Source of the DNA: Pigmentiphaga sp. NML030171
Lineage (GTDB): Bacteria; Pseudomonadota; Gammaproteobacteria; Burkholderiales; Burkholderiaceae_B
Direction of reading: 5' to 3'
Length of the DNA: 64,000 nt
NCBI RefSeq assembly: GCF_002188635.1
Contig: NZ_NINX01000033.1
Span: 248,001-312,000, forward strand
Numbering within the stretch: position 1 is the stretch's first letter; each line of letters starts with the position of its first letter. The notes under the pieces are model-generated. The model did no database searches, had not been told where the DNA came from, and saw only the letters and a list, made by a program, of their open reading frames with translations. Shown one piece after another: positions 1 to 64,000 of this stretch. A program made the translations under genes and the position numbers.

Positions 1-276
1 TCGGCCCGCTTGTTGTTGTAACGCAGCATCCTCCGGCGCGTGCGCGAACGGCGCGCGCCATGGCGCGCGCAAACCCTCTTCTCCATACCACAGCCCTACG
101 GTGCGATGCTGCGTCGCATGATCGTTGCGATGCGCATCGACCCTTGCCGCGCCTTGCCCGCGCGGTCGCGAATGCGCCGCCCCGCGCGGCCCTCCGGGCC
201 ACGCCGAGCGCCGTGCCGTGCTCAACCGGGCATACAATGTTCGTTCACGTGCCGCTACTGTTCTATATATAAAACA

Positions 277-1542
277 ATGGATTCTTCGCTTACCGATAAG
301 GCGCTCGCCTATCATCAGTTCCCCATCGCCGGAAAGATCTCCGTCGTCCCCACCAAGCCGCTCGACAACCAGCACGACCTGTCGCTGGCCTATTCGCCGG
401 GTGTCGCCGCCGCGTGCGAAGCCATCGCCAACGACCAGCAGGCCACGCGCTACTACACGTCGCGCTCGAACCTGGTGGCGGTCATCTCGAACGGCACCGC
501 CGTGCTCGGCCTGGGCAACATCGGGCCGTACGCCGCCAAGCCGGTCATGGAAGGCAAGGCCTGCCTGTTCCAGAAGTTCGCAGGCATCAACGTCTTCGAC
601 ATCGAGCTGGCCGAGACGGATCCCGACAAGCTGGTCGACGCCATCGCGATGATGGAGCCCACGTTCGGCGGCATCAATCTCGAGGACATCAAGGCGCCCG
701 AGTGCTTCTACATCGAGCGCCGGCTGACCGAGCGCATGTCGATCCCGGTCTTCCACGACGACCAGCACGGCACGGCCATCGTCGCCTCCGCCGGCATCGT
801 CAATGGCCTGAAGCTGGCCGAGAAGTCGCTGGACCAGGTCAAGCTGGTCTGCTCGGGCGCCGGCGCCGCGGCCATCGCCTGCCTGGACCTGCTGGTGCGC
901 CAGGGGCTGAAGAAGGAAAACATCCTGCTGGTGGATTCCAAGGGCGTGGTCTACGAAGGCCGCGACGCGTCCATGGAGTTCAACAAGTCGCGCTATGCCA
1001 CCACCAGCACCGCGCGCACGCTGGCCGATGCGGTCAAGGACGCCGACGTCTTCCTGGGATGCTCCGCCGCCGGACTGCTGACCCCGGAGATGGTCTCGAC
1101 CATGGCGCTGCGCCCCCTGATCCTGGCGCTGGCCAATCCCGAACCCGAGATCCGTCCGGAAGTGGCCCGCGCCGTCCGCTCGGACTGCCTGATCGCGACG
1201 GGTCGTTCGGACTACCCGAACCAGGTCAACAACGTCCTCTGCTTCCCCTTCCTGTTCCGCGGTGCGCTGGACGTGGACGCCATGCGCATCACCGACGAGA
1301 TGAAGCTCGCCTGCGTGAACGCCATCGCCAATCTCGCGCAGCAGCCCATCCCGCCCGAAGTCGCCAAGGCCTATCCCAACCACAAGCTGGAATTCGGCCC
1401 CGACTACTTCATTCCCACGCCGTTCGATCCCCGCCTGATCAGCGAAGTCGCGTCCGCCGTCGCACTGGCCGCGATGGATTCGGGCGTCGCGCGCCGTCCC
1501 ATCGGCGACATCGACGCCTACCGCCAGTCGCTGCTGAAGTAG
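277..1542 (+). CDS. NAD(P)-dependent malic enzyme, short form
   Basis: Oxidative decarboxylation of malate to pyruvate in the cytosol. Visible family motifs in the 421-residue product: SPGVA near 40, EGKACLF with Lys94, NLEDIK near 135, metal-binding FHDDQHGT at 159-166, and a dinucleotide-binding GAGAAA at 195-200 followed by LLVD with Asp220, which hints at NAD preference. The protein ends just after the malic/NAD domains, so it lacks the phosphotransacetylase domain of the long (about 760 aa) MaeB hybrids. The frame is open from the left edge, but family similarity begins at ATG 277. No convincing Shine-Dalgarno precedes this ATG, and a TATATA element lies only 8 bp upstream, so the leader may be very short. 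It stands alone, followed by a hairpin. Confidence 0.93.
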
Positions 1543-1563
1543 TCTTCCCACACGCTGGCGCAG

Positions 1564-1591
1564 GAGCGGAACGGCAATTTGCCTTCCGCTC
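1564..1591 (+). terminator. Hairpin after malic enzyme gene
   Basis: GAGCGGAA pairs with TTCCGCTC, and an inner GGC/GCC pair closes an AATTT loop with one bulged C. It lies 22 bp after the malic enzyme stop codon. There is no U-tract, so it may be a terminator or an mRNA 3'-end stabiliser. Confidence 0.4.
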
Positions 1592-1666
1592 TGGCGGCGA
1601 GCGGATCATCACCTGCTGGATACCCATCCGGGGCACAGCGGATCCGGCTCCGCCGGTCCGCCAGTG

Positions 1667-1705
1667 CCGCCCCTTGGGGGACGCGCGAAGCGCGTAGGGG
1701 GGATC
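1667..1705. repeat. GC-rich palindromic intergenic element
   Basis: A CCCC...GGGGG-type element with a central ACGCGC-GAA-GCGCGT hairpin sits just before the D-2-hydroxyacid dehydrogenase gene. A related CCCCCTACGC-type hairpin occurs at about 11672-11691. The form resembles dispersed palindromic elements found between genes in Burkholderiales genomes. Copy number cannot be judged from one window. Confidence 0.4.
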
Positions 1706-1724
1706 CATCCATAGAGGGCTTCTC

Positions 1725-2690
1725 ATGTCGTCGTTCACGCACAAGATCGTCTTCCTGGACCGGGCCAGCCTGCAGGCCACCATCCGGCCGCCCGCCTTCT
1801 CCCACGCCTGGGTCGATCACGAGATCACTTCCCGCGATGAGGTCGTGGCGCGATTGAAGGATGCGTCCATCGCCGTCACCAACAAGGTGCCGCTGCGCCG
1901 CGCCGAGCTGGACCAGTTGCCCGCGCTGAAGATGATCGCCGTGGCGGCGACGGGCACGGACATCATCGACCTGGCCGCCTGCCAGGAACGCGGCATCGTC
2001 GTGTCGAACATCCGCAACTACGCCACCGCCTCGCTGCCCGAGCATACCTTCGCGCTCATCCTGGCGTTGCGCCGCAACCTGCGCGCCTATGCCGCCGACG
2101 TCGAAGCCGGCAAGTGGCAGCGGTCGCAGCAGTTCTGCTTCCTCGACTACCCCATACGCGACCTGTCCGGCAGCCGGCTGGGCATCGTCGGCTACGGCGC
2201 GCTGGGCCGGTCGGTGGCCGCGCTGGGCCGCGCCTTCGGCATGGAGATCTGCGTCGCCAGCCGCTCGCCGGTGGACGAGCCGGGCATCGTGAACCTGCCC
2301 CTGCCGGAGCTGCTGCGCACCTCGGACGTCGTCACGCTGCACCTGCCGCTCAGCGCCGCCACGCGCAACATGATCGGCCGCGCCGAACTGGCATCCATGA
2401 AACCCACCGCGCTGCTCATCAACACCGCCCGCGGCGGGCTGGTGGACGAAGCGGCGCTGGCCGAGGCCCTGCGCGCCGGCACCATCGCCGGCGCCGGCTT
2501 CGACGTGGCCGACGGCGAACCGCCCGCCGACGCCAATCCGCTGCTGCACGTCAGGCAACCCAATTTCATCCTGACCCCGCACGTGGCCTGGGCCAGCCAG
2601 GAAGCCATGCAGACGCTGGCCGACCAACTGGTGGACAACCTGGAAGCGTTCGTCGCGGGCAAGCCGCGCAACGTGGTCCTGCCGAAGTAA
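1725..2690 (+). CDS. D-2-hydroxyacid dehydrogenase (glycerate/hydroxypyruvate type)
   Basis: NAD(P)-dependent reduction of a 2-oxoacid such as hydroxypyruvate or glyoxylate, or the reverse. The 321-residue protein has the family layout: a split catalytic domain around a Rossmann domain with GYGALG at 156-161, and the catalytic trio Arg236 (NTARGG), Glu265 (DGEPP) and His286 (TPHVAW). Length matches single-domain-pair family members without an ACT domain. The ATG is preceded by an AGGG-rich stretch that can serve as ribosome site. A perfect 36-bp palindrome follows 22 bp after the stop. Exact substrate cannot be read from the sequence. Confidence 0.9.
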   Translation: MSSFTHKIVFLDRASLQATIRPPAFSHAWVDHEITSRDEVVARLKDASIAVTNKVPLRRAELDQLPALKMIAVAATGTDIIDLAACQERGIVVSNIRNYATASLPEHTFALILALRRNLRAYAADVEAGKWQRSQQFCFLDYPIRDLSGSRLGIVGYGALGRSVAALGRAFGMEICVASRSPVDEPGIVNLPLPELLRTSDVVTLHLPLSAATRNMIGRAELASMKPTALLINTARGGLVDEAALAEALRAGTIAGAGFDVADGEPPADANPLLHVRQPNFILTPHVAWASQEAMQTLADQLVDNLEAFVAGKPRNVVLPK

Positions 2691-2712
2691 TACTCGCGCA
2701 TACGCGCAATTC

Positions 2713-2748
2713 CTCATGGACGATCGGTGGCCACCGATCGTCCATGAG
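2713..2748. repeat. Perfect 36-bp palindrome
   Basis: Two 18-bp arms (left arm CTCATGGACGATCGGTGG) meet with no spacer, giving an exact inverted repeat between the dehydrogenase stop and the Rpn-like nuclease start. No T-run follows on either strand, so it is not a classical intrinsic terminator. It could be a bidirectional transcript end, a protein site or a trace of a mobile element. Confidence 0.85.
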
Positions 2749-2792
2749 CACGGGACGGGGGCTAGGGTAGAGGGGTCTTCCAAGGAACTCTC

Positions 2793-3872
2793 ATGCAGCC
2801 CACCATCGGCTTCGTCCCGTCCTCCGCCCCCAGGCCCGCCTTCACGGAAACCTTCACGCTGTCGGAGCCGGGGCAGCCGCTTCCGGCAGATCCCTCCCGA
2901 CGGGCGCCGCCCCCTCTGCTCGACCTGCGCAATGACTTGGTCTTCAAGCTCTTGTTCACGCGCGCGCCACATCTGCTGGCCGACCTGATCAACGCCGTGC
3001 GCCACGACGAGACTCCGATCGTCGTCGAACGCATCCTCAACCCCCAGCTCGATGCCAGTGATCTGGACGGCAAGACCATCGTGCTGGATCTGCACGCGCG
3101 CGACGCGAGCGGCCAGCTCTACAACATCGAGATGCAGGTACGGCGCTACGAGCGCTGGCCGGCCCGCAGCGCCTACTACCTGGCCCGCACGCTGTCCGAG
3201 CAGATCCAGCGAGGCCAGGACTATGAACTGCTGAAGCCGGCGATTGCCATCCATTTCCTGGCGCACGATCTGTTCGACGATCCGGGGCAGGCGGACTGGC
3301 GTTTCGAATTGCGCGACCGGCGCCAGCCCGCGATACGACTGGGCAAGGAACTCCAACTGCATATAATCGAGCTAACCAAGGCGGAGCGCCTGGGGTGCCT
3401 GCCGGCGGCGCTGTCGGCCTGGGTCGCGTGCTTCCAGCACGGATGGGAGGAAGCCAGCATGAAGGACATCACCCACGAACCGGTGCGTGAAGCGGTCGGC
3501 AGGCTGAAGGTCCTGACCATGGACGAAGATGCGCGCTGGCGCGCGTATGCCCGCGAGAAGGCAATCGCCGACGATGCGGCGGCGCTGGCCTACGCGACTC
3601 GGACTGGGTTGGAACGGGGCCTCGAGCAAGGCCGAGCGCGAGGACTTGAACAAGGTCTCGAACAAGGTCTCGAACAAGGCCTGGCCCAAGGCCTTGCCCA
3701 AGGTCGCCGGCAAGGCGAATCCGCCCTGCTCGAACGCCTCCTGGCCCGCCGCTTCGGCCCCCTGCCCGATGCCACGATCCAGCGCCTGCGCGACGCGTCG
3801 GACGCCGACTTGGAAACCTGGTCCGTCAGCGTACTGGATGCCGCGACGCTGGCCGAAGTGTTCGGCGACTAG
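2793..3872 (+). CDS. Rpn-family PD-(D/E)XK nuclease/putative transposase, DUF4351-like C-terminus
   Basis: Recombination-promoting nuclease (Rpn, 'PD-(D/E)XK transposase') family; related E. coli proteins cut DNA and raise recA-independent recombination. The opening RNDLVFKLLF and the run KTIVLDLHARD...YNIEMQ (about residues 95-115) give the D...ExQ nuclease core. The C-terminal third carries a GLEQ/GLAQ tetrapeptide tandem repeat. It is followed by a DUF4351-like helix pair (ESALLERLLARRFG) that usually ends these proteins. AAGGAACT precedes ATG 2793. Length, 359 aa, is normal and the frame is intact. It is a single gene with no terminal repeats of an insertion sequence, next to a perfect palindrome. 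Confidence 0.85.
   Translation: MQPTIGFVPSSAPRPAFTETFTLSEPGQPLPADPSRRAPPPLLDLRNDLVFKLLFTRAPHLLADLINAVRHDETPIVVERILNPQLDASDLDGKTIVLDLHARDASGQLYNIEMQVRRYERWPARSAYYLARTLSEQIQRGQDYELLKPAIAIHFLAHDLFDDPGQADWRFELRDRRQPAIRLGKELQLHIIELTKAERLGCLPAALSAWVACFQHGWEEASMKDITHEPVREAVGRLKVLTMDEDARWRAYAREKAIADDAAALAYATRTGLERGLEQGRARGLEQGLEQGLEQGLAQGLAQGRRQGESALLERLLARRFGPLPDATIQRLRDASDADLETWSVSVLDAATLAEVFGD
3607..3717 (+). repeat. 12-bp in-gene tandem repeat (GLEQ repeat)
   Basis: A run of near-identical 12-bp units such as GGTCTCGAACAA lies inside the Rpn-like gene and encodes (G-L-E/A-Q)n. It is probably a charged helical linker. Unit number is likely to vary between strains by slippage, always in frame. Confidence 0.8.
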
Positions 3873-3878
3873 GCGACG

Positions 3879-4589
3879 CTACACGCCGCTCGACTCCTGC
3901 CGCCAGCGTCCATACCCCGCCGCCCGCAGTTCACAGGCAGGGCAAGTCCCGCATCCGTAGCCCCAGTCGAATCTCTTGCTGCGATCGCCCAGGTAGCAGG
4001 TATGGCTGTGCTCGGCCACGACCTCGACCAGCGCGTCGCCGCCCAGGTCCTGGGCCAGTTGCCAGGTCCGGGCCTTGTCCAGCCACATCAGCGGCGTCTC
4101 GAAGGTGAAACGCTGCCCCATGCCCAGCGACACCGCGACCTGCAAGGCCTTGACGGTATCGTCGCGGCAATCGGGATAGCCGGAGAAATCGGTTTCGCAC
4201 ATGCCGCCGACCACGACCTCCAGCCCGCGGCGATAGGCCAGCGCCGCGGCCATGGTCAGGAAGACCAGGTTGCGTCCTGGCACGAAGGTATTGGGCAGTC
4301 CGGCATCGGTCAGCCTGATCTCGGTATCGCGCGTGAGCGCGGTGTCGCTCAGGGCGCCCAGCACCGACAGGTCGATGGCGTGGTCCTCGCCCAGCCGGGG
4401 CGACCAGGACGGGAAGCGGGCGTGGATCTCGCGCAGCACGTTGCGGCGGGCATCGAGTTCCACGCGATGGCGCTGACCGTAGTCGAAGCCCACGGTCTCG
4501 ACCCTGGCGTAGCGGTCGAGCGCCCAGGCCAGGCAGGTGGTGGAGTCCTGGCCACCGGAGAACAGGACGAGTGCCTTGCGCGCGTCCAT
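3879..4589 (-). CDS. queC: 7-cyano-7-deazaguanine (preQ0) synthase
   Basis: ATP-dependent conversion of 7-carboxy-7-deazaguanine to preQ0 in queuosine biosynthesis. The 236-residue product starts with the ATP-pyrophosphatase loop [11 protein letters not shown] (residues 9-19) and ends with the zinc cysteine cluster CGTCPAC plus an upstream Cys. The middle block [16 protein letters not shown] is typical. The start overlaps by 1 nt (TGATG) with the stop of the small lipoprotein gene upstream, so translation is probably coupled. No preQ1-riboswitch-like leader was recognised. Other queuosine genes are not in the window. Confidence 0.95.
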
Positions 4590-4750
4590 CAGTCGATCAC
4601 CGCGGCGCAGGCGTCGGTGGGCGCGGCGGCGATATCACCCACCACGGGGACGATCTTGAGACCGGCGGAGGCGATGCGGCAAGGCGCGGCCACCACGCCG
4701 CAACCATTCAGCGCGGTCGCGCAGGCGAAGGCAAGCAGAAGACTTTTCAT
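4589..4750 (-). CDS. Small putative lipoprotein (DUF6726-like)
   Basis: A 53-residue protein with a lipoprotein signal: a short basic start, a hydrophobic stretch and lipobox L-N-G-C (Cys17). The mature part is about 37 residues with three more cysteines. Start ATG 4750 is chosen because it begins the signal peptide directly and CAGGAG-type purines lie just upstream. Its TGA overlaps the queC ATG by 1 nt. Function is unknown; the queC link may be only positional. The pattern [14 protein letters not shown] matches my memory of the DUF6726 family, which should be checked. Confidence 0.7.
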
Positions 4751-4847
4751 GTAACCCTGGCAGGAGTGTCGTGCGTGTCGCCACCAGGGTAGCACTATGG
4801 GATGGCATGTCGTGCACCGGGAGCCCGCGGCCCCCGGAACGCCCCCG

Positions 4848-6080
4848 TCAGGCCTTGGCCAGGACCGGCTTGGCACGCGGCCGGCCGAGATCCGGCAGGA
4901 AGGCGGTCAAGAGACCCAGCAGCGGCAGGAACGAGCACAGGTGGTAGACGTATTCGATGCTGGTCACGTCGGCCACCTTGCCCAGCACCGCGGCACCCAG
5001 GCCGCCCATGCCGAAGGCGAAGCCGAAGAACAGGCCCGAGACGGTGCCTACCTTGCCCGGCATCAGCTCCTGGGCGAACACCAGGATCGCGGAGAAGGCC
5101 GACGCCAGGATCAGGCCGATGACGAAGCTCAGGACGCCGGTCCATGCCAGTCCCACATAGGGCAGCACGAGCGCAAACGGCGCCACGCCCAGGATGGAGC
5201 CCCAGATCACCTTCTTGCGGCCGATGCGGTCGCCGATGGGGCCGCCCAGTATCGTGCCCAGGGCCACCGCGATCAGGAAGGCGAACAGGTGCATCTGCGC
5301 GGCCTGCACCGACACGTCGAAGCGGTGCATCAGGTAGAAGGTGTAGTAGCTCGTGAAGCTGGCCATGTAGAAATACTTGGAGAACAGCAGCGTGAGCAGG
5401 ATGGCCATCGAGCCCGTGACGGTCCCGCGGCTGAGCGTGGGCGCGGGCGCCGCCGGCCGGGCCTTGCGCGGGCCGGACAGGTGCTGCCGCTTGTACCAGG
5501 CACCCACCTGATAAAGCACGACCATGGCCAGCAGCGCGGCCAGCGCGAACCACGCCAGGCTGTCCTGGCCGCGCGGAATGATGAACCAGGCGGCCAGCAG
5601 CGGTCCCATGGCGCTGCCGGCGTTGCCGCCCACCTGGAAAATGGACTGCGCCAGGCCGTGGCGGCCGCCCGACACCAGGCGCGCGACGCGCGAGGATTCG
5701 GGATGGAAGATGGACGATCCGGTGCCCAGCAGCGCCGCGGCCACCAGCAGCATGGCGTAGTTGGGCGCGAAGGCCAGCAGCACGATGCCGGCCATGCTGC
5801 ACGCCATGCCCATGGGCAGCGAATAGGGCTTGGGATTGCGGTCGGTGTACAGGCCGACCAGCGGCTGCAGCAGCGAGGCGGTCAACTGGTAGAGCAGCGT
5901 GATCAGGCCGATCTGGGTGAACGACAGCGAAAACTCGCTTTTCAACAGCGGATACACCGCCAGGATCAGCGACTGCAGCATGTCGTTCAGGAAGTGCGAG
6001 AAGCTGATCGCGCCCAGTATCTTGAAACCGGTGCGTTCAGCCTGGGCGGGCGGAACTTGGGCAGGGTTGACGCTTTGCAT
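4848..6080 (-). CDS. fsr: MFS exporter, fosmidomycin-resistance (Fsr) type
   Basis: Inner-membrane drug:proton antiporter of about 12 helices (410 aa). Family signs are SFSHFLNDMLQSLILAVYPLLK near the N-terminus, QLTASLLQPLVGLYTDR and FHPESSRVARLVSGGRHGLAQSIFQVGGNAGSA-type loops, split here into readable blocks. ATG 6080 is preferred over upstream in-frame codons because those would run into the shared promoter. It is transcribed away from an AraC regulator at 6188, and the intergenic space has mirror-image TATTTTCG repeats. Fsr proteins export fosmidomycin and related compounds; the natural substrate here is unknown. Confidence 0.88.
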   Translation of the reverse strand: MQSVNPAQVPPAQAERTGFKILGAISFSHFLNDMLQSLILAVYPLLKSEFSLSFTQIGLITLLYQLTASLLQPLVGLYTDRNPKPYSLPMGMACSMAGIVLLAFAPNYAMLLVAAALLGTGSSIFHPESSRVARLVSGGRHGLAQSIFQVGGNAGSAMGPLLAAWFIIPRGQDSLAWFALAALLAMVVLYQVGAWYKRQHLSGPRKARPAAPAPTLSRGTVTGSMAILLTLLFSKYFYMASFTSYYTFYLMHRFDVSVQAAQMHLFAFLIAVALGTILGGPIGDRIGRKKVIWGSILGVAPFALVLPYVGLAWTGVLSFVIGLILASAFSAILVFAQELMPGKVGTVSGLFFGFAFGMGGLGAAVLGKVADVTSIEYVYHLCSFLPLLGLLTAFLPDLGRPRAKPVLAKA

Positions 6081-6115
6081 GGAGTCTCTGGAGATGCCCG
6101 ATGGGCTCAGGGTTT

Positions 6116-6168
6116 TTACGTATTTTCGTAAGCGTACCTGTCCAGATTGCGCCTGTCTTGCGAAAATA
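6116..6168. promoter_or_regulatory. Divergent fsr/araC operator region
   Basis: TATTTTCGTAAG (6121-6132) and CTTGCGAAAATA (6157-6168) form a 12-bp inverted pair with one mismatch. The first half also contains TTACG-N6-CGTAA. The region lies between the divergent exporter and AraC-type genes and is AT-richer than its surroundings. The likely ligand is the adjacent AraC regulator. Confidence 0.55.
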
Positions 6169-6187
6169 AGGCACACGCCTTCTAGAA

Positions 6188-6967
6188 ATGGACAAAAGCT
6201 CCCATTTTCCCGACTACCACGACTACGACCGCCGCGAGCGGCCGGTCACGGCCATGGCCAAGGACTTCCCGCCGGACTACCGCACCGGGCCGCACCAGCA
6301 CCCTTCGGGTCAACTGGTCTACGCCCTGTACGGCGTGGTGGTCGCGCATACCGAGATGGGCCGGTGGGTGGTGCCGCCCACCCGGGCCCTATGGATGCCG
6401 CCCGCCGTGCGCCACGAGTTGCGCATGGTGGGCGCGGTGCGGATGCGCACCGCCTACATCCACGCGGAAGCCGCCCGGCAACTGCCGCCCCACTGCTCGG
6501 TCATGGCGATCTCGCCGCTGCTGCGCGAGCTGATCCTGGCGGCGATCGACATCCAGGGCCCCTACGACGAAGATACCCGCGACGGCCGGGTAATGCGGCT
6601 GCTGCTGGATGAACTGCGGCAACTGCCCACGCTGCCGCTGCGCCTGCCCCGGCCCGCAGACCCGCGCCTGCAGGCGGTGTGCGAAGCCATCGTCGCCGCT
6701 CCCGACGACAAGACCACCGCCCAGGGCTGGGCGGCCCGGCTGGGCGTGGACGCCAAGACCGTGCACCGTCTTTTCGTGCGCGAGACCGGCATGACCTTCG
6801 GCCAGTGGCGCCAGCAGGCCCGGCTGCTGGAGGCGCTGGAGCGCCTGGCCGAAGGGGCGAAGATCCTGGATGTGTCGCTGGAGCTGGGCTATGCCAGCCC
6901 CAGCGCGTTCTCGACCATGTTCAAGCGGCAGTTCGGCGTGGCGCCGAGCGCCTTCTTCGACCAATAG
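6188..6967 (+). CDS. AraC-family regulator with N-terminal cupin
   Basis: A 259-residue DNA-binding protein. The N-terminal cupin half contains HQHPSGQLVYAL and RALWMPPAVRHEL. The C-terminal half has the double helix-turn-helix of AraC proteins (AARLGVDAKTVHRLF, then SLELGYASPSAFSTMFKRQFG). This cupin-HTH layout is common for regulators encoded beside MFS exporters. It is divergent from fsr with 107 bp between starts, so control of the exporter gene and of itself is likely. Inducer unknown. Confidence 0.88.
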   Translation: MDKSSHFPDYHDYDRRERPVTAMAKDFPPDYRTGPHQHPSGQLVYALYGVVVAHTEMGRWVVPPTRALWMPPAVRHELRMVGAVRMRTAYIHAEAARQLPPHCSVMAISPLLRELILAAIDIQGPYDEDTRDGRVMRLLLDELRQLPTLPLRLPRPADPRLQAVCEAIVAAPDDKTTAQGWAARLGVDAKTVHRLFVRETGMTFGQWRQQARLLEALERLAEGAKILDVSLELGYASPSAFSTMFKRQFGVAPSAFFDQ

Positions 6968-6979
6968 ACGGCCATTCGG

Positions 6980-7711
6980 TCAGGGTTGATCCAGGAAATC
7001 CGCGACGACGGCGTTGAACCAGTCCTCGCGCTCCAGATGCGCGGCGTGGCCGCAGCCCGGCAGTACGCACAGGCTGGCGCCTGGAATGGCCTGGCGCAGC
7101 GCCAGCGCGGCGTCGGGCGGATGCGAATGATCGTGCTCGCCCAGAACGACCAGCACCCGCGCCGTCACGCCATCGAGCCGCCCGGTGAAATCGGCACGCT
7201 GCATGGCCTCGATCGCCGCGCTGCCCGCCTGCTCCGACATGCGCGCCCCGTCTTCGACGCAAGCCGCATGACGCGGGTCGTCCTCCCCGCGCGCGAACCA
7301 CGTCGCCGTCACGCGGCGCACGCAGGACGCCACGCCGTCCTCGTGCAGCCGGGCGATGGTGCGCTCGGCCGGCTCGAAGCGCCGGCGCGGATCGATGCGC
7401 AGCCCCGCGCCGTACAGGACCGCGCGGCGCACGCGCTGCGGATGCGTGCGCAGCAGTTCCTGCACGACGAAGCCGGCCATCGAATGGCCCAGCGCGTCGA
7501 AACGCGCGAGCCCGTGCGCATCGGCCTGCCGCAAGGCCTCGGCGGCGAAGCCCGCGAGATCGAGGCAGGGCGGCTCGCCGCCGCGCGCACCGAACCCCGG
7601 CCAGTCGAAGGCCACGCAGCGGCGGTCCGCCAGCGCCGCCACGGTCGGCCGCCAGATGGCCGACGAAGCGCCGAAGCCGTGCAGCAACAGCAGGGGCGTG
7701 CCGTGCGCCAT
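6980..7711 (-). CDS. Alpha/beta hydrolase
   Basis: A 243-residue single-domain esterase/lactonase-type hydrolase. It has the oxyanion segment LLLHGFGAS, the nucleophile elbow GHSMAG with Ser77, an acid in VVLGEHDHS near 190 and the catalytic His in GCGHAAHLE near 220. The gene starts 2 bp after the stop of the Bug receptor gene, so the two are surely co-transcribed. It resembles 3-oxoadipate enol-lactonase and related carbon-carbon hydrolases, but the substrate cannot be assigned. It converges on the AraC gene. Confidence 0.85.
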   Translation of the reverse strand: MAHGTPLLLLHGFGASSAIWRPTVAALADRRCVAFDWPGFGARGGEPPCLDLAGFAAEALRQADAHGLARFDALGHSMAGFVVQELLRTHPQRVRRAVLYGAGLRIDPRRRFEPAERTIARLHEDGVASCVRRVTATWFARGEDDPRHAACVEDGARMSEQAGSAAIEAMQRADFTGRLDGVTARVLVVLGEHDHSHPPDAALALRQAIPGASLCVLPGCGHAAHLEREDWFNAVVADFLDQP

Positions 7712-7713
7712 CG

Positions 7714-8694
7714 TCAGTTGTCCAGCATCACGCCGGACTTGCGCACGATGTCCTGCCAGCGACGCGCTTCGCTACGCAGCGCGGCCTCGAACTCGGCGGG
7801 CGAGCCCTTGCCCGGCACGAAACCGCCCTGGGCATAGGACTCGCGCACCTGGGGCATGGCCAGCACCTCGTTCAGCGCCTGCGACAGGACGGCGATGACG
7901 GCCGGATCGGTGCCCTTGGGCGCCGCCAGTCCCCACCAGTTGCTGAGCACGACATCAGGCATGCCGGCCTCGGCCGCGGTGGGCACCTCCTTCAGGCCCG
8001 GATAGCGGGTGGGTGAAGCGACGGCCAGCGCGCGCACGCGGCCCTGCGGCATGTACGAGGCGGCGATGCTGTAGCCGCCTATGTAGAGCTGGATCTCGTT
8101 GGCCAGCAGGGCCTGCACGCCCAGCGACGACCCGCGGTACGGAATGTGGGTCATGCTGGCGTGCATCGCCTCGCTCAGCATGTAGGCCGACAGGTGGGGC
8201 GTGGTCCCGGCCCCCGGCGAACCGTAGTTCAGCTTGCCCGCATGCTGCCTGGCGTACTGCGCGAAGGCGGCGTAGTCCTGCGCGGGCACCGCGGCGCTGA
8301 TGTAGATGAAGGCGGGCACGTCGGCCAGCTTGCCCACCATCGCCAGGTCCTCCAGCGGATCGAAGCCCAGCTTGCGATACAGGAACTGGTTGATGACGAA
8401 GTTGTTGGTCGCCCCCAGCACCAGGGTGTAGCCGTCGGGCTTGGCGCGCACCACGTCCTGCACGCCGATGTTGCCGCCCGCCCCGGTGCGGTAGTCGATG
8501 ACCAGGGGCTGGCCCAGCCGCTTCTCCAGCAGCGGCTGCACCTGGCGGATGGCGATGTCGCCCGCCGCCCCCGGCGCATAGGGCAGCACGATGCGTATGG
8601 GCCGGTCGGGATAGCCGGCTCGTGCGCCGGCGGCCAGACAGCAGAGAAGGCCGGCGGCGAACAGCGCGGCGCGGCGGCTAACGGTATCGGTCAC
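7714..8694 (-). CDS. Bug-type (TctC) periplasmic solute-binding receptor
   Basis: Tripartite tricarboxylate transporter receptor family, catching organic or aromatic acids in the periplasm. Start is GTG 8694, with GGAGG eight bases upstream; a nearby ATG is out of frame. Signal peptide is RRAALFAAGLLCCLAAGARA. Mature hallmarks are YPDRPIRIVLPYAPG, NIGVQDVVRAKPDGYTL and GSPGAGTTPHL. 326 aa, normal length. First gene of a two-gene unit with the hydrolase. TctA/TctB membrane partners are not nearby. Confidence 0.9.
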   Translation of the reverse strand: MTDTVSRRAALFAAGLLCCLAAGARAGYPDRPIRIVLPYAPGAAGDIAIRQVQPLLEKRLGQPLVIDYRTGAGGNIGVQDVVRAKPDGYTLVLGATNNFVINQFLYRKLGFDPLEDLAMVGKLADVPAFIYISAAVPAQDYAAFAQYARQHAGKLNYGSPGAGTTPHLSAYMLSEAMHASMTHIPYRGSSLGVQALLANEIQLYIGGYSIAASYMPQGRVRALAVASPTRYPGLKEVPTAAEAGMPDVVLSNWWGLAAPKGTDPAVIAVLSQALNEVLAMPQVRESYAQGGFVPGKGSPAEFEAALRSEARRWQDIVRKSGVMLDN

Positions 8695-8750
8695 GGCATG
8701 CCCTCCTTCAAGCGATGCGCCGGATCTGCCGCCGGCGCGGCGGCGTGACG

Positions 8751-9644
8751 CTACAGGTCGATGCGCATCAGGTCGTGCGCCAGGCGCAGCGGACCGTCGT
8801 AGTTCTTGCGTATGTCGGCCACGATCTCGTCCATCAGGTGCGGCCCCATCAGCTCCACCGGCAGGTGCTTGGCGGCGGCGCGCCGGAGCACCGGGCTGGT
8901 GGAATCGAAATGGCCGAAATGCGTGGCCACCAGGCTCTTCACGTTGGCCCGGCGGGCGATCTTGCCCAGGTCCGTGGGACTCGTGTGGGCATAGGTCCCG
9001 ACGCCGGTCTTGGCGCGGTGGGCGATGAAGGACTCGGGGAAGGTGCACTCGTGGATCAGCAGGTCGGCGTCCTGGGCCAGCCGCACCATGGCCTCGCAAG
9101 GCGCCGTGTCGCCGCTGAAGGCAATGACCTTGCCCTCGGCCTCGACGCGCACCCCGAAACATTCGCAGATGTCGCGCGGGATGTGCTCGACCCAGTCCAC
9201 CGAGATCTTCACCTTGTCGTCCTCGAACACCACGCCGGGCTGGACCTCGCGCACCTCGGGCCGCGCCGCCTCGATGTTCTGCTGGCGCACGGGATAGGCG
9301 CTGCGGGCGCGGAAATCGGCCTGGAACGCGCCGTGCTCGAACAGGTGGTCAACGAAATGCCGGGTGCCCTTGGGGCCCAGCACCAGCGGCGCGCCGGTCT
9401 TGTTCAGCATCCAGCTGGAGATGACGAAGTAGGGATAGTCGCAGATGTGGTCGTGGTGCAGGTGGGTCAGGAAGACGAATCCCACCGTGGCCGGGTCCAC
9501 GTTGGCGCGCACCATCTGCCGCGTGGCGCCTTCGCCGCAGTCGAACAGGTAGTGCCGGTGGTCGTCCAGCGTCAGGAGGATGGCCGACTGGCCTCGGTCG
9601 GGGTCCGGCAAGGCGGCGCCGGTGCCCAGCATCGTGATCTTCAT
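8751..9644 (-). CDS. MBL-fold metallo-hydrolase (RNase Z-like)
   Basis: A 297-residue metallo-beta-lactamase-fold hydrolase. The N-terminus MKITMLGTGAALPDPDRGQS and metal motif HLHHDH (61-66) are of the RNase Z/arylsulfatase-like branch. Further ligands occur in SGDTAPCEA and THFGHFDS. It lacks the long exosite arm of tRNA-processing RNase Z as far as can be judged, so a small-molecule or ester hydrolase is more likely. It is divergent from a LysR gene with about 100 bp between, so control by that regulator is plausible. Confidence 0.82.
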   Translation of the reverse strand: MKITMLGTGAALPDPDRGQSAILLTLDDHRHYLFDCGEGATRQMVRANVDPATVGFVFLTHLHHDHICDYPYFVISSWMLNKTGAPLVLGPKGTRHFVDHLFEHGAFQADFRARSAYPVRQQNIEAARPEVREVQPGVVFEDDKVKISVDWVEHIPRDICECFGVRVEAEGKVIAFSGDTAPCEAMVRLAQDADLLIHECTFPESFIAHRAKTGVGTYAHTSPTDLGKIARRANVKSLVATHFGHFDSTSPVLRRAAAKHLPVELMGPHLMDEIVADIRKNYDGPLRLAHDLMRIDL

Positions 9645-9708
9645 CGGGGTCTCGCGGGTAGGGGGAAAACGGGCCCAGTGTAGGCACGCAGTGACTACCA
9701 ATGCATAA

Positions 9709-9719
9709 ATTCTTAGAAT
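9709..9719. promoter_or_regulatory. Palindrome in LysR/MBL divergent region
   Basis: ATTCTTAGAAT is an exact palindrome in an AT-rich stretch between the divergent MBL hydrolase and LysR genes, a normal place for a LysR binding site. Confidence 0.4.
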
Positions 9720-9746
9720 CAAGTGAAAACCAATAGGAATCACTCT

Positions 9747-10715
9747 TTGGACACCGCCTACCGTATCCCTACCGTCCGTCAGATACGTTCCAGGCTGCGG
9801 CTGCGCCACCTGGACCTGCTCGAGGCGCTGCACGCCACCGGCAGCGTGCACAAGGCCGCCGCGCGCCTGGGCATGACCCAGCCCGCGGCCAGCAAGCTGC
9901 TGGTGGAACTGGAAGAAGCCTTCGGCGTGCCGCTGTTCGTGCGCTCGCGCCGCGGCATCTCGCCCACGCCGTATGGCGAGACGCTGGTGCAGAAGGCCGG
10001 CGTGCTGCTGGCGGACCTGGACGGCGCGCGAAACGAGATCGAGGCGCTGACCCGCGGCGCCACCGGCCGGGTGCGCGCCGGCGTGCTGCAGGTGGTGCTG
10101 CCGGTGCTGGTGCCGCGCGCGCTGGCGCGCATGCACGCGGCCCATGCGGGCATCACCGTGATGATCCAGGAAGGCACCAACGACCTGCTGCTGGCGGCGT
10201 TGGCGCGGGGCGAGCTGGACTGCATCATCGGGCGCCTGATGCAGGGCGCCTCGCAGGCCATGTTCCGCACCGAAGTGCTGTACGACGAACCCATCTACGT
10301 CGTCGCGCGGGTCGGGCATCCGCTGGCGCGCTCGAACCGCGTGACGCCCGCCACGCTGGCGCGGCAGGCGTGGATCCTGCCCCCGCCCGACGCGCCGCTG
10401 CGCCAGCGCATCGATGCCTATTTCGCCGAACAGGGCCTGACGCTGGGCGTGCCGCTGGCCGAATCCGTCTCGCTGCTGGCCAACGAGGTCCTGCTGCGCA
10501 ACACCGACGTGCTGGCCGCCATGCCCCGCGGCGTCGCGCGGCACTATGCGCGGCTGGGGATATTGACCATCTTGAACTTCCGGCCGTCGTGGGCCTTGCC
10601 TTCGGTGGGGGTCGTGCTACGCTCGGACGTGGCGCCGTCGCCCGCGCTGGAATTTTTCCTGCGGGCGGTCCGCGAGGAAGCCGCCGGACTGCGCCACCAG
10701 GCGGAACAGGAGTAA
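9747..10715 (+). CDS. LysR-family transcriptional regulator
   Basis: LysR-type regulator with an N-terminal winged HTH (LRHLDLLEALHATGSVHKAAARLGMTQPAASKLLVELE) and a C-terminal inducer-binding domain. I prefer TTG 9747 because AGGA lies 8 bases before it. A GTG at 9723 in the same frame has no ribosome site and would add eight residues. About 322 aa. Divergent from the MBL hydrolase; the next gene downstream is the DODA-type dioxygenase, which has its own promoter-like sequence. Target genes are inferred from position only. Confidence 0.85.
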   Translation: MDTAYRIPTVRQIRSRLRLRHLDLLEALHATGSVHKAAARLGMTQPAASKLLVELEEAFGVPLFVRSRRGISPTPYGETLVQKAGVLLADLDGARNEIEALTRGATGRVRAGVLQVVLPVLVPRALARMHAAHAGITVMIQEGTNDLLLAALARGELDCIIGRLMQGASQAMFRTEVLYDEPIYVVARVGHPLARSNRVTPATLARQAWILPPPDAPLRQRIDAYFAEQGLTLGVPLAESVSLLANEVLLRNTDVLAAMPRGVARHYARLGILTILNFRPSWALPSVGVVLRSDVAPSPALEFFLRAVREEAAGLRHQAEQE

Positions 10716-10793
10716 ATCCTGGCGCCTGGAATCGCCTCATCCCGCACCGTGGATCATCAACGGACAGGAAACGAACTCTTCCGTTTTGCACGA

Positions 10794-10822
10794 TTGATTG
10801 CCTGACAGTACGCGCCTATATT
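10794..10822 (+). promoter_or_regulatory. Sigma-70-like promoter before dioxygenase gene
   Basis: TTGATT (10794-10799) and TATATT (10817-10822) are separated by 17 bp, about 30 bp before the dioxygenase ATG. It matches 4/6 and 5/6 of consensus. Confidence 0.45.
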
Positions 10823-10852
10823 GCCGACAAAGGCCACGCCACAGGAGCTGCC

Positions 10853-11662
10853 ATGTCCGCCTCGAGCGCCCACCGTCTGCCCACGTTCTTCATCCCCCAT
10901 GGAGGCGGTCCCTGCTTCTTCATGGAATGGCCCGGCGATCCCCACATGTGGGACCGCATGGCCGCCTTCCTGAAGGGACTCGCCGCGTCGGCGGGCGCCC
11001 GTCCCGACGCGGTGCTGGTGATCTCGGGCCACTGGGAAGAGGACGACTTCACCGTCAACGCCAGTCCCAACCCGCCCCTGCTGTTCGATTACTACGGCTT
11101 TCCCGAGCACACCTACCGGCTGCAATACCCGGCGCCGGGTTCGCCCGCGCTGGCCGGCCGCGTGCGCGAGCTGCTGGGGCAGGCGGGTATCGCTTCGGGC
11201 TCGAACACCGAGCGGGGGCTGGACCACGGCGTGTTCGTGCCGTTCAAGCTGATCTTTCCCGACGCCGACATTCCTGTCGTCCAGTTGTCCATGAAGACCG
11301 GCCTGGACCCCGAGGCCCATTTGGCGGCGGGCCGCGCGCTGGCGCCGCTGCGCGACGAAGGCGTGCTGATCGTGGGCAGCGGCATGAGCTTCCACAACAT
11401 GCGGGGCTTCGCGCCGGCGTTCAAGCCGGCCTCGCAGCGCTTCGACGACTGGCTGGCCGAGACCGTGGCGCTGCCGCGCGAGGCGCGCGAACGGGCCTTG
11501 GCGAACTGGACCTCGGCGCCCGACGCGCGCGTCTCGCAGCCCCGGCCCGATCACCTGCTACCGTTGATGGTGGCGGCGGGCGCGGCCGGCGACGACCCCG
11601 GCAGCCGCATTTTCCAGGATGAAGTCATGAACGTCATCGTCTCGGCTACCCGGTTCGGGTAG
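10853..11662 (+). CDS. DODA-type class III extradiol ring-opening dioxygenase
   Basis: Non-haem iron/zinc enzyme of the LigB superfamily (YgiD/4,5-DOPA dioxygenase branch), which opens catechol-type rings. The 269-residue protein shows four candidate metal/active-site histidines: His16 (IPHGGGP), His60 (SGHWEE), His125 (GLDHGVF) and His181 (SFHN). ATG 10853 has AGGAG just upstream. A CTACCCG-GTT-CGGGTAG hairpin covers the stop codon. DoxX and a LysR gene follow on the same strand, a frequent arrangement. The natural catechol is unknown. Confidence 0.88.
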   Translation: MSASSAHRLPTFFIPHGGGPCFFMEWPGDPHMWDRMAAFLKGLAASAGARPDAVLVISGHWEEDDFTVNASPNPPLLFDYYGFPEHTYRLQYPAPGSPALAGRVRELLGQAGIASGSNTERGLDHGVFVPFKLIFPDADIPVVQLSMKTGLDPEAHLAAGRALAPLRDEGVLIVGSGMSFHNMRGFAPAFKPASQRFDDWLAETVALPREARERALANWTSAPDARVSQPRPDHLLPLMVAAGAAGDDPGSRIFQDEVMNVIVSATRFG

Positions 11663-11691
11663 GGAAACCCACCCCCTACGCCCTTCGGGCG
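11646..11691 (+). repeat. Hairpin over stop codon plus GC-rich element
   Basis: CTACCCG/CGGGTAG (11646-11662) folds over the dioxygenase stop. It is followed by CCCCCTACG and CGCCC-TTC-GGGCG (11679-11691), related to the element at 1667-1705. There is no T-run; this may be a weak terminator. Confidence 0.3.
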
Positions 11692-11749
11692 CCGTGGTCC
11701 TGGACACAGTCTTTTTCACCCGCGTGTCACTCTTGAAGGAAAATAGCCA

Positions 11750-12157
11750 ATGCAGACCTCCACCAACGACACCCTCACCGTCTGGGCCCCCCGCGCGCAA
11801 GCCGTCATGCGCATCGTCATCGCCTACGTGTTCCTGCAGCACGGCACGGCCAAGTTCTTCGACATCCCGTCGCTGGGCATGCAAGGCATCCAGCTGTTCT
11901 CGCTGATGGGCCTGGCCGGCGTGCTGGAGATCGGCGGCGGCCTGCTGATGATCCTGGGCCTGTTCACCCGGCCGGTGGCGTTCATCCTGTGCGGCTTCAT
12001 GGCCGTGGCCTACTTCATGGCGCATGCGCCCAAGGCCTTCCTGAGCCCGCTGCAGAACGGCGGCGAGCCGGCGGTGCTGTACTGCTTCGTGTTCCTGCTC
12101 TTCGCCGTGGCCGGCGCGGGCGCCTTCAGCATCGACGCGTCGCGCGGCAAGGCCTGA
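11750..12157 (+). CDS. DoxX-family membrane protein
   Basis: A 135-residue inner-membrane protein with about four hydrophobic helices and the DoxX signature RIVIAYVFLQHGTAKFF...GLAGVLEIGGGLLMILGLFTRPVAF, written here in parts. DoxX proteins are often encoded next to oxidoreductases and linked to thiol or quinone redox balance; the reaction is not established. Ribosome site AAGGAAA lies upstream. Sits between the DODA dioxygenase and a LysR gene, 4 bp before the latter. Confidence 0.88.
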   Translation: MQTSTNDTLTVWAPRAQAVMRIVIAYVFLQHGTAKFFDIPSLGMQGIQLFSLMGLAGVLEIGGGLLMILGLFTRPVAFILCGFMAVAYFMAHAPKAFLSPLQNGGEPAVLYCFVFLLFAVAGAGAFSIDASRGKA

Positions 12158-12161
12158 ACGC

Positions 12162-13046
12162 TTGGACACGCTGGTCAGCATGAAGGTGTTCCGCCTCGTG
12201 GTCGAGGCGGGCAGCTTCGCGCGGGCGGCCGGACAACTGGGGATTTCGCCGGCCATGGCCAGCAAGCACCTGGCCCACCTGGAACGCAGCCTGGGCGCCC
12301 GCCTGCTCAACCGCACCAGCCGGCACGTCAGCCCGACCGAGGCGGGGCAGGTCTACTTCGAGCAGTGCTGCGAAGCGCTGGACCTGCTGGACAACGCCGA
12401 GGCCACCCTGCAGGACAGCCATGCCGAGCCGCGCGGCCAGTTGAAGATCACCGCGCCGGTCTGGTGCGCCAACGGCCGCTTCGCCGGCATGCTGGCGTGC
12501 TACCGCGAACGCTACCCGCGCGTGGTCATCGACCTGCGCCTGAGCAACTACAAGGTGGACCTGGCCGAGGAAGGCTTCGACCTGGCCCTGCGCGCCACCA
12601 CCACGCAGAACGCGCCATCGCTGATCGTGCGGCCGCTGTGCGAGGTCCGCTTCGTGCTGGCGGCCTCGCGCGACTACGTGGAACGGCACGGCCCCTTCGA
12701 GTCGCCCGCCCGGCTGGCCGACCGTCCGGCCGTCCTGCCCGCCTACATCAAGCGATCCGAGGAAATCCCCCTGCTGGGACCCGGGGGACCCTCGACGCTG
12801 CGCGTGCCCACGGCGCTGAAGACGGACGACTCGTCCCTGGCGCGACACAGCCTGTTGGCGGGCATCGGACCCGGCTACCTGCCGGAATGGCTGATCGCCG
12901 ACGACCTGGACAGCGGCGCGCTGGTGCGCCTGCTGCCGCAGTACCGGCCCCCTTCGGTGACCCTGTACGCCGCCTATACCAGCCGCAAATTCATGGCGCC
13001 CAAGGTGCGGACCTTCATCGACTTCTTCAGCGAGGCATTCGCCTAG
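12162..13046 (+). CDS. LysR-family transcriptional regulator
   Basis: A 294-residue LysR protein of the CrgA/PA-type branch: MDTLVSMKVFRLVVEAGSFARAAGQLGISPAMASKHL at the N-terminus, written from TTG 12162, then a periplasmic-binding-like effector domain. TTG fits the usual position of the first residue; ATG 12180 would cut into helix 1. It begins 4 bp after DoxX and may be in its transcript. It converges with the dehydrogenase gene at 13055, 8 bp away. Confidence 0.86.
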   Translation: MDTLVSMKVFRLVVEAGSFARAAGQLGISPAMASKHLAHLERSLGARLLNRTSRHVSPTEAGQVYFEQCCEALDLLDNAEATLQDSHAEPRGQLKITAPVWCANGRFAGMLACYRERYPRVVIDLRLSNYKVDLAEEGFDLALRATTTQNAPSLIVRPLCEVRFVLAASRDYVERHGPFESPARLADRPAVLPAYIKRSEEIPLLGPGGPSTLRVPTALKTDDSSLARHSLLAGIGPGYLPEWLIADDLDSGALVRLLPQYRPPSVTLYAAYTSRKFMAPKVRTFIDFFSEAFA

Positions 13047-13054
13047 GGGCCTGT

Positions 13055-14164
13055 TCAGCCCTGCCCCGGGTGCACCACGGCCATCCAGATCGGTTCGCTG
13101 CGATCGAGCATGACCCGCAGGGCCCGGTTCACCTCGGCCAGCGGGAAATGATGGGTGATCAGCGCATTGGCGTTCAGCCGGCCCGATGCCAGCAGTTCCA
13201 GCACGGCGTCGGTATCCGATCGCGTGCAGGCCCGGGTGCCGACGATCTTCCAGCACATCTGCATGGCTTCGGCCACCGTCAGCGACAGCGGCACGGCGTT
13301 GCCGCCCATGTGCACCAGCGTGCCGCCCAGCGCCAGCGCGCGCAGTGCCTGCATCGTGCCCGGGCCGCCCGGGAAATAGTCCAGCACGGCATCCGCGCCT
13401 CCCGGCAGCACCTCCCGCAGCCGGCGGGTCAGGCCCTGGCTCTCGGCCCAGTCGGGCGCCAGTTCGTCCAGCGCGACCAGCTCCACGGGCAGGTCGCCCG
13501 CCAGCGGCCGCAGCGCCTCCAGGCGTTCGCGCGACCGCGCCACCAGCACCAGGCTGCGCGCGCCGTAGAACCGCGCCAGCAGGATGCTGGCCGTTCCCAT
13601 GGTGCCGGTGGCCGCGGTGATGACCAGGCGCCCCGGCTCGGGAATGGCCGCGCACTTGAGCGCGCGCACGGCATTGGCCAGGTCGTGCACCTTGGCGCCG
13701 ACGTCGAAGCCGACGTTGTCGGGCAGGGGGTCGACCAGCCAGTCCGGGGCGCGCGCATACTCGGCCAGGCCGCCGTCGTGATAGCGCGCGTAGAGCTCCA
13801 GCTTGCCGGTGCCGAACGCGGCGTGCCCGATCATGGCGGTCTCCGCGCACAGTTGCTGGCGGTCGGTGCGGCAATAGACGCAGTCGCCGCAGGACAGCAT
13901 GGGATGCACCCGCACCCGCCGGCCGACCAGCGAGGCGTCGGCCTCGCGTCCCGCCGCGACGACCACGCCGGCGATCTCGTGGCCGGGCGTGGACGGCAGG
14001 TGCTTGAAGCGGCCGCGCTCGAGCAGCTTCATCATGCCGGGCGCGATGCCGGCGGACGCGACCTTGATCAGCACGTCCCGTGCGCCGGGCTCGGGCACCG
14101 GCACCCGCTCCAGCCGCAATTCGGTCGCGCCCTGGTGGGCGCGCGCGGCAAGCATGTCGCTCAT
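13055..14164 (-). CDS. MDR-family dehydrogenase, structural zinc only (module copy 1)
   Basis: Medium-chain dehydrogenase/reductase of 369 aa. The structural-zinc loop is intact (CGDCVYC plus a fourth Cys, about 93-107), as is the nucleotide loop ITAATGTMGTAS. The catalytic-zinc cysteine expected in a GICGTD-type motif is replaced by Ala41 (SAGIAPG), although His62-Glu63 remains. It is therefore probably not an ordinary zinc alcohol dehydrogenase. A close paralogue lies at 51951-53054 with the same replacement. Last gene of the operon receptor, TAXI receptor, double cupin, dehydrogenase; 17 bp after the cupin gene. It probably oxidises or reduces a product of the cupin protein. Confidence 0.85.
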   Translation of the reverse strand: MSDMLAARAHQGATELRLERVPVPEPGARDVLIKVASAGIAPGMMKLLERGRFKHLPSTPGHEIAGVVVAAGREADASLVGRRVRVHPMLSCGDCVYCRTDRQQLCAETAMIGHAAFGTGKLELYARYHDGGLAEYARAPDWLVDPLPDNVGFDVGAKVHDLANAVRALKCAAIPEPGRLVITAATGTMGTASILLARFYGARSLVLVARSRERLEALRPLAGDLPVELVALDELAPDWAESQGLTRRLREVLPGGADAVLDYFPGGPGTMQALRALALGGTLVHMGGNAVPLSLTVAEAMQMCWKIVGTRACTRSDTDAVLELLASGRLNANALITHHFPLAEVNRALRVMLDRSEPIWMAVVHPGQG

Positions 14165-14181
14165 ATTGCTGTCCTTGTGTG

Positions 14182-15165
14182 TCAAGTCGGTTTTCCAGGG
14201 CGCAGCGCGTCGATTTCCGACGGCGTCATTCGCTCGGCCTGGCGGGCGCCTTGCGCCACCTGCGGGATGGGTTGGGTCGAGACCAGCGACAGATGCGTGC
14301 TGGGCTCCGCGTGGATGCTGGCGAAGGCCACGGCGCGGGGAATGCGGACGAAGTCCCCGGGCGCCAGGCGCAGCACGCCCCGCTGGGTCACCAGCGTGCG
14401 CGTACCCGAGACCTGGTACTGGATCTCCTCGGCGTTGCGCAGCCGGCGATAGACGTGTCCGGTCGAGGCGGCGGCGGCCGTGGTTCCGATCATGGCCGTG
14501 GGGCCGCGATACAGCCATTCGCTGCCCGATCCGATGCGCAGGACCTCCAGCCGCTCCTGTGTTTCATCGGCATGGGACAGCAGCAGCCGTTCGTCGATGG
14601 GAGACAGCGCCACGTCCTGGCCCGGGCCGGCCACGCCTTCGGTGACGAGCTCGTTCAGGGGCGCGGGCGACCAACCCGGAAACGGCGGGATCCTGGCCTC
14701 GGAGCGACGGTCCACCGCGCCCAGGCGCTCGACCGGACCTGGCGCGTAGAACAGCAGGTGGATGTCGCGGCGGCCGTAGTTGTCGTGGGCCACGCCGTCG
14801 GGCAGCCGGGCGAACTCGCCCGGCGCCACGTCCACGCTGCCCAGTTCCGTCATGATGGTGCGGTCGCCGCACACCTGGAACGAGATCTCGTCCACGCCGC
14901 AGTTGCGGTGGTAGAAAGGCTGGCGGGCATTCATCGTCTGCCACTCTATCCGCATGGCCGCGCTTTCGTAGACCCCGCGCGGGGGCACGAAGGGCTGGTC
15001 CACGTACCCGGGGGGAAAATGCACCGCCTCGACGGGCGGGTACGCGCGGGGAGGGCGGCCGCCGCCCGGCAGGGGTTCGGCCAGCAGCAGTTCCTCGCGA
15101 CGGCGCAGCACGCGGGGCGGCGCGTCGAAAGGAAATGCCTCCAGGTATTCAAGGACTTCGGGCAC
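14182..15165 (-). CDS. Double-cupin protein, homogentisate-dioxygenase-like (module copy 1)
   Basis: A 327-residue bicupin. Each half has an H-x6-E or H-x4-E pair and a downstream His: YHRNCGVDEISFQV...GVAHDNYG in the first, RNAEEIQYQVSGTR...AVAFASIHAEP in the second. The pattern recalls homogentisate 1,2-dioxygenase and related non-haem iron ring-cleaving enzymes, but the protein is shorter than the ~430 aa of that enzyme. Start GTG 15165 has AAGGAGA upstream. The paralogue at 53085-54065 is also followed by an MDR dehydrogenase. Aromatic ring cleavage is inferred; no substrate can be named. Confidence 0.75.
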   Translation of the reverse strand: MPEVLEYLEAFPFDAPPRVLRRREELLLAEPLPGGGRPPRAYPPVEAVHFPPGYVDQPFVPPRGVYESAAMRIEWQTMNARQPFYHRNCGVDEISFQVCGDRTIMTELGSVDVAPGEFARLPDGVAHDNYGRRDIHLLFYAPGPVERLGAVDRRSEARIPPFPGWSPAPLNELVTEGVAGPGQDVALSPIDERLLLSHADETQERLEVLRIGSGSEWLYRGPTAMIGTTAAAASTGHVYRRLRNAEEIQYQVSGTRTLVTQRGVLRLAPGDFVRIPRAVAFASIHAEPSTHLSLVSTQPIPQVAQGARQAERMTPSEIDALRPGKPT

Positions 15166-15200
15166 GGCGGTCTCCTTCGGGGCGGGCGGGAACGAGCGGC

Positions 15201-16169
15201 TCAGGCCAGCAGCCCCGCCTCGCGGTAATAGCGTTGCGCGCCCGCATGCAGCGCGATGGACGGCCGGGCCATCCTGGCGGGATCGATGGGATAGGACAGC
15301 GGACTGCGCTGCGGCGGCAGGTGGCGGTACTGGCGCTCGATGGCCTCGCGCGTCTCCACCAGGCACCAGGTCAGCAGATGCGCTACCTCCTCGTCCATGT
15401 CGTCGCGCACCAGCACCAGGAAGTCCGAGAAGTCCAGGGCCTCCACCGGCGTCTCGAGATTTTTCCAGTAGCCTGCGGGCAGCGCGTTGGCCGGGAAGCC
15501 GTGATCGGCGCGCAGCCGGGCCAGGGCGGAAGGTTCCGCGGACAGCGGCACCGCCAGTCCGGACTCGACGATCCGCGCCCACCACGGCGTCATGATCGCT
15601 TCCTGCAGCACGCCGTCCACCTCTCCCGCCTCCATGCGCGCCAGGCTGTCGCGGGGATTGGTGTCCTCGACGTAGGATCCGCCCCAGGCCGCCAGCGTGG
15701 CCTCGTCGATGCCGTGGGCCGCCATGAACAGGCGGCTTATATAGCCGATGAAGTTGGTTCCGTCGTTGCGCGACGTGGCGATGCGCAGGGCCGGCCGGCG
15801 GCTGCGCAGTTCCTCGAAAGAACGGATACCCAGGTCCGGGCGCAGCGCCAGCACCATGCGGTCGTTCTGCGGCAGCACCGCCAGCGAGCGCAGGTTGGGC
15901 GCGGCGCGTCCCTGGAAGATGGACTGGCCCGTCAGCGCGGCCGGCATCAGCATCGCCGGCGTCACCAGGCACAGGTCCACCTCGCCTTCCTGCACCAGGT
16001 CGATGGCCTCGATACCGCCGGCGCGTATGCTCCATATGGCCACGCGGCTGCGCGGGCCGGCGCGCTTGCAGAACTCCTCGCACAGCCAGGAGCAGATGCG
16101 GTGGAAGTTCGCCTGGCCCCAGTCGCCGACGAAGCGCAGGTGGTACGAGCGGGAAAGTGCGGGTTGCAT
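15201..16169 (-). CDS. TAXI-type TRAP solute receptor lacking a signal peptide
   Basis: A 322-residue protein with similarity in layout to TAXI-family TRAP receptors. Blocks are SIRAGGIEAIDLVQEGEVDLCLVTPAML and, at the C-terminus, SIALHAGAQRYYREAGLLA, which matches the family's 'HPGAERYYRE.G' ending. The N-terminus MQPALSRSYHLRFVGDWGQ is not a signal peptide, and no better upstream start is visible. It may act in the cytoplasm as a sensor or enzyme, or need another export route. It lies between the Bug receptor (10 bp) and the double-cupin gene (35 bp). Confidence 0.7.
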   Translation of the reverse strand: MQPALSRSYHLRFVGDWGQANFHRICSWLCEEFCKRAGPRSRVAIWSIRAGGIEAIDLVQEGEVDLCLVTPAMLMPAALTGQSIFQGRAAPNLRSLAVLPQNDRMVLALRPDLGIRSFEELRSRRPALRIATSRNDGTNFIGYISRLFMAAHGIDEATLAAWGGSYVEDTNPRDSLARMEAGEVDGVLQEAIMTPWWARIVESGLAVPLSAEPSALARLRADHGFPANALPAGYWKNLETPVEALDFSDFLVLVRDDMDEEVAHLLTWCLVETREAIERQYRHLPPQRSPLSYPIDPARMARPSIALHAGAQRYYREAGLLA

Positions 16170-16179
16170 GAAGGAACTC

Positions 16180-17193
16180 CTATTCGACCTTGACGTGGGC
16201 GTCCTGGATCACCTTCGCCCAGAATGCATTCTGCTCGCGCACCAGTGCCCCGAAGGCCTGCTGGTTGCTGTCCACCGGCTCGAAGCCCAGTTCCAGCAGG
16301 CGGCTGCGGATCTCGGGACGCGCCAGTACCTTCTGCACCGAGGCGGCCATCTTCGCCGTCAGCGCGGCGGGCGTGCCGGCCGGCACCAGCAGGCCGCCGA
16401 AGCCGACCACTTCGAACCCGCCGTAGCCCGACTCCTTCATGGTCGGAATGTCGGGACTGATGGGCGAGCGCGTCGAACCGGTGCTGGCAAGAATGCGCAG
16501 GGTGCCCGCCTGCACGTGCGGCAGCAGGTCGGAGTAGGACGCGAACACGCTGGAGATGCGCCCGGCCGCCACGTCCATCACCGCGGGCGGGATGCCGGTG
16601 TAGGGCACGTGCAGCATGTCGATGCCGGCCTGCTGCATCAGGATGACCATGTTCAGGTGCGGGGTGGAACCCTGGCCCGGGCTGGAGAACGACAACTGGG
16701 CGCCAGGCCGCGCCGCGTACGCGGCGAACTCCTTGACTGTCTTGACGGGCAGCCCGGCGTTCACGCCCAGCCAAAGCTGGGCGGTGAAGAGCTGGGCCAC
16801 CGGCACGAAGCTGGCCACCGGGTCGTAGCCGGCCGAGCGCAGCAGGTGCGGCGCCTGCACGTAGGGTGTGGTGCCCAGCAGCATGGTGCGGCCGTCGGGC
16901 GGCGACTTGGCCACGTGGGCGGCGCCGATGACGCCGGAAGCGCCGGCGCGGTTGTCCACGACCACCGGCACGCCCCACTCCTTGGACAAGGGTTCGGCCA
17001 CCAGTCGCGCGGCGTTGTCGAACGAGCTGCCGGCACGGCCGGACACCACGATGGTCACGCGGCCACCGTCGAAAGGCTCGGCCGCCGCCGGCACCGCGCC
17101 CACGAACAGCGCGGCGCATGCCAGGACCGGCAGGCAGGCCAGCACGCGGCATGCGCGCCGGCGCGCGCGAACGCCAGAAATGTCTGATTCCAT
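16180..17193 (-). CDS. Bug-type (TctC) receptor (module copy 1)
   Basis: A 337-residue periplasmic receptor. The signal peptide runs through VLACLPVLACAALFVGAVPAAA. Mature blocks are VTIVVSGRAGSSFDNAARL, KSPPDGRTMLLGTTPY, and TGIPPAVMDVAAGRISSVFASYS. It is visibly closer to the receptor at 55857-56882 than to the others here (shared GIPPAVMDV/GTPPAVMDV, VFASYS, LASTG.TRS, PTMKE blocks). First gene of the leftward four-gene operon, reading away from the ABC exporter gene. No TctA/B genes nearby. Confidence 0.9.
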   Translation of the reverse strand: MESDISGVRARRRACRVLACLPVLACAALFVGAVPAAAEPFDGGRVTIVVSGRAGSSFDNAARLVAEPLSKEWGVPVVVDNRAGASGVIGAAHVAKSPPDGRTMLLGTTPYVQAPHLLRSAGYDPVASFVPVAQLFTAQLWLGVNAGLPVKTVKEFAAYAARPGAQLSFSSPGQGSTPHLNMVILMQQAGIDMLHVPYTGIPPAVMDVAAGRISSVFASYSDLLPHVQAGTLRILASTGSTRSPISPDIPTMKESGYGGFEVVGFGGLLVPAGTPAALTAKMAASVQKVLARPEIRSRLLELGFEPVDSNQQAFGALVREQNAFWAKVIQDAHVKVE

Positions 17194-17394
17194 GGTTGTC
17201 TCCCCTTTTCCCGGGTGGTTTGTCGTGCGAATACTGGAATCCGGGCGGGAAGCGGTCAAACGGAATTCTCGCCGGCTGAGACAACGCAAACGGCTGCCGT
17301 CGCCGCCCCCGCGTCGGCGCATCCCCATGGGGTAAACGAGCCTGGATATCCGAACAGGCGTATCGTTGCCAACATTGCTTCCTGGAAACACGCT

Positions 17395-19230
17395 TTGAAC
17401 ACACCTGCTCCTGCGCGCCGCCCCGGCGGCGGCCTGGCCACCCTGCGCACCCTGCTCCCCTACCTGTGGCCGGCCCACGCGCCCCGGCTGCGCCTGCGCA
17501 TCGTGGCCGCCCTGGCACTGCTGGTCGCCGCCAAGGTCGCCAACGTCTACGTCCCCATCTTCTACAAGTCGGCGGTGGACGCCCTGGGCGGCACGGCGGC
17601 CGCCGCGCTGGCCATCCCGGTGGGGATGATCCTGGCCTACGGCGGCGCCCGCGTCCTGTCGCTGGTGTTCTCGGAACTGCGCGACGCGGTGTTCGCGCGC
17701 GTGGCGCAGAACGCCATCCGCGTCGTCGGCCTGCAGGTGTTCCGCCACCTGCACGGGCTGGCGCTGCGCTTCCACCTGGCCCGCCAGACCGGCGGGCTCA
17801 CGCGTTCCATCGAGCGCGGCACGCGGGCGATCAGCACGCTGCTGTCCTACATGCTGTTCAACGTGCTGCCCACGCTGTTCGAGATCGGGCTGGTCACCGT
17901 GATCCTGTGGCACATGTTCGACGCCTGGTTCGCGCTGGCGACCCTGGTCACGGTGGTGCTGTACATCGCCTACACGCTGCTCGTCACCGAATGGCGCACG
18001 AAGTTCCGGCGCCAGATGAACGAGACCGACTCCGAGGCCAACACCAAGGCCATCGACAGCCTGCTCAACTACGAGACCGTGAAGTACTTCGGCAACGAGG
18101 AACACGAGGCGCGGCGCTACGACCACGCGCTGGGCCGCTACGAGCGCGCGGCGGTCAAGAGCCAGGTCAGCCTGTCGCTGCTGAACATCGGCCAGGCCGC
18201 GATCATCTCGGTCGGCCTGACCGTGGTGATGTGGATGGCGGCGCGCGGCATCGTCGCCGGCCGCCTGAGCATCGGCGACTTCGTGCTGGTCAACGCCTAC
18301 CTGCTACAGCTCTACCAGCCGCTGAACTTCTTCGGCTTCGTCTACCGCGAGATCAAGCAATCGCTGATCGACATGGACCGCATGTTCGAGCTGCTGTCGG
18401 AAGACCGCGAGATCGCCGACGAGCCCGGCGCGCCCGACCTGCGCGTGGACGGCGCCACCGTCGAGTTCCGCCACGTGGTGTTCGGCTATGATCCGCGGCG
18501 CCTGATCCTGAAGGACGTCAGCTTCACCATACCCGCGGGCAGGACGGTGGCCGTGGTGGGCTCGTCGGGCGCGGGCAAGTCCACCCTGAGCCGGCTGCTG
18601 TTCCGCTTCTACGACGTCAGCGGCGGCGCGATCCTGATAGACGGCCAGGACATCCGCAAGATCAGCCAGTCCAGCCTGCGCGCGGCCATCGGCATCGTGC
18701 CGCAGGACACCGTGCTGTTCAACGACACCATCTACTACAACATCGCCTACGGGCGCCCGGGCGCGACCCAGGCCGAGATCGAGGAAGCCGCGCGTCTGGC
18801 CCACATCCACGATTTCATCCTGGCCATGCCCGACGGCTACCAGACCGTGGTGGGCGAACGCGGACTGAAGCTCTCCGGCGGCGAGAAGCAGCGCGTGGCG
18901 ATCGCCCGCACCATCCTGAAGCGGCCGGCGGTGCTGGTGTTCGACGAGGCCACCAGCGCGCTGGACACGCACACCGAACGCGAGATCCAGGGCAACCTGC
19001 GCGAGGTCAGCCGCGGACGCACCACGCTGACCATCGCCCACCGCCTGTCCACCATCATCGACGCCGACGAGATCATCGTGCTGGACGGCGGCCGGGTGGT
19101 GGAGCGCGGCCGCCACCACCAGTTGTTGACGCTGGACGGGGTCTATGCGGCCATGTGGCGCCGGCAGCAGGAAAGCACCGCAGGCGGCGACGAGCTCAAG
19201 CCCTACCAGGCCGCGGAGCAGGCCACCTGA
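17395..19230 (+). CDS. Atm1/HMT-type ABC exporter (fused permease-ATPase)
   Basis: Half-transporter of 611 aa with an N-terminal six-helix permease and C-terminal ATPase. ATPase motifs: Walker [10 protein letters not shown], signature LSGGEKQR, Walker [13 protein letters not shown], switch IAHRLST. The permease block [27 protein letters not shown] is diagnostic of the Atm1/HMT1 branch, whose members export glutathione-linked or metal-thiol compounds and affect Fe-S and metal balance. TTG 17395 is chosen because the preceding frame has no start near the conserved N-terminus. Divergent from the Bug receptor operon; convergent with the aldolase gene. Confidence 0.92.
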
Positions 19231-19240
19231 TTCGATCCGG

Positions 19241-19900
19241 TCAGGCGGCCGCGGCGTCCTGGAGCGTGGCCTGGAGCGACGCCACCAGCGCCTCGGTGTC
19301 GCGCGCGGCCAGCCGCGCCTTGTCGAACAGGTTGCTGCCCATGCCGACGATATCGGCGCCGGCGCGGTAATAGGCGGACATGTTCTCGCGCGTCACGCCC
19401 CCGGTCGGGCAGAACAGCGTGTCGGGGAAGACCGCCTTCACCGCCGCCAGGTGGCCCGGGCCGCCGGTGCCGGCGGGAAAAATCTTCACCACGTCGGCGC
19501 CGGCCGCCTTCGCCGCCAGGATCTCGGTGGGCGTGAACGCGCCCAGCATGCTCAGGGCGCCCGCCGCGCCCGCCAGTTCCACCAGCGCCGGCACGACGCC
19601 CGGCGCGACCAGGAAATCGGCGCCCGCTTCCAGGGCCGAGCGGGCCTGCTCGGCATCCAGCACGGTGCCCACGCCTATCAGCACGTCCGCGTGGCCGGCC
19701 CGTTCGGCCTCGGTCCGCAGCGATCGCAGGACATCCAGCACGCCGGGAATGGTCCAGGTCAGCTCGATGCCCCGGCAGCCGGCGCGCAAAGCCACCTGCG
19801 CGGCGTAAAGGGCGGTCTCGGCGTCCTGGTAGCGCAGGACGGGGATCAGCCGCGCGGCCCGCAGCACGGCCCAGCGCTGCTGGGGGATGGAATCGGCCAT
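19241..19900 (-). CDS. eda: 2-dehydro-3-deoxy-phosphogluconate (KHG/KDPG) aldolase
   Basis: Class I aldolase splitting KDPG (or 4-hydroxy-2-oxoglutarate) to pyruvate and an aldehyde. The 219-residue protein has the catalytic Glu46 (RGIELTWT) and Schiff-base Lys139 (VVKIFPAG), with the phosphate loop GGVTRENM. ATG 19900 is chosen; a GTG nine codons upstream is possible. The KDPG dehydratase (edd) is not adjacent, so its physiological role is open (Entner-Doudoroff, or sugar-acid breakdown). It ends 10 bp from the convergent ABC exporter. Confidence 0.9.
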   Translation of the reverse strand: MADSIPQQRWAVLRAARLIPVLRYQDAETALYAAQVALRAGCRGIELTWTIPGVLDVLRSLRTEAERAGHADVLIGVGTVLDAEQARSALEAGADFLVAPGVVPALVELAGAAGALSMLGAFTPTEILAAKAAGADVVKIFPAGTGGPGHLAAVKAVFPDTLFCPTGGVTRENMSAYYRAGADIVGMGSNLFDKARLAARDTEALVASLQATLQDAAAA

Positions 19901-19978
19901 GTTCGTCGTCCGGGAAGAATCCGACACAGGCTAGCATGGCGCGCGGCGCGCGCCTGTAAGGGGCGGCAACACGCGCCG

Positions 19979-21184
19979 CTAGCGGGCGGACGGGGATACG
20001 GCCCTGGATGCGCGCGGCCGCAGGGTCCAGGCCGCCGCGGCGGCCAGCGCGGCCACGGCGCCGCCGATCGACACGCCATGCCAGCCGGCATGCGCGTATA
20101 GCCAGGCCGATGCCAGCGAGCCCAGCGAGCCGCCGATGAAGTAGCTCGTCATGTAGGCCGCCGTCAGGCGGCCGCGCGCCTCGGGGCGGATGCGATAGAT
20201 GGCGTTCTGGTTGCTGATGTGCGAGGCCTGCGCGCCCAGGTCCATCAGGATCACGCCGACCACCAGCAGCGCCACGGAATACTGGCCGAGCACGATGGGC
20301 AGCCACGACACCAGCAGCACCGCCAGGCCGAAGCGCGTGGCGGTCTCGCCCCTGCCGCGGTCGGCCAGCCGCCCCACCCGGGCGGCCGCCAGCGCGCCGG
20401 CCGCGCCCGCCAGGCCGAACAGGCCGATGGTGAAGGTGGAATAGCCGAACGGCGGCGCCGACAGCAGGAAGGCCAGCGACGTCCAGAACATGGCGAAGCT
20501 GGAAAAGGTCAGGGCGCCGAGCAGGGCACGGGTGCGCAACACCGGCTCCTGGGCGAACAGCGCCGCGATCGATGCGATCAGCCGGGGATACGGCATGCCG
20601 GCCGCCTGCGCCGGATGGTGCGGCAGCGAGCGGCGCAGGATGAAGGCCAGCGCGGCCATCAGGAGCGCGGCGATCCCGTAGACCAGGCGCCAGTTGCCCA
20701 GCGCCGCCACCAGTCCCGCGAAGGTGCGCGCCAGCAGGATGCCCAGCAGCAGGCCGCTCATCAGCGTGCCCACCACCCTGCCGCGTTCGTTCGGCGCCGC
20801 CAGCGTGGCGCCGAAGGGCACCAGCACCTGGGCGACCACCGAGAACAGCCCGGCCACGGTCGTGCCGGCCAGCAGGACCGGCAGGTTGCCGGCCAGCGCG
20901 CTGGCGCACAGCCCGCCGGCGGCCAGCAGCGTCATCACGAAGATCAGGTTGCGCCGGTCCAGCAGATCGCCCAGCGGGACCAGCAGGAACAGTCCCACCG
21001 CGTAGCTGACCTGGGCCGCTGTCACGATGGAGCCGGCCTCGGGCACGGACAGGCCGAGGTCGCCGGCGATCACGTGCAGCAACGGCTGGGCATAGTAATT
21101 GGCCGCCACGGTCAGGCCGGTGGCGATGGACATCAGCCAGACGAGGCCGGGACTCAGGGAAGGGGAAGAAGCGGATGCGGTCAT
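19979..21184 (-). CDS. MFS transporter (YnfM/arabinose-efflux-like)
   Basis: A 12-helix inner-membrane transporter, 401 aa from ATG 21184 (a start six codons earlier is possible). It has the typical N-terminal block ATGLTVAANYYAQPLLHVIAGDLGLS, the loop PLGDLLDRRNL between helices 2 and 3, and NERGRVVGTLMSGLLLGILLARTFAG. These fit drug/sugar efflux members such as YnfM. Divergent from acylphosphatase; no local regulator. Substrate unknown. Confidence 0.85.
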   Translation of the reverse strand: MTASASSPSLSPGLVWLMSIATGLTVAANYYAQPLLHVIAGDLGLSVPEAGSIVTAAQVSYAVGLFLLVPLGDLLDRRNLIFVMTLLAAGGLCASALAGNLPVLLAGTTVAGLFSVVAQVLVPFGATLAAPNERGRVVGTLMSGLLLGILLARTFAGLVAALGNWRLVYGIAALLMAALAFILRRSLPHHPAQAAGMPYPRLIASIAALFAQEPVLRTRALLGALTFSSFAMFWTSLAFLLSAPPFGYSTFTIGLFGLAGAAGALAAARVGRLADRGRGETATRFGLAVLLVSWLPIVLGQYSVALLVVGVILMDLGAQASHISNQNAIYRIRPEARGRLTAAYMTSYFIGGSLGSLASAWLYAHAGWHGVSIGGAVAALAAAAAWTLRPRASRAVSPSAR

Positions 21185-21281
21185 GACGACATTATTCCGC
21201 ACGAAGCCTTATCTGATCCAACGCCGGCGGGCACGTTTTCCGCTGGTAGACTCGATTCCCCAGCCATTTTCGAATCGATCC

Positions 21282-21578
21282 ATGCAAGAACTCGACAGCA
21301 CCGCCCCCCTGGAAACCGTACTCGTCCGCGTGACCGGCAGGGTCCAGGGCGTCGGCTATCGCCTGGCCACGGTCCGGCGCGCCCACCTGGTAGGCGTGGG
21401 CGGCTGGGTGCGCAACAATGACGACGGCTCGGTCGAGGCGCTGGTGCAGGGCACGCCCGACCAGGTCGACCAGATGCTCGAATGGATGCGCCAGGGCCCG
21501 CCCCAGGCGCGCGTGGACGACCTGGCGAGCGAGCGCCAGTTCATCGACCGGCGGTTCGCCCGCTTCGAGCAGCAATGA
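21282..21578 (+). CDS. acyP: Acylphosphatase
   Basis: A small cytosolic enzyme (98 aa) hydrolysing acyl phosphates. The phosphate loop GRVQGVGYR carries catalytic Arg27, and Asn45 follows in WVRNNDDGSV. The fold is complete (TGR to VDDLA). Start ATG 21282 matches the usual family beginning. It stops directly against the aldehyde dehydrogenase stop on the other strand, so the two genes converge with no space. Confidence 0.93.
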   Translation: MQELDSTAPLETVLVRVTGRVQGVGYRLATVRRAHLVGVGGWVRNNDDGSVEALVQGTPDQVDQMLEWMRQGPPQARVDDLASERQFIDRRFARFEQQ

Positions 21579-23051
21579 TCAGCCCAGCTTGACGTTCACG
21601 TTCTTGGTGTAGGTGAACTCCAGCAATTCGGCGAAGCATTCCTCGCGGCCGATGCCCGACTGCTTGACGCCGCCGAAGGGCGCGCCCAGGAAATGCTGGC
21701 TGGTGTTGTTGATCCACACATAGCCCGTCGTCATGCGCCGTGCGGCCCGGTGTGCCGTGTCCAGGTCGCGGGTCCAGATCGATCCCGTCAGCCCGAAATC
21801 GACGCCGTTCACCTGCTCGAACAGCGCATCCTCGTCGCGCCACTTGAAGACCGACAGGATGGGACCGAAGACTTCCTCGCGCGCCAACCGCATGTGCGGC
21901 TGTACGTCGGCGAACACCGTCGGTTCGAAGAAGAACCCCTGCGCCAGCGCGGGGTCGGCGGGCCGCTTGCCGCCGCTCACCAGCCGCGCCCCTTCCTCCA
22001 GGGCGGAAGCGACGAAGCCCTCGACCTTCTGCAATTGCGCCCGGCTGACCAGCGCCCCCATGGTGGTGGCCGGGTCGATGGGGATGCCGGGCTTGTGGCG
22101 CTCGGGCAGCAGGCGGGCCACGGCCTCGAGCACGCGGTCGTGGATGGACTCGTGCAGGAAGACCCTGCTGGTGGAGCCGCAACTCTGGCCCGACCAGGTG
22201 AAGTTCATGCCACCGATGATGCCCTGCACCAGCTTGTCGAGATCGGCATCCGGATAGGCGATCAGGGCGTTCTTGCCGCCCAGCTCCAGCAGCACGGGCT
22301 TCAAGTCGCGGGCCGCCGTCTCCATGACCGCCTTGCCGGTCGGCACGCCGCCGATCAGCGTGACCTTGCGCACCAGCGGATGCCGCGACATGGCGTCGCC
22401 GCATTCGCGGCCGCCGCACAGGAAGTTCACCACGCCCGGCGGGAAGATGTCGCCCACCAGCTCGGCCAGCCGGATGATGGACAGCGGCGCCTGGTCGGGC
22501 GCCTTGACCACCACCGTGTTGCCCGCGGCCAGCGGCGCCGCGATGCGCAGCGCCGCGAACATCAGCGGATGGTTGTAGGCGACGATGCGGGCGATCACGC
22601 CCATGGGCTCGCGCACGGTGTAGTTCAGGTTGCCGTCGCCCATGGGTATCGTCTCGCCCTTGACCTCGGCGGCCAGGCCGGCGAAGTACTCCAGGCCGTC
22701 GGCGGCGAAACCGGCATCGTTCAACAGGGCGGAGACGGGATTCCCGTTGTTCAGCGAATCGAGCTGCGCCAGCGGCAGCGCGTGTTCGCGCAGGACGGCG
22801 GCGGCGCGGCGCAGGTAGTCGGCCCGGCGCGCGGGCGGCAGGCTGGCCCAGGCCGGAAACGCGGCCTGGGCCGCGCGCACGGCGGCGTCCACGTCGTCCG
22901 CGCCCGCCACCGGAGCCTGGGTGATGGCTTCGTCATAGGCGGGATTGATGGTGTCGGCATACAGGCCGGAGGCCGGTTCGTGCCAGGCGCCGCCGTAGTA
23001 CAGGCTGCGCCGGGTGGGAAGTATGCCCGGGGGGATCTCGTGAGCACGCAT
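21579..23051 (-). CDS. Aldehyde dehydrogenase (benzaldehyde/betaine-type)
   Basis: NAD(P)-dependent oxidation of an aldehyde to an acid. The 490-residue protein has all catalytic residues: Asn160, Lys183, Glu256 (LELGGKN) and nucleophile Cys291 (GQSCGS), plus C-terminal EEVFGPILS and PFGGVKQSGIGRE. Third gene of the operon Bug receptor, ThDP decarboxylase, aldehyde dehydrogenase. The neighbouring decarboxylase would release an aldehyde, so this enzyme likely removes it, as in the mandelate pathway. The actual 2-oxoacid is not known. Confidence 0.92.
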   Translation of the reverse strand: MRAHEIPPGILPTRRSLYYGGAWHEPASGLYADTINPAYDEAITQAPVAGADDVDAAVRAAQAAFPAWASLPPARRADYLRRAAAVLREHALPLAQLDSLNNGNPVSALLNDAGFAADGLEYFAGLAAEVKGETIPMGDGNLNYTVREPMGVIARIVAYNHPLMFAALRIAAPLAAGNTVVVKAPDQAPLSIIRLAELVGDIFPPGVVNFLCGGRECGDAMSRHPLVRKVTLIGGVPTGKAVMETAARDLKPVLLELGGKNALIAYPDADLDKLVQGIIGGMNFTWSGQSCGSTSRVFLHESIHDRVLEAVARLLPERHKPGIPIDPATTMGALVSRAQLQKVEGFVASALEEGARLVSGGKRPADPALAQGFFFEPTVFADVQPHMRLAREEVFGPILSVFKWRDEDALFEQVNGVDFGLTGSIWTRDLDTAHRAARRMTTGYVWINNTSQHFLGAPFGGVKQSGIGREECFAELLEFTYTKNVNVKLG

Positions 23052-23078
23052 GGAAGACTCTCTTGAAAAAAGCGGAAG

Positions 23079-24869
23079 CTAGTGGCTGGAACGGGTCAGG
23101 CCCGCGGTCATGGCGGGGTTGTAGCCGGGCTGGACGATGGCATCGACGACCACGATGCCGCCCTGCCTGACCGTCGCGACGGCCTCGGCCAGGACGCGCT
23201 CGAGCTCGTCCGCGCGCCGGACCGGCCCGATGCCGGTCAGCCCCTGTGCCCGCGCGATCGCCGCCAGGTCGGGGGCGGGCTCGTCGATCCGCTGTCCTAC
23301 CCAGCGGTTCTCGACCGGCCGGCCGCGCTGGCGCGCCACGCGTTCCTGGTGGACCTCGTCGTTGAAGAACGAGCGGTTGTTGCAGACGATCATCAACATG
23401 GGGATGCCGGCATGGGCGGCCGTCCACAGCGCGTTCACGCCCATCATGTAGTCGCCGTCGCCGATCAGCGCTACCGGCAGGCGATCGCCGCCCTTGAGCG
23501 CCAGCGCCGATCCGATCGCCATGCCGGGGCCCGAGCCCACGCCGCCGCCGCCGTCGTAGCCGACGAAATCCAGCGGATGCCGGAAGTCCCAGAACTCGCC
23601 GCTCCAGCTGAGCGGCAGGCGCGTCAGGCACGTCGGCGCATCGCCCAGCACCTTGCGCAACACGGCGGCCACGGTGGGCACGGTCATGGGCGCGGCCGGG
23701 TCTCCGGGTATTTCGGGGCGCCGCACCGGCGCCGCCGCAGGCGCCTGCTCGCGGCGCGGCGTCACGTGTTCGTTCAGCAGCGCGACCGCGGGTTCGGGTT
23801 CGGACAACAGGAAGAGATCGACCGGCGGCAGGCCCTGGTGGTCCATGCTCCAGCCGTTGTGGCTGTAGTGGTCCACCGACACCTGGATGACGCGGCTGCC
23901 CACCGGGTCGGCGCCCCAGGCCTGCTTGAGCGTACCCGCCAGGTCCAGCCAGTCCAGGCTCAGCACCACGTCGGCCTCGCGCAGCACCTTCTGCGCCTCG
24001 GGATGCAGGAACATGCCGCTGGGCGCTGCATGCAGCGGATGATCGGTGGGGAAGGCGGCGCCCACCTTCAGGTCGGTCAGCACCTGCGCCCGCAGGGTCT
24101 CGGCCAGGCGCACGCGCGCGGCCCAGCCTTCCTCGGAGCGCGACACCCGTCCGGCCAGGATGACGGGGCGCTTCGCCTGCGACAGCCAGGCCGCGGCCTG
24201 CCGCACCTGCTCGTCCGCCGGCCGGGCGGGCGGCGGCGGCAGGTAGCGGGCGGGATCGGGCAGCGGGATGTCCTCGTCGCAGCGCGCCTCCTGCACCGCC
24301 GCATCCAGACAGACGTATACCGGGCCGTGCGGCGCCGTGGTCGCGATCTGGCGGGCGCGCAGCAGGGCTTCCAGCGCGGCGGGCACGGACGCGGGCTGGG
24401 CGTCCCACTTGACGAAGTGCCGCACCAGGGCGCCCTGGTCCTGCGCGGTATGGATCCAGTCTATCCACGGCCGGCGCTTGGCCGCATCCACCGGCCCGGT
24501 CGCACCCAGGATGATCACCGGCGCGCGGTCCACCCAGGCATCGTAGATGGCCATGGACCCGTGCATCAGGCCCACGTTCGCATGCAGCGCAGCGCCCAGC
24601 GGCTTGCCGGTCACCTTGGCATAGCCGTGCGCGATGGCGACCGCGTGCTCTTCGTGCAGCACCACGATCATCTGCGGCTGGCGGTTGCCCAGGTGGTTGA
24701 CCAGGCTGTCGTGCAGGCCGCGATAGCTCGACCCCGGGTTCAGGATCAGATAGGGAATGTCCAGCTCGCGCAGCAGGTCGGCGATCCTGTCGCTGCCCCA
24801 TGCCACGCCGTCGTGTTCCCACGGCTGGGGTTCATCGCGTCGCACCAGCGATTCGGTGGAGGACTTCAT
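23079..24869 (-). CDS. ThDP-dependent 2-oxoacid decarboxylase/acetolactate synthase-like enzyme
   Basis: A 596-residue three-domain thiamine diphosphate enzyme. The Pyr-domain glutamate is in LHEEHAVAIAHGYAK (about residue 73), the central domain follows, and the PP-domain cofactor motif runs from GDGDYMM (470) to NN (498). Operon context, upstream of an aldehyde dehydrogenase and behind a Bug receptor, suggests non-oxidative decarboxylation of an imported 2-oxoacid (benzoylformate decarboxylase-like) rather than branched-chain amino acid synthesis. No regulatory subunit gene is nearby. Carboligation is an alternative. Confidence 0.85.
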   Translation of the reverse strand: MKSSTESLVRRDEPQPWEHDGVAWGSDRIADLLRELDIPYLILNPGSSYRGLHDSLVNHLGNRQPQMIVVLHEEHAVAIAHGYAKVTGKPLGAALHANVGLMHGSMAIYDAWVDRAPVIILGATGPVDAAKRRPWIDWIHTAQDQGALVRHFVKWDAQPASVPAALEALLRARQIATTAPHGPVYVCLDAAVQEARCDEDIPLPDPARYLPPPPARPADEQVRQAAAWLSQAKRPVILAGRVSRSEEGWAARVRLAETLRAQVLTDLKVGAAFPTDHPLHAAPSGMFLHPEAQKVLREADVVLSLDWLDLAGTLKQAWGADPVGSRVIQVSVDHYSHNGWSMDHQGLPPVDLFLLSEPEPAVALLNEHVTPRREQAPAAAPVRRPEIPGDPAAPMTVPTVAAVLRKVLGDAPTCLTRLPLSWSGEFWDFRHPLDFVGYDGGGGVGSGPGMAIGSALALKGGDRLPVALIGDGDYMMGVNALWTAAHAGIPMLMIVCNNRSFFNDEVHQERVARQRGRPVENRWVGQRIDEPAPDLAAIARAQGLTGIGPVRRADELERVLAEAVATVRQGGIVVVDAIVQPGYNPAMTAGLTRSSH

Positions 24870-24908
24870 GGTGTTTCCTGTGTATGAAGAAAAAGGCGGG
24901 GAGAAGAT

Positions 24909-25883
24909 TCAATCGACGCGGATGTTGGCGCGCTTGATGACCTCGGCCCAGCGCTTGCGGTCGTCGCGCATCATCCGGTCCAGCTCGGCCGGCGTGCTGG
25001 TGGCGGCCTGTATGCCCTGCTCGGCCAGCTTGGCCTGCACCGCCGGCATCTTCAGCGCGCGGTTCAGCTCGGCGTTCAGCTTCTGCACGATATCGGGCGG
25101 CGTGCCGGCGGGCGCGATCAACCCGATCCAGATGTCGCTCGCGAAATTCGGCACCTTCTCGGCAATGGTGGGCACCTCGGGCAGCGTCTGCAGCCGCTGC
25201 GCACCCGTCACGCCCAGCGCCCTGAGGCGGCCGTTCTGGATGTAGGGCAACGCGGAATTGATGGGGCAGAACATGACGTCCACCGTGCCCGCCAGCACGT
25301 CCACCAGCGCCGGGTTCGAGCCCTTGTAGGGCACGTGGGTCATCTGGGTGGAAGTCAGCGACTGGAAGATCTCGGCCGACATGTGCTGCGGGCTGCCTGA
25401 ACCGGCCGACGCATAGGTCAGCTTGCCCGGCTCGGCCTTGGCCATGGCAATCAGTTCCTCGATCGAACCGGCCTTCGACTGGCTGGGCACGACCAGCGTC
25501 ATGGGCAGCGTGGCCATCAGGCCGATTCCCATCAGGTCCTTCTGCACGTCGAAAGGCAGCTTGGGATACAGCGCGGGGTTGACGGCCACGGTCTGGTTGG
25601 GCGCGATTCCCAGCGTATAGCCGTCGGGCCTGGCCTTGGCCACCTGGTCGGTGCCTATGTTGCCGGCGGCGCCAGGCTTGTTCTCCACCACGAAGGGCTG
25701 GCCGAGCGTCTTCGACATTTCCTCGCCCAGCACGCGGGCCAGCACGTCGTTCGAGCCGCCCGGCGGCAGCGGCACGATGATGCGTATGGGCTTGCTGGGA
25801 TAGTCCTGGGCGGACGCGGCGGCGGCCGCGCAACAACCGATGAGCGCCGCGGCGAACGCCGCGCGATAGGGATGTTTCATCAT
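24909..25883 (-). CDS. Bug-type (TctC) receptor for the decarboxylase operon
   Basis: Periplasmic receptor of 324 aa. The signal peptide ends near ASAQ; hallmarks are YPSKPIRIIVPLPPGGSNDVLARVL, NKPGAAGNIGTDQVAKARPDGYTL (in parts), ASAGSGSPQHM and HVPYKGSNPALVD. It is the first gene after an AT-rich operator-like stretch, and the ThDP decarboxylase and aldehyde dehydrogenase follow at short spacing. It probably captures the acid degraded by them. Confidence 0.92.
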   Translation of the reverse strand: MMKHPYRAAFAAALIGCCAAAAASAQDYPSKPIRIIVPLPPGGSNDVLARVLGEEMSKTLGQPFVVENKPGAAGNIGTDQVAKARPDGYTLGIAPNQTVAVNPALYPKLPFDVQKDLMGIGLMATLPMTLVVPSQSKAGSIEELIAMAKAEPGKLTYASAGSGSPQHMSAEIFQSLTSTQMTHVPYKGSNPALVDVLAGTVDVMFCPINSALPYIQNGRLRALGVTGAQRLQTLPEVPTIAEKVPNFASDIWIGLIAPAGTPPDIVQKLNAELNRALKMPAVQAKLAEQGIQAATSTPAELDRMMRDDRKRWAEVIKRANIRVD

Positions 25884-25978
25884 GTCTCCTCGCTGTGGCC
25901 CGCGCCGCGCGAGGCGAGAGGCGTCACGCAGCGGGCCGTTTCGTTGGCGGGGCCATGATAGGGACTGGCATCCGGGCG

Positions 25979-26028
25979 TTCAATCTTGAATGTTGAATCA
26001 ATTCACTCAACCTTGAATGATGATTCAA
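25979..26028. promoter_or_regulatory. Cluster of three TTGAAT-type palindromes
   Basis: In the 312-bp gap between the enoyl-CoA hydratase and Bug receptor genes, a strikingly AT-rich 50-bp stretch has TTCAA-TC-TTGAA (25979-25990), TGAAT-CA-ATTCA (25994-26005) and TTGAAT-GATG-ATTCAA (26013-26028). Related half-sites suggest cooperative binding of one dimeric regulator at the promoter of the Bug/decarboxylase/dehydrogenase operon. No regulator gene is adjacent. The rest of the gap (26029-26160) is GC/purine-rich with no gene seen. Confidence 0.55.
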
Positions 26029-26160
26029 TGTTCGAAACCGAGGCGACGCGCGCGGGACGGCGCGGACGACGGCGCGGGTCGTCACGGGCCGGGACGAAAA
26101 GAGAAGGGAAGAGACGGGAAGAAAAGACGGCCGGCGAATCGGCCGGGCGGAAAGCGGAGC

Positions 26161-26187
26161 CGCCGCGGCCCGAGCGGCCACGGCGGC
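26161..26187 (-). terminator. GC-rich hairpin after enoyl-CoA hydratase gene
   Basis: CCGCCGCGGCC and GGCCACGGCGG form an 11-bp stem with one mismatch and a 5-nt loop, starting 9 bp after the hydratase stop. It lacks a U-tract, so factor-independent termination is uncertain. Confidence 0.35.
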
Positions 26188-26195
26188 GGCGGGAA

Positions 26196-26990
26196 TCAGC
26201 GTCCCTTGAACACCGGGGCGCGCTTCTCGATGAAGGCGCGCATGCCTTCCTTCTGGTCCTGGCTGTCGAACAGCCGCTCGAAGGCGCGGCGCTCGATGGC
26301 CAGCCCGGCTTCCAGGCTGGCGTCCGCTCCCAGCCGCACGGCATCGCGGATGGCGCGCACCGCCAGCGGCGGCATGGCGCAGATCTGGCGCGCGATGGCC
26401 AGGGCGCGTTCGAGCGCGGTGCCGTCGGGCACGAGTTCGCTGACCATGTTGGAGTGATAGGCCGTCCTGGCCGGGATGCGATCGCCCGTCAGCGACCACA
26501 GCAGCGTCTTGTACTTGCCCGCCGAGCGCAGCAGGCGCTGCGTGCCGCCGCCGCCGGGAATGATACCGACCTTGATCTCGGGCTGGCCGAAGCTCGCGCC
26601 CTCGGCCGCGATGATGATGTCGCAGGCCAGCGCCAGCTCGCATCCGCCTCCCAGCGCGAAACCCTCGACCGCCGCGATGACCGGCTTGCCCAGCCCGCGC
26701 AGCACGTGGAATACCTGGTCGCCGCCCTGCAGGGCGTGGTCCGTGGGCTGCATGGTGGACATCTCGACGATGTCCGAGCCCGCGACGAAATAGCCGCCGG
26801 CGCCGGTCAGCACGATGCAGCCGATGGCCGGGTCCTGCTCGAACTCGCGCAGGTAGCGCACCAGCGTGGCCTTGACCTCGGCATTCAGGGCATTCTTCCG
26901 CTCGGGGCGGTCGATCACGATGACGCCGACGTTGTCGTGACGCTCTTGGCGCACCGGCGCCTTGTTCTGTTGGGCTTGACTGTCAGACAT
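26196..26990 (-). CDS. Enoyl-CoA hydratase/isomerase (crotonase family)
   Basis: A 264-residue crotonase-fold enzyme acting on enoyl-CoA thioesters. The oxyanion-hole segments are Ala70-Gly71 (YFVAGSD) and GGGCELA. Both catalytic glutamates of true hydratases are present with normal spacing, Glu118 and Glu138 (GQPEI). The variant resembles carnitinyl-CoA/crotonobetainyl dehydratase-type members. It is transcribed alone, upstream of but separated from the Bug/decarboxylase operon, and divergent from the DUF3014 gene. Confidence 0.9.
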   Translation of the reverse strand: MSDSQAQQNKAPVRQERHDNVGVIVIDRPERKNALNAEVKATLVRYLREFEQDPAIGCIVLTGAGGYFVAGSDIVEMSTMQPTDHALQGGDQVFHVLRGLGKPVIAAVEGFALGGGCELALACDIIIAAEGASFGQPEIKVGIIPGGGGTQRLLRSAGKYKTLLWSLTGDRIPARTAYHSNMVSELVPDGTALERALAIARQICAMPPLAVRAIRDAVRLGADASLEAGLAIERRAFERLFDSQDQKEGMRAFIEKRAPVFKGR

Positions 26991-27181
26991 GGGGAATCCA
27001 GTGGAGTTGGGGGAAAGGCGGTTGCAGGCTGCGATCTTCGAGAATACACAAAAATGGCGGCGTGGCTTCCGTGCCTTTTCCGCACGCGGGGATGCCGATG
27101 CGGCAACTACCCCGTACCGGCCTGTGAACCCTTCCGCGCGGCTGGTACAGTGTTTCCGGACTCAATCGACATAGGCACGCC

Positions 27182-28009
27182 ATGAACCGACTGTCTTCCC
27201 TCGTCGTGGTGCTGGCCCTGGCAGCCATCGGCACCGGCCTTTACCTGTGGCTGCGGCCACAGCCAGAGCCGCCGGCGTCCGTGGCGGAGTCTCCTCCGGC
27301 GGCCGCGGAATCCGCCGAACCGCCCGCGCCGCCGCCGCCCGAGCCGGAGATCCAGCACCCCATCGAACCGCCCCCCGCCGCCGAGACGGCCGAGCCGCCG
27401 GCCGCGCCCGACATCACCGTGGCCATGACCGGCCTCCTGGGCCGGGATGCCGTGCTGTCTTTCTTCAACCTGGATCATTTCATCCAGCGCGCGGTGGCCA
27501 CGGTGGACAATCTCGCCCGCCCGCACGCGCCCCCGCGGGTCTGGCCGGTCAACCCCACGCAGGGCCGCTTCGCCGTCGAGGGCGCGGCGCCCGGCGAACG
27601 CATCGCCGCCGCCAACTACAACCGCTACCGGCCCTTCGTGGCCGCCGTCACGGCCGTCGGCACCGACAAGGCGGCCGCGCTCTACAAGCAGCTCTATCCC
27701 CAGTTCCAGAAGGCCTACGAGGACCTGGGCTATCCGCGCGGCTACTTCAACGACCGCCTGGTGGCCGTGATCGACACGCTGCTGGCCACGCCCGATCCGG
27801 CCGAGCCCGTGGCCGTGAACCTGCCCGAGGTGAAAGGCCCCAAGGAACTCCAGCGTCCGTGGGTAAGTTACGAATACTCCGACCCCGCCCTGGAATCGCT
27901 TACCTCGGGGCAGAAGATCCTGCTGCGCATGGGCCCGGACAACCGGCGCGCGCTCAAGGCCAAGCTGGCGGACTTCCGGCGCCACGTCACGCAATCGATG
28001 ACGCGCTGA
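27182..28009 (+). CDS. DUF3014 membrane-anchored protein
   Basis: A 275-residue protein with one N-terminal transmembrane helix (about residues 5-25). A Pro/Ala/Glu-rich linker of about 55 residues and a conserved globular DUF3014 domain follow (FFNLDHFIQRAVATVDNLAR, NYNRYRPFVAAV, LYPQFQKAYEDLGYP). It is likely bitopic with the domain in the periplasm. Function unknown. It stands alone, divergent from the enoyl-CoA hydratase. A TACAGT element about 30 bp before the ATG could be a -10 hexamer. Confidence 0.82.
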   Translation: MNRLSSLVVVLALAAIGTGLYLWLRPQPEPPASVAESPPAAAESAEPPAPPPPEPEIQHPIEPPPAAETAEPPAAPDITVAMTGLLGRDAVLSFFNLDHFIQRAVATVDNLARPHAPPRVWPVNPTQGRFAVEGAAPGERIAAANYNRYRPFVAAVTAVGTDKAAALYKQLYPQFQKAYEDLGYPRGYFNDRLVAVIDTLLATPDPAEPVAVNLPEVKGPKELQRPWVSYEYSDPALESLTSGQKILLRMGPDNRRALKAKLADFRRHVTQSMTR

Positions 28010-28102
28010 GGCCGGTGCGAGCCGGGCGGTCAAGGCGCGGTCCCGCTCCTTGCTGCCATTAATTACCGGCCACTCGGTTTGCATTTACGTCCAGATCAGT
28101 GT

Positions 28103-28204
28103 AAACCCTAGGTTTTTCCAGCGACGCCGTCCGCGCGAGACGGCCCTCCGGCAACAAGTCGACACACCTATGTGTCCTCGCCAGCCCATGGTCCAGCTAG
28201 GGTA
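28103..28204 (+). promoter_or_regulatory. Regulatory region before molybdenum hydroxylase operon
   Basis: The 257-bp leader holds three notable sites. TAAACCCTAGGTTTTT lies around 28103-28117 and its core is shared with a site before vanA. An exact inverted repeat GACACA-CCTA-TGTGTC spans 28161-28176. CTAGGGTA lies near 28196. Together they suggest the promoter and operators of the operon starting at 28267. No gene was seen here. Confidence 0.4.
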
Positions 28205-28266
28205 ATGGTGGCTCCGCATCGCGTCGCGAGCCGGCCGGTTGAACGCCACCAACACAGGAAACGAAC

Positions 28267-28773
28267 ATGGCATCGTTAAAACTCCAGGTGAACGGCGGAG
28301 AGCATTCCGTCGAAGCCGACAAGGACACCCCGCTGCTCTACATCCTGCGCAATGATCTGGCCTTGAACGGACCGAAATTCGGCTGTGGACTGGGCGAATG
28401 CGGCGCCTGTACGGTGCTGATCGACGGCAAGGCCGCGCGCTCATGCCTGATCCCCGCTGGCAGCGTGCAGGGCAACCCCATCGTCACCCTGGAGGGCCTG
28501 GCCAAGGGCGACGCCCTCGATCCCGTGCAGCAGGCGTTCATCGAAGAAAACGCCGCCCAGTGCGGCTACTGCATCAACGGCATGATCATGGCCGCGCGGG
28601 CGCTGCTGGACCGCAATCCGCGCCCCACGGTGGACGAGATCAAGCAGGCGCTGGCCTACAACCTGTGCCGCTGCGGCACCCACATCGAGATCATCAAGGC
28701 GGTGCAGCGGGCCGCCGAACTGCAAGGCAAGGCCGCGCCCATGACGGCCGCCATGGCGGAGGGCGCGCAATGA
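28267..28773 (+). CDS. Molybdenum hydroxylase small subunit, [2Fe-2S]
   Basis: A 168-residue electron-transfer subunit with two [2Fe-2S] clusters: plant-ferredoxin-type Cys40/45/48/60 (CGLGECGAC) and the helical-domain pairs Cys99/102 and Cys134/136 (CGYC, CRCG). It passes electrons from the Mo subunit to the cytochrome. It has no export signal and probably leaves the cell bound to the Tat-exported large subunit. AGGAAACGAAC precedes the ATG. It overlaps the next gene by 4 nt (ATGA). Confidence 0.94.
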   Translation: MASLKLQVNGGEHSVEADKDTPLLYILRNDLALNGPKFGCGLGECGACTVLIDGKAARSCLIPAGSVQGNPIVTLEGLAKGDALDPVQQAFIEENAAQCGYCINGMIMAARALLDRNPRPTVDEIKQALAYNLCRCGTHIEIIKAVQRAAELQGKAAPMTAAMAEGAQ

Positions 28774-31043
28774 AGACGACTTCGCACGCCCCGCGCCTCT
28801 CGCGCCGCCAGTTCCTGGCCGCCACCGGCAGCCTCGCGGTCACTTTCACGTTCCCCGCCCTGGTCAAGCGCGGCATGGCCGCCGCCGGCCCGGCCACCGA
28901 TGCCGGCTCGCAACTGGTGGACAAGACCCTCGTCTCGGCCTATGTGCAACTGATGGCCGACGGCACCGTCCGCGCCTGCAACGGCCACGTCGACCTGGGC
29001 ACCGGCATCCGCACGGCGTTCATGCAGATCGTGGCCGAAGAACTGGACGTCGGCATGAGCCAGGTCACCATGGTGCTGGGCGACACCGACGCGACGCCCA
29101 ACCAGGGTCCCACCATCGCCAGCAACTCGGTACAGGCGTCGGCCGTGCCCATGCGCAAGGCCGCGGCGCAGATCCGGCAATTCCTGCTGGAAGAGGCGGC
29201 GCGCCGCCACGGCGTGCCGGCCTCCTCGCTCGTCACCCGCAACGGCCAGGTACTGCGCGCCAGCGGCGAACGCCTGGCCTCCTACGGCGAACTGATCGAG
29301 AACAAGACGCTGTCGGTGCCGCTGGCGGCCGACGTTCCGCTCAAGCCGGTCTCGGAATACACCATCGTCGGCAGCCCCGTGCCGCGCGTCGACATTCCCG
29401 CCAAGGTCGCCGGCAAGCTGACCTACGTCCACGACGTGCGCCTGCCGGGCATGCTGCACGCGCGCATCGTGCGGCCGCCCTACCTGGGCCGCGACTCGGG
29501 CGGCATGGTGGCCACCAGCCTGGAATCGGTGGACGAGTCCTCGGTGGCCAAGGTGAAGTCCCTGGTGAAAGTCGTCGTCATCAAGGACTTCGTGGCTGTC
29601 GTCGCGCGCCGCGAGGAAGACGCCATCCTGGCTTCGCGCCTGCTGAAGGTGAAATGGAAGGCGCCGCCGGCGCTGGGCTCCATGGCCTCGCTCACCGACG
29701 CGCTCGCCTCCCAGCCTTCCAAGCAGCGCCCCCTGGCCAGGAAGGGCGACCCGGACAAGGCCCTGGCATCGGCCAGGAACACGGTGAAGGCGACCTACGT
29801 GTGGCCCTACCAGATGCACGGCTCCATCGGCCCGTCCTGCGGCGTGGCCGACTGGAAGAACCAGAAGCTGACTGTCTGGAGCGGCAGCCAGAACCCCCAT
29901 AACCTGCACAGCGACATCGCCAAGATGCTCGACATCCCGGAAGACCGCATCCGCGTCGTGCGAATGGAGGCCTCGGGCTGCTACGGCCGCAACTGCGCCG
30001 ACGACGCTTCGGCCGATGCCGCGGTGCTGGCGCGCGAGCTGGGCCAGCCGGTGCGCGTGCAATACATGCGCGAGGAAGAGCACGCCTGGGAGCCCAAGGG
30101 TACGGCCCAGACCATGGACGTGCACGGCGGCATCGCCGGCTCCGATTCGCTGGTCTACCGCTTCGGCACCCGCTATCCCTCCAACGGCGCGCCGCTGCTG
30201 GCTTCGCTGCTGATGGGCAAGGAGAAGGCCGAGGCCACGGTGTTCGAGATGGGCGACCGCACCGCCATCCCGCAGTACCGCGCCTCGGACCTGGACATCG
30301 TGGCGCTGGACATGGCGCCCATCGTGCGCGCGTCGTGGATGCGCGGCGTGGCGGCGCTGCCCAATGTCTTCGCGCACGAATCCTTCATGGACGAACTCGC
30401 GGCCAGGGAGGGCGCCGATCCGGTCGAGTTCCGCCTGCGCTTCATGGAGGACCCGCGCCCCATCGCGCTGCTCAAGGCCGTGGCCGAGAAGGCCGGCTGG
30501 CAGCCGCGCAAGGCGCCGGCCGGGCGGCCCGCCAAGGGCATCGTCAAGGGCCGCGGCGTGGCCCAGCACCAGTACGTGCACGGCACCTTCCCCGGCGTGG
30601 GCGCCTCGTGGTGCGCCTGGGTGGCCGACGTCGAGGTCGACCTGGACACCGGCAAGGTACGGGTGACCCGCGTCGTGGCGGGCCAGGACTGTGGCCTGAT
30701 GATCAATCCCGACGGCGTGCGCCACCAGGTGCAAGGCAACGTCATCCAGACCGTCAGCCGCACGCTGAAGGAAAGCGTGAGCTTCGACCAGAACGGCGTC
30801 TCCAGCCTGGAATGGGGCGCCTATCCCATCCTCAAGTTCACCGAGCTGCCCGAGGTCGACGTGGTACTGATGCCGCCCAACGGCAATCCGCCGTTGGGCT
30901 CCGGCGAATCGGCGTCCGTTCCCGGTCCCGCCGCCATCGCCAACGCGATCTTCGACGCCACCGGCCTGCGCCTGCGTGAAGCGCCCTTCACGCCCGAACG
31001 CGTGCGGGCCGCCCTTGCCGCCGCCAACAAGGAGACCAAATAA
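28770..31043 (+). CDS. Molybdopterin hydroxylase large subunit (IorB/NicB-like), Tat-exported
   Basis: A 757-residue molybdenum-cytosine-dinucleotide-type hydroxylase. The Tat signal is RRQFLAATG. Substrate and cofactor-binding repeats include NGHVDLGTGIRTAF, NQGPTIASNSVQASA and HGSIGPSCGVADW, and the active-site Glu lies in PPLGSGESASVPGP. Sequence layout matches isoquinoline 1-oxidoreductase and nicotinate dehydrogenase beta subunits, which hydroxylate N-heteroaromatics using water. Start overlaps the small subunit stop; the stop overlaps the cytochrome start by 1 nt. The heteroaromatic or aldehyde substrate is not determinable. Confidence 0.92.
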   Translation: MKTTSHAPRLSRRQFLAATGSLAVTFTFPALVKRGMAAAGPATDAGSQLVDKTLVSAYVQLMADGTVRACNGHVDLGTGIRTAFMQIVAEELDVGMSQVTMVLGDTDATPNQGPTIASNSVQASAVPMRKAAAQIRQFLLEEAARRHGVPASSLVTRNGQVLRASGERLASYGELIENKTLSVPLAADVPLKPVSEYTIVGSPVPRVDIPAKVAGKLTYVHDVRLPGMLHARIVRPPYLGRDSGGMVATSLESVDESSVAKVKSLVKVVVIKDFVAVVARREEDAILASRLLKVKWKAPPALGSMASLTDALASQPSKQRPLARKGDPDKALASARNTVKATYVWPYQMHGSIGPSCGVADWKNQKLTVWSGSQNPHNLHSDIAKMLDIPEDRIRVVRMEASGCYGRNCADDASADAAVLARELGQPVRVQYMREEEHAWEPKGTAQTMDVHGGIAGSDSLVYRFGTRYPSNGAPLLASLLMGKEKAEATVFEMGDRTAIPQYRASDLDIVALDMAPIVRASWMRGVAALPNVFAHESFMDELAAREGADPVEFRLRFMEDPRPIALLKAVAEKAGWQPRKAPAGRPAKGIVKGRGVAQHQYVHGTFPGVGASWCAWVADVEVDLDTGKVRVTRVVAGQDCGLMINPDGVRHQVQGNVIQTVSRTLKESVSFDQNGVSSLEWGAYPILKFTELPEVDVVLMPPNGNPPLGSGESASVPGPAAIANAIFDATGLRLREAPFTPERVRAALAAANKETK

Positions 31044-32371
31044 TGAGCCGCGCCGCCAAGTGGTTGCTGACCATCGTGATCCTGCTGGTCGTCGTCGCGG
31101 CCGGCGCAGCGCTGATCGCGCATGAGCCGGAGATCCCCACCGCGACGGTGGATACCAGGCAATTCCCCGAAGAACAAGTCCGGCGCGGCCAGGAAGTCGC
31201 AGCCGCCGGCATGTGCGTCGTCTGCCATACCGCGCCGGGCGGGCAGGCCAACGCCGGCGGGTTCCACATGGAGACGCCCTTCGGCGTCATCGTCTCGACC
31301 AACATCACGCCCGATACCGAGACCGGCATAGGCGGATGGTCGTTCGAGGCCTTCGAGCGGGCCATGCGACGCGGCATCGCCCGCGACGGCACGCACCTCT
31401 ACCCGGCCTTCCCGTACACCTCGTTCACCAAGATGAGCGACGAGGACATGCATGACTTGTACGCCTACATGATGAGCCAGCCGCCGGTCCGCAACCAGCC
31501 GCAGGAAACCCATCTGCCGTTCCCCTTCAACCAGCGCATGCTGATGGCCGGGTGGAACCTGCTGTTCCTGGACCGCGATCCGGTGGCCAAGGTGGCCTCG
31601 GAATCGGAAGCCTGGAACCGCGGCCAGTACCTGGCGGTCGCGCTGGGCCACTGCAGCGCCTGCCATACGCCCCGCAACGCGCTGGGCGCCGAAAAAAGCG
31701 GAAAGGACTACCTGGGCGGCGGCGAAGCCGAAGGCTGGATCGCCCCGGCGCTCAATGGGTCCTCCAAGGCGCCGATACCGTGGACCGAACAGGCCCTGTT
31801 CGACTACCTGCGCGCCGGCTACTCGGACCAGCATGGCGCGGCCGGCGCATCCATGACCCCGGTTGTACGCGTCGGCACCTCGCAGATCGCCGAGTCCGAC
31901 ACCCGTGCGCTGGCCACCTACATCGCCAGCCAGATGGCCGGGGCCGGCCAGGGCAAGACCGGCCCCACGCCGCCACAGCGCGAGGCGGCGGCGCAGGCCG
32001 CGGTCGCCACCACCGACACGCTGGGCGCCCGCATCTACGCCAACGCGTGCGCGGCCTGCCACCACCCCGGCCCCGGCGGCCCCGACCTGTTCGGCACCCA
32101 GCCGCCGCTGTGGCTGGCCACCTCGCTGAACCTGGACCAGCCCGACAACGTGATCCGCTACGTCCTGAACGGCACCCAGCACGATGCGGGCAACCCGCGG
32201 GGCGGCCACATGCCGGGCTATGCGTATGCACTGAACGATGCGCAGGTCGCGGCGGTGGTGCAGTTCATGCGCGAGTCCTTCACCGGCCAGCCGGCCTGGA
32301 ATGGCGTGCAGGATGCGGTCAGGCGGATCCGGGGCGAGTATCCGCTGGCGTTGCAAGGTAGGGGGGAATAG
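31043..32371 (+). CDS. Tri-haem cytochrome c, electron acceptor of the Mo hydroxylase
   Basis: A 442-residue membrane-anchored cytochrome with an N-terminal helix (about residues 7-26). Three CxxCH sites, CVVCH, CSACH and CAACH, define three haem domains, as in alcohol and nicotinate dehydrogenase cytochrome subunits. Axial Met candidates occur in the SFTKMSDEDM and GGHMPGY blocks. It is the last gene of a tightly overlapping operon and would pass electrons from the hydroxylase to the respiratory chain. A strong intrinsic terminator follows. Confidence 0.94.
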   Translation: MSRAAKWLLTIVILLVVVAAGAALIAHEPEIPTATVDTRQFPEEQVRRGQEVAAAGMCVVCHTAPGGQANAGGFHMETPFGVIVSTNITPDTETGIGGWSFEAFERAMRRGIARDGTHLYPAFPYTSFTKMSDEDMHDLYAYMMSQPPVRNQPQETHLPFPFNQRMLMAGWNLLFLDRDPVAKVASESEAWNRGQYLAVALGHCSACHTPRNALGAEKSGKDYLGGGEAEGWIAPALNGSSKAPIPWTEQALFDYLRAGYSDQHGAAGASMTPVVRVGTSQIAESDTRALATYIASQMAGAGQGKTGPTPPQREAAAQAAVATTDTLGARIYANACAACHHPGPGGPDLFGTQPPLWLATSLNLDQPDNVIRYVLNGTQHDAGNPRGGHMPGYAYALNDAQVAAVVQFMRESFTGQPAWNGVQDAVRRIRGEYPLALQGRGE

Positions 32372-32406
32372 CGACGACAGGGCGCCCATGCGCGAGCCAG
32401 CCTGAG

Positions 32407-32439
32407 CGGGCGGCCTCGATTCGAGGCCGCCCGTTTTTT
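32407..32439 (+). terminator. Intrinsic terminator of Mo hydroxylase operon
   Basis: A perfect 12-bp stem (CGGGCGGCCTCG with its complement) and a 3-nt loop are followed by TTTTTT, 36 bp after the cytochrome stop. This is the clearest terminator in the window. Confidence 0.93.
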
Positions 32440-32649
32440 GTGGGGCAAGGCTGAAAAGCTCCTACTACGTATTTCGTGACGCAGTCATACCAGGGACTAT
32501 CGGACAAGGAACGTTCATTCCTATTGACTGAGAATTCGTCTATAAACGAAAATATCTACTGCTGCTATCCGGCGGCAACAAATCCACACAGCGGTCGGAC
32601 ATCGATCGAGCGGTTGACTGCTGGCAGGACTGGAAACGACGAGGCAACC

Positions 32650-32964
32650 ATGAAAAGCAGGCCCCATGACGACGCAATGGCGGAGCTGTACCGCAGCGAT
32701 CCGGCGCTGGCACTGGAAGTCATCAACGACATCCTGAAGGATGGCGACCAGGCCGAGTTGCTGATCGTGCTGCGCCAGCTCGCACAGGCGTTCGGAGGCG
32801 TGCAGGCCGTGGCCCGCCAGGCACGGCTGAATCCGACCCAGCTCTATCGCACGCTCTCGCCCACTGGCAACCCGGCCTTGAGCAGCGTGACGGCCATACT
32901 GAAGGCGATGGGGTTGCGGCTGGCGGTACAGCCGCTGCCCTTGGCGGAGCAAGCGTCCGCCTGA
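32650..32964 (+). CDS. Orphan HigA/AbrB-unrelated addiction-module antidote (HTH) protein
   Basis: A 104-residue HTH protein. The blocks VRQ/ARQARLNPTQLYRTLSPTGNPALSSVTAILKAMGLRLAV match the 'putative addiction module antidote' family (LSxxGNPxxxTVxKVLKALGLxL). Such antitoxins normally follow a RelE/HigB-type toxin gene. Here the 200 bp upstream is AT-rich, has no RelE-like reading frame, and nothing toxin-like lies downstream. It is a solitary regulator or a relic. GAGG before ATG 32650 supports this start. It converges on vanA, 7 bp away. Confidence 0.7.
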   Translation: MKSRPHDDAMAELYRSDPALALEVINDILKDGDQAELLIVLRQLAQAFGGVQAVARQARLNPTQLYRTLSPTGNPALSSVTAILKAMGLRLAVQPLPLAEQASA

Positions 32965-32971
32965 CTACCCT

Positions 32972-34063
32972 TCAACCCGCCGCGGCCGCCTGCGCCGTTG
33001 CCGCTTCGGCGGACGCCGCGATGCGGCTGGCCCGTTCGGCCGCTTCCGCGGCCAGCAGGCGATCGAGCACGACGCGCGACTGCACGCCCCCGGCATCGAT
33101 GTTGAGCTTCAGGATCTTGCGGCCCGGGTTCTCGGACAGGTTGCGCTGCTGCGCTTCCAGCATGTCCAGGTCCTCGCCGAAGATCTTGTCCTGGCCTTCC
33201 CGAATCGTGGCCGTGAGCTGTTCGTCGTTGGGCTTGAAGTTGCGCGCCATGCCCCAGAAGTACCAGATCGAGGTCTCGGTCTCGGGGGTGATGAAATCGA
33301 CCACGATGCTCGAGGCCTTGAACTCGGCCGGCGCGTTGTAGCCGCCCTTGCCGGCATGCGCCACGCCCACTTCGATCAGCACGTGGCTGGGCGGCGTGAA
33401 GCGGCAGATCTGCCAGCGGTCGCACAGGACGTCGTCGGCCAGCCCGTTGCCGCGCAGCGCCGCGGCCCAGAACGGGGGCGGCTTGATGTTTTCCATGTGG
33501 CGGCTGGTCACGACCTCGTCGCCGATGGTCTTGGTGGACGGGGCCGATTCCTCGATCTCGGCCTGGCCGATGCTGCTGGCGTGGACGTAGGTCTCATGGG
33601 TGAGGTCCATGAGGTTGTCGATCATGAGGCGATAGTCGCAATGGATGTGGTACAGGCCGCCACCGTAGGCCCAGTCGGGGCTCTCGGCCCATTCCAGGTG
33701 GTGGATCTTGGCGGGATCGGCCAGCTCGGCGTCGCCCGGCCACACCCAGATGAAGCCGTAGCGTTCCACGGCGGGGTAGCTGCGGATGCTGGGGAAGGCG
33801 CGCACGCGCTGCCCGACCATGCCGGCGCAGGTGCCGTCCGGGTTCATGCGCAGGCCGTGGTAGCCGCAGACCAGTTCGCCCTTGTCGATGAAACCCAGCG
33901 ACAGCGGCGCGCCGCGATGGGGGCAGAAGTCTTCCAGCGCGGACACCTTGCCGTCCTGGCCCCGGTAGAAGACCATGCGTTCGCCGCAGATCTGGCGGCC
34001 CAGCGGTTTTTCGGCGATTTCATCGGGGGTACAGGCGACGTACCAGGTGTTCTTCAGAAACAT
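32972..34063 (-). CDS. vanA: Vanillate O-demethylase oxygenase subunit
   Basis: Rieske non-haem iron monooxygenase that demethylates vanillate to protocatechuate. Rieske ligands are Cys47/His49 (CPHRG) and Cys66/His69 (CGYHG); the iron site is Asp153, His156 and His161 (NLMDLTHETYVH). The N-terminal NTWYVACTPDEIAEKPLGRQ is characteristic of VanA. GGAGGAAG precedes ATG 34063. The ferredoxin-type reductase vanB is not next to it or elsewhere in the window as a dedicated gene. The C-terminus has an unusual Ala-rich tail. Twin operators lie upstream. Confidence 0.9.
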   Translation of the reverse strand: MFLKNTWYVACTPDEIAEKPLGRQICGERMVFYRGQDGKVSALEDFCPHRGAPLSLGFIDKGELVCGYHGLRMNPDGTCAGMVGQRVRAFPSIRSYPAVERYGFIWVWPGDAELADPAKIHHLEWAESPDWAYGGGLYHIHCDYRLMIDNLMDLTHETYVHASSIGQAEIEESAPSTKTIGDEVVTSRHMENIKPPPFWAAALRGNGLADDVLCDRWQICRFTPPSHVLIEVGVAHAGKGGYNAPAEFKASSIVVDFITPETETSIWYFWGMARNFKPNDEQLTATIREGQDKIFGEDLDMLEAQQRNLSENPGRKILKLNIDAGGVQSRVVLDRLLAAEAAERASRIAASAEAATAQAAAAG

Positions 34064-34128
34064 GGTCTTCCTCCAGGAGCCCGGCCCGTGGCAGCGGCTA
34101 GGCGCATGCGAGGAACGGAGCATCATCA

Positions 34129-34144
34129 AATCTGTATACAGGTT
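34129..34144. promoter_or_regulatory. vanA operator 1 (CTGTATACAG palindrome)
   Basis: AATCTGTATACAGGTT centres on an exact palindrome 66 bp before the vanA start and is repeated identically at 34235-34250. GTATAC-centred sites fit GntR-type VanR repressors, but no regulator gene is nearby. Confidence 0.7.
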
Positions 34145-34234
34145 GATTTTGCTCCCGAATCAAAACAAGGGAAATAGCGGGAAAACCCTAGGATTTTTGC
34201 CCCTTATCTCTGATCATCGCCTTTTTCTGTGGAA

Positions 34235-34250
34235 AATCTGTATACAGGTT
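34235..34250. promoter_or_regulatory. vanA operator 2 (identical CTGTATACAG palindrome)
   Basis: Second exact copy of AATCTGTATACAGGTT, 106 bp from the first. AAAACCCTAGGATTTTT lies between them at 34182-34198. Two distant identical sites suggest repression by looping. Confidence 0.7.
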
Positions 34251-34264
34251 TGCACATCCCCTCA

Positions 34265-35251
34265 CTATTGCTCCAGCGTGATTCCCCGCTTGCGGATCAC
34301 GTCCCCCCAGCGCTTCAGGTCGCCGGCCGTCAGGGCCGCCATGTCGGCCTTGCCACCCTCCATCGGCTCGACGCCTATCTCGCGCAGGCGTGCCTGGACG
34401 TCTGGGCTCTTGACGATCGCCTGCAAGGCCGCCGACAACCGGTCGACGGTAGCGGCAGGCGTCCCCGCCGGCACGACCACGCCCTGCCAGGCATAGGCCA
34501 CGATGTCGCCCGCCCCGGCCTCGGCCAGGGTCGGGATCTCGGGCAGCGAGGGCAGGCGGGACGCCTCGGCCACGCCCAGCGCGCGCAGCTTGCCCGCCTG
34601 GACCTGCCGCATGCCGGTGGGCACGCCTATGAAAGAGACGCCGATATGGCCGCCCAGCAGATCCTGGGTCAGCGGCGCGGTGCCCTTGTAGGGGACGTGC
34701 AGCAGCGGCGCGCCGGTCATCTCCTTGAACAGCTCGCCGGCCAGGTGCTGCGGACTGCCCAGGCCGGGCGAGGCATACCCCATGGATCCGCCCGCCGCCT
34801 TGGCCAGGCGCACCAGCGATGCGACCGAGTCGGCCGGCACCACCTGCGGATTCACCACCAGCAACAACGGAAACTTGCCGTACAGGGCCACCGGCGCGAA
34901 GTCGCGCGATGGGTCATAGGGCAGTTTCTTGTAGAGCAGGGGGTTGAAGACGACCGTGCCGTTGTCGACCGAGAACAGCGTGTAGCCGTCCGGCGCGGAC
35001 TTGGCCGCCGTTTCCGCCGCGACGATGGTGGCCGCGCCCGGATGATTCTCGACGATGACGGGCTGCCCCAGCTTCTCGGCCAGCCTGGCCGCCAGTATCC
35101 GCACCGCGTTGTCGCTGCCCCCGCCGGCCGGATAGCCGACGATCCACCGCAAGGGCTTGGCGGGAAAGCCCTGCGCATGGACACCCGCGGTAGCCAGGCC
35201 CACCATCGCCATGCCCCCGATCCGCAGCAACCGCTTCATCAATCCGAACAT
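34265..35251 (-). CDS. Bug-type (TctC) receptor, last gene of desulfinase-homologue operon
   Basis: Periplasmic receptor of about 328 aa. ATG 35251 is preferred because GGAG lies at correct distance; ATG 35257 and 35239 are possible. A signal peptide is present (LLRIGGMAMVGLATAGVHA). Mature blocks are FPAKPLRWIVGYPAGGGSDNAVRILA in parts, APDGYTLFSVDN and HVPYKGTAPLTQDLLGG. It lies 49 bp after the FMN reductase gene and closes the leftward operon starting at 41264. Its ligand may be the operon's aromatic substrate. Confidence 0.9.
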   Translation of the reverse strand: MFGLMKRLLRIGGMAMVGLATAGVHAQGFPAKPLRWIVGYPAGGGSDNAVRILAARLAEKLGQPVIVENHPGAATIVAAETAAKSAPDGYTLFSVDNGTVVFNPLLYKKLPYDPSRDFAPVALYGKFPLLLVVNPQVVPADSVASLVRLAKAAGGSMGYASPGLGSPQHLAGELFKEMTGAPLLHVPYKGTAPLTQDLLGGHIGVSFIGVPTGMRQVQAGKLRALGVAEASRLPSLPEIPTLAEAGAGDIVAYAWQGVVVPAGTPAATVDRLSAALQAIVKSPDVQARLREIGVEPMEGGKADMAALTAGDLKRWGDVIRKRGITLEQ

Positions 35252-35300
35252 CGCCATTCTCCGGTTGGAACGATATGGACGCAGGACGGCCGTCCGCCCG

Positions 35301-35876
35301 TCAGGACTGGGTCCGCCCGCGCCGCACGAACTGCACGAACGCCTGCAGGGCGGCCATCTGCCGGCCCAGGATCTCCCGGGTCGGGGCGTCGGCCAGCGCG
35401 CCGGCCGCATCGAACTTGCCCGGCGCCATGCCGATGAAGACCTCGGGCTTGTTCAGCACCAGGGCGTCCAGGAAGACCATGATCTTGCGCAGGTCGTACT
35501 GTGACCGCGCACCGCCCAGCGGCCCCTGGGTGGCGCTGAGGATGGCGACCGGCTTGCCGGCGAAGGGCTGGTCGTCGCCGCGGGAAATCCAGTCGATCGC
35601 ATTCTTCAGGACGCCGGACACCGAGAAGTTGTATTCCGGGCTGGCGATCAGCACGGCATCCGCGCCGCGCACGGCCTCCCGCACTTTCCGGACGGCAGTG
35701 GGCATTCCTTCGGCCAGGACGTCGGCGTCGAACATGGGAAAGCCCCGGATGTCGAGCACCGACAGCTCCATGCCGGCCGGCATGAGACTGCCGGCGGCCT
35801 CCAGGGCCAGCCGGTTGTAGGAGGCTTTGCGCAGGCTGCCGCACAGGCCCGCGATGCGTAGGGGGGAAGTGGTCAT
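35301..35876 (-). CDS. NADPH-dependent FMN reductase
   Basis: A 191-residue flavodoxin-like reductase (ChrR/SsuE-type fold). It has the flavin phosphate loop GLCGSLRKASYNR, SPEYNFSVSGVLKNAIDWISR, and LSATQGPLGGARSQYDLR. It can supply reduced FMN to a partner monooxygenase or reduce quinones and nitro compounds. It lies 35 bp after the DinB gene. The operon has no clear FMN-dependent (luciferase-like) monooxygenase, so quinone reduction is an alternative role. Confidence 0.87.
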   Translation of the reverse strand: MTTSPLRIAGLCGSLRKASYNRLALEAAGSLMPAGMELSVLDIRGFPMFDADVLAEGMPTAVRKVREAVRGADAVLIASPEYNFSVSGVLKNAIDWISRGDDQPFAGKPVAILSATQGPLGGARSQYDLRKIMVFLDALVLNKPEVFIGMAPGKFDAAGALADAPTREILGRQMAALQAFVQFVRRGRTQS

Positions 35877-35911
35877 GGGTCAGGATCGCAAGAGAGGGAA
35901 AGGGACCGGCA

Positions 35912-36433
35912 TCAGGCCATGATGGCCGGGTTGAACTCGAAGAACTCGGGCCCGACCACGTCGCTCTGCCGCAGATAGATGTCGATGTTGCCGACGTGGA
36001 AGGCGCGGTGGGCGTACATGCCCCACAACAGCCCCATGCCGGACCATTCCCGGCCGACGAAGTGCACCTTCTTGCCGAGCTCGGCTGGCGTATAGCGGCC
36101 CAGCGCCTCGAGGTTCTCGTCGTGCAGGGCAAGCGCCGTCGCGCGCAGGTCCCCCTGTTCGAAACGGGCCGCGGCGGCGGGATCGCTCGGCAGGGGAATG
36201 ACACCACCGGGCTCGCAGGCCGGGATGGCGCGCACCCAGTTGCGCTCGGCCAGCACCGTATGGATCAGCAGGCTGCGCACGGTGATGCGCGACACCCGCG
36301 TGCCGAAGCGCGTGCTGGCGTTCTCGATCGGGGCCCAGTCCATCTTGCCGGCGTCCATGCGCGCCACCCAGTCGTCGGAGTAGCGGACCAGCCGGTCGAA
36401 CAGGGTCAGGAAGCGGGTGAATTCCTCGGGCAT
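35912..36433 (-). CDS. DinB-family protein
   Basis: A four-helix-bundle metal-binding protein of 173 aa, of a family that includes thiol-dependent isomerases and S-transferases. Candidate metal histidines are His58 (LLIHTVLAERNW) and the pair in MYAHRAFHVGNID near the C-terminus. The start ATG 36433 fits the family N-terminus (FTRFLTLFDRLVRYSDDW). It lies 20 bp after the DszB-like gene and 35 bp before the FMN reductase, so it probably has a job in the same pathway; the reaction is unknown. Confidence 0.8.
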   Translation of the reverse strand: MPEEFTRFLTLFDRLVRYSDDWVARMDAGKMDWAPIENASTRFGTRVSRITVRSLLIHTVLAERNWVRAIPACEPGGVIPLPSDPAAAARFEQGDLRATALALHDENLEALGRYTPAELGKKVHFVGREWSGMGLLWGMYAHRAFHVGNIDIYLRQSDVVGPEFFEFNPAIMA

Positions 36434-36453
36434 GGCGGTCTCCTTGTCTTTGT

Positions 36454-37560
36454 TCACTGGGACACGGCCGCTTCGCCGGCCAGGATTTCCCGGGCGCGCC
36501 GCAGCGGGCCATGGTCGACGAAACGGTCGAAGTCGATGGGCGCGGCCAGGAAGCCATGCCGCAGCAAGTGGTCGTGTTGCACCCGCAGCGCCTCCACCCA
36601 CTCCGGACGCAGGTCGACCTCGAGCTGGCGGTGGACCTCCTGCGGAAAGGCCGCGTCCACGAGTTCCTCGGGCAGGCCGGTGTCGGCAGCGATGACACGC
36701 TTGGCCTCGCGCTCGTTGGCCGCCGCCCAGGCGGCCGCGCGCAGGACCGCGGCCAGGCAGCGCGCCACCAGTTCCGGCTGCTCGGCCAGCAGGTCCTCGC
36801 TCACGGTCAGGGCCAGCGGTGCATCGTTGTTCACGCGACCGGCCAGGTCGGGACTGGAGGCCGCGTCGGCGATGGCCACCGCGCCGGTGAACCCCATGAC
36901 CACGGCGGCAATCGCGCCCTGGCTGTAGAGCGCGTCCACCTCGCCCCGGACCAGCGCGAAGGCTTCCTCGCGCTGGTGGCCCAGCATGCACTGCGCGCCC
37001 CACAGCGTGGCCGTCCGGGCGGTGGAGGCCGTCGCTCCGTCCATGAACGTCCGGTTGGTCGAGACCGGCGTCATCGCCACGTCATCCATGGTCATGCCCT
37101 CGCGCGCCAGCGCGAGTTCGGTGCCCCGCAGCGACGAGGCCTTCCAGAAATCGATGGAATCGCCGGCGCGTATCGGCAGCGAGACCTTCCTGCCGGCCAG
37201 TTCGCGCACCGAGGCGATGCCGCTGTCCGGCATGACCAGCATGGGCTTGATGCTGTCGTTCCACGACAGGCCGATCAGCTTGACCCGGCCGCCGCGCGAG
37301 CGGGTCACCAGCGGAGGGCCGTTGCCGCCGTGGCGGAACGAGTTGGGCTGGGAATGGTGGAAATGCGACTGTCTGACCTGGTTGTCGGTGCTGGATGCGA
37401 GCGAACGCGCCACGATGCCGTCGCGCGCCAGTTCGGCATCGAGAAAGCCCCGCTCGACGGCGACGCCGAACGCCGTCGGCACCGGGCAGCGGGTGTACCA
37501 GAGAGTGGAGGGGTTCATCACGCGGGACTCATCGTTCAAGGGGGAATGTTCACTGGCCAT
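36454..37560 (-). CDS. DszB-like desulfinase homologue (periplasmic-binding-protein fold)
   Basis: A 368-residue protein of the NMT1/SsuA fold without a signal peptide. From memory of Rhodococcus DszB (2'-hydroxybiphenyl-2-sulfinate desulfinase, Cys27-His60-Arg70), the matching segments are present: CPVP with Cys25, then HF-x3-QP-x3-R giving His66 and Arg76 with the same 10-residue spacing, then GG-x2-PPL. DVDALYS also matches. Loss of a sulfinate group from an aromatic ring is therefore plausible. A solute-binding or thiamine-precursor role is the alternative. ATG 37560 has GGAG upstream and overlaps the preceding stop by 11 bp. Confidence 0.72.
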   Translation of the reverse strand: MASEHSPLNDESRVMNPSTLWYTRCPVPTAFGVAVERGFLDAELARDGIVARSLASSTDNQVRQSHFHHSQPNSFRHGGNGPPLVTRSRGGRVKLIGLSWNDSIKPMLVMPDSGIASVRELAGRKVSLPIRAGDSIDFWKASSLRGTELALAREGMTMDDVAMTPVSTNRTFMDGATASTARTATLWGAQCMLGHQREEAFALVRGEVDALYSQGAIAAVVMGFTGAVAIADAASSPDLAGRVNNDAPLALTVSEDLLAEQPELVARCLAAVLRAAAWAAANEREAKRVIAADTGLPEELVDAAFPQEVHRQLEVDLRPEWVEALRVQHDHLLRHGFLAAPIDFDRFVDHGPLRRAREILAGEAAVSQ

Positions 37561-38161
37561 CGCGCCGCTCCAGCCATGCCCAGGCCGCGCGCCGCAATTG
37601 CTGCTCGGCCTGGCTGCCGCCCACCACCGTCGAGGCGGACACGTCGCGGCCCTTCTTGCGTTGCCGCAGGCGCATGAAGGCCAGCCCGGCATCCGGGGCC
37701 GCCAGATCCACCTCGCGCAGCCATGGGGGCGCCTCGCCCTGCGCGGGATCGAGGCGGTCCTTGTCGAAGATCGCCGTCCAGTGCAGGATGCCCCACCTGC
37801 CGGCGCGGCGTTCCACCTGGTCGAGGAAACGGCAGTAGCCGGTGTAGTCGAACAGTTGTCCGTCGAGGTGCTCGCGGATCAGGATGGCCATGTCGGACTC
37901 CAGCAGGGCCCGGTCGCCACGCTGGTCCACGCGGCAGTTCCCGACCCAGTGCTTGCCGTGTTCGCCGGGCTTGCGCGCCGCGTCGCTGGCCGCCAGCAGC
38001 GGCACCAGGTCCGCGACCTTGCCGTTGAACCACGAGATGCTGGCGGTCGCCTCGGGGTGGAAGCAGCCGGCCATGCCGGCGAAATCGCCCTGGTCGCGAT
38101 GGAAGGCCCATCGCTGCCGCAGGCTCCGTATGGCGAGATCGTCGGCGGCGGAAGAAGACAT
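37550..38161 (-). CDS. NTF2/SnoaL-like protein
   Basis: A 203-residue alpha+beta barrel protein of the SnoaL/ring-hydroxylating-dioxygenase-beta-like fold. It has the start DDLAIRSLRQRWAFHRDQGDFAGMAGCFHPEA and the strand pair GYCRFLDQVERRAGRWGILHW, written in parts. Such proteins may be small hydrolases, isomerases or accessory subunits. AGGAG precedes ATG 38161. It lies 10 bp after the FAD monooxygenase stop and overlaps the DszB-like gene start. Catalytic residues cannot be assigned. Confidence 0.78.
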   Translation of the reverse strand: MSSSAADDLAIRSLRQRWAFHRDQGDFAGMAGCFHPEATASISWFNGKVADLVPLLAASDAARKPGEHGKHWVGNCRVDQRGDRALLESDMAILIREHLDGQLFDYTGYCRFLDQVERRAGRWGILHWTAIFDKDRLDPAQGEAPPWLREVDLAAPDAGLAFMRLRQRKKGRDVSASTVVGGSQAEQQLRRAAWAWLERRDGQ

Positions 38162-38171
38162 GGCGGCGCTC

Positions 38172-39377
38172 CTAGGCGAAAGGCTGTTCGATGGCGTCAT
38201 AGCCATAGACCCAGTCGTAGCGGTCCTCGACACGGTGCGGCTCCCACTCGCGCCGGATGTGTTCCCGCGCGGCGCCGGCCTCGGCCAACACGGGCGCATG
38301 GACGCGCGTGATCTGGGCCGCCGACTCGTTCACGATCCGCGTGGTCCGCTCGACCCGCATCCGTTCATACGAGGCCAGCGCGGCCGGAATGTCATCGGGT
38401 GTGCGGCGCAGGCAGCGGCCCAGCACCATGGCGTCTTCCAGCGCCATGTTGGCGCCCTGGGCCATGAAGGGCAGCGTGCTGTGGCAGGCATCGCCCAGCA
38501 GGGCAACGTGCCCCCGCACCCAGACGGGCAGGGTATCGCGCACGATCAGTGCCCATTTGTAGGGCACCTCGATGCGCTCGATCATGGCGATTACGTCCTC
38601 GTGCCAGCCTTCGAAATCCGCCAGGCATTCCGCTATCGTGCCGCGCGCGTTCCATGACTCGACCGTCCAGTCCGCCCGGTCCACCATGCCGATGAAGTTC
38701 AGCATCCGTCCCTTGCGGATGGGATAGGTCAGCACGTGCGCGGTCGGCCCCAGCCAGGACACGCCGCCCGTGCGGTTGATCGATGCCGGCAGGCGGCTCG
38801 CGTCGATCAGGCCACGCCAGGCCATGCAGCCGGTGAACCGGGGCCGGTCCGCACCGAACAAGGCCTGGCGCACCTTGGAATGGACGCCGTCGGCGCCGAT
38901 CAGCGCATCGGCCCGGACGGTCCGGCCCGAGGCCAGGCGCATCTCGGCGCCCCCGTCAGCCGTGCCCAGGGACGCGAAGGCGGCGTTCAGGTGAATGGCG
39001 TCGCGTTTCTCCCGCCGCACGGCTTCCAGCAGCAGCGCATGCAGGTCCGCGCGATGGAACGTCAGGTAGGGCGCGCCGTACTTCGATACCGACGCGGCGC
39101 CCAGCTCCAGGTAGCGATTGGCGTCCGCCGTGTTCCAGACGCGGATCTCCTTGCCCCTGGTCTGGGTGCCCAGTTCGAACATGGCGTCGCCCAGCCCCCA
39201 TGCCTGGAGCAGCCGCGTACCGTTGGGGCTGATCTGCACGCCGGCACCCACCTCGCCCAGCTCGGCCGCCTGTTCGTAGATGTCGACGTCGAAGCCCTGC
39301 TTGAGCAGGGCCAGCCCCGCGGCCAGGCCGCCTATGCCGGCGCCGGCGATGGCGATGCGTTTGTCGCCCGTGCTCAT
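38172..39377 (-). CDS. FAD-dependent aromatic monooxygenase (salicylate/3-hydroxybenzoate hydroxylase-like)
   Basis: Group A flavoprotein hydroxylase of 401 aa. It has the N-terminal FAD motif IAGAGIGGLAAGLALLKQG, the DG motif GADGVHSKVR, and the GD motif ALLGDACHSTLPFMAQGANMAL in parts. It hydroxylates, and may decarboxylate, a phenolic substrate with NAD(P)H and O2. Layout resembles salicylate 1-hydroxylase and 3-hydroxybenzoate 6-hydroxylase. Start overlaps the small DUF2783-like gene by 4 nt. Second flavin monooxygenase in the operon. Confidence 0.88.
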   Translation of the reverse strand: MSTGDKRIAIAGAGIGGLAAGLALLKQGFDVDIYEQAAELGEVGAGVQISPNGTRLLQAWGLGDAMFELGTQTRGKEIRVWNTADANRYLELGAASVSKYGAPYLTFHRADLHALLLEAVRREKRDAIHLNAAFASLGTADGGAEMRLASGRTVRADALIGADGVHSKVRQALFGADRPRFTGCMAWRGLIDASRLPASINRTGGVSWLGPTAHVLTYPIRKGRMLNFIGMVDRADWTVESWNARGTIAECLADFEGWHEDVIAMIERIEVPYKWALIVRDTLPVWVRGHVALLGDACHSTLPFMAQGANMALEDAMVLGRCLRRTPDDIPAALASYERMRVERTTRIVNESAAQITRVHAPVLAEAGAAREHIRREWEPHRVEDRYDWVYGYDAIEQPFA

Positions 39378-39583
39378 GCCTGCTCCCCATGCCGCAGGTC
39401 GCGCAGTGCGACCTCGATGACCTGCGCCAGCCGGCCCGGATCGGCCAGCATGGACGACAACATCAAGGCGACCTTGGCCAGGAAGACCGCCTCCTTGTCC
39501 GGCCCGGCCGCGTTCATCGCGACGGCCAGCGCCTCCCAATTGCGTTCCAGCAGCCCCGCGGGCAATGTCTGTTCAACCAGCAT
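39374..39583 (-). CDS. Small DUF2783-like protein
   Basis: A 69-residue helical protein between the two FAD monooxygenase genes, overlapping both: 11 bp at its start and 4 bp at its stop. Small DUF2783 proteins occur beside MhpA-type hydroxylases. The hydrophobic pattern NWEALAVAMNA...LAKVALMLSSMLADPGRLAQVIEVAL matches this type. It may be an accessory subunit; function unknown. Too small to be sure of the family by eye. Confidence 0.68.
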   Translation of the reverse strand: MLVEQTLPAGLLERNWEALAVAMNAAGPDKEAVFLAKVALMLSSMLADPGRLAQVIEVALRDLRHGEQA

Positions 39584-41264
39584 GGTCCAACTCCTCTTTA
39601 CCGCGCACCGCGCGCACCAGGCACGGCAACACCGTTTCGGGTTCCCAGGCACGCCACCGCGCCATCACGTGGCCGTCGGGCCGCACAAGGTAGGCCGTAC
39701 CCGGCCTGACGTCGAACGCCCCGGCGATCCCGGCATCGTCGAGCGCGACGGCATCGATGCCGAACGGCACGCCCATCGACGCGCGCAGCGCGTCCAGGCG
39801 CCGCGACTTGTCGCCCAGTCCAGCGTCGCCGAACGCCAGCAGCGTGAAATCGCGACCCAGCCTGTCGTGCAGGAACACCGTCCCGCCGGCCGATGCGCCG
39901 CATGGCAGGTTCGGGCAGACGGCGCCGGGCGCGGGGCCGTGGCCGAACGAACCATCGTCGGCAAGACGCAGCGACGAACCGGTCATGCGCAGTTCCGTCA
40001 CCTGGCGAGGATTGATCAGCTCGCGCACGAAGGCCTCGCTTACCGCCAGCGACAGCACCGCTTCCTGCATGACGGCGTGCCCGCGCGTGGGCGGCGTCAT
40101 GAAACGCGTGCTCTTCTCCGCCAGTGCCATGTTCTGCCTGGCCGCATCCACGCGTTCGATCGAATAGGTATCCAGCAGGGCCGGCGGAGCCTGTCCCGCC
40201 GCCACCCAGGCCAGCTTCCAGCCCAGGTTGTGAGCGTCGTCCACGCCGCCGTTCATGCCCCGCGCGCCGAAGATGGGGACCAGGTGCGCGGCGTCGCCGG
40301 CGAACAGCACGCGGCCATCGCGGTAGTCGTCCAGCGTCAGGCTGTGTGCGCGGTACGGGCTGATCCAGTCGATCTGCCAATCCGCCGTCTCGCCTATCGA
40401 CGCCAGGAATTCGGTCACCCGCTCGCGCACCCGCTTGGGCTGGATCTCCTGTTCCAGGTCCTCTTCGGGCAACAGCTGGTAGTCGATGCGCCAGATGTCG
40501 AAGGGCTGCTTGTGCATGATGATGGTCGCCCCCGGAAACGCCGGCGGGTCGAACCAGACGCGCCGGCCGGGCGGTTCCTTGCTGCGCATCTGGATGTCGA
40601 CGATCAGGTAGCGGCCTTCGTACACGCTGCCCCGCAGCTCCTTGCCCAGCGAGCGGCGCACCGCGCTACGGCCGCCGTCGCACGCCACCAGCCACTGCGC
40701 ATGCAACGCGTAGGACCCGGACGGCGTATGGACCCGGGCGGTCACCCGTTCGCCGTCCTGTTCGACATGCTCCAGCCGCGACGACCAGCGCAGGGAAACG
40801 TTGGGGTAGGCGCGCAGCGCCTCGTACAGGTACTGCTCGACGTGGCACTGCGCCAGCGACACCATGGGTGGATGCTTGAGCCGCGGATCCTGCTGCACCT
40901 GGAAATCCAGCACCAGCTTGTCCCGGTAATAGCTGCGGCCGCCCTTCCACGACACGCCGGTCTCGACGAAACGCGTGCCCGCGCCGATGCGCTCGAAGAT
41001 CTCCAGGCTGCGCCGCGCGGTGCCCACCGCCCGGCTGCCCCGGTTGACGGTGTCGTCTTCCTCCAGCACCACCACCTCGATGCCGCGCCGGGCAAGCTCC
41101 AGCGCCACGGTCAGGCCGACGGGCCCGGCGCCGGCGACGACCACCTGGTGCACCGGCGCGTCCCCGCGCATTTCCGGGGGAAGCTCGAAAGGATGGTGCA
41201 CATAGTCGAAGTAAAGGGAGTCATATCGCGCGCCACTGCCCGATATGCCTTCGGTCGATGCCAT
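39573..41264 (-). CDS. FAD-dependent monooxygenase (MhpA-like)
   Basis: A 563-residue flavoprotein hydroxylase with a C-terminal thioredoxin-like tail, as in 3-(3-hydroxyphenyl)propionate hydroxylase and related enzymes. Motifs: VVVAGAGPVGLTVALELARRG, ACDGGRSAVRR, and GRVLFAGDAAHLVPIFGARGMNGG in parts. ATG 41264 is preferred (GGAG upstream). First gene of the leftward eight-gene operon. Two MarR-type palindromes lie upstream at 41308-41362. Confidence 0.88.
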   Translation of the reverse strand: MASTEGISGSGARYDSLYFDYVHHPFELPPEMRGDAPVHQVVVAGAGPVGLTVALELARRGIEVVVLEEDDTVNRGSRAVGTARRSLEIFERIGAGTRFVETGVSWKGGRSYYRDKLVLDFQVQQDPRLKHPPMVSLAQCHVEQYLYEALRAYPNVSLRWSSRLEHVEQDGERVTARVHTPSGSYALHAQWLVACDGGRSAVRRSLGKELRGSVYEGRYLIVDIQMRSKEPPGRRVWFDPPAFPGATIIMHKQPFDIWRIDYQLLPEEDLEQEIQPKRVRERVTEFLASIGETADWQIDWISPYRAHSLTLDDYRDGRVLFAGDAAHLVPIFGARGMNGGVDDAHNLGWKLAWVAAGQAPPALLDTYSIERVDAARQNMALAEKSTRFMTPPTRGHAVMQEAVLSLAVSEAFVRELINPRQVTELRMTGSSLRLADDGSFGHGPAPGAVCPNLPCGASAGGTVFLHDRLGRDFTLLAFGDAGLGDKSRRLDALRASMGVPFGIDAVALDDAGIAGAFDVRPGTAYLVRPDGHVMARWRAWEPETVLPCLVRAVRGKEELDHAG

Positions 41265-41307
41265 GCCGGACACTCCATCAAGAATCGATATGCGGTCCAT
41301 GCGCCGC

Positions 41308-41331
41308 AATTAGTTTCCTACGAAACTAATT
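41308..41331. promoter_or_regulatory. MarR operator O1
   Basis: Exact inverted repeat with 10-bp arms, AATTAGTTTC-CTAC-GAAACTAATT, between the divergent monooxygenase and MarR genes. Confidence 0.8.
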
Positions 41332-41342
41332 TCCGAACAGTA

Positions 41343-41362
41343 TTGGTTTCCTATGAAACCAA
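41343..41362. promoter_or_regulatory. MarR operator O2
   Basis: Exact inverted repeat with 8-bp arms, TTGGTTTC-CTAT-GAAACCAA, same core GTTTC-CTAY-GAAAC as O1. Centres are 33 bp apart, about three helical turns. Confidence 0.8.
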
Positions 41363-41486
41363 GTCAAGCGATTTCCGAAGGTTCGGCGACTAGGCAAAAC
41401 CCGGGTGCCTGCGCCACCCAGGCCTGCGTCCGCCGCGGCAAGAGGACTAGAATTCGCCCTTTGGCACCAGACCCTGCTTCGTCCCC

Positions 41487-42002
41487 ATGGCCATCAAGCG
41501 ATCGACGCCCGCTTCCTCCCGCCCGGCAGGCGAACACCCTTCCCTGCAGCTCGACGCCTTCCTGCCCTACCGGCTGAACATGCTGTCGAGCCTGGTCGCC
41601 GACCGCTTCGCGCGCAGTTATGCGGCGTATTCCGAACGCTTCGGCATCGACGGCCCGCGCTGGCGCGTGATTTCCTTCCTGGGTGAGCGGCGCGGCGCGG
41701 AAGGGGAACACGCCGCGATGACCGCACGCGATATCTGCGCCAAGACCCGCATGACCAAGGTCATGGTCTCGCGCGCGATCACCGATCTCGAGGCGGCGGG
41801 ACTGATCCGGCGGCGGCCCAACGAGAACGACAGGCGCGAAGCCTTCCTGGACCTGACCGATGCCGGCCAGGAGGTCTACTGGGCCATCGTTCCCGTGGCC
41901 CTGGAATTCCAGGAAGACCTGCTGTCGGGCCTGTCGGCGCAGGAACGCGCGACGCTGTTCCGCGTGGTCGACAAGCTGCAGGGCCGGGCCTTGAAGATGT
42001 AG
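41487..42002 (+). CDS. MarR-family transcriptional regulator
   Basis: A 171-residue winged-HTH dimer. The recognition region is MTARDICAKTRMTKVMVSRAITDLEAAGLIRRRPNENDRREAFLDLT, given here only as landmark, with the wing Asn-Asp-Arg-Arg. It is divergent from the FAD monooxygenase operon, with two matching palindromes in between, and lies 111 bp before the rightward Bug/isomerase/CoA-ligase operon. It most likely represses both and itself, released by an aromatic acid or its CoA ester. Confidence 0.9.
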   Translation: MAIKRSTPASSRPAGEHPSLQLDAFLPYRLNMLSSLVADRFARSYAAYSERFGIDGPRWRVISFLGERRGAEGEHAAMTARDICAKTRMTKVMVSRAITDLEAAGLIRRRPNENDRREAFLDLTDAGQEVYWAIVPVALEFQEDLLSGLSAQERATLFRVVDKLQGRALKM

Positions 42003-42027
42003 CGCGCCGAGCTAGGGTTCCCCCTCG

Positions 42028-42056
42028 TTACGCATATTGTAAGGAAGCCTTATATT
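42028..42056 (+). promoter_or_regulatory. Promoter/palindrome before Bug-isomerase-ligase operon
   Basis: TTACGC and TATATT with 17-bp spacing form a weak sigma-70 pattern. Between them TAAGG-AAG-CCTTA (42040-42052) is an exact inverted repeat. AACCCTAG (opposite strand) lies near 42011. Confidence 0.4.
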
Positions 42057-42112
42057 GTCCCTGCCAGCGATCGGCCAGCCGAGCAGAAGCGGCCAATGAC
42101 TCAGGAGACACC

Positions 42113-43078
42113 ATGCCTTGCAAACGCCTGTCGGCGGGGGCCGTCGTGCTCGCCGCGTTCGTACACGCCCCCGCCTTCGCGAACGACTACCCCACGCGGC
42201 CGGTACGCCTGGTAGTGGGCTATACCGCCGGCGGCGGCAGCGACATCCTGGCGCGCGTGCTCGCGCAGAAAATGTCCGAAGGGCTGGGGGTGCAAGTGGT
42301 GGTCGAGAACCGCCCAGGCGCGGCCTCGATGATCGCGACGGAGTACGTGGCCCGCGCGGCGCCCGACGGCTACACCATCCTGCTGGGCGCCAGTGGCGCG
42401 CTCGCGATCAACCCCGCGCTGTACAAGGAAGTGAAGTACGACGCCGCCAGGGATTTCGCTCCGATTTCGCTGGTCGCGTCGCTGCCGGTGCTGATGGCCG
42501 TCAACAAGAGCGGGCCCGCCCAGAGCTTGCCCGAGCTGCTGGCCTATGCGAAGGCGCATCCCGAAAAAGCCAATTATTCGTCCGCGGCCGCGCCGTTTCG
42601 CCTGATCGGCGAACAGCTCAACCTGCAGGCGGGTTCCCGGTTCCAGGAAATCCTTTACAAGGGCAGTACCGACGCGGTCAATGCCGCCATCGCCAACGAC
42701 GTGCTGGCGACCATTTCCGACTCGATTTCCATCGGCGCCGGCTTGAAGACGGGCAAGCTCAAGGCCATAGCGATCACCTCGCGTGCCGAACACCCCTCGT
42801 TTCCGGGCGTGCCGACCTTCACCAGCCTGGGACTCAAGGGCCTGGACGTGCAGCTGTGGCAAGGATTGCTGGCCCCCGCCGGCACGCCGCCGGCCATCGT
42901 CGACCGTCTCCAGCGCGAGGTACATCGCGTAATCGCGCTACCGGAAGTCCAACAACGGTATGCCGCCATGGGGCTGGATCCGGAAACCAGCACGGCCGCC
43001 GAGTTCTCGCGTCTCATCGCCAGCGAGCTGACGCGATGGAGCGGCATCGTGAAGGCGGCCGGCATCGAGAAGTTGTAG
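42113..43078 (+). CDS. Bug-type (TctC) receptor of aromatic-acid operon
   Basis: Periplasmic receptor of 321 aa with a signal peptide (AGAVVLAAFVHAPAFA). Hallmarks are YPTRPVRLVVGYTAGGGSD, NRPGAASMIATEYVARAAPDGYTI in parts, and YKGSTDAVNAAIANDVLAT. CAGGAGACACC precedes the ATG. It is the first gene of an operon with an isomerase and CoA ligase, so its ligand is probably an aromatic or unsaturated acid later activated to CoA. Confidence 0.92.
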   Translation: MPCKRLSAGAVVLAAFVHAPAFANDYPTRPVRLVVGYTAGGGSDILARVLAQKMSEGLGVQVVVENRPGAASMIATEYVARAAPDGYTILLGASGALAINPALYKEVKYDAARDFAPISLVASLPVLMAVNKSGPAQSLPELLAYAKAHPEKANYSSAAAPFRLIGEQLNLQAGSRFQEILYKGSTDAVNAAIANDVLATISDSISIGAGLKTGKLKAIAITSRAEHPSFPGVPTFTSLGLKGLDVQLWQGLLAPAGTPPAIVDRLQREVHRVIALPEVQQRYAAMGLDPETSTAAEFSRLIASELTRWSGIVKAAGIEKL

Positions 43079-43080
43079 GC

Positions 43081-43704
43081 ATGGACCAGCCTTCCCCCAT
43101 CGCCTTCTACTTCGATCCGATCTCTCCCTATGGCTACCTGGCTTCGACCCAAATCGAGACACTGGCGGCGCGCCATGGCAGGCAGGTGGACTGGCGGCCG
43201 GTGCTCCTGAGCGTCACGGTACTGCAGGTGATGGGATTGAAGCCGGTTCCGGCGACGCCGCTCAAGGCCGATTACTCCCGGCAGGACAAGCACCGCATGG
43301 CGCGTCTGCTGGGCGTGCCGATATGCGAGCTGCGCCACCCGGACGTGTCCCCCATCCGCGCGCTGCGCGCCTTCCTCTGGTTGAAGCGGCACGATTCCGC
43401 GCAGGCCGCGCGCTTTGCGCGCGCCATCTGCGCCAGGCTGTGGGCCAAGGGGGAAGACATCTCCACCGCGGAAGCGGTCCTGGAGGAAGCGGCATTGCTG
43501 GGCGTGGACACCGCGGCGCTGGGCCAAGGCATGGAATCGCCCGGCATCAAGGCCGCGCTCAAGGAAGAGGTGGATCACGCGGTCGCCCAGGGGGTGTTCG
43601 GCGTGCCTTTCTTCATCGTCGACGGCCAACCCCTCTGGGGGGTGGACCGCCTATGGATGCTCGAACATTGGCTCGAGCACAGTTCGTGGGATCCCGCGCC
43701 ATGA
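43081..43704 (+). CDS. 2-hydroxychromene-2-carboxylate isomerase-like DsbA/kappa-GST protein
   Basis: A 207-residue thioredoxin-fold enzyme. The glutathione-activating Ser15 lies in FYFDPISPYGYLAS. The C-terminal GVFGVPFFIVDGQPLWGVDRL is typical of kappa-class GST/NahD. NahD isomerises a naphthalene-pathway chromene with glutathione. Here it sits 2 bp after the Bug gene and overlaps a CoA ligase by 4 nt, so it may act on a related bicyclic or unsaturated intermediate. Substrate unknown. Confidence 0.86.
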   Translation: MDQPSPIAFYFDPISPYGYLASTQIETLAARHGRQVDWRPVLLSVTVLQVMGLKPVPATPLKADYSRQDKHRMARLLGVPICELRHPDVSPIRALRAFLWLKRHDSAQAARFARAICARLWAKGEDISTAEAVLEEAALLGVDTAALGQGMESPGIKAALKEEVDHAVAQGVFGVPFFIVDGQPLWGVDRLWMLEHWLEHSSWDPAP

Positions 43705-45284
43705 CACACCAGGACGCGCTGCTTCAATTCACCGGCCACGATCTGGCCACATTGCTCCGCAGGAAGGCGGCCGAGCGGCCCGGACACCCGTTCCTGACCT
43801 GGGCGCCGGAGCCCGGCGTATCGCGCACCTGGACCTACGCCGAGTTCGCCGGACAGGTCGCCTCGCTGGCGGGCGGCCTGCAAAGGCGCGGCGTGCGCGT
43901 CGGCGACCGCGTCCTGATGCACCTGGAGAACTGTCCGGAATTCCTGCTGACGTATTTCGCCTGCGCGCATCTGGGCGCCGTCTGTGTTCCCACCAATGCC
44001 ATGGCCGCCGGACCGGAACTGGCCTATTTCGCCGAACTGACGGAGGCCTGCGGGGCCGTCACGCATCCGAAATTCGCGGCGAAGATCCGCGGCCATTGCC
44101 CCGGCCTGAAATGGCTGGCGATCACCGACGACGATGCCGGGCAGCCCGCCGACGCCGCCACCGCGCCACGGCCCGACGAACGCCACGCCGCGCTGCTGGC
44201 CGCGCCCGCGCCGCAACGCCCGCCCGACGCGGCGGCGCCGCTGTCCGTGCTGTTCACGAGTGGCACGACCTCGCGTCCCAAGGGCGTGGCATGGACGCAT
44301 GCCAACGCCTTGTGGGCCGGCAGACTCGGCGCCATGCAGCAAGGCCTGCGCGGCGACGACGTGTTCCAGGTGTTCCTGCCGCTGTTCCACGTGGTCGGCC
44401 TGTCCTGGTCGGTCTTTCCCGCGCTCTGGGCCGGCGCCAGCATCGTCCTGCAGCCCCGCTTCTCGGCCAGCCGCTATTGGCCGGTCGCGCTCGAGCATCG
44501 CAGCACCGTGGGATCTCACGTCATCTTCAGTGCCAACGTGCTGGCGGGCATGCCCGTTCCCCGCGGCCACGCCTTCCGGCAATGGTGCAATGCGCTTTGG
44601 CTGCCCGAGCACGAGGCCCATTTCGGCATCAGGATGATGGGAGCGTGGGGCATGACCGAAATGGTCGCGCAAGGCATCGTCACCGATCCGTGGTCGCCTC
44701 CCCGGCCCGGCGCCATCGGCCGCCCATCCGCCGGCTACGGCGTACGCATCGTCGACGACCGGGGCCGCGACTGCCTGCCCGGCGAACGCGGCAATCTTCT
44801 GGTCCGTGGCATACGGGGGATCACCCTGTTTGCCGAGTACTTCGGCAATGCCCAAGCGACGCGGGACGCCTTCGACGATGATGGCTACTTCAGGACGGGC
44901 GACAGCGTGCTGTTGCATGAAGACGGCTCGATCCAGTTCGGCGACCGCGCCAAGGACCTGCTCAAGGTCGGCGGCGAAGGGGTCTCCGCGGCAGAGATAG
45001 AGCGGGTCATCCGGACGGTACCCCGGGTAAGCGAAGTGGCCGTGGTCGGCCGGCCCGATGCCGCCTACGGCGAAGTTCCCGTCGCCTTCGTGCGACTGCC
45101 GGCGGACGGCGGCGTCACGGGGCTGGCCGACGCCATCGTCGAGGCATGCCGGCGGGAACTGGCCAAGTACAAGGTGCCGCGCGAGGTCGTGTTCGTCGAG
45201 GATTTCCCCCGCATCGGCGTGGGCAAGATATCGAAGGCCAGGCTCAGGGAACTGGCGGCGGCACCGGGCGCGGCAACGGGCTGA
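43701..45284 (+). CDS. AMP-forming acyl/aryl-CoA ligase (CaiC-like)
   Basis: A 527-residue adenylate-forming enzyme. It has the phosphate loop LFTSGTTSRPKGV, the aromatic motif GAWGMTEMVAQG, DDGYFRTGD, and the C-terminal catalytic Lys in GVGKISKARLREL. It activates a carboxylic acid with ATP and CoA. Best resemblance is to crotonobetaine/carnitine and fatty-acid ligases. As third gene behind a Bug receptor and a NahD-like isomerase it probably activates the imported acid. Confidence 0.9.
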   Translation: MTHQDALLQFTGHDLATLLRRKAAERPGHPFLTWAPEPGVSRTWTYAEFAGQVASLAGGLQRRGVRVGDRVLMHLENCPEFLLTYFACAHLGAVCVPTNAMAAGPELAYFAELTEACGAVTHPKFAAKIRGHCPGLKWLAITDDDAGQPADAATAPRPDERHAALLAAPAPQRPPDAAAPLSVLFTSGTTSRPKGVAWTHANALWAGRLGAMQQGLRGDDVFQVFLPLFHVVGLSWSVFPALWAGASIVLQPRFSASRYWPVALEHRSTVGSHVIFSANVLAGMPVPRGHAFRQWCNALWLPEHEAHFGIRMMGAWGMTEMVAQGIVTDPWSPPRPGAIGRPSAGYGVRIVDDRGRDCLPGERGNLLVRGIRGITLFAEYFGNAQATRDAFDDDGYFRTGDSVLLHEDGSIQFGDRAKDLLKVGGEGVSAAEIERVIRTVPRVSEVAVVGRPDAAYGEVPVAFVRLPADGGVTGLADAIVEACRRELAKYKVPREVVFVEDFPRIGVGKISKARLRELAAAPGAATG

Positions 45285-45419
45285 CCGGTGCCGGCTCGCC
45301 TCCAGGCGCGCATGGAAATCGGGCGGATACGGGCCCGACGCCCTGCGTGCGGCGCCCGGCTGGCGCGGGCGCACGGGCATCGGCCGGAACCCCGGCCGCT
45401 ATTGCACAATAGCCAATAT

Positions 45420-45436
45420 ATTGTTCATAGTACAAT
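45420..45436. promoter_or_regulatory. Inverted repeat before racemase/IclR genes
   Basis: ATTGT-TCATAGT-ACAAT in an AT-rich patch 45-60 bp before the racemase start. An additional ACAAT lies just upstream. It may be a site for the IclR regulator encoded next. Confidence 0.4.
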
Positions 45437-45480
45437 TCCTCGAATTTCGGGCGCCCAGCCATGCCGGAGGAATTCGACCC

Positions 45481-46191
45481 ATGCCACAAACACAGCTGAT
45501 CGGCCTCATAGGCGGCATGAGCTGGGAATCGTCGGCCCTGTACTACCGGCTGATCAACGAGGCCATGCAGCGCCGCGCCGGCGGCCACCACAACGCCGAG
45601 AGCATCCTCGTCACGCTGGACTTCGAGCCGCTGCTGCAGGCCGGCGCCGACGGCCGCTGGGGCGATGTGGGCGCATCGCTCGTCCATGCGGGCCAGCGGC
45701 TGGCGCGTGCCGGCGCCGGCTTCTTCCTGCTGACCGCCAACACCGCCCACCGCTTCGCCGACGAGGTCGAACGCGGCGTCGGCCTGCCCCTGCTGCACAT
45801 CGGCACTCCCACGGCCACCGCGCTGCGAGCCGCCGGCCTGGATCGCGCCGGCCTGATCGGCACCCGCCACGTCACCATGTCGCCCTTCTACAGGGACTGG
45901 TACCGCGACCACCACGGCATCGAACTGGTTCCGCCGGCTTCCGAGGACTGCGCGGCGCTGGACGCCATCATCGTCGACGAGCTGACGCGCGGCCGCATCG
46001 ATCCCGGCTCGCGCCGACGGGTGCTGGCGATCATTGACGGAATGCGGCTCGCCGGCCTGCAGGCGGTCGTCGTCGGATGCACCGAACTGCCGCTGCTGCT
46101 GGACGGCGCCGCGCCGCCTCTCGCCTGCTACGACACCACCCGGCTGCATGCCGAGGCCGCGGTCGAGCGGGCGCTGGGAGGACCGCCGTGA
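45481..46191 (+). CDS. Aspartate/glutamate racemase-family protein lacking one catalytic Cys
   Basis: A 236-residue protein of the aspartate/glutamate racemase family (YgeA/RacX branch). The start LIGLIGGMSWESSALYYRLIN and the second catalytic cysteine, Cys200 (VVVGCTELPLLL), are normal. The first catalytic cysteine is missing: the motif reads TANTAH at 85-90, where related enzymes have CTNTMH or CNTAH. True two-base racemisation is therefore doubtful. Upstream of an IclR gene on the same strand. Confidence 0.82.
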   Translation: MPQTQLIGLIGGMSWESSALYYRLINEAMQRRAGGHHNAESILVTLDFEPLLQAGADGRWGDVGASLVHAGQRLARAGAGFFLLTANTAHRFADEVERGVGLPLLHIGTPTATALRAAGLDRAGLIGTRHVTMSPFYRDWYRDHHGIELVPPASEDCAALDAIIVDELTRGRIDPGSRRRVLAIIDGMRLAGLQAVVVGCTELPLLLDGAAPPLACYDTTRLHAEAAVERALGGPP

Positions 46192-46221
46192 TCCCGTCCA
46201 CCATCTGACAGGCTGCCCCGC

Positions 46222-47046
46222 ATGCCCGCATCGAAACAGCCCAAGCGTGCCGCAACGCCCGCCGTGCGCGAGAAGAAAGGCATCCAGTCCGTCGAAGTGG
46301 GCGTGCGGGTCATCGACGCACTGGCGGCGGCCACGGGTGCGCTACCGTTGCGCGACATCGGCAAGGACGCCGGCATCTCGGCCAGCCAGGCGCACCGCTA
46401 CCTGACCAGCTTCGCCAAGTCGGGGCTGGTCGTGCAGGATCCGGCCACCGGCCACTACGGCCTGGGGCCGCAGGCGCTGCGCTGGGGCGTATCGGCCATG
46501 ACCAAGACCGACGTCTTCACACTGGCCTCGCAAGCCCTGGACCGCATCTGTACACGCTTCGACCTGACGGGCCTGCTGTGCGTGTGGGGCGAATCGGGGC
46601 CGACCTGCATACGGCTCAAGCGCAGCACTTTCCTGATCGGCACCGACCTGGGCCTGGGATCGGTATTCCCGGTCCTGACCTCGGCCTCGGGCATCGTCTT
46701 CATGGCCCACCTGCCGCCGGCCATCACCAAGCCCTTCATCCAAAAGGAGATCGCGCGCGCCAAGGCGCGAGGCGAACGCATAGGTTCCGCCGACCTGGGC
46801 CAGATGTGCCAGACCGTACGTGCGCGGGGCTATGCCGAGAACCACGGCCACTACGTCAACAACCTGTCGGCCCTGGCCGCGCCCATCCTCGACTACCAGG
46901 GCGCGCTGTCCACCGTCATCACGCTGATCTTCCGCGAACCGCCCGGCCAGGCGATCGTGCCCAGCGCCGCCGAGATCGCCGCGGCGCTGGTCGAGGAAAC
47001 CCAGGGCGTATCGCGCTCCATCGGCTGGAAGCCCGCGGCGGAGTAG
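46222..47046 (+). CDS. IclR-family transcriptional regulator
   Basis: A 274-residue regulator. The N-terminal winged HTH (LPLRDIGKDAGISASQAHRYLTSFAKSGLV in parts) and the C-terminal GAF-like effector domain (LTSASGIVFMAHLPP...GYAENHGHYVNNLSALAAPI) are clear. IclR proteins often control catabolism of aromatic and organic acids. It is 30 bp after the racemase homologue and 3 bp before a GNAT gene. Its targets may include the upstream CoA-ligase operon, by position only. Confidence 0.9.
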   Translation: MPASKQPKRAATPAVREKKGIQSVEVGVRVIDALAAATGALPLRDIGKDAGISASQAHRYLTSFAKSGLVVQDPATGHYGLGPQALRWGVSAMTKTDVFTLASQALDRICTRFDLTGLLCVWGESGPTCIRLKRSTFLIGTDLGLGSVFPVLTSASGIVFMAHLPPAITKPFIQKEIARAKARGERIGSADLGQMCQTVRARGYAENHGHYVNNLSALAAPILDYQGALSTVITLIFREPPGQAIVPSAAEIAAALVEETQGVSRSIGWKPAAE

Positions 47047-47049
47047 GCC

Positions 47050-47613
47050 ATGCCCATTCCCGCGCTTTCCACGCCGCGCCTGCTGCTGCCTCCCCTGACG
47101 CTGGCCGATGCCCCGGCCATCCAGCATGCCTTCGCGCGCTGGGAAATCGTGCGCTTCCTGGCCGACCGCGTTCCCTGGCCGTATCCCGAGGACGGCGCGC
47201 TCGTGTTCCTGCGCGATGCGGCGCTGCCGGCCATGGAGCAGGGCCGGGAGTGGCACTGGAGCCTGCGGCCCAGGCAGGAGCCCGGCCGGCTGATCGGCGT
47301 GGTGAGCCTGATGGACGACCCGGACAACAACCGGGGCTTCTGGATCGTGCCGGAATGGCAAGGCCAGGGCCTGATGACGGAAGCCGCCGAAGCGGTCACC
47401 GCCTACTGGTTCGACGTGCTGGGCAAACCCAGGCTGCGCGTGCCCAAGGCTGCGGCCAACATCGCGTCCAGCCGGATCTCGGCGCGCGGCGGCATGCGCA
47501 TGGTCGCCACCGAGGAGCGCGGCTACGTATCGGGCAGGCTGCCCAGCGAAATCTGGGAGATCACGCGCGAGGAATGGCTTGCGCGGCGCAAGGGCCAGGC
47601 GGCGGGCGATTGA
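47050..47613 (+). CDS. GNAT-family N-acetyltransferase (RimJ/RimL-like)
   Basis: A 187-residue acetyl-CoA-dependent acyltransferase. It has the N-terminal STPRLLLPPLTLADAPAIQ, the acetyl-CoA loop VPEWQGQGLMTEAAEAV, and KAAANIASSRISARGGM. These are typical of the RimJ/RimL branch that acetylates protein N-termini or small amines. It starts 3 bp after the IclR stop and is probably co-transcribed. Target unknown. Confidence 0.86.
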   Translation: MPIPALSTPRLLLPPLTLADAPAIQHAFARWEIVRFLADRVPWPYPEDGALVFLRDAALPAMEQGREWHWSLRPRQEPGRLIGVVSLMDDPDNNRGFWIVPEWQGQGLMTEAAEAVTAYWFDVLGKPRLRVPKAAANIASSRISARGGMRMVATEERGYVSGRLPSEIWEITREEWLARRKGQAAGD

Positions 47614-47692
47614 TTGCCTGCATGCGACCTCCTGGCCCCGATAGACGCGCATGGTAAAACAGATCGCCCCCGCGCTTCACCGGAGAGAACAC

Positions 47693-48490
47693 ATGGACAG
47701 CACGAGCTCCATCCATCACTCGGCCGTCGACGGCTATACCAAAGGGGCGGACACCTACGTCCGCGGACGTCCCGACTATCCGCCGGAAATCGCCGGATGG
47801 CTGCGCGATACGCTGGGCCTGCATGCCGGCGCCACCGTGCTGGACCTGGGCGCGGGCACCGGCAAGTTCACGCCCCGCCTGCTTGCCACGGGCGCCAGCG
47901 TGATCGCCGTGGAGCCGGTGGCCGCGATGCTGGACAAGCTGGCCGCGTCCCATCCCGAGGTCCGCCCGCTGGTCGGCACGGCCGACGCCATCCCGCTACC
48001 CGATGCCAGTGTCGATGTGGTCGTGTGTGCGCAGGCCTTCCACTGGTTCGCCACGGCCGAGGCCCTGGACGAGATCCATCGCGTGCTCAAGCCCGGCGGC
48101 CGGCTGGGACTGGTCTGGAACATGCGCGACGCGCGCGTGCCCTGGGTGGCCGCGATCGACCGCATCGTCAACGAGTTCGAGGGCGACGCGCCGCGCTACT
48201 ACACCGGTGCCTGGCGCCAGGCCTTTCCCCATCCGGGCTTCGGCCCCATGGACGAGCGGCACTATGCCAACGGCCACACCGGATCCCCGGAAGACGTCAT
48301 CCTGAACCGGGTGCGCTCCACCAGCTTCATCTCGGCGCTGCCGCCGGAACAGCGGGCCGGGGTGGATGAACGGCTGCGGACCTTGATCGACGCCCAGCCC
48401 GAACTGCGCGGCCGCGACGTCGTGACCATTCCCTACGACACCGCCGCATACTGCCTAGTGCGGGTGGATCGGGTGGCATCGGCGCCATGA
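47693..48490 (+). CDS. Class I SAM-dependent methyltransferase
   Basis: A 265-residue Rossmann-fold methyltransferase of the Methyltransf_11 type. Motif I VLDLGAGTGKFTPRLL binds SAM; VVVCAQAFHWF and the post-motif HRVLKPGGRLGLVW follow. ATG 47693 has GGAG at the right distance. It overlaps the next methyltransferase gene by 4 nt (ATGA). Substrate unknown. Confidence 0.88.
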   Translation: MDSTSSIHHSAVDGYTKGADTYVRGRPDYPPEIAGWLRDTLGLHAGATVLDLGAGTGKFTPRLLATGASVIAVEPVAAMLDKLAASHPEVRPLVGTADAIPLPDASVDVVVCAQAFHWFATAEALDEIHRVLKPGGRLGLVWNMRDARVPWVAAIDRIVNEFEGDAPRYYTGAWRQAFPHPGFGPMDERHYANGHTGSPEDVILNRVRSTSFISALPPEQRAGVDERLRTLIDAQPELRGRDVVTIPYDTAAYCLVRVDRVASAP

Positions 48491-49215
48491 GCCAGAACAT
48501 CTACGACAACCCCGCCTTCTTCGAAGGCTACGGCCGCCTCGGCCGGTCCATCCACGGCCTGGCGGGCGCGCCCGAGTGGCCGGCGTTGCGGGACATGGTG
48601 GGCGACGTCCGGGACCAGGCCATCGTGGACCTGGGCTGCGGATATGGCTGGTTCAGCCGATGGGCGCGGGAGCATGGTGCCGCTGGCGTGCTGGCGCTCG
48701 ACGTTTCCGAGCGGATGCTCGCTCGGGCGTGGGAGCTGACTCCCGAAGGCGGCATAGACTATCGGCGGGCAGACCTCGAACAGCCCGCGCTGCCAGCCCG
48801 GGCATTCGATCTCGCGTACAGCTCGCTGACCTTTCACTACATCCAGCGCCTGCCGGAACTGCTCGCGGCCATCCACGCCGCGCTGAAGCCGGAAGGCCGC
48901 CTGGTTTTCTCCATCGAGCATCCGATCTACATGGCCTCGCGCCATCCGGGATGGTTGCCAGGTGTCGACGGCCGCAAGACCTGGCCAGTGGACAACTACC
49001 AGCTCGAAGGCCCGCGCGTCACGAACTGGCTGGCCGAGGGCGTGGTCAAGCAGCACCGCACCCTGGGCACACTGTTCCGGCTCCTGGTCGAGGCCGGATT
49101 CACCGTGACGCGCCTGGTCGAATGGGGCCCCACGGAAGAACAGGTGCGGGCCATGCCCGAACTGGCGGAGGAGCGCGAGCGGCCGATGATGCTGCTGGTC
49201 TCGGCATCGGCTTGA
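48487..49215 (+). CDS. Class I SAM-dependent methyltransferase
   Basis: A 242-residue methyltransferase with motif I IVDLGCGYGWFSRWARE, LAYSSLTFHYIQRL and a C-terminal LVSASA. It is a different branch from its upstream neighbour (UbiE/Tam-like). It is translationally coupled to the first methyltransferase by a 4-nt overlap. The pair may act on the same small molecule; no pathway context is evident. Confidence 0.87.
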   Translation: MSQNIYDNPAFFEGYGRLGRSIHGLAGAPEWPALRDMVGDVRDQAIVDLGCGYGWFSRWAREHGAAGVLALDVSERMLARAWELTPEGGIDYRRADLEQPALPARAFDLAYSSLTFHYIQRLPELLAAIHAALKPEGRLVFSIEHPIYMASRHPGWLPGVDGRKTWPVDNYQLEGPRVTNWLAEGVVKQHRTLGTLFRLLVEAGFTVTRLVEWGPTEEQVRAMPELAEERERPMMLLVSASA

Positions 49216-49257
49216 ACGGCCGGTCCGGCCGGCCGCCCTGGAAGCATGCAAGGGCGG

Positions 49258-50556
49258 CTACGCATGATCCGGCCGCGCATCGCGCATCGCCCGCATCTCC
49301 CGGCCCAGCGACAGCGCCAATATCGCGGCCGCGCCCAGGCAGCCGGCCAGGGCTGCCATGCCCAGCGAGAAGCTGCCGGTGCTTTCCTTGATCCAGCCCA
49401 TCAGGTAGGGGCCGGCAAAGCCGCCCAGGTTGCCCACCGAGTTGATCAGCGCGATGCCGCCCGCCGCCGCCGTGCCTTGCAGGAACAGCGGCGGCATTGC
49501 CCAGAACGGCCCCAGGCAGGCATAGATGCCGACCGAGGCCAGGCCCAGGCAGCACAACGCGATCCACGGCGTGCCGAAGTACAGACTGGCGAGCAGGCCG
49601 GCCACGCTGAGAAGGGCCGCGGCCGCGACGTGGCCGGCGCGTTCTCCGCGCTTGTCGCTGCGGCGGCCCCAGGCCAGCATGGCCACCGCGCTGACGGCAT
49701 AGGGCGCGGCCACGATGAAGCCGACCGCGGCATTCGAGTAACCCATCGCCTTGGCGATCTGCGGCAGCCACAGGCCGATGCCGTACAGCCCGATGACGAT
49801 GCCGAAGTACACGCCGCACAGGACCAGCACGCGGCGATCCACCAGGGCCGGCCACATGGCGTGGTGGCTGCGCCCCGAACCGGCCAGCCGGTCCCGCGCC
49901 AGGTCTGCCTCGACGATCTCGCGCTCGCGCGGCGACAGCCACCTGGCGGTGGCCGGCCTGTCCGGCAGCGCGAACAGGACCACGATGCCGAGCACGCACG
50001 AGGGCAGTCCTTCCAGGATGAACAGCCATTGCCAGCCCTTGAGCCCCATCACGTCGTCCATGCCGACCAGCAGGCCCGAGATGGGCGAGCCGATCGCGCT
50101 GGCCAGCGGCACCGCCGCCATGAACAGGGCGATGAACTTCGCCCGGTGACGGGCCGGGAACCAGTAGGTCAGGTAGAGCAGCATGCCGGGCAGGAAGCCC
50201 GCCTCGGCGACGCCGAGCAGGAAGCGCAATGTAAGGAAGCTCGCGGTGCCGGACACGAAGGCCATGGCCGCCGAGATCAGGCCCCAGGTCACCATGATCC
50301 GCGCGATCCACAGCCGCGCGCCAACCTTCTCCAGGATGACGTTGCTGGGAATCTCGAACAGGAAGTAGCCGATGAAGAAGATGCCTGCGCCCCAGCCGAA
50401 GATGGTCGGCGTGAAACCCAGGTCCTGGTTCATGGTCAGCGCGGCGAAGCTGATGTTCACCCGGTCCAGGAAGGCCATCAGGTACAGCAGCATCATCAGC
50501 GGAATGATGCGCGCGCTGATCTTGCGGTAGGGGTCGATCGGCGTGTCGTTGTCCAT
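49258..50556 (-). CDS. MFS transporter, anion:cation symporter (ACS) type
   Basis: A 12-helix permease of 432 aa. The ACS signature FLDRVNISFAALTMNQDLGFT near helix 1 and IGYFLFEIPSNVILEKVGARLWIARIMVTWGLISA (in parts) match tartrate, 4-hydroxyphenylacetate and phthalate transporters. ATG 50556 with CCGGAG upstream is preferred over the longer start at 50619. It ends the leftward unit double cupin, dehydrogenase, M24 protein, MFS, and probably imports the aromatic or organic acid handled there. Confidence 0.88.
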   Translation of the reverse strand: MDNDTPIDPYRKISARIIPLMMLLYLMAFLDRVNISFAALTMNQDLGFTPTIFGWGAGIFFIGYFLFEIPSNVILEKVGARLWIARIMVTWGLISAAMAFVSGTASFLTLRFLLGVAEAGFLPGMLLYLTYWFPARHRAKFIALFMAAVPLASAIGSPISGLLVGMDDVMGLKGWQWLFILEGLPSCVLGIVVLFALPDRPATARWLSPREREIVEADLARDRLAGSGRSHHAMWPALVDRRVLVLCGVYFGIVIGLYGIGLWLPQIAKAMGYSNAAVGFIVAAPYAVSAVAMLAWGRRSDKRGERAGHVAAAALLSVAGLLASLYFGTPWIALCCLGLASVGIYACLGPFWAMPPLFLQGTAAAGGIALINSVGNLGGFAGPYLMGWIKESTGSFSLGMAALAGCLGAAAILALSLGREMRAMRDARPDHA

Positions 50557-50630
50557 GCCCGCTCCGGTGGGGGATGTCTTTTTGGCCGCGCCCATCGTAG
50601 CGCATTCCCTCCGGAGCATGGCGGGCCCGC

Positions 50631-51929
50631 CTACGCCCCCCCGCCCAGCACCGTGACGTCGGTGGGCCAGTCGGTGAACGGCCCGGGTTCCGAGACCTGT
50701 ACGCCGTGGGGCATCCTGCCCATGCGCCGCGCGCCGCGCGCCGTGACACGCACGGTGTCGCCCCAGGCGAACTGGAACACGCCGTCGGCGGTCGAGATCG
50801 CCGGCTTGCAGATATAGACGCCGTCCTCGGGGAACACCGCCTCCATGGCGCGTTCGGTCGCGCCGTAGAAGGGATCGCCGCCGAGCTTGGTCAGCACCAG
50901 CGGCCGGTCGTCGCCCAATCCCCGTCCGTGCAGGATAAGCGAGGCCTTCAGCCCGGCCAGCGGGCCGCTGCGCGGCGCGATGCGGCGCGTGATGTCCACC
51001 GTCGCGGCGATCGCCTCGCGTACGGTGGCACCGGCGCGCAGCACCTCGAGCAGTTCGGCGTACATGTCGCCATGGATGACCGACAGGTCGCGGATGACGG
51101 GCGGACAGCGGTTCACCGCCACCACGGGCAGGCGCTGGGCGCGGTAGCCGATGACCGAGGCCTCGATCTCGCCCAGGATCAGGTCGCCCTCGCGCAGCGG
51201 CCGGGCGGTGGGCCGCGTGAGCGTGCGGCCGGGATTATCGCCGCTGATCCAGTTGAAATGAACCGACAGTTCCGAGCCGCGCCGAAACATGGCGTGCATG
51301 GTCTCGGCCCAGACGACATAGTCCGGCACCCCAGGCTGCGCCGCGGCCAGTTGCGCCTCCAGCGCGCGCTCGACCAGGTCGATGGAGCATTGCAGGACGT
51401 CGATCTCTTCCTGGCTCTTGACCTCGCGCACGTCCTGCATCAGTTCGCCTGCCTCGACGAAGCTCGCGTTCGGCACCGCGCGGACCAGCGCCTCATAGGT
51501 GCCGTGCATGATGGTGCCTTCGGGGGTGCGAGTGCCACCGACCAGCCCGCTGATGCCAATGCGCTGCCCGTCCAGCCCCAGTTCCCGCAGCCGCTCGCCC
51601 ATGGCGGCGCCGAACTGCCGGTTGACGGTGCGCACGTCCGCCACCCAGTCCTGTACCAGCGGCCCCCACCGCTCCTGCGCGGAGGTTGCGACGACGGTGA
51701 CCTCGCCTTCCAGCGGGAAGACCACGCCTATGGACGTGTCGGCTCCGCCCCCGCAATGGGACAGATAGCGGGCATCGGCCTGCCAGTCGGTGGAGTTGCC
51801 CGGATTCGGCGGGGCAATGATGGCGGCAAGGTTTTCCTCGGCCATGCGCTGGCGTACCGCCTTCCAACGGCGGTCGCGTTCGGCCAGAGAAAAGCGGCGG
51901 TAGGGGTGCATCGTCGGTGTATCGGTCAT
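50631..51929 (-). CDS. M24-fold protein with degenerate metal site
   Basis: A 432-residue protein with the creatinase/aminopeptidase P layout. The metal ligands expected in M24 peptidases are missing. The D-x10-D motif reads GEIEASVIGYRAQ (253-265); the EPG motif reads CKPAI with Lys375; the final glutamate before DTV is Gly390. His334 (HGRGLG) remains. It is likely a metal-free hydrolase or lyase, as for creatinase, or a binding protein. It lies 21 bp after the dehydrogenase gene of module copy 2 and upstream of the MFS gene. Confidence 0.8.
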   Translation of the reverse strand: MTDTPTMHPYRRFSLAERDRRWKAVRQRMAEENLAAIIAPPNPGNSTDWQADARYLSHCGGGADTSIGVVFPLEGEVTVVATSAQERWGPLVQDWVADVRTVNRQFGAAMGERLRELGLDGQRIGISGLVGGTRTPEGTIMHGTYEALVRAVPNASFVEAGELMQDVREVKSQEEIDVLQCSIDLVERALEAQLAAAQPGVPDYVVWAETMHAMFRRGSELSVHFNWISGDNPGRTLTRPTARPLREGDLILGEIEASVIGYRAQRLPVVAVNRCPPVIRDLSVIHGDMYAELLEVLRAGATVREAIAATVDITRRIAPRSGPLAGLKASLILHGRGLGDDRPLVLTKLGGDPFYGATERAMEAVFPEDGVYICKPAISTADGVFQFAWGDTVRVTARGARRMGRMPHGVQVSEPGPFTDWPTDVTVLGGGA

Positions 51930-51950
51930 GACGGTCGAAGGAAAAAGGGG

Positions 51951-53054
51951 TCACGCGGCATCCGGATGCACGATGGCCATCCAGATCGGTTCCTTGCGGC
52001 TGCCGGTGACTTCCATGGCCTCGGCCAGCCGCGACAACGGGAAGCGGTGAGTGATGAGATCGTCGGCGGTGACCTGCCCCGAGGCCAGCAGGTTCAGCAC
52101 CAGGTCCGTGTCCTGCTTCGTGCAGGAACGCGTGCCGACGAAGCGCCAGCAGTGATGCATCATGTCCCGGATCGAGAAGGGCAGCATCGACGTGTTGCCA
52201 CCCATGTGGACCAGGGCGCCGCCCGTGCCCAGGGCCGCCATGGCCTGCGCGCTGCCCGGGCCCGAGGGAAAGAAATCCAGCACCGCGTCCGCCCCCTGGG
52301 GCAGCAGTTCGACCAGGCGCCGCGTCAGGCCCCCGTCCTCTTCCCAGCCCGGCAGATCCTCCAGGGCCACCGTTTTCACGGGCAGGCCGCCGGCCAACGG
52401 CCGCAGGGCCTCCAGGCGCGAGTCGGAGCGCCCGACCAGCACCAGTTCCCGCGCGCCGAAGAAACGGGCGAACTTGATCGAGGCCGTGCCCATGGTGCCG
52501 GTGGCCGCAGTGATGACCAGCCGGCCGGAGGCCGGCATGCCGGTCTGCCGCAGCGCGCGCACGGCATTGCCCAGGTCGTGCAGCTTGGCGCCCACGTCGA
52601 AGCTGACGTTGTCCGGCAGCGGATCGACGTGGCTGGCGGGCACGCGCACGTATTCCGCCAGGCCGCCGTCGTGGTAGCGCTCGTACAGCGGCATGGGGCC
52701 GGTGCCGAAGGCCGCGTGGCCGATCATCGCGGTGGACGGGCACATGGGCTCGCGCCCGCTCAGGCAGTATTCGCAGCGTCCGCAGGTCAGATTGGGCGAG
52801 ACGCGCACGCGCCGGCCGGCCAGGGCCGGATCGACGCCGGCGCCGGTCTCGGCCACCGTGCCGGCGATTTCATGGCCGAGCGTGGTCGGCAGGTGGCGAA
52901 AGCGCCCCTTGGCCAGCAGCTTGGTGATGCCCGGCGCGATGCCCGCGCTGGCCACCCGCACCAGCACCTCGCCCGCTTCCGGCACGGGCACGTCCACCGT
53001 TTCCAGCTTGAGTTCGCCCGATGCATGGGCGCGGGCGGCGATCATCTGCTTCAT
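51951..53054 (-). CDS. MDR-family dehydrogenase, structural zinc only (module copy 2)
   Basis: A 367-residue paralogue of the protein at 13055-14164 with long identical blocks (TAMIGHAAFGTG, YHDGGLAEY, DPLPDNVSFDVGAKLHDL, VITAATGTMGTAS). The four structural-zinc cysteines are present (CGRCEYC plus Cys). The catalytic-zinc Cys is again Ala (SAGIAPG). It follows its own double-cupin gene by 30 bp, as in copy 1. The conserved pairing supports sequential steps of one pathway. Confidence 0.86.
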   Translation of the reverse strand: MKQMIAARAHASGELKLETVDVPVPEAGEVLVRVASAGIAPGITKLLAKGRFRHLPTTLGHEIAGTVAETGAGVDPALAGRRVRVSPNLTCGRCEYCLSGREPMCPSTAMIGHAAFGTGPMPLYERYHDGGLAEYVRVPASHVDPLPDNVSFDVGAKLHDLGNAVRALRQTGMPASGRLVITAATGTMGTASIKFARFFGARELVLVGRSDSRLEALRPLAGGLPVKTVALEDLPGWEEDGGLTRRLVELLPQGADAVLDFFPSGPGSAQAMAALGTGGALVHMGGNTSMLPFSIRDMMHHCWRFVGTRSCTKQDTDLVLNLLASGQVTADDLITHRFPLSRLAEAMEVTGSRKEPIWMAIVHPDAA

Positions 53055-53084
53055 GTTTCCCTGTCCTGTCGTTCTTCTTGCGGC

Positions 53085-54065
53085 TTAGCGCGCGCGCAGC
53101 CGTTCCACCGCCGCGGCATCGAGCCTGCCGCCTTGCTTGGTGCCCTGGGCCGATTGCGGGATCTCGTGGCGGGATGCCAGCATCAGGTACTCGACGGGTT
53201 CGTGGTGGATGCTGGTGAAGGCCACGCCCTGCGGGATGCGCACGAAGTCGCCGGGCTCGATCTCCAGGCAGCCGCGCTGCGTGACCAGCGTGCGGCGCCC
53301 GCTCACCTGGTACTGCACTTCGTCGGCGTTCAGGTGGCGCTGGTAGACGCGGCCGTCACTGGCCGGGCGGCGCGTGCGGCCTATCCAGACGTGGGTCGAG
53401 CGGTAGATCCAGCAGGCCCCCGCCGCCTCGTCACCGGGGTCGAGCACGGCCAGCCGGCGCGGATCGTTCAGGGCGTGGTCCAGCAGCAGGCGTTCGTCGG
53501 CCGGCGCGAGCACCAGGCACTGCCCTGGGCCCGCCAGGTCCTTGGACACCATCTCGTTGACCACCGCAGGCTGCCATTCGGGAAACGGCGTCTGGCGATG
53601 TTCCGAGGTCCGGCGCGCGGGCAGCAGTTCGGCCGCCGGGTCCGACACGTACAACAGCAGGTGGATGTCCTGCCTGCCGTAGTTGTCGTGCGCCACGCCG
53701 TTGGGCAGCCGCACGAACTCGCCCGGCACCAGGTCGACCGAACCCAGCTCGGTCATCAGCAGGCGCTGGCCGTCCACCTGGTAGGAAATCTCGTCCGCGC
53801 CGGTATTGCGGTGATAGAAGCGCTGCCGCCCGTGCGCCATGGAGTAGCGTTCGATGCGCAGGTAAGGGCTTTCGTAGACGTTGCGTTGAGGCCCCTTCTG
53901 CTCGGAGTAGCGCGGCGCATAGTGGATGGCCTCGATGGGCGGCGGCTCCGGCGCCTTCACCGTGGACGGCACGGGGTCGTCCAGCAGCAGCGCCTCGCGC
54001 CGCGTCAGTATCACGGGCGGCGTGTCGAACGGAAAGATGTCGAGATGTTCCTGGACGGTGCTCAT
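53085..54065 (-). CDS. Double-cupin protein, homogentisate-dioxygenase-like (module copy 2)
   Basis: A 326-residue bicupin, clear paralogue of 14182-15165. Candidate metal residues are His85/Glu92/His126 in cupin 1 (YHRNTGADEISYQV, GVAHDNYG) and His244/Glu249/His287 in cupin 2. Shared blocks include MTELGSVDLVPGEFVRLP and RTLVTQRG. First gene of the leftward unit with dehydrogenase, M24 protein and MFS. A 21-bp operator-like site about 196 bp upstream matches one before the Bug gene at 55857. Confidence 0.76.
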   Translation of the reverse strand: MSTVQEHLDIFPFDTPPVILTRREALLLDDPVPSTVKAPEPPPIEAIHYAPRYSEQKGPQRNVYESPYLRIERYSMAHGRQRFYHRNTGADEISYQVDGQRLLMTELGSVDLVPGEFVRLPNGVAHDNYGRQDIHLLLYVSDPAAELLPARRTSEHRQTPFPEWQPAVVNEMVSKDLAGPGQCLVLAPADERLLLDHALNDPRRLAVLDPGDEAAGACWIYRSTHVWIGRTRRPASDGRVYQRHLNADEVQYQVSGRRTLVTQRGCLEIEPGDFVRIPQGVAFTSIHHEPVEYLMLASRHEIPQSAQGTKQGGRLDAAAVERLRAR

Positions 54066-54260
54066 GCTTGGTCTCGCGTGGTCGATGGGATGGCCGTGGC
54101 CTCCGGTGCGCGCATCATGGCGGCAAGCGGTGGGAAAGACAAGACGACGATAAGTTTTTTCGGCAGGGCGGAAATGCGGTTTCTGGACTGAATCCGAGGG
54201 CTCGAAAACCCCGGTTCTCCAGCGGCCGGGCGGAGCCCGGCGAACAGGTTTGGCAGACCC

Positions 54261-54281
54261 ATGCCGATAAATAAAATAGAT
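54261..54281 (-). promoter_or_regulatory. Putative LysR operator, copy A
   Basis: Read on the minus strand, ATCTATTTT followed by ATTTATCGGCAT matches the site at 55647-55667 in 18 of 21 positions. It points toward the double-cupin gene, about 196 bp from its start. The remaining 54066-54324 gap contains no gene. Confidence 0.6.
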
Positions 54282-54324
54282 ACCATGGCGGGCCAGATTG
54301 ATCGGCTGGACCGGCCGATCCGAC

Positions 54325-55575
54325 TCAGGTGGCCGCGGCGGCCATCTCGGCGACGACGCTTCGTATCGCTTCGATCAGCGTCCGCGCCGCCGGAGACGGC
54401 TCTCCCGTGGTGCGCAGGGTCAGGCCGATGTCCCGTTCCGTGCCCGGCAGGGCGATGTCCAGCACCGCCAGGCTGCCTGTCTGGCACTCGTAGTGCAGCT
54501 GTTGGGCCGGCAGGATCGCCAGCATGTCCGTGCGCAGCAGCAACCCCCGGATCATCGCGAGATCGGCGGTCTCCACCGCGGGCTCGGGCGTGCGCACCCG
54601 CGCCCGCGCAAAGACGTCGTCCAGTATCGTGCGGGCGGGTGTGTGGGCGCGGGGCAGTATCCATTGCTGCCGGCCCAGCCGGGCCAGGGCCAGCCCCTTG
54701 CTGGCGGCCAGCGGATGGTCGCTGCGCGCCAGCACCACCATGGCCTCGGACATCAGCCTTTCGCTGCGGAACCCACTGGCCATGTCGGCGGCCCTCAGGC
54801 CGCCAAAGATGAAATCGACGTCGCCGGCGCGCAGGTCCGCGGCCAGGATCTCGTAGGCGCTTTCGTCGGTCACCACGCGCACGCCGGGGTGGGAACGGCT
54901 GACCCGGGCCACGGCCTCGGGCAGGATACGGGTGCGCGCGAAGGGCAGCCCGCCGACCACCACCTGGCCGCGTATGCTGCCCTTCACCGCTGCGATGTCG
55001 TCGGGAATGTGGCGCAGTTCGTTCAACGCCCGGCGCACCTGCAGCACGAACTGTTCCCCCGCCTCGGTCGGCTGCAGGCCGCTGGTCGTGCGATCGAACA
55101 GCGGGAAGCCCGCCCCGCTTTCCAGGATGCGTATGGCCGCGCTGACCGCTGGCTGGCTGATGCCCAGGGCATGCGCGGCGGTGGGCATGTGGCGATGCCG
55201 GGCCAATGCCACCAGCAGTTGCAGGCGGCGCGTGTTGAGGAGGTAGCTAGGCACCGCCGGCGCCACGGCCGTGCGGGCGCGCGGTTGTCCAGCCGCGCAC
55301 CACGACGCCAGTTCTTCCAGTTCGCCGAACACCCGTGCGTTGCGATCGAGCACCGTCCGTCCGACCGCGGTGGGAACCATGCCCGTGGCGCGCCGCTCCA
55401 GCAGGGGCTCACCCAGTGCCTGCTCGATCTCGCGTATGGACCGGGTGACGGCCGACTGCGCGCGGAATAGGGCCGCCGCCGCGCGGGTAGCGCTGCCGTG
55501 CTGGGCCACAGCGGCCAGTACCCGTAAATGGGCCAGGCTGGGCAGGGAAGCGAGACGCTTTGGGGAAGTAGCCAC
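54325..55575 (-). CDS. LysR-type regulator with two N-terminal HTH domains
   Basis: A 416-residue LysR-type protein, about 100 residues longer than usual. Residues 14-75 form one complete LysR wHTH (LAHLRVLAAVAQHGSATRAA...LERRATGMVPTAVG). Residues 114-175 form a second (RRLQLLVALARHRHMPTAAHALGISQPAVSAAIRILE...LQPTEAG). A normal effector domain follows. GTG 55575 is chosen because it begins just before the first HTH; the longer frame would enter the promoter. It lies between the double-cupin operon and a rightward Bug gene, each with a matching operator-like site. Confidence 0.85.
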   Translation of the reverse strand: MATSPKRLASLPSLAHLRVLAAVAQHGSATRAAAALFRAQSAVTRSIREIEQALGEPLLERRATGMVPTAVGRTVLDRNARVFGELEELASWCAAGQPRARTAVAPAVPSYLLNTRRLQLLVALARHRHMPTAAHALGISQPAVSAAIRILESGAGFPLFDRTTSGLQPTEAGEQFVLQVRRALNELRHIPDDIAAVKGSIRGQVVVGGLPFARTRILPEAVARVSRSHPGVRVVTDESAYEILAADLRAGDVDFIFGGLRAADMASGFRSERLMSEAMVVLARSDHPLAASKGLALARLGRQQWILPRAHTPARTILDDVFARARVRTPEPAVETADLAMIRGLLLRTDMLAILPAQQLHYECQTGSLAVLDIALPGTERDIGLTLRTTGEPSPAARTLIEAIRSVVAEMAAAAT

Positions 55576-55646
55576 GTTGCGGGTCCGGAAAAGATCCAGG
55601 TTGGGGCACGGCGCGCCGCACCGGCATACAAGCTTGTTCAAATGCC

Positions 55647-55667
55647 ATCTTATTTTTTTATCGGCAT
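55647..55667 (+). promoter_or_regulatory. Putative LysR operator, copy B
   Basis: ATCTTATTT followed by TTTTATCGGCAT, within the larger ATGCC-N16-GGCAT inverted repeat (55642-55667). It matches copy A and points toward the Bug gene, about 190 bp from its start. It also lies upstream of the LysR gene itself. Confidence 0.6.
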
Positions 55668-55856
55668 TATGGCAGCCGCATGGATAATTTCTCCTCCTGA
55701 CGCCTCGCCTGCTGGCGTCTCCTGGCACACTGCGGCCCCTGAAAGGCGATCGGATTGCCTTATGCCGGGCGCCCAATCTGTCTCAGAATGCGAGAACGCG
55801 CTTTGACGGCGCCGCGGCGGGTTGCGGACCATGGCCGCCAGGATCGAGGAGACGAC

Positions 55857-56882
55857 ATGAAATCCATCCCCAACATTTCCGTCGTGGCGGCGCGCCACGG
55901 CCTTCGCGCCCTGCACGTACTGGCGGCGGCCCTGCACGTACTGGCGGCGGCCGTCCCCTTGGCCTGCGCCGTGGCGCAGCCCTCGGGCTTTCCGAACGGT
56001 CCGGTCAGGATCGTCGTGCCGGGCCCTGCCGGCAGCTCCATGGACCAGTCTGCGCGCACGTTGTCCGAACCCCTGAGCAAGGCCTGGGGCGTACCGGTCG
56101 TGGTGGAGAACCGACCCGGGGCCGGCACCACCATAGGCAGCGACGCCGTCGCGCGAGCCGCCCCGGACGGCCACACGCTGCTTTTCACCTCGACCGCGTT
56201 CGTGCAGGCACCCTCGCTCTACCGCAACCTGACCTACGATCCCATCAGCAGCTTCGTGCCCGTGGCCCAGGCCGCGGACGCACCGCTATGGCTGGCTGTG
56301 AACGCCGGCATCCCGGCCAGGACCGTGCGCGAATTCATCGCCCTGGCCAAGGCGGCGCCCGGCAAGTACACCTATGCCTCGCCCGGCGCCGGCACGACGC
56401 CCCACCTGCTGGGTGGCCTGCTGGCCAAGGAAGGCGGCGTCGACATGCTGCATGTGCCCTACAAAGGCACGCCGCCCGCCGTCATGGACGTGGTGGGCGG
56501 TCGTGTCTCGGCCGTCTTCGCCAGTTACTCCACGCTGGCCCCGCAGGTCGAGGCGGGCAAGCTGCGCGTGCTGGCCAGTACCGGACCCACGCGTTCTGCG
56601 CTGACGCCCAACGTGCCAACCATGAAAGAGGCGGGTTTCTCGAACTTCGACCTCGTGGGCTTCGAGGGCCTGCTGGCCCCGGCGGGAACGCCGGGGCCGG
56701 TCGTCCACGCCATCGCCCGCGCGGTGGCGCAGGTCGGCGCAACGCCCGACGTGAAGACCAAGTACGCCTCCGTCGGCCTGGTCCCGGTAGAAAGCTCGCC
56801 CGAGGCCTTCTCGCAACTGGTCCGCAACCAGCTCCAGGCCTGGAAGGCCATCATCGCCAACGCCGGCCTGCAGCCAGAATAA
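55857..56882 (+). CDS. Bug-type (TctC) receptor (module copy 2)
   Basis: A 341-residue periplasmic receptor. The signal peptide contains a seven-residue duplication (ALHVLAA twice) caused by a 21-bp tandem repeat. Mature blocks are VRIVVPGPAGSSMDQSARTL, NRPGAGTTIGSDAVARAAPDG in parts, GTPPAVMDVVGGRVSAVFASYS. It is the closest relative in the window of the receptor at 16180-17193, which also accompanies a double-cupin/dehydrogenase pair. Divergent from the dual-HTH LysR gene; a porin gene follows. Confidence 0.92.
   Translation: MKSIPNISVVAARHGLRALHVLAAALHVLAAAVPLACAVAQPSGFPNGPVRIVVPGPAGSSMDQSARTLSEPLSKAWGVPVVVENRPGAGTTIGSDAVARAAPDGHTLLFTSTAFVQAPSLYRNLTYDPISSFVPVAQAADAPLWLAVNAGIPARTVREFIALAKAAPGKYTYASPGAGTTPHLLGGLLAKEGGVDMLHVPYKGTPPAVMDVVGGRVSAVFASYSTLAPQVEAGKLRVLASTGPTRSALTPNVPTMKEAGFSNFDLVGFEGLLAPAGTPGPVVHAIARAVAQVGATPDVKTKYASVGLVPVESSPEAFSQLVRNQLQAWKAIIANAGLQPE
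55908..55949 (+). repeat. 21-bp tandem duplication in signal peptide
   Basis: GCCCTGCACGTACTGGCGGC(G) occurs twice head to tail without mismatch, lengthening the hydrophobic core of the Bug receptor's signal peptide by seven residues. It suggests recent slippage. Confidence 0.9.
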
Positions 56883-56913
56883 CCAGCCTTCCCTCTGGCA
56901 CGACCGCATCGCG

Positions 56914-56935
56914 CGCCGTCCCGACGGACGGCGCC
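56914..56935 (+). terminator. Hairpin after Bug gene
   Basis: GCGCCGTCC-CGAC-GGACGGCGC is a perfect 9-bp stem 31 bp after the receptor stop. It has only a weak T-rich tail. Confidence 0.4.
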
Positions 56936-57026
56936 GGCCCGCTTTGCGTCCGCGCAGCCCGGGCCCGCCCTCATGCGCCCACGCTTCCCACAACGAGCCA
57001 GCCACGACTGGCAACGGAGACACCCG

Positions 57027-58067
57027 ATGAAGACACTCAAGCCCCTGCTGGCCATCGCCACCGCCGCGCTGGCGCCCGGTCTGGCCCACGCCCAGAGCAA
57101 CGTCACCCTGTATGGCATCGTCGATGCCTCGATCGAGTACATCAAGTCCGGCGACAACAAGGCCACGCGGCTCCAGTCCGGCGGGCTGACGCAATCGCGC
57201 TGGGGCCTGCGCGGCACCGAGGACCTCGGCAACGGCAACCAGGCGCTGTTCGTGCTGGAAGGCCGCTTCAACGTCGACGACGGCACCCAGGTGGGCGGCC
57301 AGTTGTTCGGCGGCCGTTCGGTGGTGGGCCTGTCCGGCAAGTGGGGCACGCTCACGGCCGGCCGCGAGTACAGCCCCATCTACGACCTGAAGATCCGCTC
57401 GAACGCCTTCAACGTCGCGCCGTACAGCACCACGCAGGTGCTGATGACCGCCGGCGCCTCGCGCACCGACAATGCCGTCCGCTACGACAGTCCCGTCTGG
57501 AAGGGTCTGCGCGCAGGCCTGTTCTACAGCCTGGGGGCGGAAAGCACGGCCCAGGGCAAGATGGGCCGCCATACCGGCGTGGCCGGACAGTACCAGCAGG
57601 GTCCGCTGTATCTGGGCCTGGCCTGGAACCGCGTGGACGTGCTGAACGCCGGCGTGCACGCCACCAACGAATGGATGGCTGGCGGCAGCTACGCTTTGGG
57701 CCGCGCCAAGCTCTACCTGAGCTATTGGCAGTTCCGCACCGACAACGGCGCGGCCCCCGACGCCCGCGTCAGCCTGTGGACGCTGGGCGCGAGCTTCACC
57801 GTCACGCCCAACGGCCGCCTGCTGGGCAGCCTGGGCCTGCTCGACGCGTCGCGGCCGGCTGCCGCCTCGGGCAACGACGCGCGCCAGATCACGCTGGGCT
57901 ACGAGTACGACATGTCCAAGCGGACGACGCTGTATGCCCAGTATTCGCATGTCACCAACAAGGCGGCCGCCAACTATCAGCTGAGCCGCTTCGCCAACAG
58001 CGGCGTGGGCACCGGCAACGTCTCGGACCCGACCGCCTTCCAGGTCGGCATGCGGCATTCGTTCTAG
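57027..58067 (+). CDS. General porin (Gram-negative 16-strand type)
   Basis: Outer-membrane trimeric porin of 346 aa. It has a signal peptide ending AHAQ, the start SNVTLYGIVDASIEYIKSG, and the constriction-loop region RSVVGLSGKWGTLTAGREYSPIYD in parts. The C-terminal VGMRHSF ends in the Phe required for outer-membrane assembly. It belongs to the Bordetella/Burkholderia porin family. Placed after a Bug receptor gene, it may let the same solute through the outer membrane. Confidence 0.94.
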   Translation: MKTLKPLLAIATAALAPGLAHAQSNVTLYGIVDASIEYIKSGDNKATRLQSGGLTQSRWGLRGTEDLGNGNQALFVLEGRFNVDDGTQVGGQLFGGRSVVGLSGKWGTLTAGREYSPIYDLKIRSNAFNVAPYSTTQVLMTAGASRTDNAVRYDSPVWKGLRAGLFYSLGAESTAQGKMGRHTGVAGQYQQGPLYLGLAWNRVDVLNAGVHATNEWMAGGSYALGRAKLYLSYWQFRTDNGAAPDARVSLWTLGASFTVTPNGRLLGSLGLLDASRPAAASGNDARQITLGYEYDMSKRTTLYAQYSHVTNKAAANYQLSRFANSGVGTGNVSDPTAFQVGMRHSF

Positions 58068-58070
58068 GCG

Positions 58071-59066
58071 CTAGCGCGTGATGCCCTTGCTCTCGATCAA
58101 GGCGCCCAGCATGTCGTAGTCCTTCCGGAGATTCCGCTTGAATTCCTCGGGCGAGGTCATGTAGGGCTCGGCCGACAGCTCCTTCAGGCGCGCACGCACG
58201 TCGGGCGCGTCGGCCGCCTTGGCGAAGGCCTGGTGGATACGGGCCACCAGCGCCGGCGGCGTGCCCGCCGGCACGAACAGGCCGGTCCATTGGTGCGGGT
58301 TGAACGTGGGATAGCCCGCCTCGGCGAAGGTGGGCACGTCCGGCAGCGCGTCCATGCGCTGGTCGCTGGTGACCGCCAGCGCGCGCACCTTGCCGCCCTG
58401 CGCCTGGGGCACCGCCAGGGTGGCCGAGATCAGCAGCGCCTGCACGTGCCCGCCGACCAGGTCGGTCATGGCGGGGCTGCCGCCCTTGTACGGCGCGTGC
58501 ACCATGTCCATCCGGGTCATGTCCTTGAACACCTCGAAGAAGAGATGGTTGCTGGTTCCCGCGCCGGGGCTCGCATAGGAATACTTGCCCGGCGCGGCGG
58601 CGGCGAACGAGACGAGTTCCTTGACCGATTTCACCGGCAGGGAGGGATTGACCAGCATGACCAGGGGTATGCGGACCAGCTGGCTGACCGGCTGCAGGTC
58701 CCGGAACATGTCGTAGGACAGCCCCTTGTAGAGATGCGGATTGGCCGGCACGCCGTCGGCGGTCATCAGCAGGGTGTAGCCGTCCGGCTCGGCCCGCGCC
58801 ACGGCGCCTTCGGCCACGGTGCCGCCGGCCGCGGGGCGGTTCTCGATGATGACCGGCTGGCCGAAGATCTCGGCCAGGCGCGGCTGGAAGGCACGGGCGA
58901 TGATGTCGGTCAGCCCGCCGGGCGCGAAGGCCACGATGACGCGGATGGGCTTGGCGGGCCAGGCTTCCTCTTTCGCGCCGGCGGCGGCGTGGGCGGACAG
59001 CAGGCTGCCGGCCACGAGCAGACAGGCGGCGCGCCGGGTACGGACGGACGGAATGGACTTGGGCAT
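58071..59066 (-). CDS. Bug-type (TctC) receptor of ring-hydroxylating dioxygenase operon
   Basis: A 331-residue periplasmic receptor. Signal peptide is ACLLVAGSLLSAHAAAGA; hallmarks are WPAKPIRVIVAFAPGGLTDIIARAF, NRPAAGGTVAEGAVARAEPDGYTL in parts, and HAPYKGGSPAMTDLVGG. ATG 59066 has GGAG upstream. Last gene of the operon alpha, beta, reductase, Bug. Likely brings in the dioxygenase substrate. Confidence 0.92.
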   Translation of the reverse strand: MPKSIPSVRTRRAACLLVAGSLLSAHAAAGAKEEAWPAKPIRVIVAFAPGGLTDIIARAFQPRLAEIFGQPVIIENRPAAGGTVAEGAVARAEPDGYTLLMTADGVPANPHLYKGLSYDMFRDLQPVSQLVRIPLVMLVNPSLPVKSVKELVSFAAAAPGKYSYASPGAGTSNHLFFEVFKDMTRMDMVHAPYKGGSPAMTDLVGGHVQALLISATLAVPQAQGGKVRALAVTSDQRMDALPDVPTFAEAGYPTFNPHQWTGLFVPAGTPPALVARIHQAFAKAADAPDVRARLKELSAEPYMTSPEEFKRNLRKDYDMLGALIESKGITR

Positions 59067-59127
59067 GCTTGTCTCCAGTAGGTATGGCACTGCGTGACAC
59101 TGCGGTCACTTGCGATCCGGCCGGCGT

Positions 59128-60126
59128 TCAGGCCGAGGGAAGAAACTTCTCGGCCCGCACCCGGTGGCGGTCCACACCCCGCGCCGCCAGCCAGCCGGCG
59201 CAGGACTCGATCATGGGCGGCGGGCCGCACAGATAGACATCGGGCGCATCCCGCAGCATGTCGTCGTGCAGCAGTTGCGTGACGTGGCCGGTGGCGCCGG
59301 TCCATCCTTCGCTGGAGACCGCGATGCGCTCGATCTCGACAGGCAGGATGCCGGCCAGTCCGGCCAGTTGCTCGTGGGCGAAGAATTCCGCCGCCGCGTT
59401 GGCGCCGATCAGCAGCCGGATCGGCGGCGCCGCGCGCGGCGCGCGGGCCAGGTGGCCCAGCATGGACAGGAAGGGCGCCAGCCCCGTCCCGCCGGCGACC
59501 AGCAGCAGCGGGCGGCCGTTCTCGCGCAGGTAGAAATGGCCGGACGGCGGCGTCAGCGTCAGTGCCTCGCCCACCTTGGCGCGCTGGGAGAGGTAGGCGC
59601 TCATGGCACCGTCCGGGACCAGCTTGTGGAAGAACTCCAGTTCGTCGCGCCCCGGCAGGTTCGCGAACGAATAGGCCCGCGACACGCCGGCGCCGGGCAC
59701 CGACAGGTTGGCGTACTGGCCTGGCAGGAAATCCAGCGGACGGTCGGCCTGCAGCCGCGTCCGCACGACCGTGGACGAGACGCGCTCGACCGCGGCCAGC
59801 CGCGCCGCGATGGCCGCCGGCGCATCGCCGGCCTGGAAACTGGAAGGATAGGGCAGCTCCACCACGCACGACGAACGCGGCAGCATCTTGCACAGCAGCG
59901 TCTGCCCCTGGTCGCGCTCGTCGCGCGACAAGGCTTCGTCGCTGTAGTCGTCCAGTTCGAACTCGCCCGCCGTGCACCAGGCCTTGCATTCGCCGCAGGC
60001 GCCTTCCAGGCAGTCGTGGGCCAGTTCTAGCGAGGCGCGATAGGCGGCCTGGTAGACCACCTCGCCGGGGCGGGCGGGAAACCGGACCGTCCGGCCGTCC
60101 TCGAAGATCGCGGTGATGTCATGCAT
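59128..60126 (-). CDS. Ferredoxin-NAD(P)H reductase of Rieske dioxygenase (BenC/AntC-like)
   Basis: Class IB reductase of 332 aa. An N-terminal plant-type [2Fe-2S] domain (Cys39/44/47/79 in DCLEGACGEC...LLC) precedes FAD (RAYSFANLPG) and NAD(P) (LLVAGGTGLAPFLSML, CGPPPMIES) domains. It feeds electrons to the alpha subunit. It lies 11 bp after the beta subunit gene. This domain order is that of benzoate and anthranilate dioxygenase reductases. Confidence 0.92.
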   Translation of the reverse strand: MHDITAIFEDGRTVRFPARPGEVVYQAAYRASLELAHDCLEGACGECKAWCTAGEFELDDYSDEALSRDERDQGQTLLCKMLPRSSCVVELPYPSSFQAGDAPAAIAARLAAVERVSSTVVRTRLQADRPLDFLPGQYANLSVPGAGVSRAYSFANLPGRDELEFFHKLVPDGAMSAYLSQRAKVGEALTLTPPSGHFYLRENGRPLLLVAGGTGLAPFLSMLGHLARAPRAAPPIRLLIGANAAAEFFAHEQLAGLAGILPVEIERIAVSSEGWTGATGHVTQLLHDDMLRDAPDVYLCGPPPMIESCAGWLAARGVDRHRVRAEKFLPSA

Positions 60127-60137
60127 GGGGTGCCCGC

Positions 60138-60635
60138 CTAGATGTGATAGACATCGACCGTGCCCTCGATCTTCTCGTCGATCATCACGATGCGCTTGCG
60201 GGCGATCTTCAGGCCGCCGTCCGTGCGCCGCAGCGTGTAGTCGTAGCGGCCGCCACGCGTGGCCTGGCCGCGCGGCCCCACGCAATGCACCAGCCAGGAC
60301 GCGCTGACCTCGACCTCGTCGCCGGACTGGCCGGTGATGAGGATGTTGCTCGTCTGGTGCGCGGTCCGGTCCAATGGCAGCGACGCGAACGAATCGCGGC
60401 TGCGGATCCGGAACACGCGCTCCTCCAGGCCCAACCGGGAATCCATGTGCATCAGGCACAACTGCGTGCGCGGGTCGGTGGTCAGGGTGTCCTCCGACAG
60501 CCAGGCGGGCACGAAATACTCCACGTCCGGCGCGAACAGGTCCAGCCAGGCGTCCCAGTTCTTCTCGTCCAGGTAGGTGGCCTCGCGGGCCAGCAACGTG
60601 GATACCTGCACGTGCAGGTCGGTATCGACGACCAT
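60138..60635 (-). CDS. Aromatic ring-hydroxylating dioxygenase, beta subunit
   Basis: Small NTF2-fold subunit of 165 aa in the alpha3beta3 oxygenase. Landmarks are EATYLDEKNWDAWLDLFAPDVEYFVPAW in parts and the C-terminal YDYTLRRTDGGLKIARKRIVMID. It is structural rather than catalytic. Its ATG overlaps the alpha-subunit TGA (TGATG), giving coupled, equimolar synthesis. Confidence 0.93.
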   Translation of the reverse strand: MVVDTDLHVQVSTLLAREATYLDEKNWDAWLDLFAPDVEYFVPAWLSEDTLTTDPRTQLCLMHMDSRLGLEERVFRIRSRDSFASLPLDRTAHQTSNILITGQSGDEVEVSASWLVHCVGPRGQATRGGRYDYTLRRTDGGLKIARKRIVMIDEKIEGTVDVYHI

Positions 60636-61978
60636 CAGCCCCGCTCCTCGTTCATCACCCGCAGCCAGTGGCGGTAATAGCCCTGGTAGAAGACCTCGTG
60701 GTCCCAGTTGTCGGAGGCCGCGACCGCCTCGCAGCCTATGTCCATCAGCGGCCGGCATTGCGCGCCGGGCCGCATGGCCCGCTCCCCGCGGCCGTAGTCG
60801 TTCCACCGGCTCAGCCGGGCCTCGCCGCCAATGGCGGTGTCCTCCAGCGCGGCAATGTCGTCCGAGGTGGCCATGCCCGTGGGCAGGTAGAAGTCCACGA
60901 ACTTGCGCAGCCGCGACGCCCGCGCCTCGGCGCTTTCGCCGCGCGGCGCGATGCACTGGATGCGCACCTCGGTACGGTCGGCCGACAGCGGACGCAGGAT
61001 GCGGATCTGCGTGGAAGGCTGGTCGAACAGCAGCATGTTGGGGAACAGATAGAGATTGCGGCCCATGCCGACCATCCAGTCCACCTTGCGCTCGTCGAAC
61101 TCGCCCAGCAGCCGCTCGCGGGCCTCGTACAGCGGCGCGGCCTCGGGCGTCGAGCGACGCGCCCAGATGCCGATGTGGCCGTTGCCGAAATCCGCGGTGC
61201 CCGATTCGACCCTGCCCACGATGCGGCCGGCCTCGGTCCGTTGCGTGCCGGCGCCGCCGCGCGCTTCCTCGCGCATCGCCATCGTGGCGGCGAAGACGCG
61301 GTGCACGGTGCTGACGTGATAGCCATCCACGCCGTTCTCGCCACCCATCTTCCAGTTGCCGCGGATGATGTAGGTGGAATCGCCCTCGACCACCTCCAGC
61401 CCCTCGGGCGATTGATCCACCATCAGGTCCATCCAGACCCGGGCCGGTCCCAGGTGATCGTGCAGTTCACCCACATCGGCGCACAGGCTGCCGAACACGA
61501 AGCCCCGGTAACTGTCGACCCGGGGCACCACCTTCAGCCCGAAGCCCTCGCGCAGGTTCTCGTCGCCCGCGTAGGCGCCGGTCTCCTGGTTCTTGATCTT
61601 GATGCAGCGCCCCGTCTCGGCATAGGTCCAGCCATGGAACCGGCAGGTGAAGCTCTTGGCCGACCCCTTGCGCAGCGGCGCGACCACGGTGCCCCGGTGC
61701 GCACAGGCATTGACGAAAGCGCCGATGCTGCCGTCCTTGCGGCGGTTGACCACCACGGGCTGGCGCCCCATGTATCGCGTCACGTAGTCGCCGTGCCGGG
61801 GCAGCTCGCTTTCATGGCACAGGTAGACCCAGCCGCCTTCGAAGATGCGGGCCATCTCGGCCTCGAACAGCGCCGGATCCCGGTAGATCCCGCGATCGAC
61901 CAGGAACCTGCCGCCGTCCGCCTCGTCCAGCACATACCCGGAGAAAGCGGGCTTGCTGGTGGTTGTCGGTGTTGTCAT
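60635..61978 (-). CDS. Aromatic ring-hydroxylating dioxygenase, alpha subunit
   Basis: Catalytic Rieske oxygenase of 447 aa of the benzoate/toluate/anthranilate branch. Rieske ligands are Cys92/His94 (CAHRG) and Cys112/His115 (CRFHG). The mononuclear iron site is Asp218, His221 and His226 (DGYHVSTVH). It adds both atoms of O2 to an aromatic acid to form a cis-diol. First gene of the leftward operon, divergent from a LysR regulator. The cis-diol dehydrogenase usually needed next is not in the window, so the product may be a self-rearomatising diol as with anthranilate. Confidence 0.93.
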   Translation of the reverse strand: MTTPTTTSKPAFSGYVLDEADGGRFLVDRGIYRDPALFEAEMARIFEGGWVYLCHESELPRHGDYVTRYMGRQPVVVNRRKDGSIGAFVNACAHRGTVVAPLRKGSAKSFTCRFHGWTYAETGRCIKIKNQETGAYAGDENLREGFGLKVVPRVDSYRGFVFGSLCADVGELHDHLGPARVWMDLMVDQSPEGLEVVEGDSTYIIRGNWKMGGENGVDGYHVSTVHRVFAATMAMREEARGGAGTQRTEAGRIVGRVESGTADFGNGHIGIWARRSTPEAAPLYEARERLLGEFDERKVDWMVGMGRNLYLFPNMLLFDQPSTQIRILRPLSADRTEVRIQCIAPRGESAEARASRLRKFVDFYLPTGMATSDDIAALEDTAIGGEARLSRWNDYGRGERAMRPGAQCRPLMDIGCEAVAASDNWDHEVFYQGYYRHWLRVMNEERG

Positions 61979-62054
61979 CGTCTCGCTCCACTCGTTGTGC
62001 AGCGAATCTTAGGTTTGGGGTAGATATATGTAAAATGAAATGATTGAATCTCAC

Positions 62055-62073
62055 TCATTCTTCATGAGAATGA
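62055..62073. promoter_or_regulatory. LysR box in dioxygenase/LysR divergent region
   Basis: TCATTCT-TCATG-AGAATGA is an exact inverted repeat with T-N11-A geometry, the LysR-type recognition pattern, between the dioxygenase alpha gene and the LysR HTH region. Confidence 0.65.
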
Positions 62074-62081
62074 CATTGGGC

Positions 62082-63047
62082 ATGAACAAGCCGCTTTCGC
62101 GCAAGCTGGACCTGAACCTGCTGGACCTGTTCGATGCCATCTATCGCACGCGCAACCTCACGGCGGCGGGCAAGGCGCTGGGGCTGAGCCAGCCCGCGAT
62201 GAGCCACGCGCTGGCCCGCCTGCGCGACATGTATGGCGATCCGCTGTTCGTGCGGCTGGCCAAGGGCGTCGAGCCCACTCCCTTCGCCGACGAACTGGTG
62301 GGCCCGGTGTCCCAGGCCTTGCAGATCCTGGCCCAGACGCTGGAGAAGGGTTCGTTCGTACCCGCGACCGCGCGACGCGTGTTCCGCCTGGCGATGACCG
62401 ACATCGGCGAGCACACCTTCCTGCCCCGGCTGATCCGCCATCTCCAGCACCATGCGCCGCAGCTGTGCGTGGAGACCATCGCCACCAGCGCGAGCCCGGA
62501 GGAGCTGGCCCAGGAACTCTCGAAGGGGACCATCGACCTGGCGCTGGGCGCCATCAACCCCGACATCGCCGGCGTGCGCAGCCGGATCCTGTTCTCGGAC
62601 GTCTATGCCTGCGTGGCGCGGCCATCCACGGTGCCGCGCGGCACGCTCAGCCTGGCCGAGTTCAAGCGGGCGCGACACGTGGTGCCGAACGTGGCGGGTA
62701 CCAACCATTCGATACTGATCGACCGCATGCTGGTGGCCAACGGCATGAGCGACAGGGTGGTGGCGCGGGTGACGCACTTCCTGGCCATCGCCGAACTGGT
62801 GTCGGACACCGACGTGGTGGCCATCATGCCGCGCAACCTGGCGCTGTCGGTGGCCCGGCGCTGGGGCCTGTGCCACTTCGCTCCGCCGGTGCAGATGCCG
62901 GGCTACGACGTGATGGTGTACTGGCACAAGCGCCATGACCAGGAACCGGGCAACACCTGGCTGCGGCAGGTGATCGTGGAGCTGTTCCATGGCGGGCCGC
63001 ATCCGGCCCGGACGAAGGCCAGGACACGGGGTGGTTCAATCCGCTGA
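62082..63047 (+). CDS. LysR-family regulator (NahR/NodD-like branch)
   Basis: Regulator of about 321 aa from ATG 62082: KPLSRKLDLNLLDLFDAIYRTRNLTAAGKALGLSQPAMSHALARLRD opens the wHTH, as in NahR/NodD/LinR relatives responding to aromatics. Longer in-frame starts exist at 62040, 62064 and 62070, but they would place coding sequence over the LysR box, and no start has a strong ribosome site. It is divergent from the Rieske dioxygenase operon, its probable target. Its 3' end overlaps the convergent oxidoreductase by 12 bp. Confidence 0.85.
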   Translation: MNKPLSRKLDLNLLDLFDAIYRTRNLTAAGKALGLSQPAMSHALARLRDMYGDPLFVRLAKGVEPTPFADELVGPVSQALQILAQTLEKGSFVPATARRVFRLAMTDIGEHTFLPRLIRHLQHHAPQLCVETIATSASPEELAQELSKGTIDLALGAINPDIAGVRSRILFSDVYACVARPSTVPRGTLSLAEFKRARHVVPNVAGTNHSILIDRMLVANGMSDRVVARVTHFLAIAELVSDTDVVAIMPRNLALSVARRWGLCHFAPPVQMPGYDVMVYWHKRHDQEPGNTWLRQVIVELFHGGPHPARTKARTRGGSIR

Positions 63048-64000
63048 CTGCGCCTGCAGCAGCGTCTCGACCTTCACCGGCAGGTCCCGCACGCGCACGC
63101 CGGTGGCATGGTGGACAGCCGAGGTGATGGCAGCCGCCACCCCGGCCAGGCCGATCTCGCCGATGCCCCGCGTGCCCAGTTCGTTCAGCACGGTGTCCGG
63201 ATGCTCGACGAAATGCACGTCGATGTCCGGCGCGTCGGCATGGGTGGCGACCATGTAGTCCGCGAGGTTGTTGTTGACGGGTGCGCCCTGGCGCGAATCG
63301 TAGGAAGTTTCTTCCAGCAGCGCCATGCCCACCCCCATCACGACGGCCCCCTCGATCTGGTTGCGGCCGGTGCGCGGATTGATGATGCGCCCGGCATCGA
63401 TCACCGTCACGACGCGGGCCACGCGCAGCCGGGCGATGGCCGGCTCCCAGGTCACCTCGACGAAATGAGCGCCGAAGGAATGCATGGAATGGCGCTTGGC
63501 CCGGGGGTCGGCGTCGCTGCCCTCGGACTGGCCGTGGCCCTCGATCCGCTCGATGCCCGCCGCGCGCAGCACGTCCTGGAAAGGCACCCCGGACGATGGC
63601 GGGCGCCCCGCGCCATGCAGCCGGCCGCCGGTCAACCGCAAGTCGTCGGCGGCCACGCCGGCCAGTTGCGGCAGGCCGGCGCGCGCGGCGCAGGCGGCCA
63701 ACTGGCGGACCGCGTCGCGGGCGGCCGCCAGCACCGCGGGCACGAGCGAACCGGTGGCCATCGAGCCGCCGGAGGTGGGTCCCGGCGGCAGCGCCGTGTC
63801 TCCCAGCGCCACCTCGATGCGGTCGGGCGGCAGGCCCAGCACCGAGCCCGCCATCTGCGCCATCACGGTGTAGGTACCGGTGCCGATGTCCTGCGTGGCG
63901 CTGGCCACGCGCGCGGTACCGTCGGCCCGCAGCGCCACGCTGGCCTGTGCCTTCAGCCTGACCGCCATCCACGAACAGGCCGCCATGCCCCATCCCAGGA
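63036..64000 (-). CDS. Molybdopterin-binding oxidoreductase large subunit, partial
   Basis: C-terminal part (about 321 residues) of a xanthine dehydrogenase/PaoC (YagR)-type Mo subunit. The 5' end runs off the right edge: the frame stays open through LGWGMAAC to base 64000. Visible motifs: QDIGTGTYT, GGSMATGSLV, DAGRIINPRTGRNQIEGAVVMGVGMAL in parts, and the active-site Glu in GIGEIGLAG. It oxidises an aldehyde or purine-like substrate. FAD and Fe-S subunits would lie outside the window. Confidence 0.9.
   Translation of the reverse strand, partial: LGWGMAACSWMAVRLKAQASVALRADGTARVASATQDIGTGTYTVMAQMAGSVLGLPPDRIEVALGDTALPPGPTSGGSMATGSLVPAVLAAARDAVRQLAACAARAGLPQLAGVAADDLRLTGGRLHGAGRPPSSGVPFQDVLRAAGIERIEGHGQSEGSDADPRAKRHSMHSFGAHFVEVTWEPAIARLRVARVVTVIDAGRIINPRTGRNQIEGAVVMGVGMALLEETSYDSRQGAPVNNNLADYMVATHADAPDIDVHFVEHPDTVLNELGTRGIGEIGLAGVAAAITSAVHHATGVRVRDLPVKVETLLQAQSAD

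Follow-up and report, generated by a model that had tools for sequence, protein, structure and literature searches.

The window analysed here is a 64,000-nucleotide stretch of Pigmentiphaga sp. NML030171, in which two loci have three paralogous genes in common. Copy 1 (13055-17193) lies on the minus strand and consists of a medium-chain dehydrogenase/reductase (MDR1, 13055..14164; Pfam ADH_N, E 2.4e-20), a bicupin with a GTG start and one predicted metal site (CUP1, 14182..15165), a TAXI-fold protein (TAXI1, 15201..16169; Pfam NMT1_3, 57.1 bits) and a periplasmic Bug/TctC-type receptor (BUG1, 16180..17193). Copy 2 (51951-56882) holds the paralogues MDR2 (51951..53054, minus strand), CUP2 (53085..54065, minus strand) and BUG2 (55857..56882, plus strand), which within the window are 64%, 55% and 53% identical to their copy-1 counterparts, and it has no TAXI gene. 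Both MDRs carry the Pfam domains ADH_N and ADH_zinc_N, and both receptors carry TctC. The preliminary description had placed a gene set present twice at these positions, with the cupin directly before the dehydrogenase in each copy; both statements hold, the MDR being the next gene downstream on the same strand in either case. A search of the whole genome with CUP2 (E 0.01) yielded these two such cupins. The host of the module is a soil bacterium.

Copy 2 is flanked by further genes. An M24/creatinase-like protein (50631..51929, minus strand; Pfam Peptidase_M24 and Creatinase_N) adjoins its MDR, as is also the case in loci L003, L004/L059 and L064 of the collection described below. Next to it is an MFS transporter (49258..50619, minus strand), nearest to HpaX and to the D-galactonate transporter, both below cut-off; MFS genes are also found in the neighbourhoods of L003 and L064 and are absent from that of L004/L059. 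Upstream of copy 2, in the same orientation, is a LysR-type regulator with two HTH_1 domains (54325..55641, minus strand, start uncertain). Also recurrent beside copy 2 is a Rieske dioxygenase set of the benzoate/anthranilate type (59128-61978), which scores below the equivalog cut-offs; as a means of deducing the substrate from the copy-2 neighbours it was discarded, as it points to no unique compound.

BUG1 and BUG2 are ordinary members of the Bug/TctC family (PF03401), with full-length matches of 210 and 232.8 bits (gathering cut-off 27) and hydrophobic N-termini. That they are each other's nearest relatives, as earlier proposed, agrees with their 53% identity, compared to 34% (BUG1) and 39% (BUG2) for the next Bug protein in the window. 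In the genome, BUG1 was the best non-self match of BUG2 (53%; next 45%) among the 149 others scored, a ranking made with the BUG2 query only, in which 150 of 377 candidates were scored and 227 first-look candidates were not. Among the 44 loci examined, Bug-type frames (1e-10), and with them the coupling of such a receptor to the cupin-MDR module, were seen only in Pigmentiphaga.

The structural model of CUP1 (pLDDT 89.2, pTM 0.89) displays two cupin barrels, and its PDB matches include double cupins. The Foldseek matches listed comprise quercetinase and homogentisate, gentisate and salicylate dioxygenases, as well as oxalate decarboxylase, DUF861-type cupins and seed-storage vicilins; query-normalised TM-scores of the 50 matches listed are only 0.34-0.53. 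CUP1 has no Pfam match at E 1e-3, CUP2 barely passes Cupin_2, and a search of the PDB returned 14 weak matches (best E 0.071). Apart from Cupin_2 (CUP2), Pfam and NCBIfam offer only a weak HmgA match, so that the central enzyme of the module has no curated family. In alignments of homologous cupins the motif H86-R87-N88-x4-E93, with a His-to-Glu spacing of 7, is present in 46/46 sequences and H127 in 46/47, and the second domain has no histidines matching this site. A single metal site (H86, E93 and H127, with N88) is thus predicted, in the N-terminal domain. The motif alignment lacks L027 and L030, both of whose genes are in the 47-gene sets via larger loci; L055, another Actinomadura cupin, was excluded for a stop codon in the called stretch, and L018 as a partial, weak match.

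Homogentisate 1,2-dioxygenase (HmgA, HGO) is likewise a double cupin, HGO chains are among the listed matches (query-normalised TM 0.50-0.53), and the His-Arg-Asn motif is also present in HGO. A local profile match (65 columns, 84.5% probability) was obtained to two proteins which we take to be HGO-like. The module cupin is, however, about 100 residues shorter; its His-to-Glu spacing of 7 departs from the HGO layout, and its metal-site motif is N-terminal, whereas that of HGO is in the C-terminal domain. A plain homogentisate dioxygenase is ruled out by score, CUP1 and CUP2 reaching 14.3 and 13.5 bits with TIGR01015 (cut-off 510.75), although five of seven Phaeobacter plasmid records label the cupin as such. 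The bicupin gentisate/salicylate 1,2-dioxygenases, whose metal site lies in the N-terminal cupin domain, also match structurally; the module cupins differ from them in that the family matches are restricted to those given above.

The module MDRs have in common with zinc-dependent MDR dehydrogenases (sorbitol/ketose reductase, threonine dehydrogenase) their domains and the four structural-zinc cysteines (C92, C95, C98 and C106, kept in 47/47 aligned sequences). They differ at the catalytic site: the position of the catalytic-zinc cysteine is occupied by Ala41 in 46/47, and that of the third ligand by His in 41/47 and Gln in 6, while H62-E63 is found in all 47. By alignment, then, this is an MDR clade without the catalytic-zinc cysteine and with intact structural zinc cysteines.

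In all, 47 cupin genes in 44 loci were gathered by cupin similarity alone. The same MDR clade lies next downstream on the same strand in 40/47 (10/10 in Pigmentiphaga; 30/37 elsewhere, including Actinomycetota and Phaeobacter), adjacency being defined as the next labelled gene downstream on the same strand at no more than 1.3 kb from midpoint to midpoint. Counts were made from all reading frames, since the gene caller had mis-set some starts or chosen antisense frames, and only one of each duplicate pair (L004 and L059, L008 and L069) was counted. A TAXI-type gene is found within 6 kb of 35/47 cupins (29/37 outside Pigmentiphaga); 12/47 have none, and 5/47 lack such an MDR within 6 kb. Chance proximity of common families is ruled out by the 40/47 adjacency, and the cupin-dehydrogenase pair does recur in other genomes. 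Up to three copies were found per genome. In 399 Burkholderiales and 398 Pseudomonadota genomes (overlapping sets, a handful of first-look candidates scored per genome) no full-length relative was detected outside the own genome. Because the spread of the pair is patchy, horizontal transfer is suggested. In the open-licence literature searched we found no published description of this gene set, whose conserved cupin-MDR pair is found in more than one phylum.

Other genes within 10 kb of the 47 cupins, labelled at 33-45% identity cut-offs to single queries, encode FAH (22), class II aldolase (18), dienelactone hydrolase (18), flavin hydroxylase (14) and VOC proteins (12). Genes for 4-oxalomesaconate conversion lie beside 7/47 cupins, representing six different sets of genes. 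In locus L006, 469 bits were obtained for the tautomerase (cut-off 440) and 319 bits for the aldolase under NF006731 (cut-off 179), but the aldolase does not pass the narrower LigK model (290.8, cut-off 304.5). A Phaeobacter plasmid stretch that holds the module also carries annotations for 3-hydroxybenzoate 6-monooxygenase and a maleylpyruvate-isomerase-type protein, presumably a gentisate-type set. No aromatic gene set of this kind is beside either Pigmentiphaga copy, and the flavin hydroxylase is near only 14 of the 47 cupins; both points count against the catabolic scheme proposed below. Judged by gene content, the flavin hydroxylase, FAH, dienelactone hydrolase and occasional 4-oxalomesaconate genes near the module in other loci point to the breakdown of aromatic compounds or polyphenols.

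The copy-1 and copy-2 groups of Pigmentiphaga are sisters in the cupin tree (support 92/92) and in the MDR tree (93/95). With long branches removed (L009, L021, L073 and L092 for the cupin; L021 and L092 for the MDR), support was 92/92 and 76/93; a concatenation of 37 cupin-MDR pairs, without L009, L021, L073 and L092, gave 94/96, with AU p values of 0.035 and 0.051 against two alternatives. None of these values reaches the starred level of the tree program. As the groups are sisters in both gene trees, receptor, cupin and MDR were probably duplicated together, long ago; this moderate support agrees with the single duplicated set previously envisaged, and the outcome that would have spoken against it, unrelated clades with no recurrence, is not what was found. 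A different possibility is that the two copies were acquired separately from different donors. Their divergence is deep (55-64%), CUP1 is more similar to the Actinomadura cupin of L005 (60%) than to CUP2, and the cupin tree without long branches does not by itself reject a grouping of copy 1 with an Actinomadura group (AU p 0.206). The MDR tree, likewise without long branches, does reject it (p 0.0125), the concatenation favours the sister groups, and the receptors, of a type unseen in the Actinomycetota loci, are also nearest kin; we consequently regard separate acquisition as unlikely, and retain co-duplication as the preferred reading.

Both loci, we think it rather probable, encode the same set of catabolic steps, comprising Bug uptake, bicupin, MDR and, where present, the TAXI protein as an enzyme. 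We infer the following sequence of events. Outside the inner membrane, an aromatic or heterocyclic acid would be bound by the Bug receptor. Within the cell, the mononuclear bicupin (probably Fe(II), 2-His-1-Glu) would add O2 and break a C-C bond, either in a hydroxylated ring or in a ring-fission intermediate; the resulting carbonyl compound would next be oxidised or reduced by the MDR with NAD(P). In loci that have it, the TAXI-fold protein may act in the cytosol as a third enzyme (a decarboxylase, lyase or hydrolase). The pair of cupin and MDR, in most cases accompanied by TAXI, would be an old unit common to Actinomycetota and Phaeobacter, which Pigmentiphaga probably acquired and coupled to a Bug receptor, the receptor, cupin and MDR being later duplicated for a second substrate. 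If the cupin is indeed a ring- or heterocycle-cleaving dioxygenase, it would supply a missing step of a degradation route.

A rival reading, by analogy, is that the module opens the heterocycle of a polyphenol, the cupin being the counterpart of the redundant Variovorax cupins IfcD1 and IfcD2. According to the portions of the isoflavone study drawn on here (PMC11069340), these act on a 2-hydroxy-4-pyranone, which is left after A-ring cleavage by the flavin hydroxylase IfcA and the glyoxalase-type dioxygenase IfcB; the same two gene types are described there for both the Variovorax ifc (isoflavone) and the Herbaspirillum fde (naringenin) clusters, so that hydroxylase, dioxygenase and two paralogous cupins belong to one pathway, and MDR and TAXI partners are not mentioned in those portions (PMC11069340). 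A flavin hydroxylase and a VOC dioxygenase do adjoin the cupin in Phaeobacter and in part of the Actinomadura clusters, with FAH in some of the fuller ones. Several Pigmentiphaga genomes have two paralogous cupins, as does Variovorax V35, and a hydroxylase-VOC pair, 48% and 37% identical to that of Phaeobacter, is present on another Pigmentiphaga contig. The Pigmentiphaga copies, however, stand apart from that pair, unlike the ifc/fde arrangement; neither window copy has a VOC gene, and the flavin hydroxylase of the window (39573-41264), 33% identical to the Phaeobacter one, is far from both. Outside the own genome, a profile search of the 399 Burkholderiales genomes brought up no more than partial, weak matches. 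A VOC search matched 10 of 320 Burkholderiales genomes, the own included; hydroxylase-VOC pairs were found in three of the six regions examined out of these ten, and no cupin of the module family was among the genes called in those six. A flavonoid-type role is rather doubtful.

That the cupin is instead an isomerase or decarboxylase which, together with the MDR, converts a non-aromatic acid appears less likely still. Cupins of this fold do perform both reactions, which counts against the proposed oxygenase role; the structural matches do include oxalate decarboxylase and cupins of the DUF861 type, and the nearest solved relatives of the MDR (PDB) include polyol dehydrogenases. The recurrent neighbours are nonetheless largely of aromatic-catabolic types, and a single His-x-Asn-x4-Glu site looks more like that of dioxygenases than like those of two-site decarboxylases.

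TAXI1 had been regarded as a transport companion specific to copy 1. Its best structural matches (model pLDDT only 72.9) are TAXI proteins, and it has in common with the TAXI-TRAP solute-binding proteins (1us4, 8u79, 9ibp) the fold and Pfam NMT1_3. It differs from them in its TIGR02122 score (49.1, below the cut-off of 84.35), in having no evident signal peptide and in the lack of a TRAP permease. In a home-made scan of N-terminal hydrophobicity, with a cut-off of 2.0 set by us, TAXI1 scored 0.55, compared to 2.35-2.63 for three Bug proteins of the window; of 41 TAXI proteins (TAXI1 included; median 0.55) none reached 2.0 and two reached 1.8, whereas 15 of 23 Bug calls reached 2.0 and 18 reached 1.8 (median 2.35). 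No TRAP permease was found in the 44 loci using the TRAP-fused permease of the genome as query (E 1e-3), which as a positive control detected 8/9 own-genome TRAP-type loci. The transport role thus finds no backing; with no evident export signal and no TRAP permease nearby, the TAXI-type protein is therefore probably a cytosolic enzyme. As a recurrent partner of the cupin and the MDR, both in Actinomycetota and in Phaeobacter, it also seems to date back to the ancestral module and not to be a speciality of copy 1. An additional scenario is that this signal-less protein could serve in binding or sensing in the cytosol. It is conceivable, if somewhat less probable than not, that a TAXI fold was taken over for catalysis in a three-enzyme module (TAXI, bicupin and the MDR without catalytic-zinc cysteine), constituting a new route of aromatic or heterocycle degradation spread between Actinomycetota and Pseudomonadota. 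If the protein does act as a catalyst, the label "TRAP receptor" would be mistaken for some genes of catabolic clusters. An exported TAXI1, with which copy 1 would simply be a catabolic locus served by two receptors for uptake, is very unlikely: its fold, its position next to a Bug gene, a cut-off passed by no more than 15 of the 23 Bug calls, and scores of 1.87 and 1.93 for two TAXI calls (L066 and L088, starts probably overlong) speak for it, but set against these, besides the scan and permease results, are a purine-rich ribosome site preceding the called TAXI1 start, the only over-cut-off TRAP-fused permease of the genome, which adjoins a TAXI gene of its own (N-terminal hydrophobicity 2.21), and the presence in eight loci of a separate binding protein, permease and ABC ATPase.

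The genes of copy 1 are transcribed from 17193 to 13055 (-) in the order Bug receptor, TAXI-type protein, double cupin and medium-chain dehydrogenase (MDR); copy 2 runs from 54065 to 49258 (-) as cupin, MDR, M24-type protein and MFS transporter, with its receptor on the opposite strand (55857-56882, +). The preliminary description had proposed that the two copies have three paralogous genes in common, and this was borne out by identities of 55% (cupin), 64% (MDR) and 53% (Bug receptor). As it had also stated, the cupin directly precedes the dehydrogenase in each copy, the two genes lying 17 bases (copy 1) or 30 bases (copy 2) apart; the called cupin and MDR genes of loci L005 (Actinomadura) and L007 (Nocardia) overlap by four bases. 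CUP1 and CUP2, the cupins of the two copies, were the only two found in the own genome at E 0.01, and related Pigmentiphaga cupins were those of P. kullae K24 (94% identity) and P. humi (75%). The two receptors proved to be nearest kin, as claimed: with the copy-2 receptor as query, that of copy 1 was the best of 149 other scored places (53% against 45% for the next), in a ranking that covers 150 scored of 377 candidate places. Bug receptors are very numerous in this genome, with at least 150 places at E 1e-30 from a single query (150 of 377 candidates scored).

The adjacency of cupin and MDR was examined at 44 loci, retrieved on the sole basis of their cupin similarity and holding 47 cupin genes. 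The pair clearly recurs: a member of the MDR clade lies directly downstream on the same strand of 40/47 cupins, and within 6 kb of 42/47. All ten Pigmentiphaga cupins have the MDR directly downstream, as do 30/37 outside the genus, where a TAXI-type gene accompanies 29/37 (35/47 overall, within 6 kb). No MDR-clade gene was found within 6 kb of five cupins (L075, L077, L084, L093 and L009); L075 and L077 sit close to a contig end.

Phylogenies were built from 47 sequences of each enzyme, with six Pigmentiphaga rows in the copy-1 group and four in the copy-2 group. Rather than falling into unrelated clades, the two groups were sisters in both the cupin (92/92, ultrafast bootstrap/SH-aLRT) and MDR (93/95) trees, values which fall short of the starred level; after long-branch removal, support was 92/92 for the cupin and 76/93 for the MDR. 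A position of copy 1 beside the Actinomadura group was rejected by the MDR data (p 0.0125) and not by those of the cupin (AU p 0.206). For 37 concatenated cupin-MDR pairs sister support was 94/96, and two alternatives gave p values of 0.035 and 0.051. Since three genes agree, and one encodes a receptor type that among the 44 loci occurs in those of Pigmentiphaga only, an old joint duplication of receptor, cupin and MDR appears likelier than two separate acquisitions, though not certain.

No NCBIfam family fits either cupin; CUP2 barely passes Pfam Cupin_2, and CUP1 has no Pfam match. H86-R87-N88 and E93 are invariant (46/46 rows) and H127 nearly so (46/47), a pattern which we take to fit the classical cupin motifs with asparagine replacing the second histidine of motif 1, as presumably also in homogentisate dioxygenase. 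No matching histidines were found in the alignments of the second cupin domain. The structure model (pLDDT 89.2, pTM 0.89, nine sequences) matched quercetinase and homogentisate, gentisate and salicylate dioxygenases; oxalate decarboxylase and vicilins were likewise among the matches, and TM-scores were modest throughout (0.34-0.53). A bicupin with one predicted metal site would fit a dioxygenase better than a decarboxylase. In the MDR the four structural-zinc cysteines (47/47 rows) and His62-Glu63 (47/47) are conserved, the catalytic cysteine position holds alanine in 46/47, and the third zinc-ligand position is histidine in 41 rows and glutamine in six. A catalytic zinc that is altered or missing would point to a reductase or an unusual dehydrogenase.

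The TAXI protein of copy 1 (TAXI1) had been regarded as a transport companion, a view the data do not support. TAXI receptors are the best structural matches of its model (pLDDT 72.9), and TAXI1 and its relatives have no evident export signal: in a home-made hydrophobicity scan of N-termini, 0/41 TAXI proteins reached 2.0 (median 0.55), and the two reaching 1.8 probably have overlong gene starts. Among 23 Bug calls the same scan had a median of 2.35, and 15 of them reached 2.0; Bug 1, 2 and 3 scored 2.63, 2.35 and 2.37. No TRAP permease was found in the 44 loci by a query that detected 8/9 own-genome TRAP-type loci, itself included. The single over-cut-off TRAP-fused permease of the own genome adjoins its own TAXI gene with a hydrophobic N-terminus; the TAXI1 query, which matched no other TAXI protein in that genome at 1e-3, missed this gene and so has limited reach. 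This TAXI gene next to the permease (L107 218-1399, +) is split over two reading frames, being either broken or an assembly error. Residues D103, W162, D169, E190, W197, D246, D257 and E272 are conserved in 40-42 of 42 TAXI proteins. Receptor-fold proteins acting as enzymes include MqnA/MqnD, DszB and the dihydroxyphthalate decarboxylase Pht5; MqnD ranked 45 in the TAXI1 fold search.

A further candidate cytosolic receptor-fold enzyme, which we assume to be DszB-like, is the NMT1/THI5-like protein at 36454-37560 (-), whose called N-terminus has no signal peptide by eye; a SnoaL-like protein (37550-38161, -) adjoins its gene, and a vanillate-demethylase-type Rieske oxygenase lies near. On another own-genome contig (L127, 14740-16760), LigA and LigB are directly followed by an NMT1-type receptor-fold protein, in which visual inspection likewise showed no evident signal peptide, a pairing that resembles that of TAXI and cupin.

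Within 10 kb of the 47 cupins lie genes for FAH (22), class II aldolase (18), dienelactone hydrolase (18), MhpA-like flavin hydroxylase (14) and VOC proteins (12). Genes of the 4-oxalomesaconate pathway adjoin 7/47 cupins, or six distinct gene sets, as L006 and L066 overlap. Family scoring, applied to L006 only, gave 469 bits for the tautomerase (cut-off 440) and 319 for the aldolase against the NF006731 cut-off of 179, the narrower LigK model giving 290.8, below its cut-off of 304.5; the PIG-L protein is presumably the hydratase, after GalB. On the Phaeobacter plasmid, the module stretch carries annotations for 3-hydroxybenzoate 6-monooxygenase, FAH, maleylacetoacetate isomerase and maleylpyruvate isomerase. 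Taken together, the module stands repeatedly beside aromatic-type catabolic genes, but the lower pathways vary and such neighbours are often missing.

In the proposed route the Bug receptor would take up the substrate, the cupin would carry out an O2-dependent C-C cleavage and the MDR a subsequent redox step, the TAXI protein adding a further cytosolic step in copy 1 only. The closest described logic is the Variovorax isoflavone route, where 2-hydroxy-5-(4-hydroxyphenyl)-4H-pyran-4-one is the substrate of two redundant cupins, IfcD1 and IfcD2, which share 65% identity (PMC11069340). A contig of the own genome other than that of the window holds a flavin hydroxylase-VOC pair (48% and 37% identical to that of Phaeobacter), with a Rieske oxygenase, LigA/LigB and one Bug gene close by; nothing was found tying this pair to the cupins.

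Catabolic modules with cupin dioxygenases are already known. In line with the earlier remark that no named pathway was known to have this gene set, no description of the set was found in the open-licence literature, partly searched on neighbouring topics; as far as it could be searched, that literature gives no account of this family of cupins, of the accompanying MDR or of the TAXI partner that lacks a signal.

Cupin matches occurred in 6/11 Pigmentiphaga genomes (1e-5, own genome counted), 14/65 Actinomadura genomes (one to three copies each), 6/394 of the class of Actinomadura (centre genome counted) and 8/72,556 plasmid records (seven Phaeobacter gallaeciensis, one Streptomyces). Relatives were found in the own genome alone among 399 Burkholderiales (1e-10) and 398 Pseudomonadota genomes (1e-20); the larger searches scored part of the first-look candidates per genome, so absence is not proof. 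Such a scattered distribution across phyla suggests horizontal transfer. A profile search at 1e-3 gave partial, weak matches in nine other Burkholderiales genomes, including a distant 345-residue cupin (L096 838-1875, -), ~22% identical to CUP1, between two Bug genes.

Upstream of copy 2, a LysR-type regulator (54325-55641, -) has two HTH_1 domains; both stretches lie within one protein in 3/3 scanned, the other two being L003 6431-7738 and L004 6344-7591. Such tandem-HTH LysR proteins seem unusual. At 58071-61978 (-) lies a Rieske dioxygenase of the benzoate/anthranilate type, made up of large, small and reductase subunits and accompanied by a Bug receptor of its own; its subunits score below equivalog cut-offs, and the set with Bug recurs beside copy 2 in L003, L004/L059 and L064.
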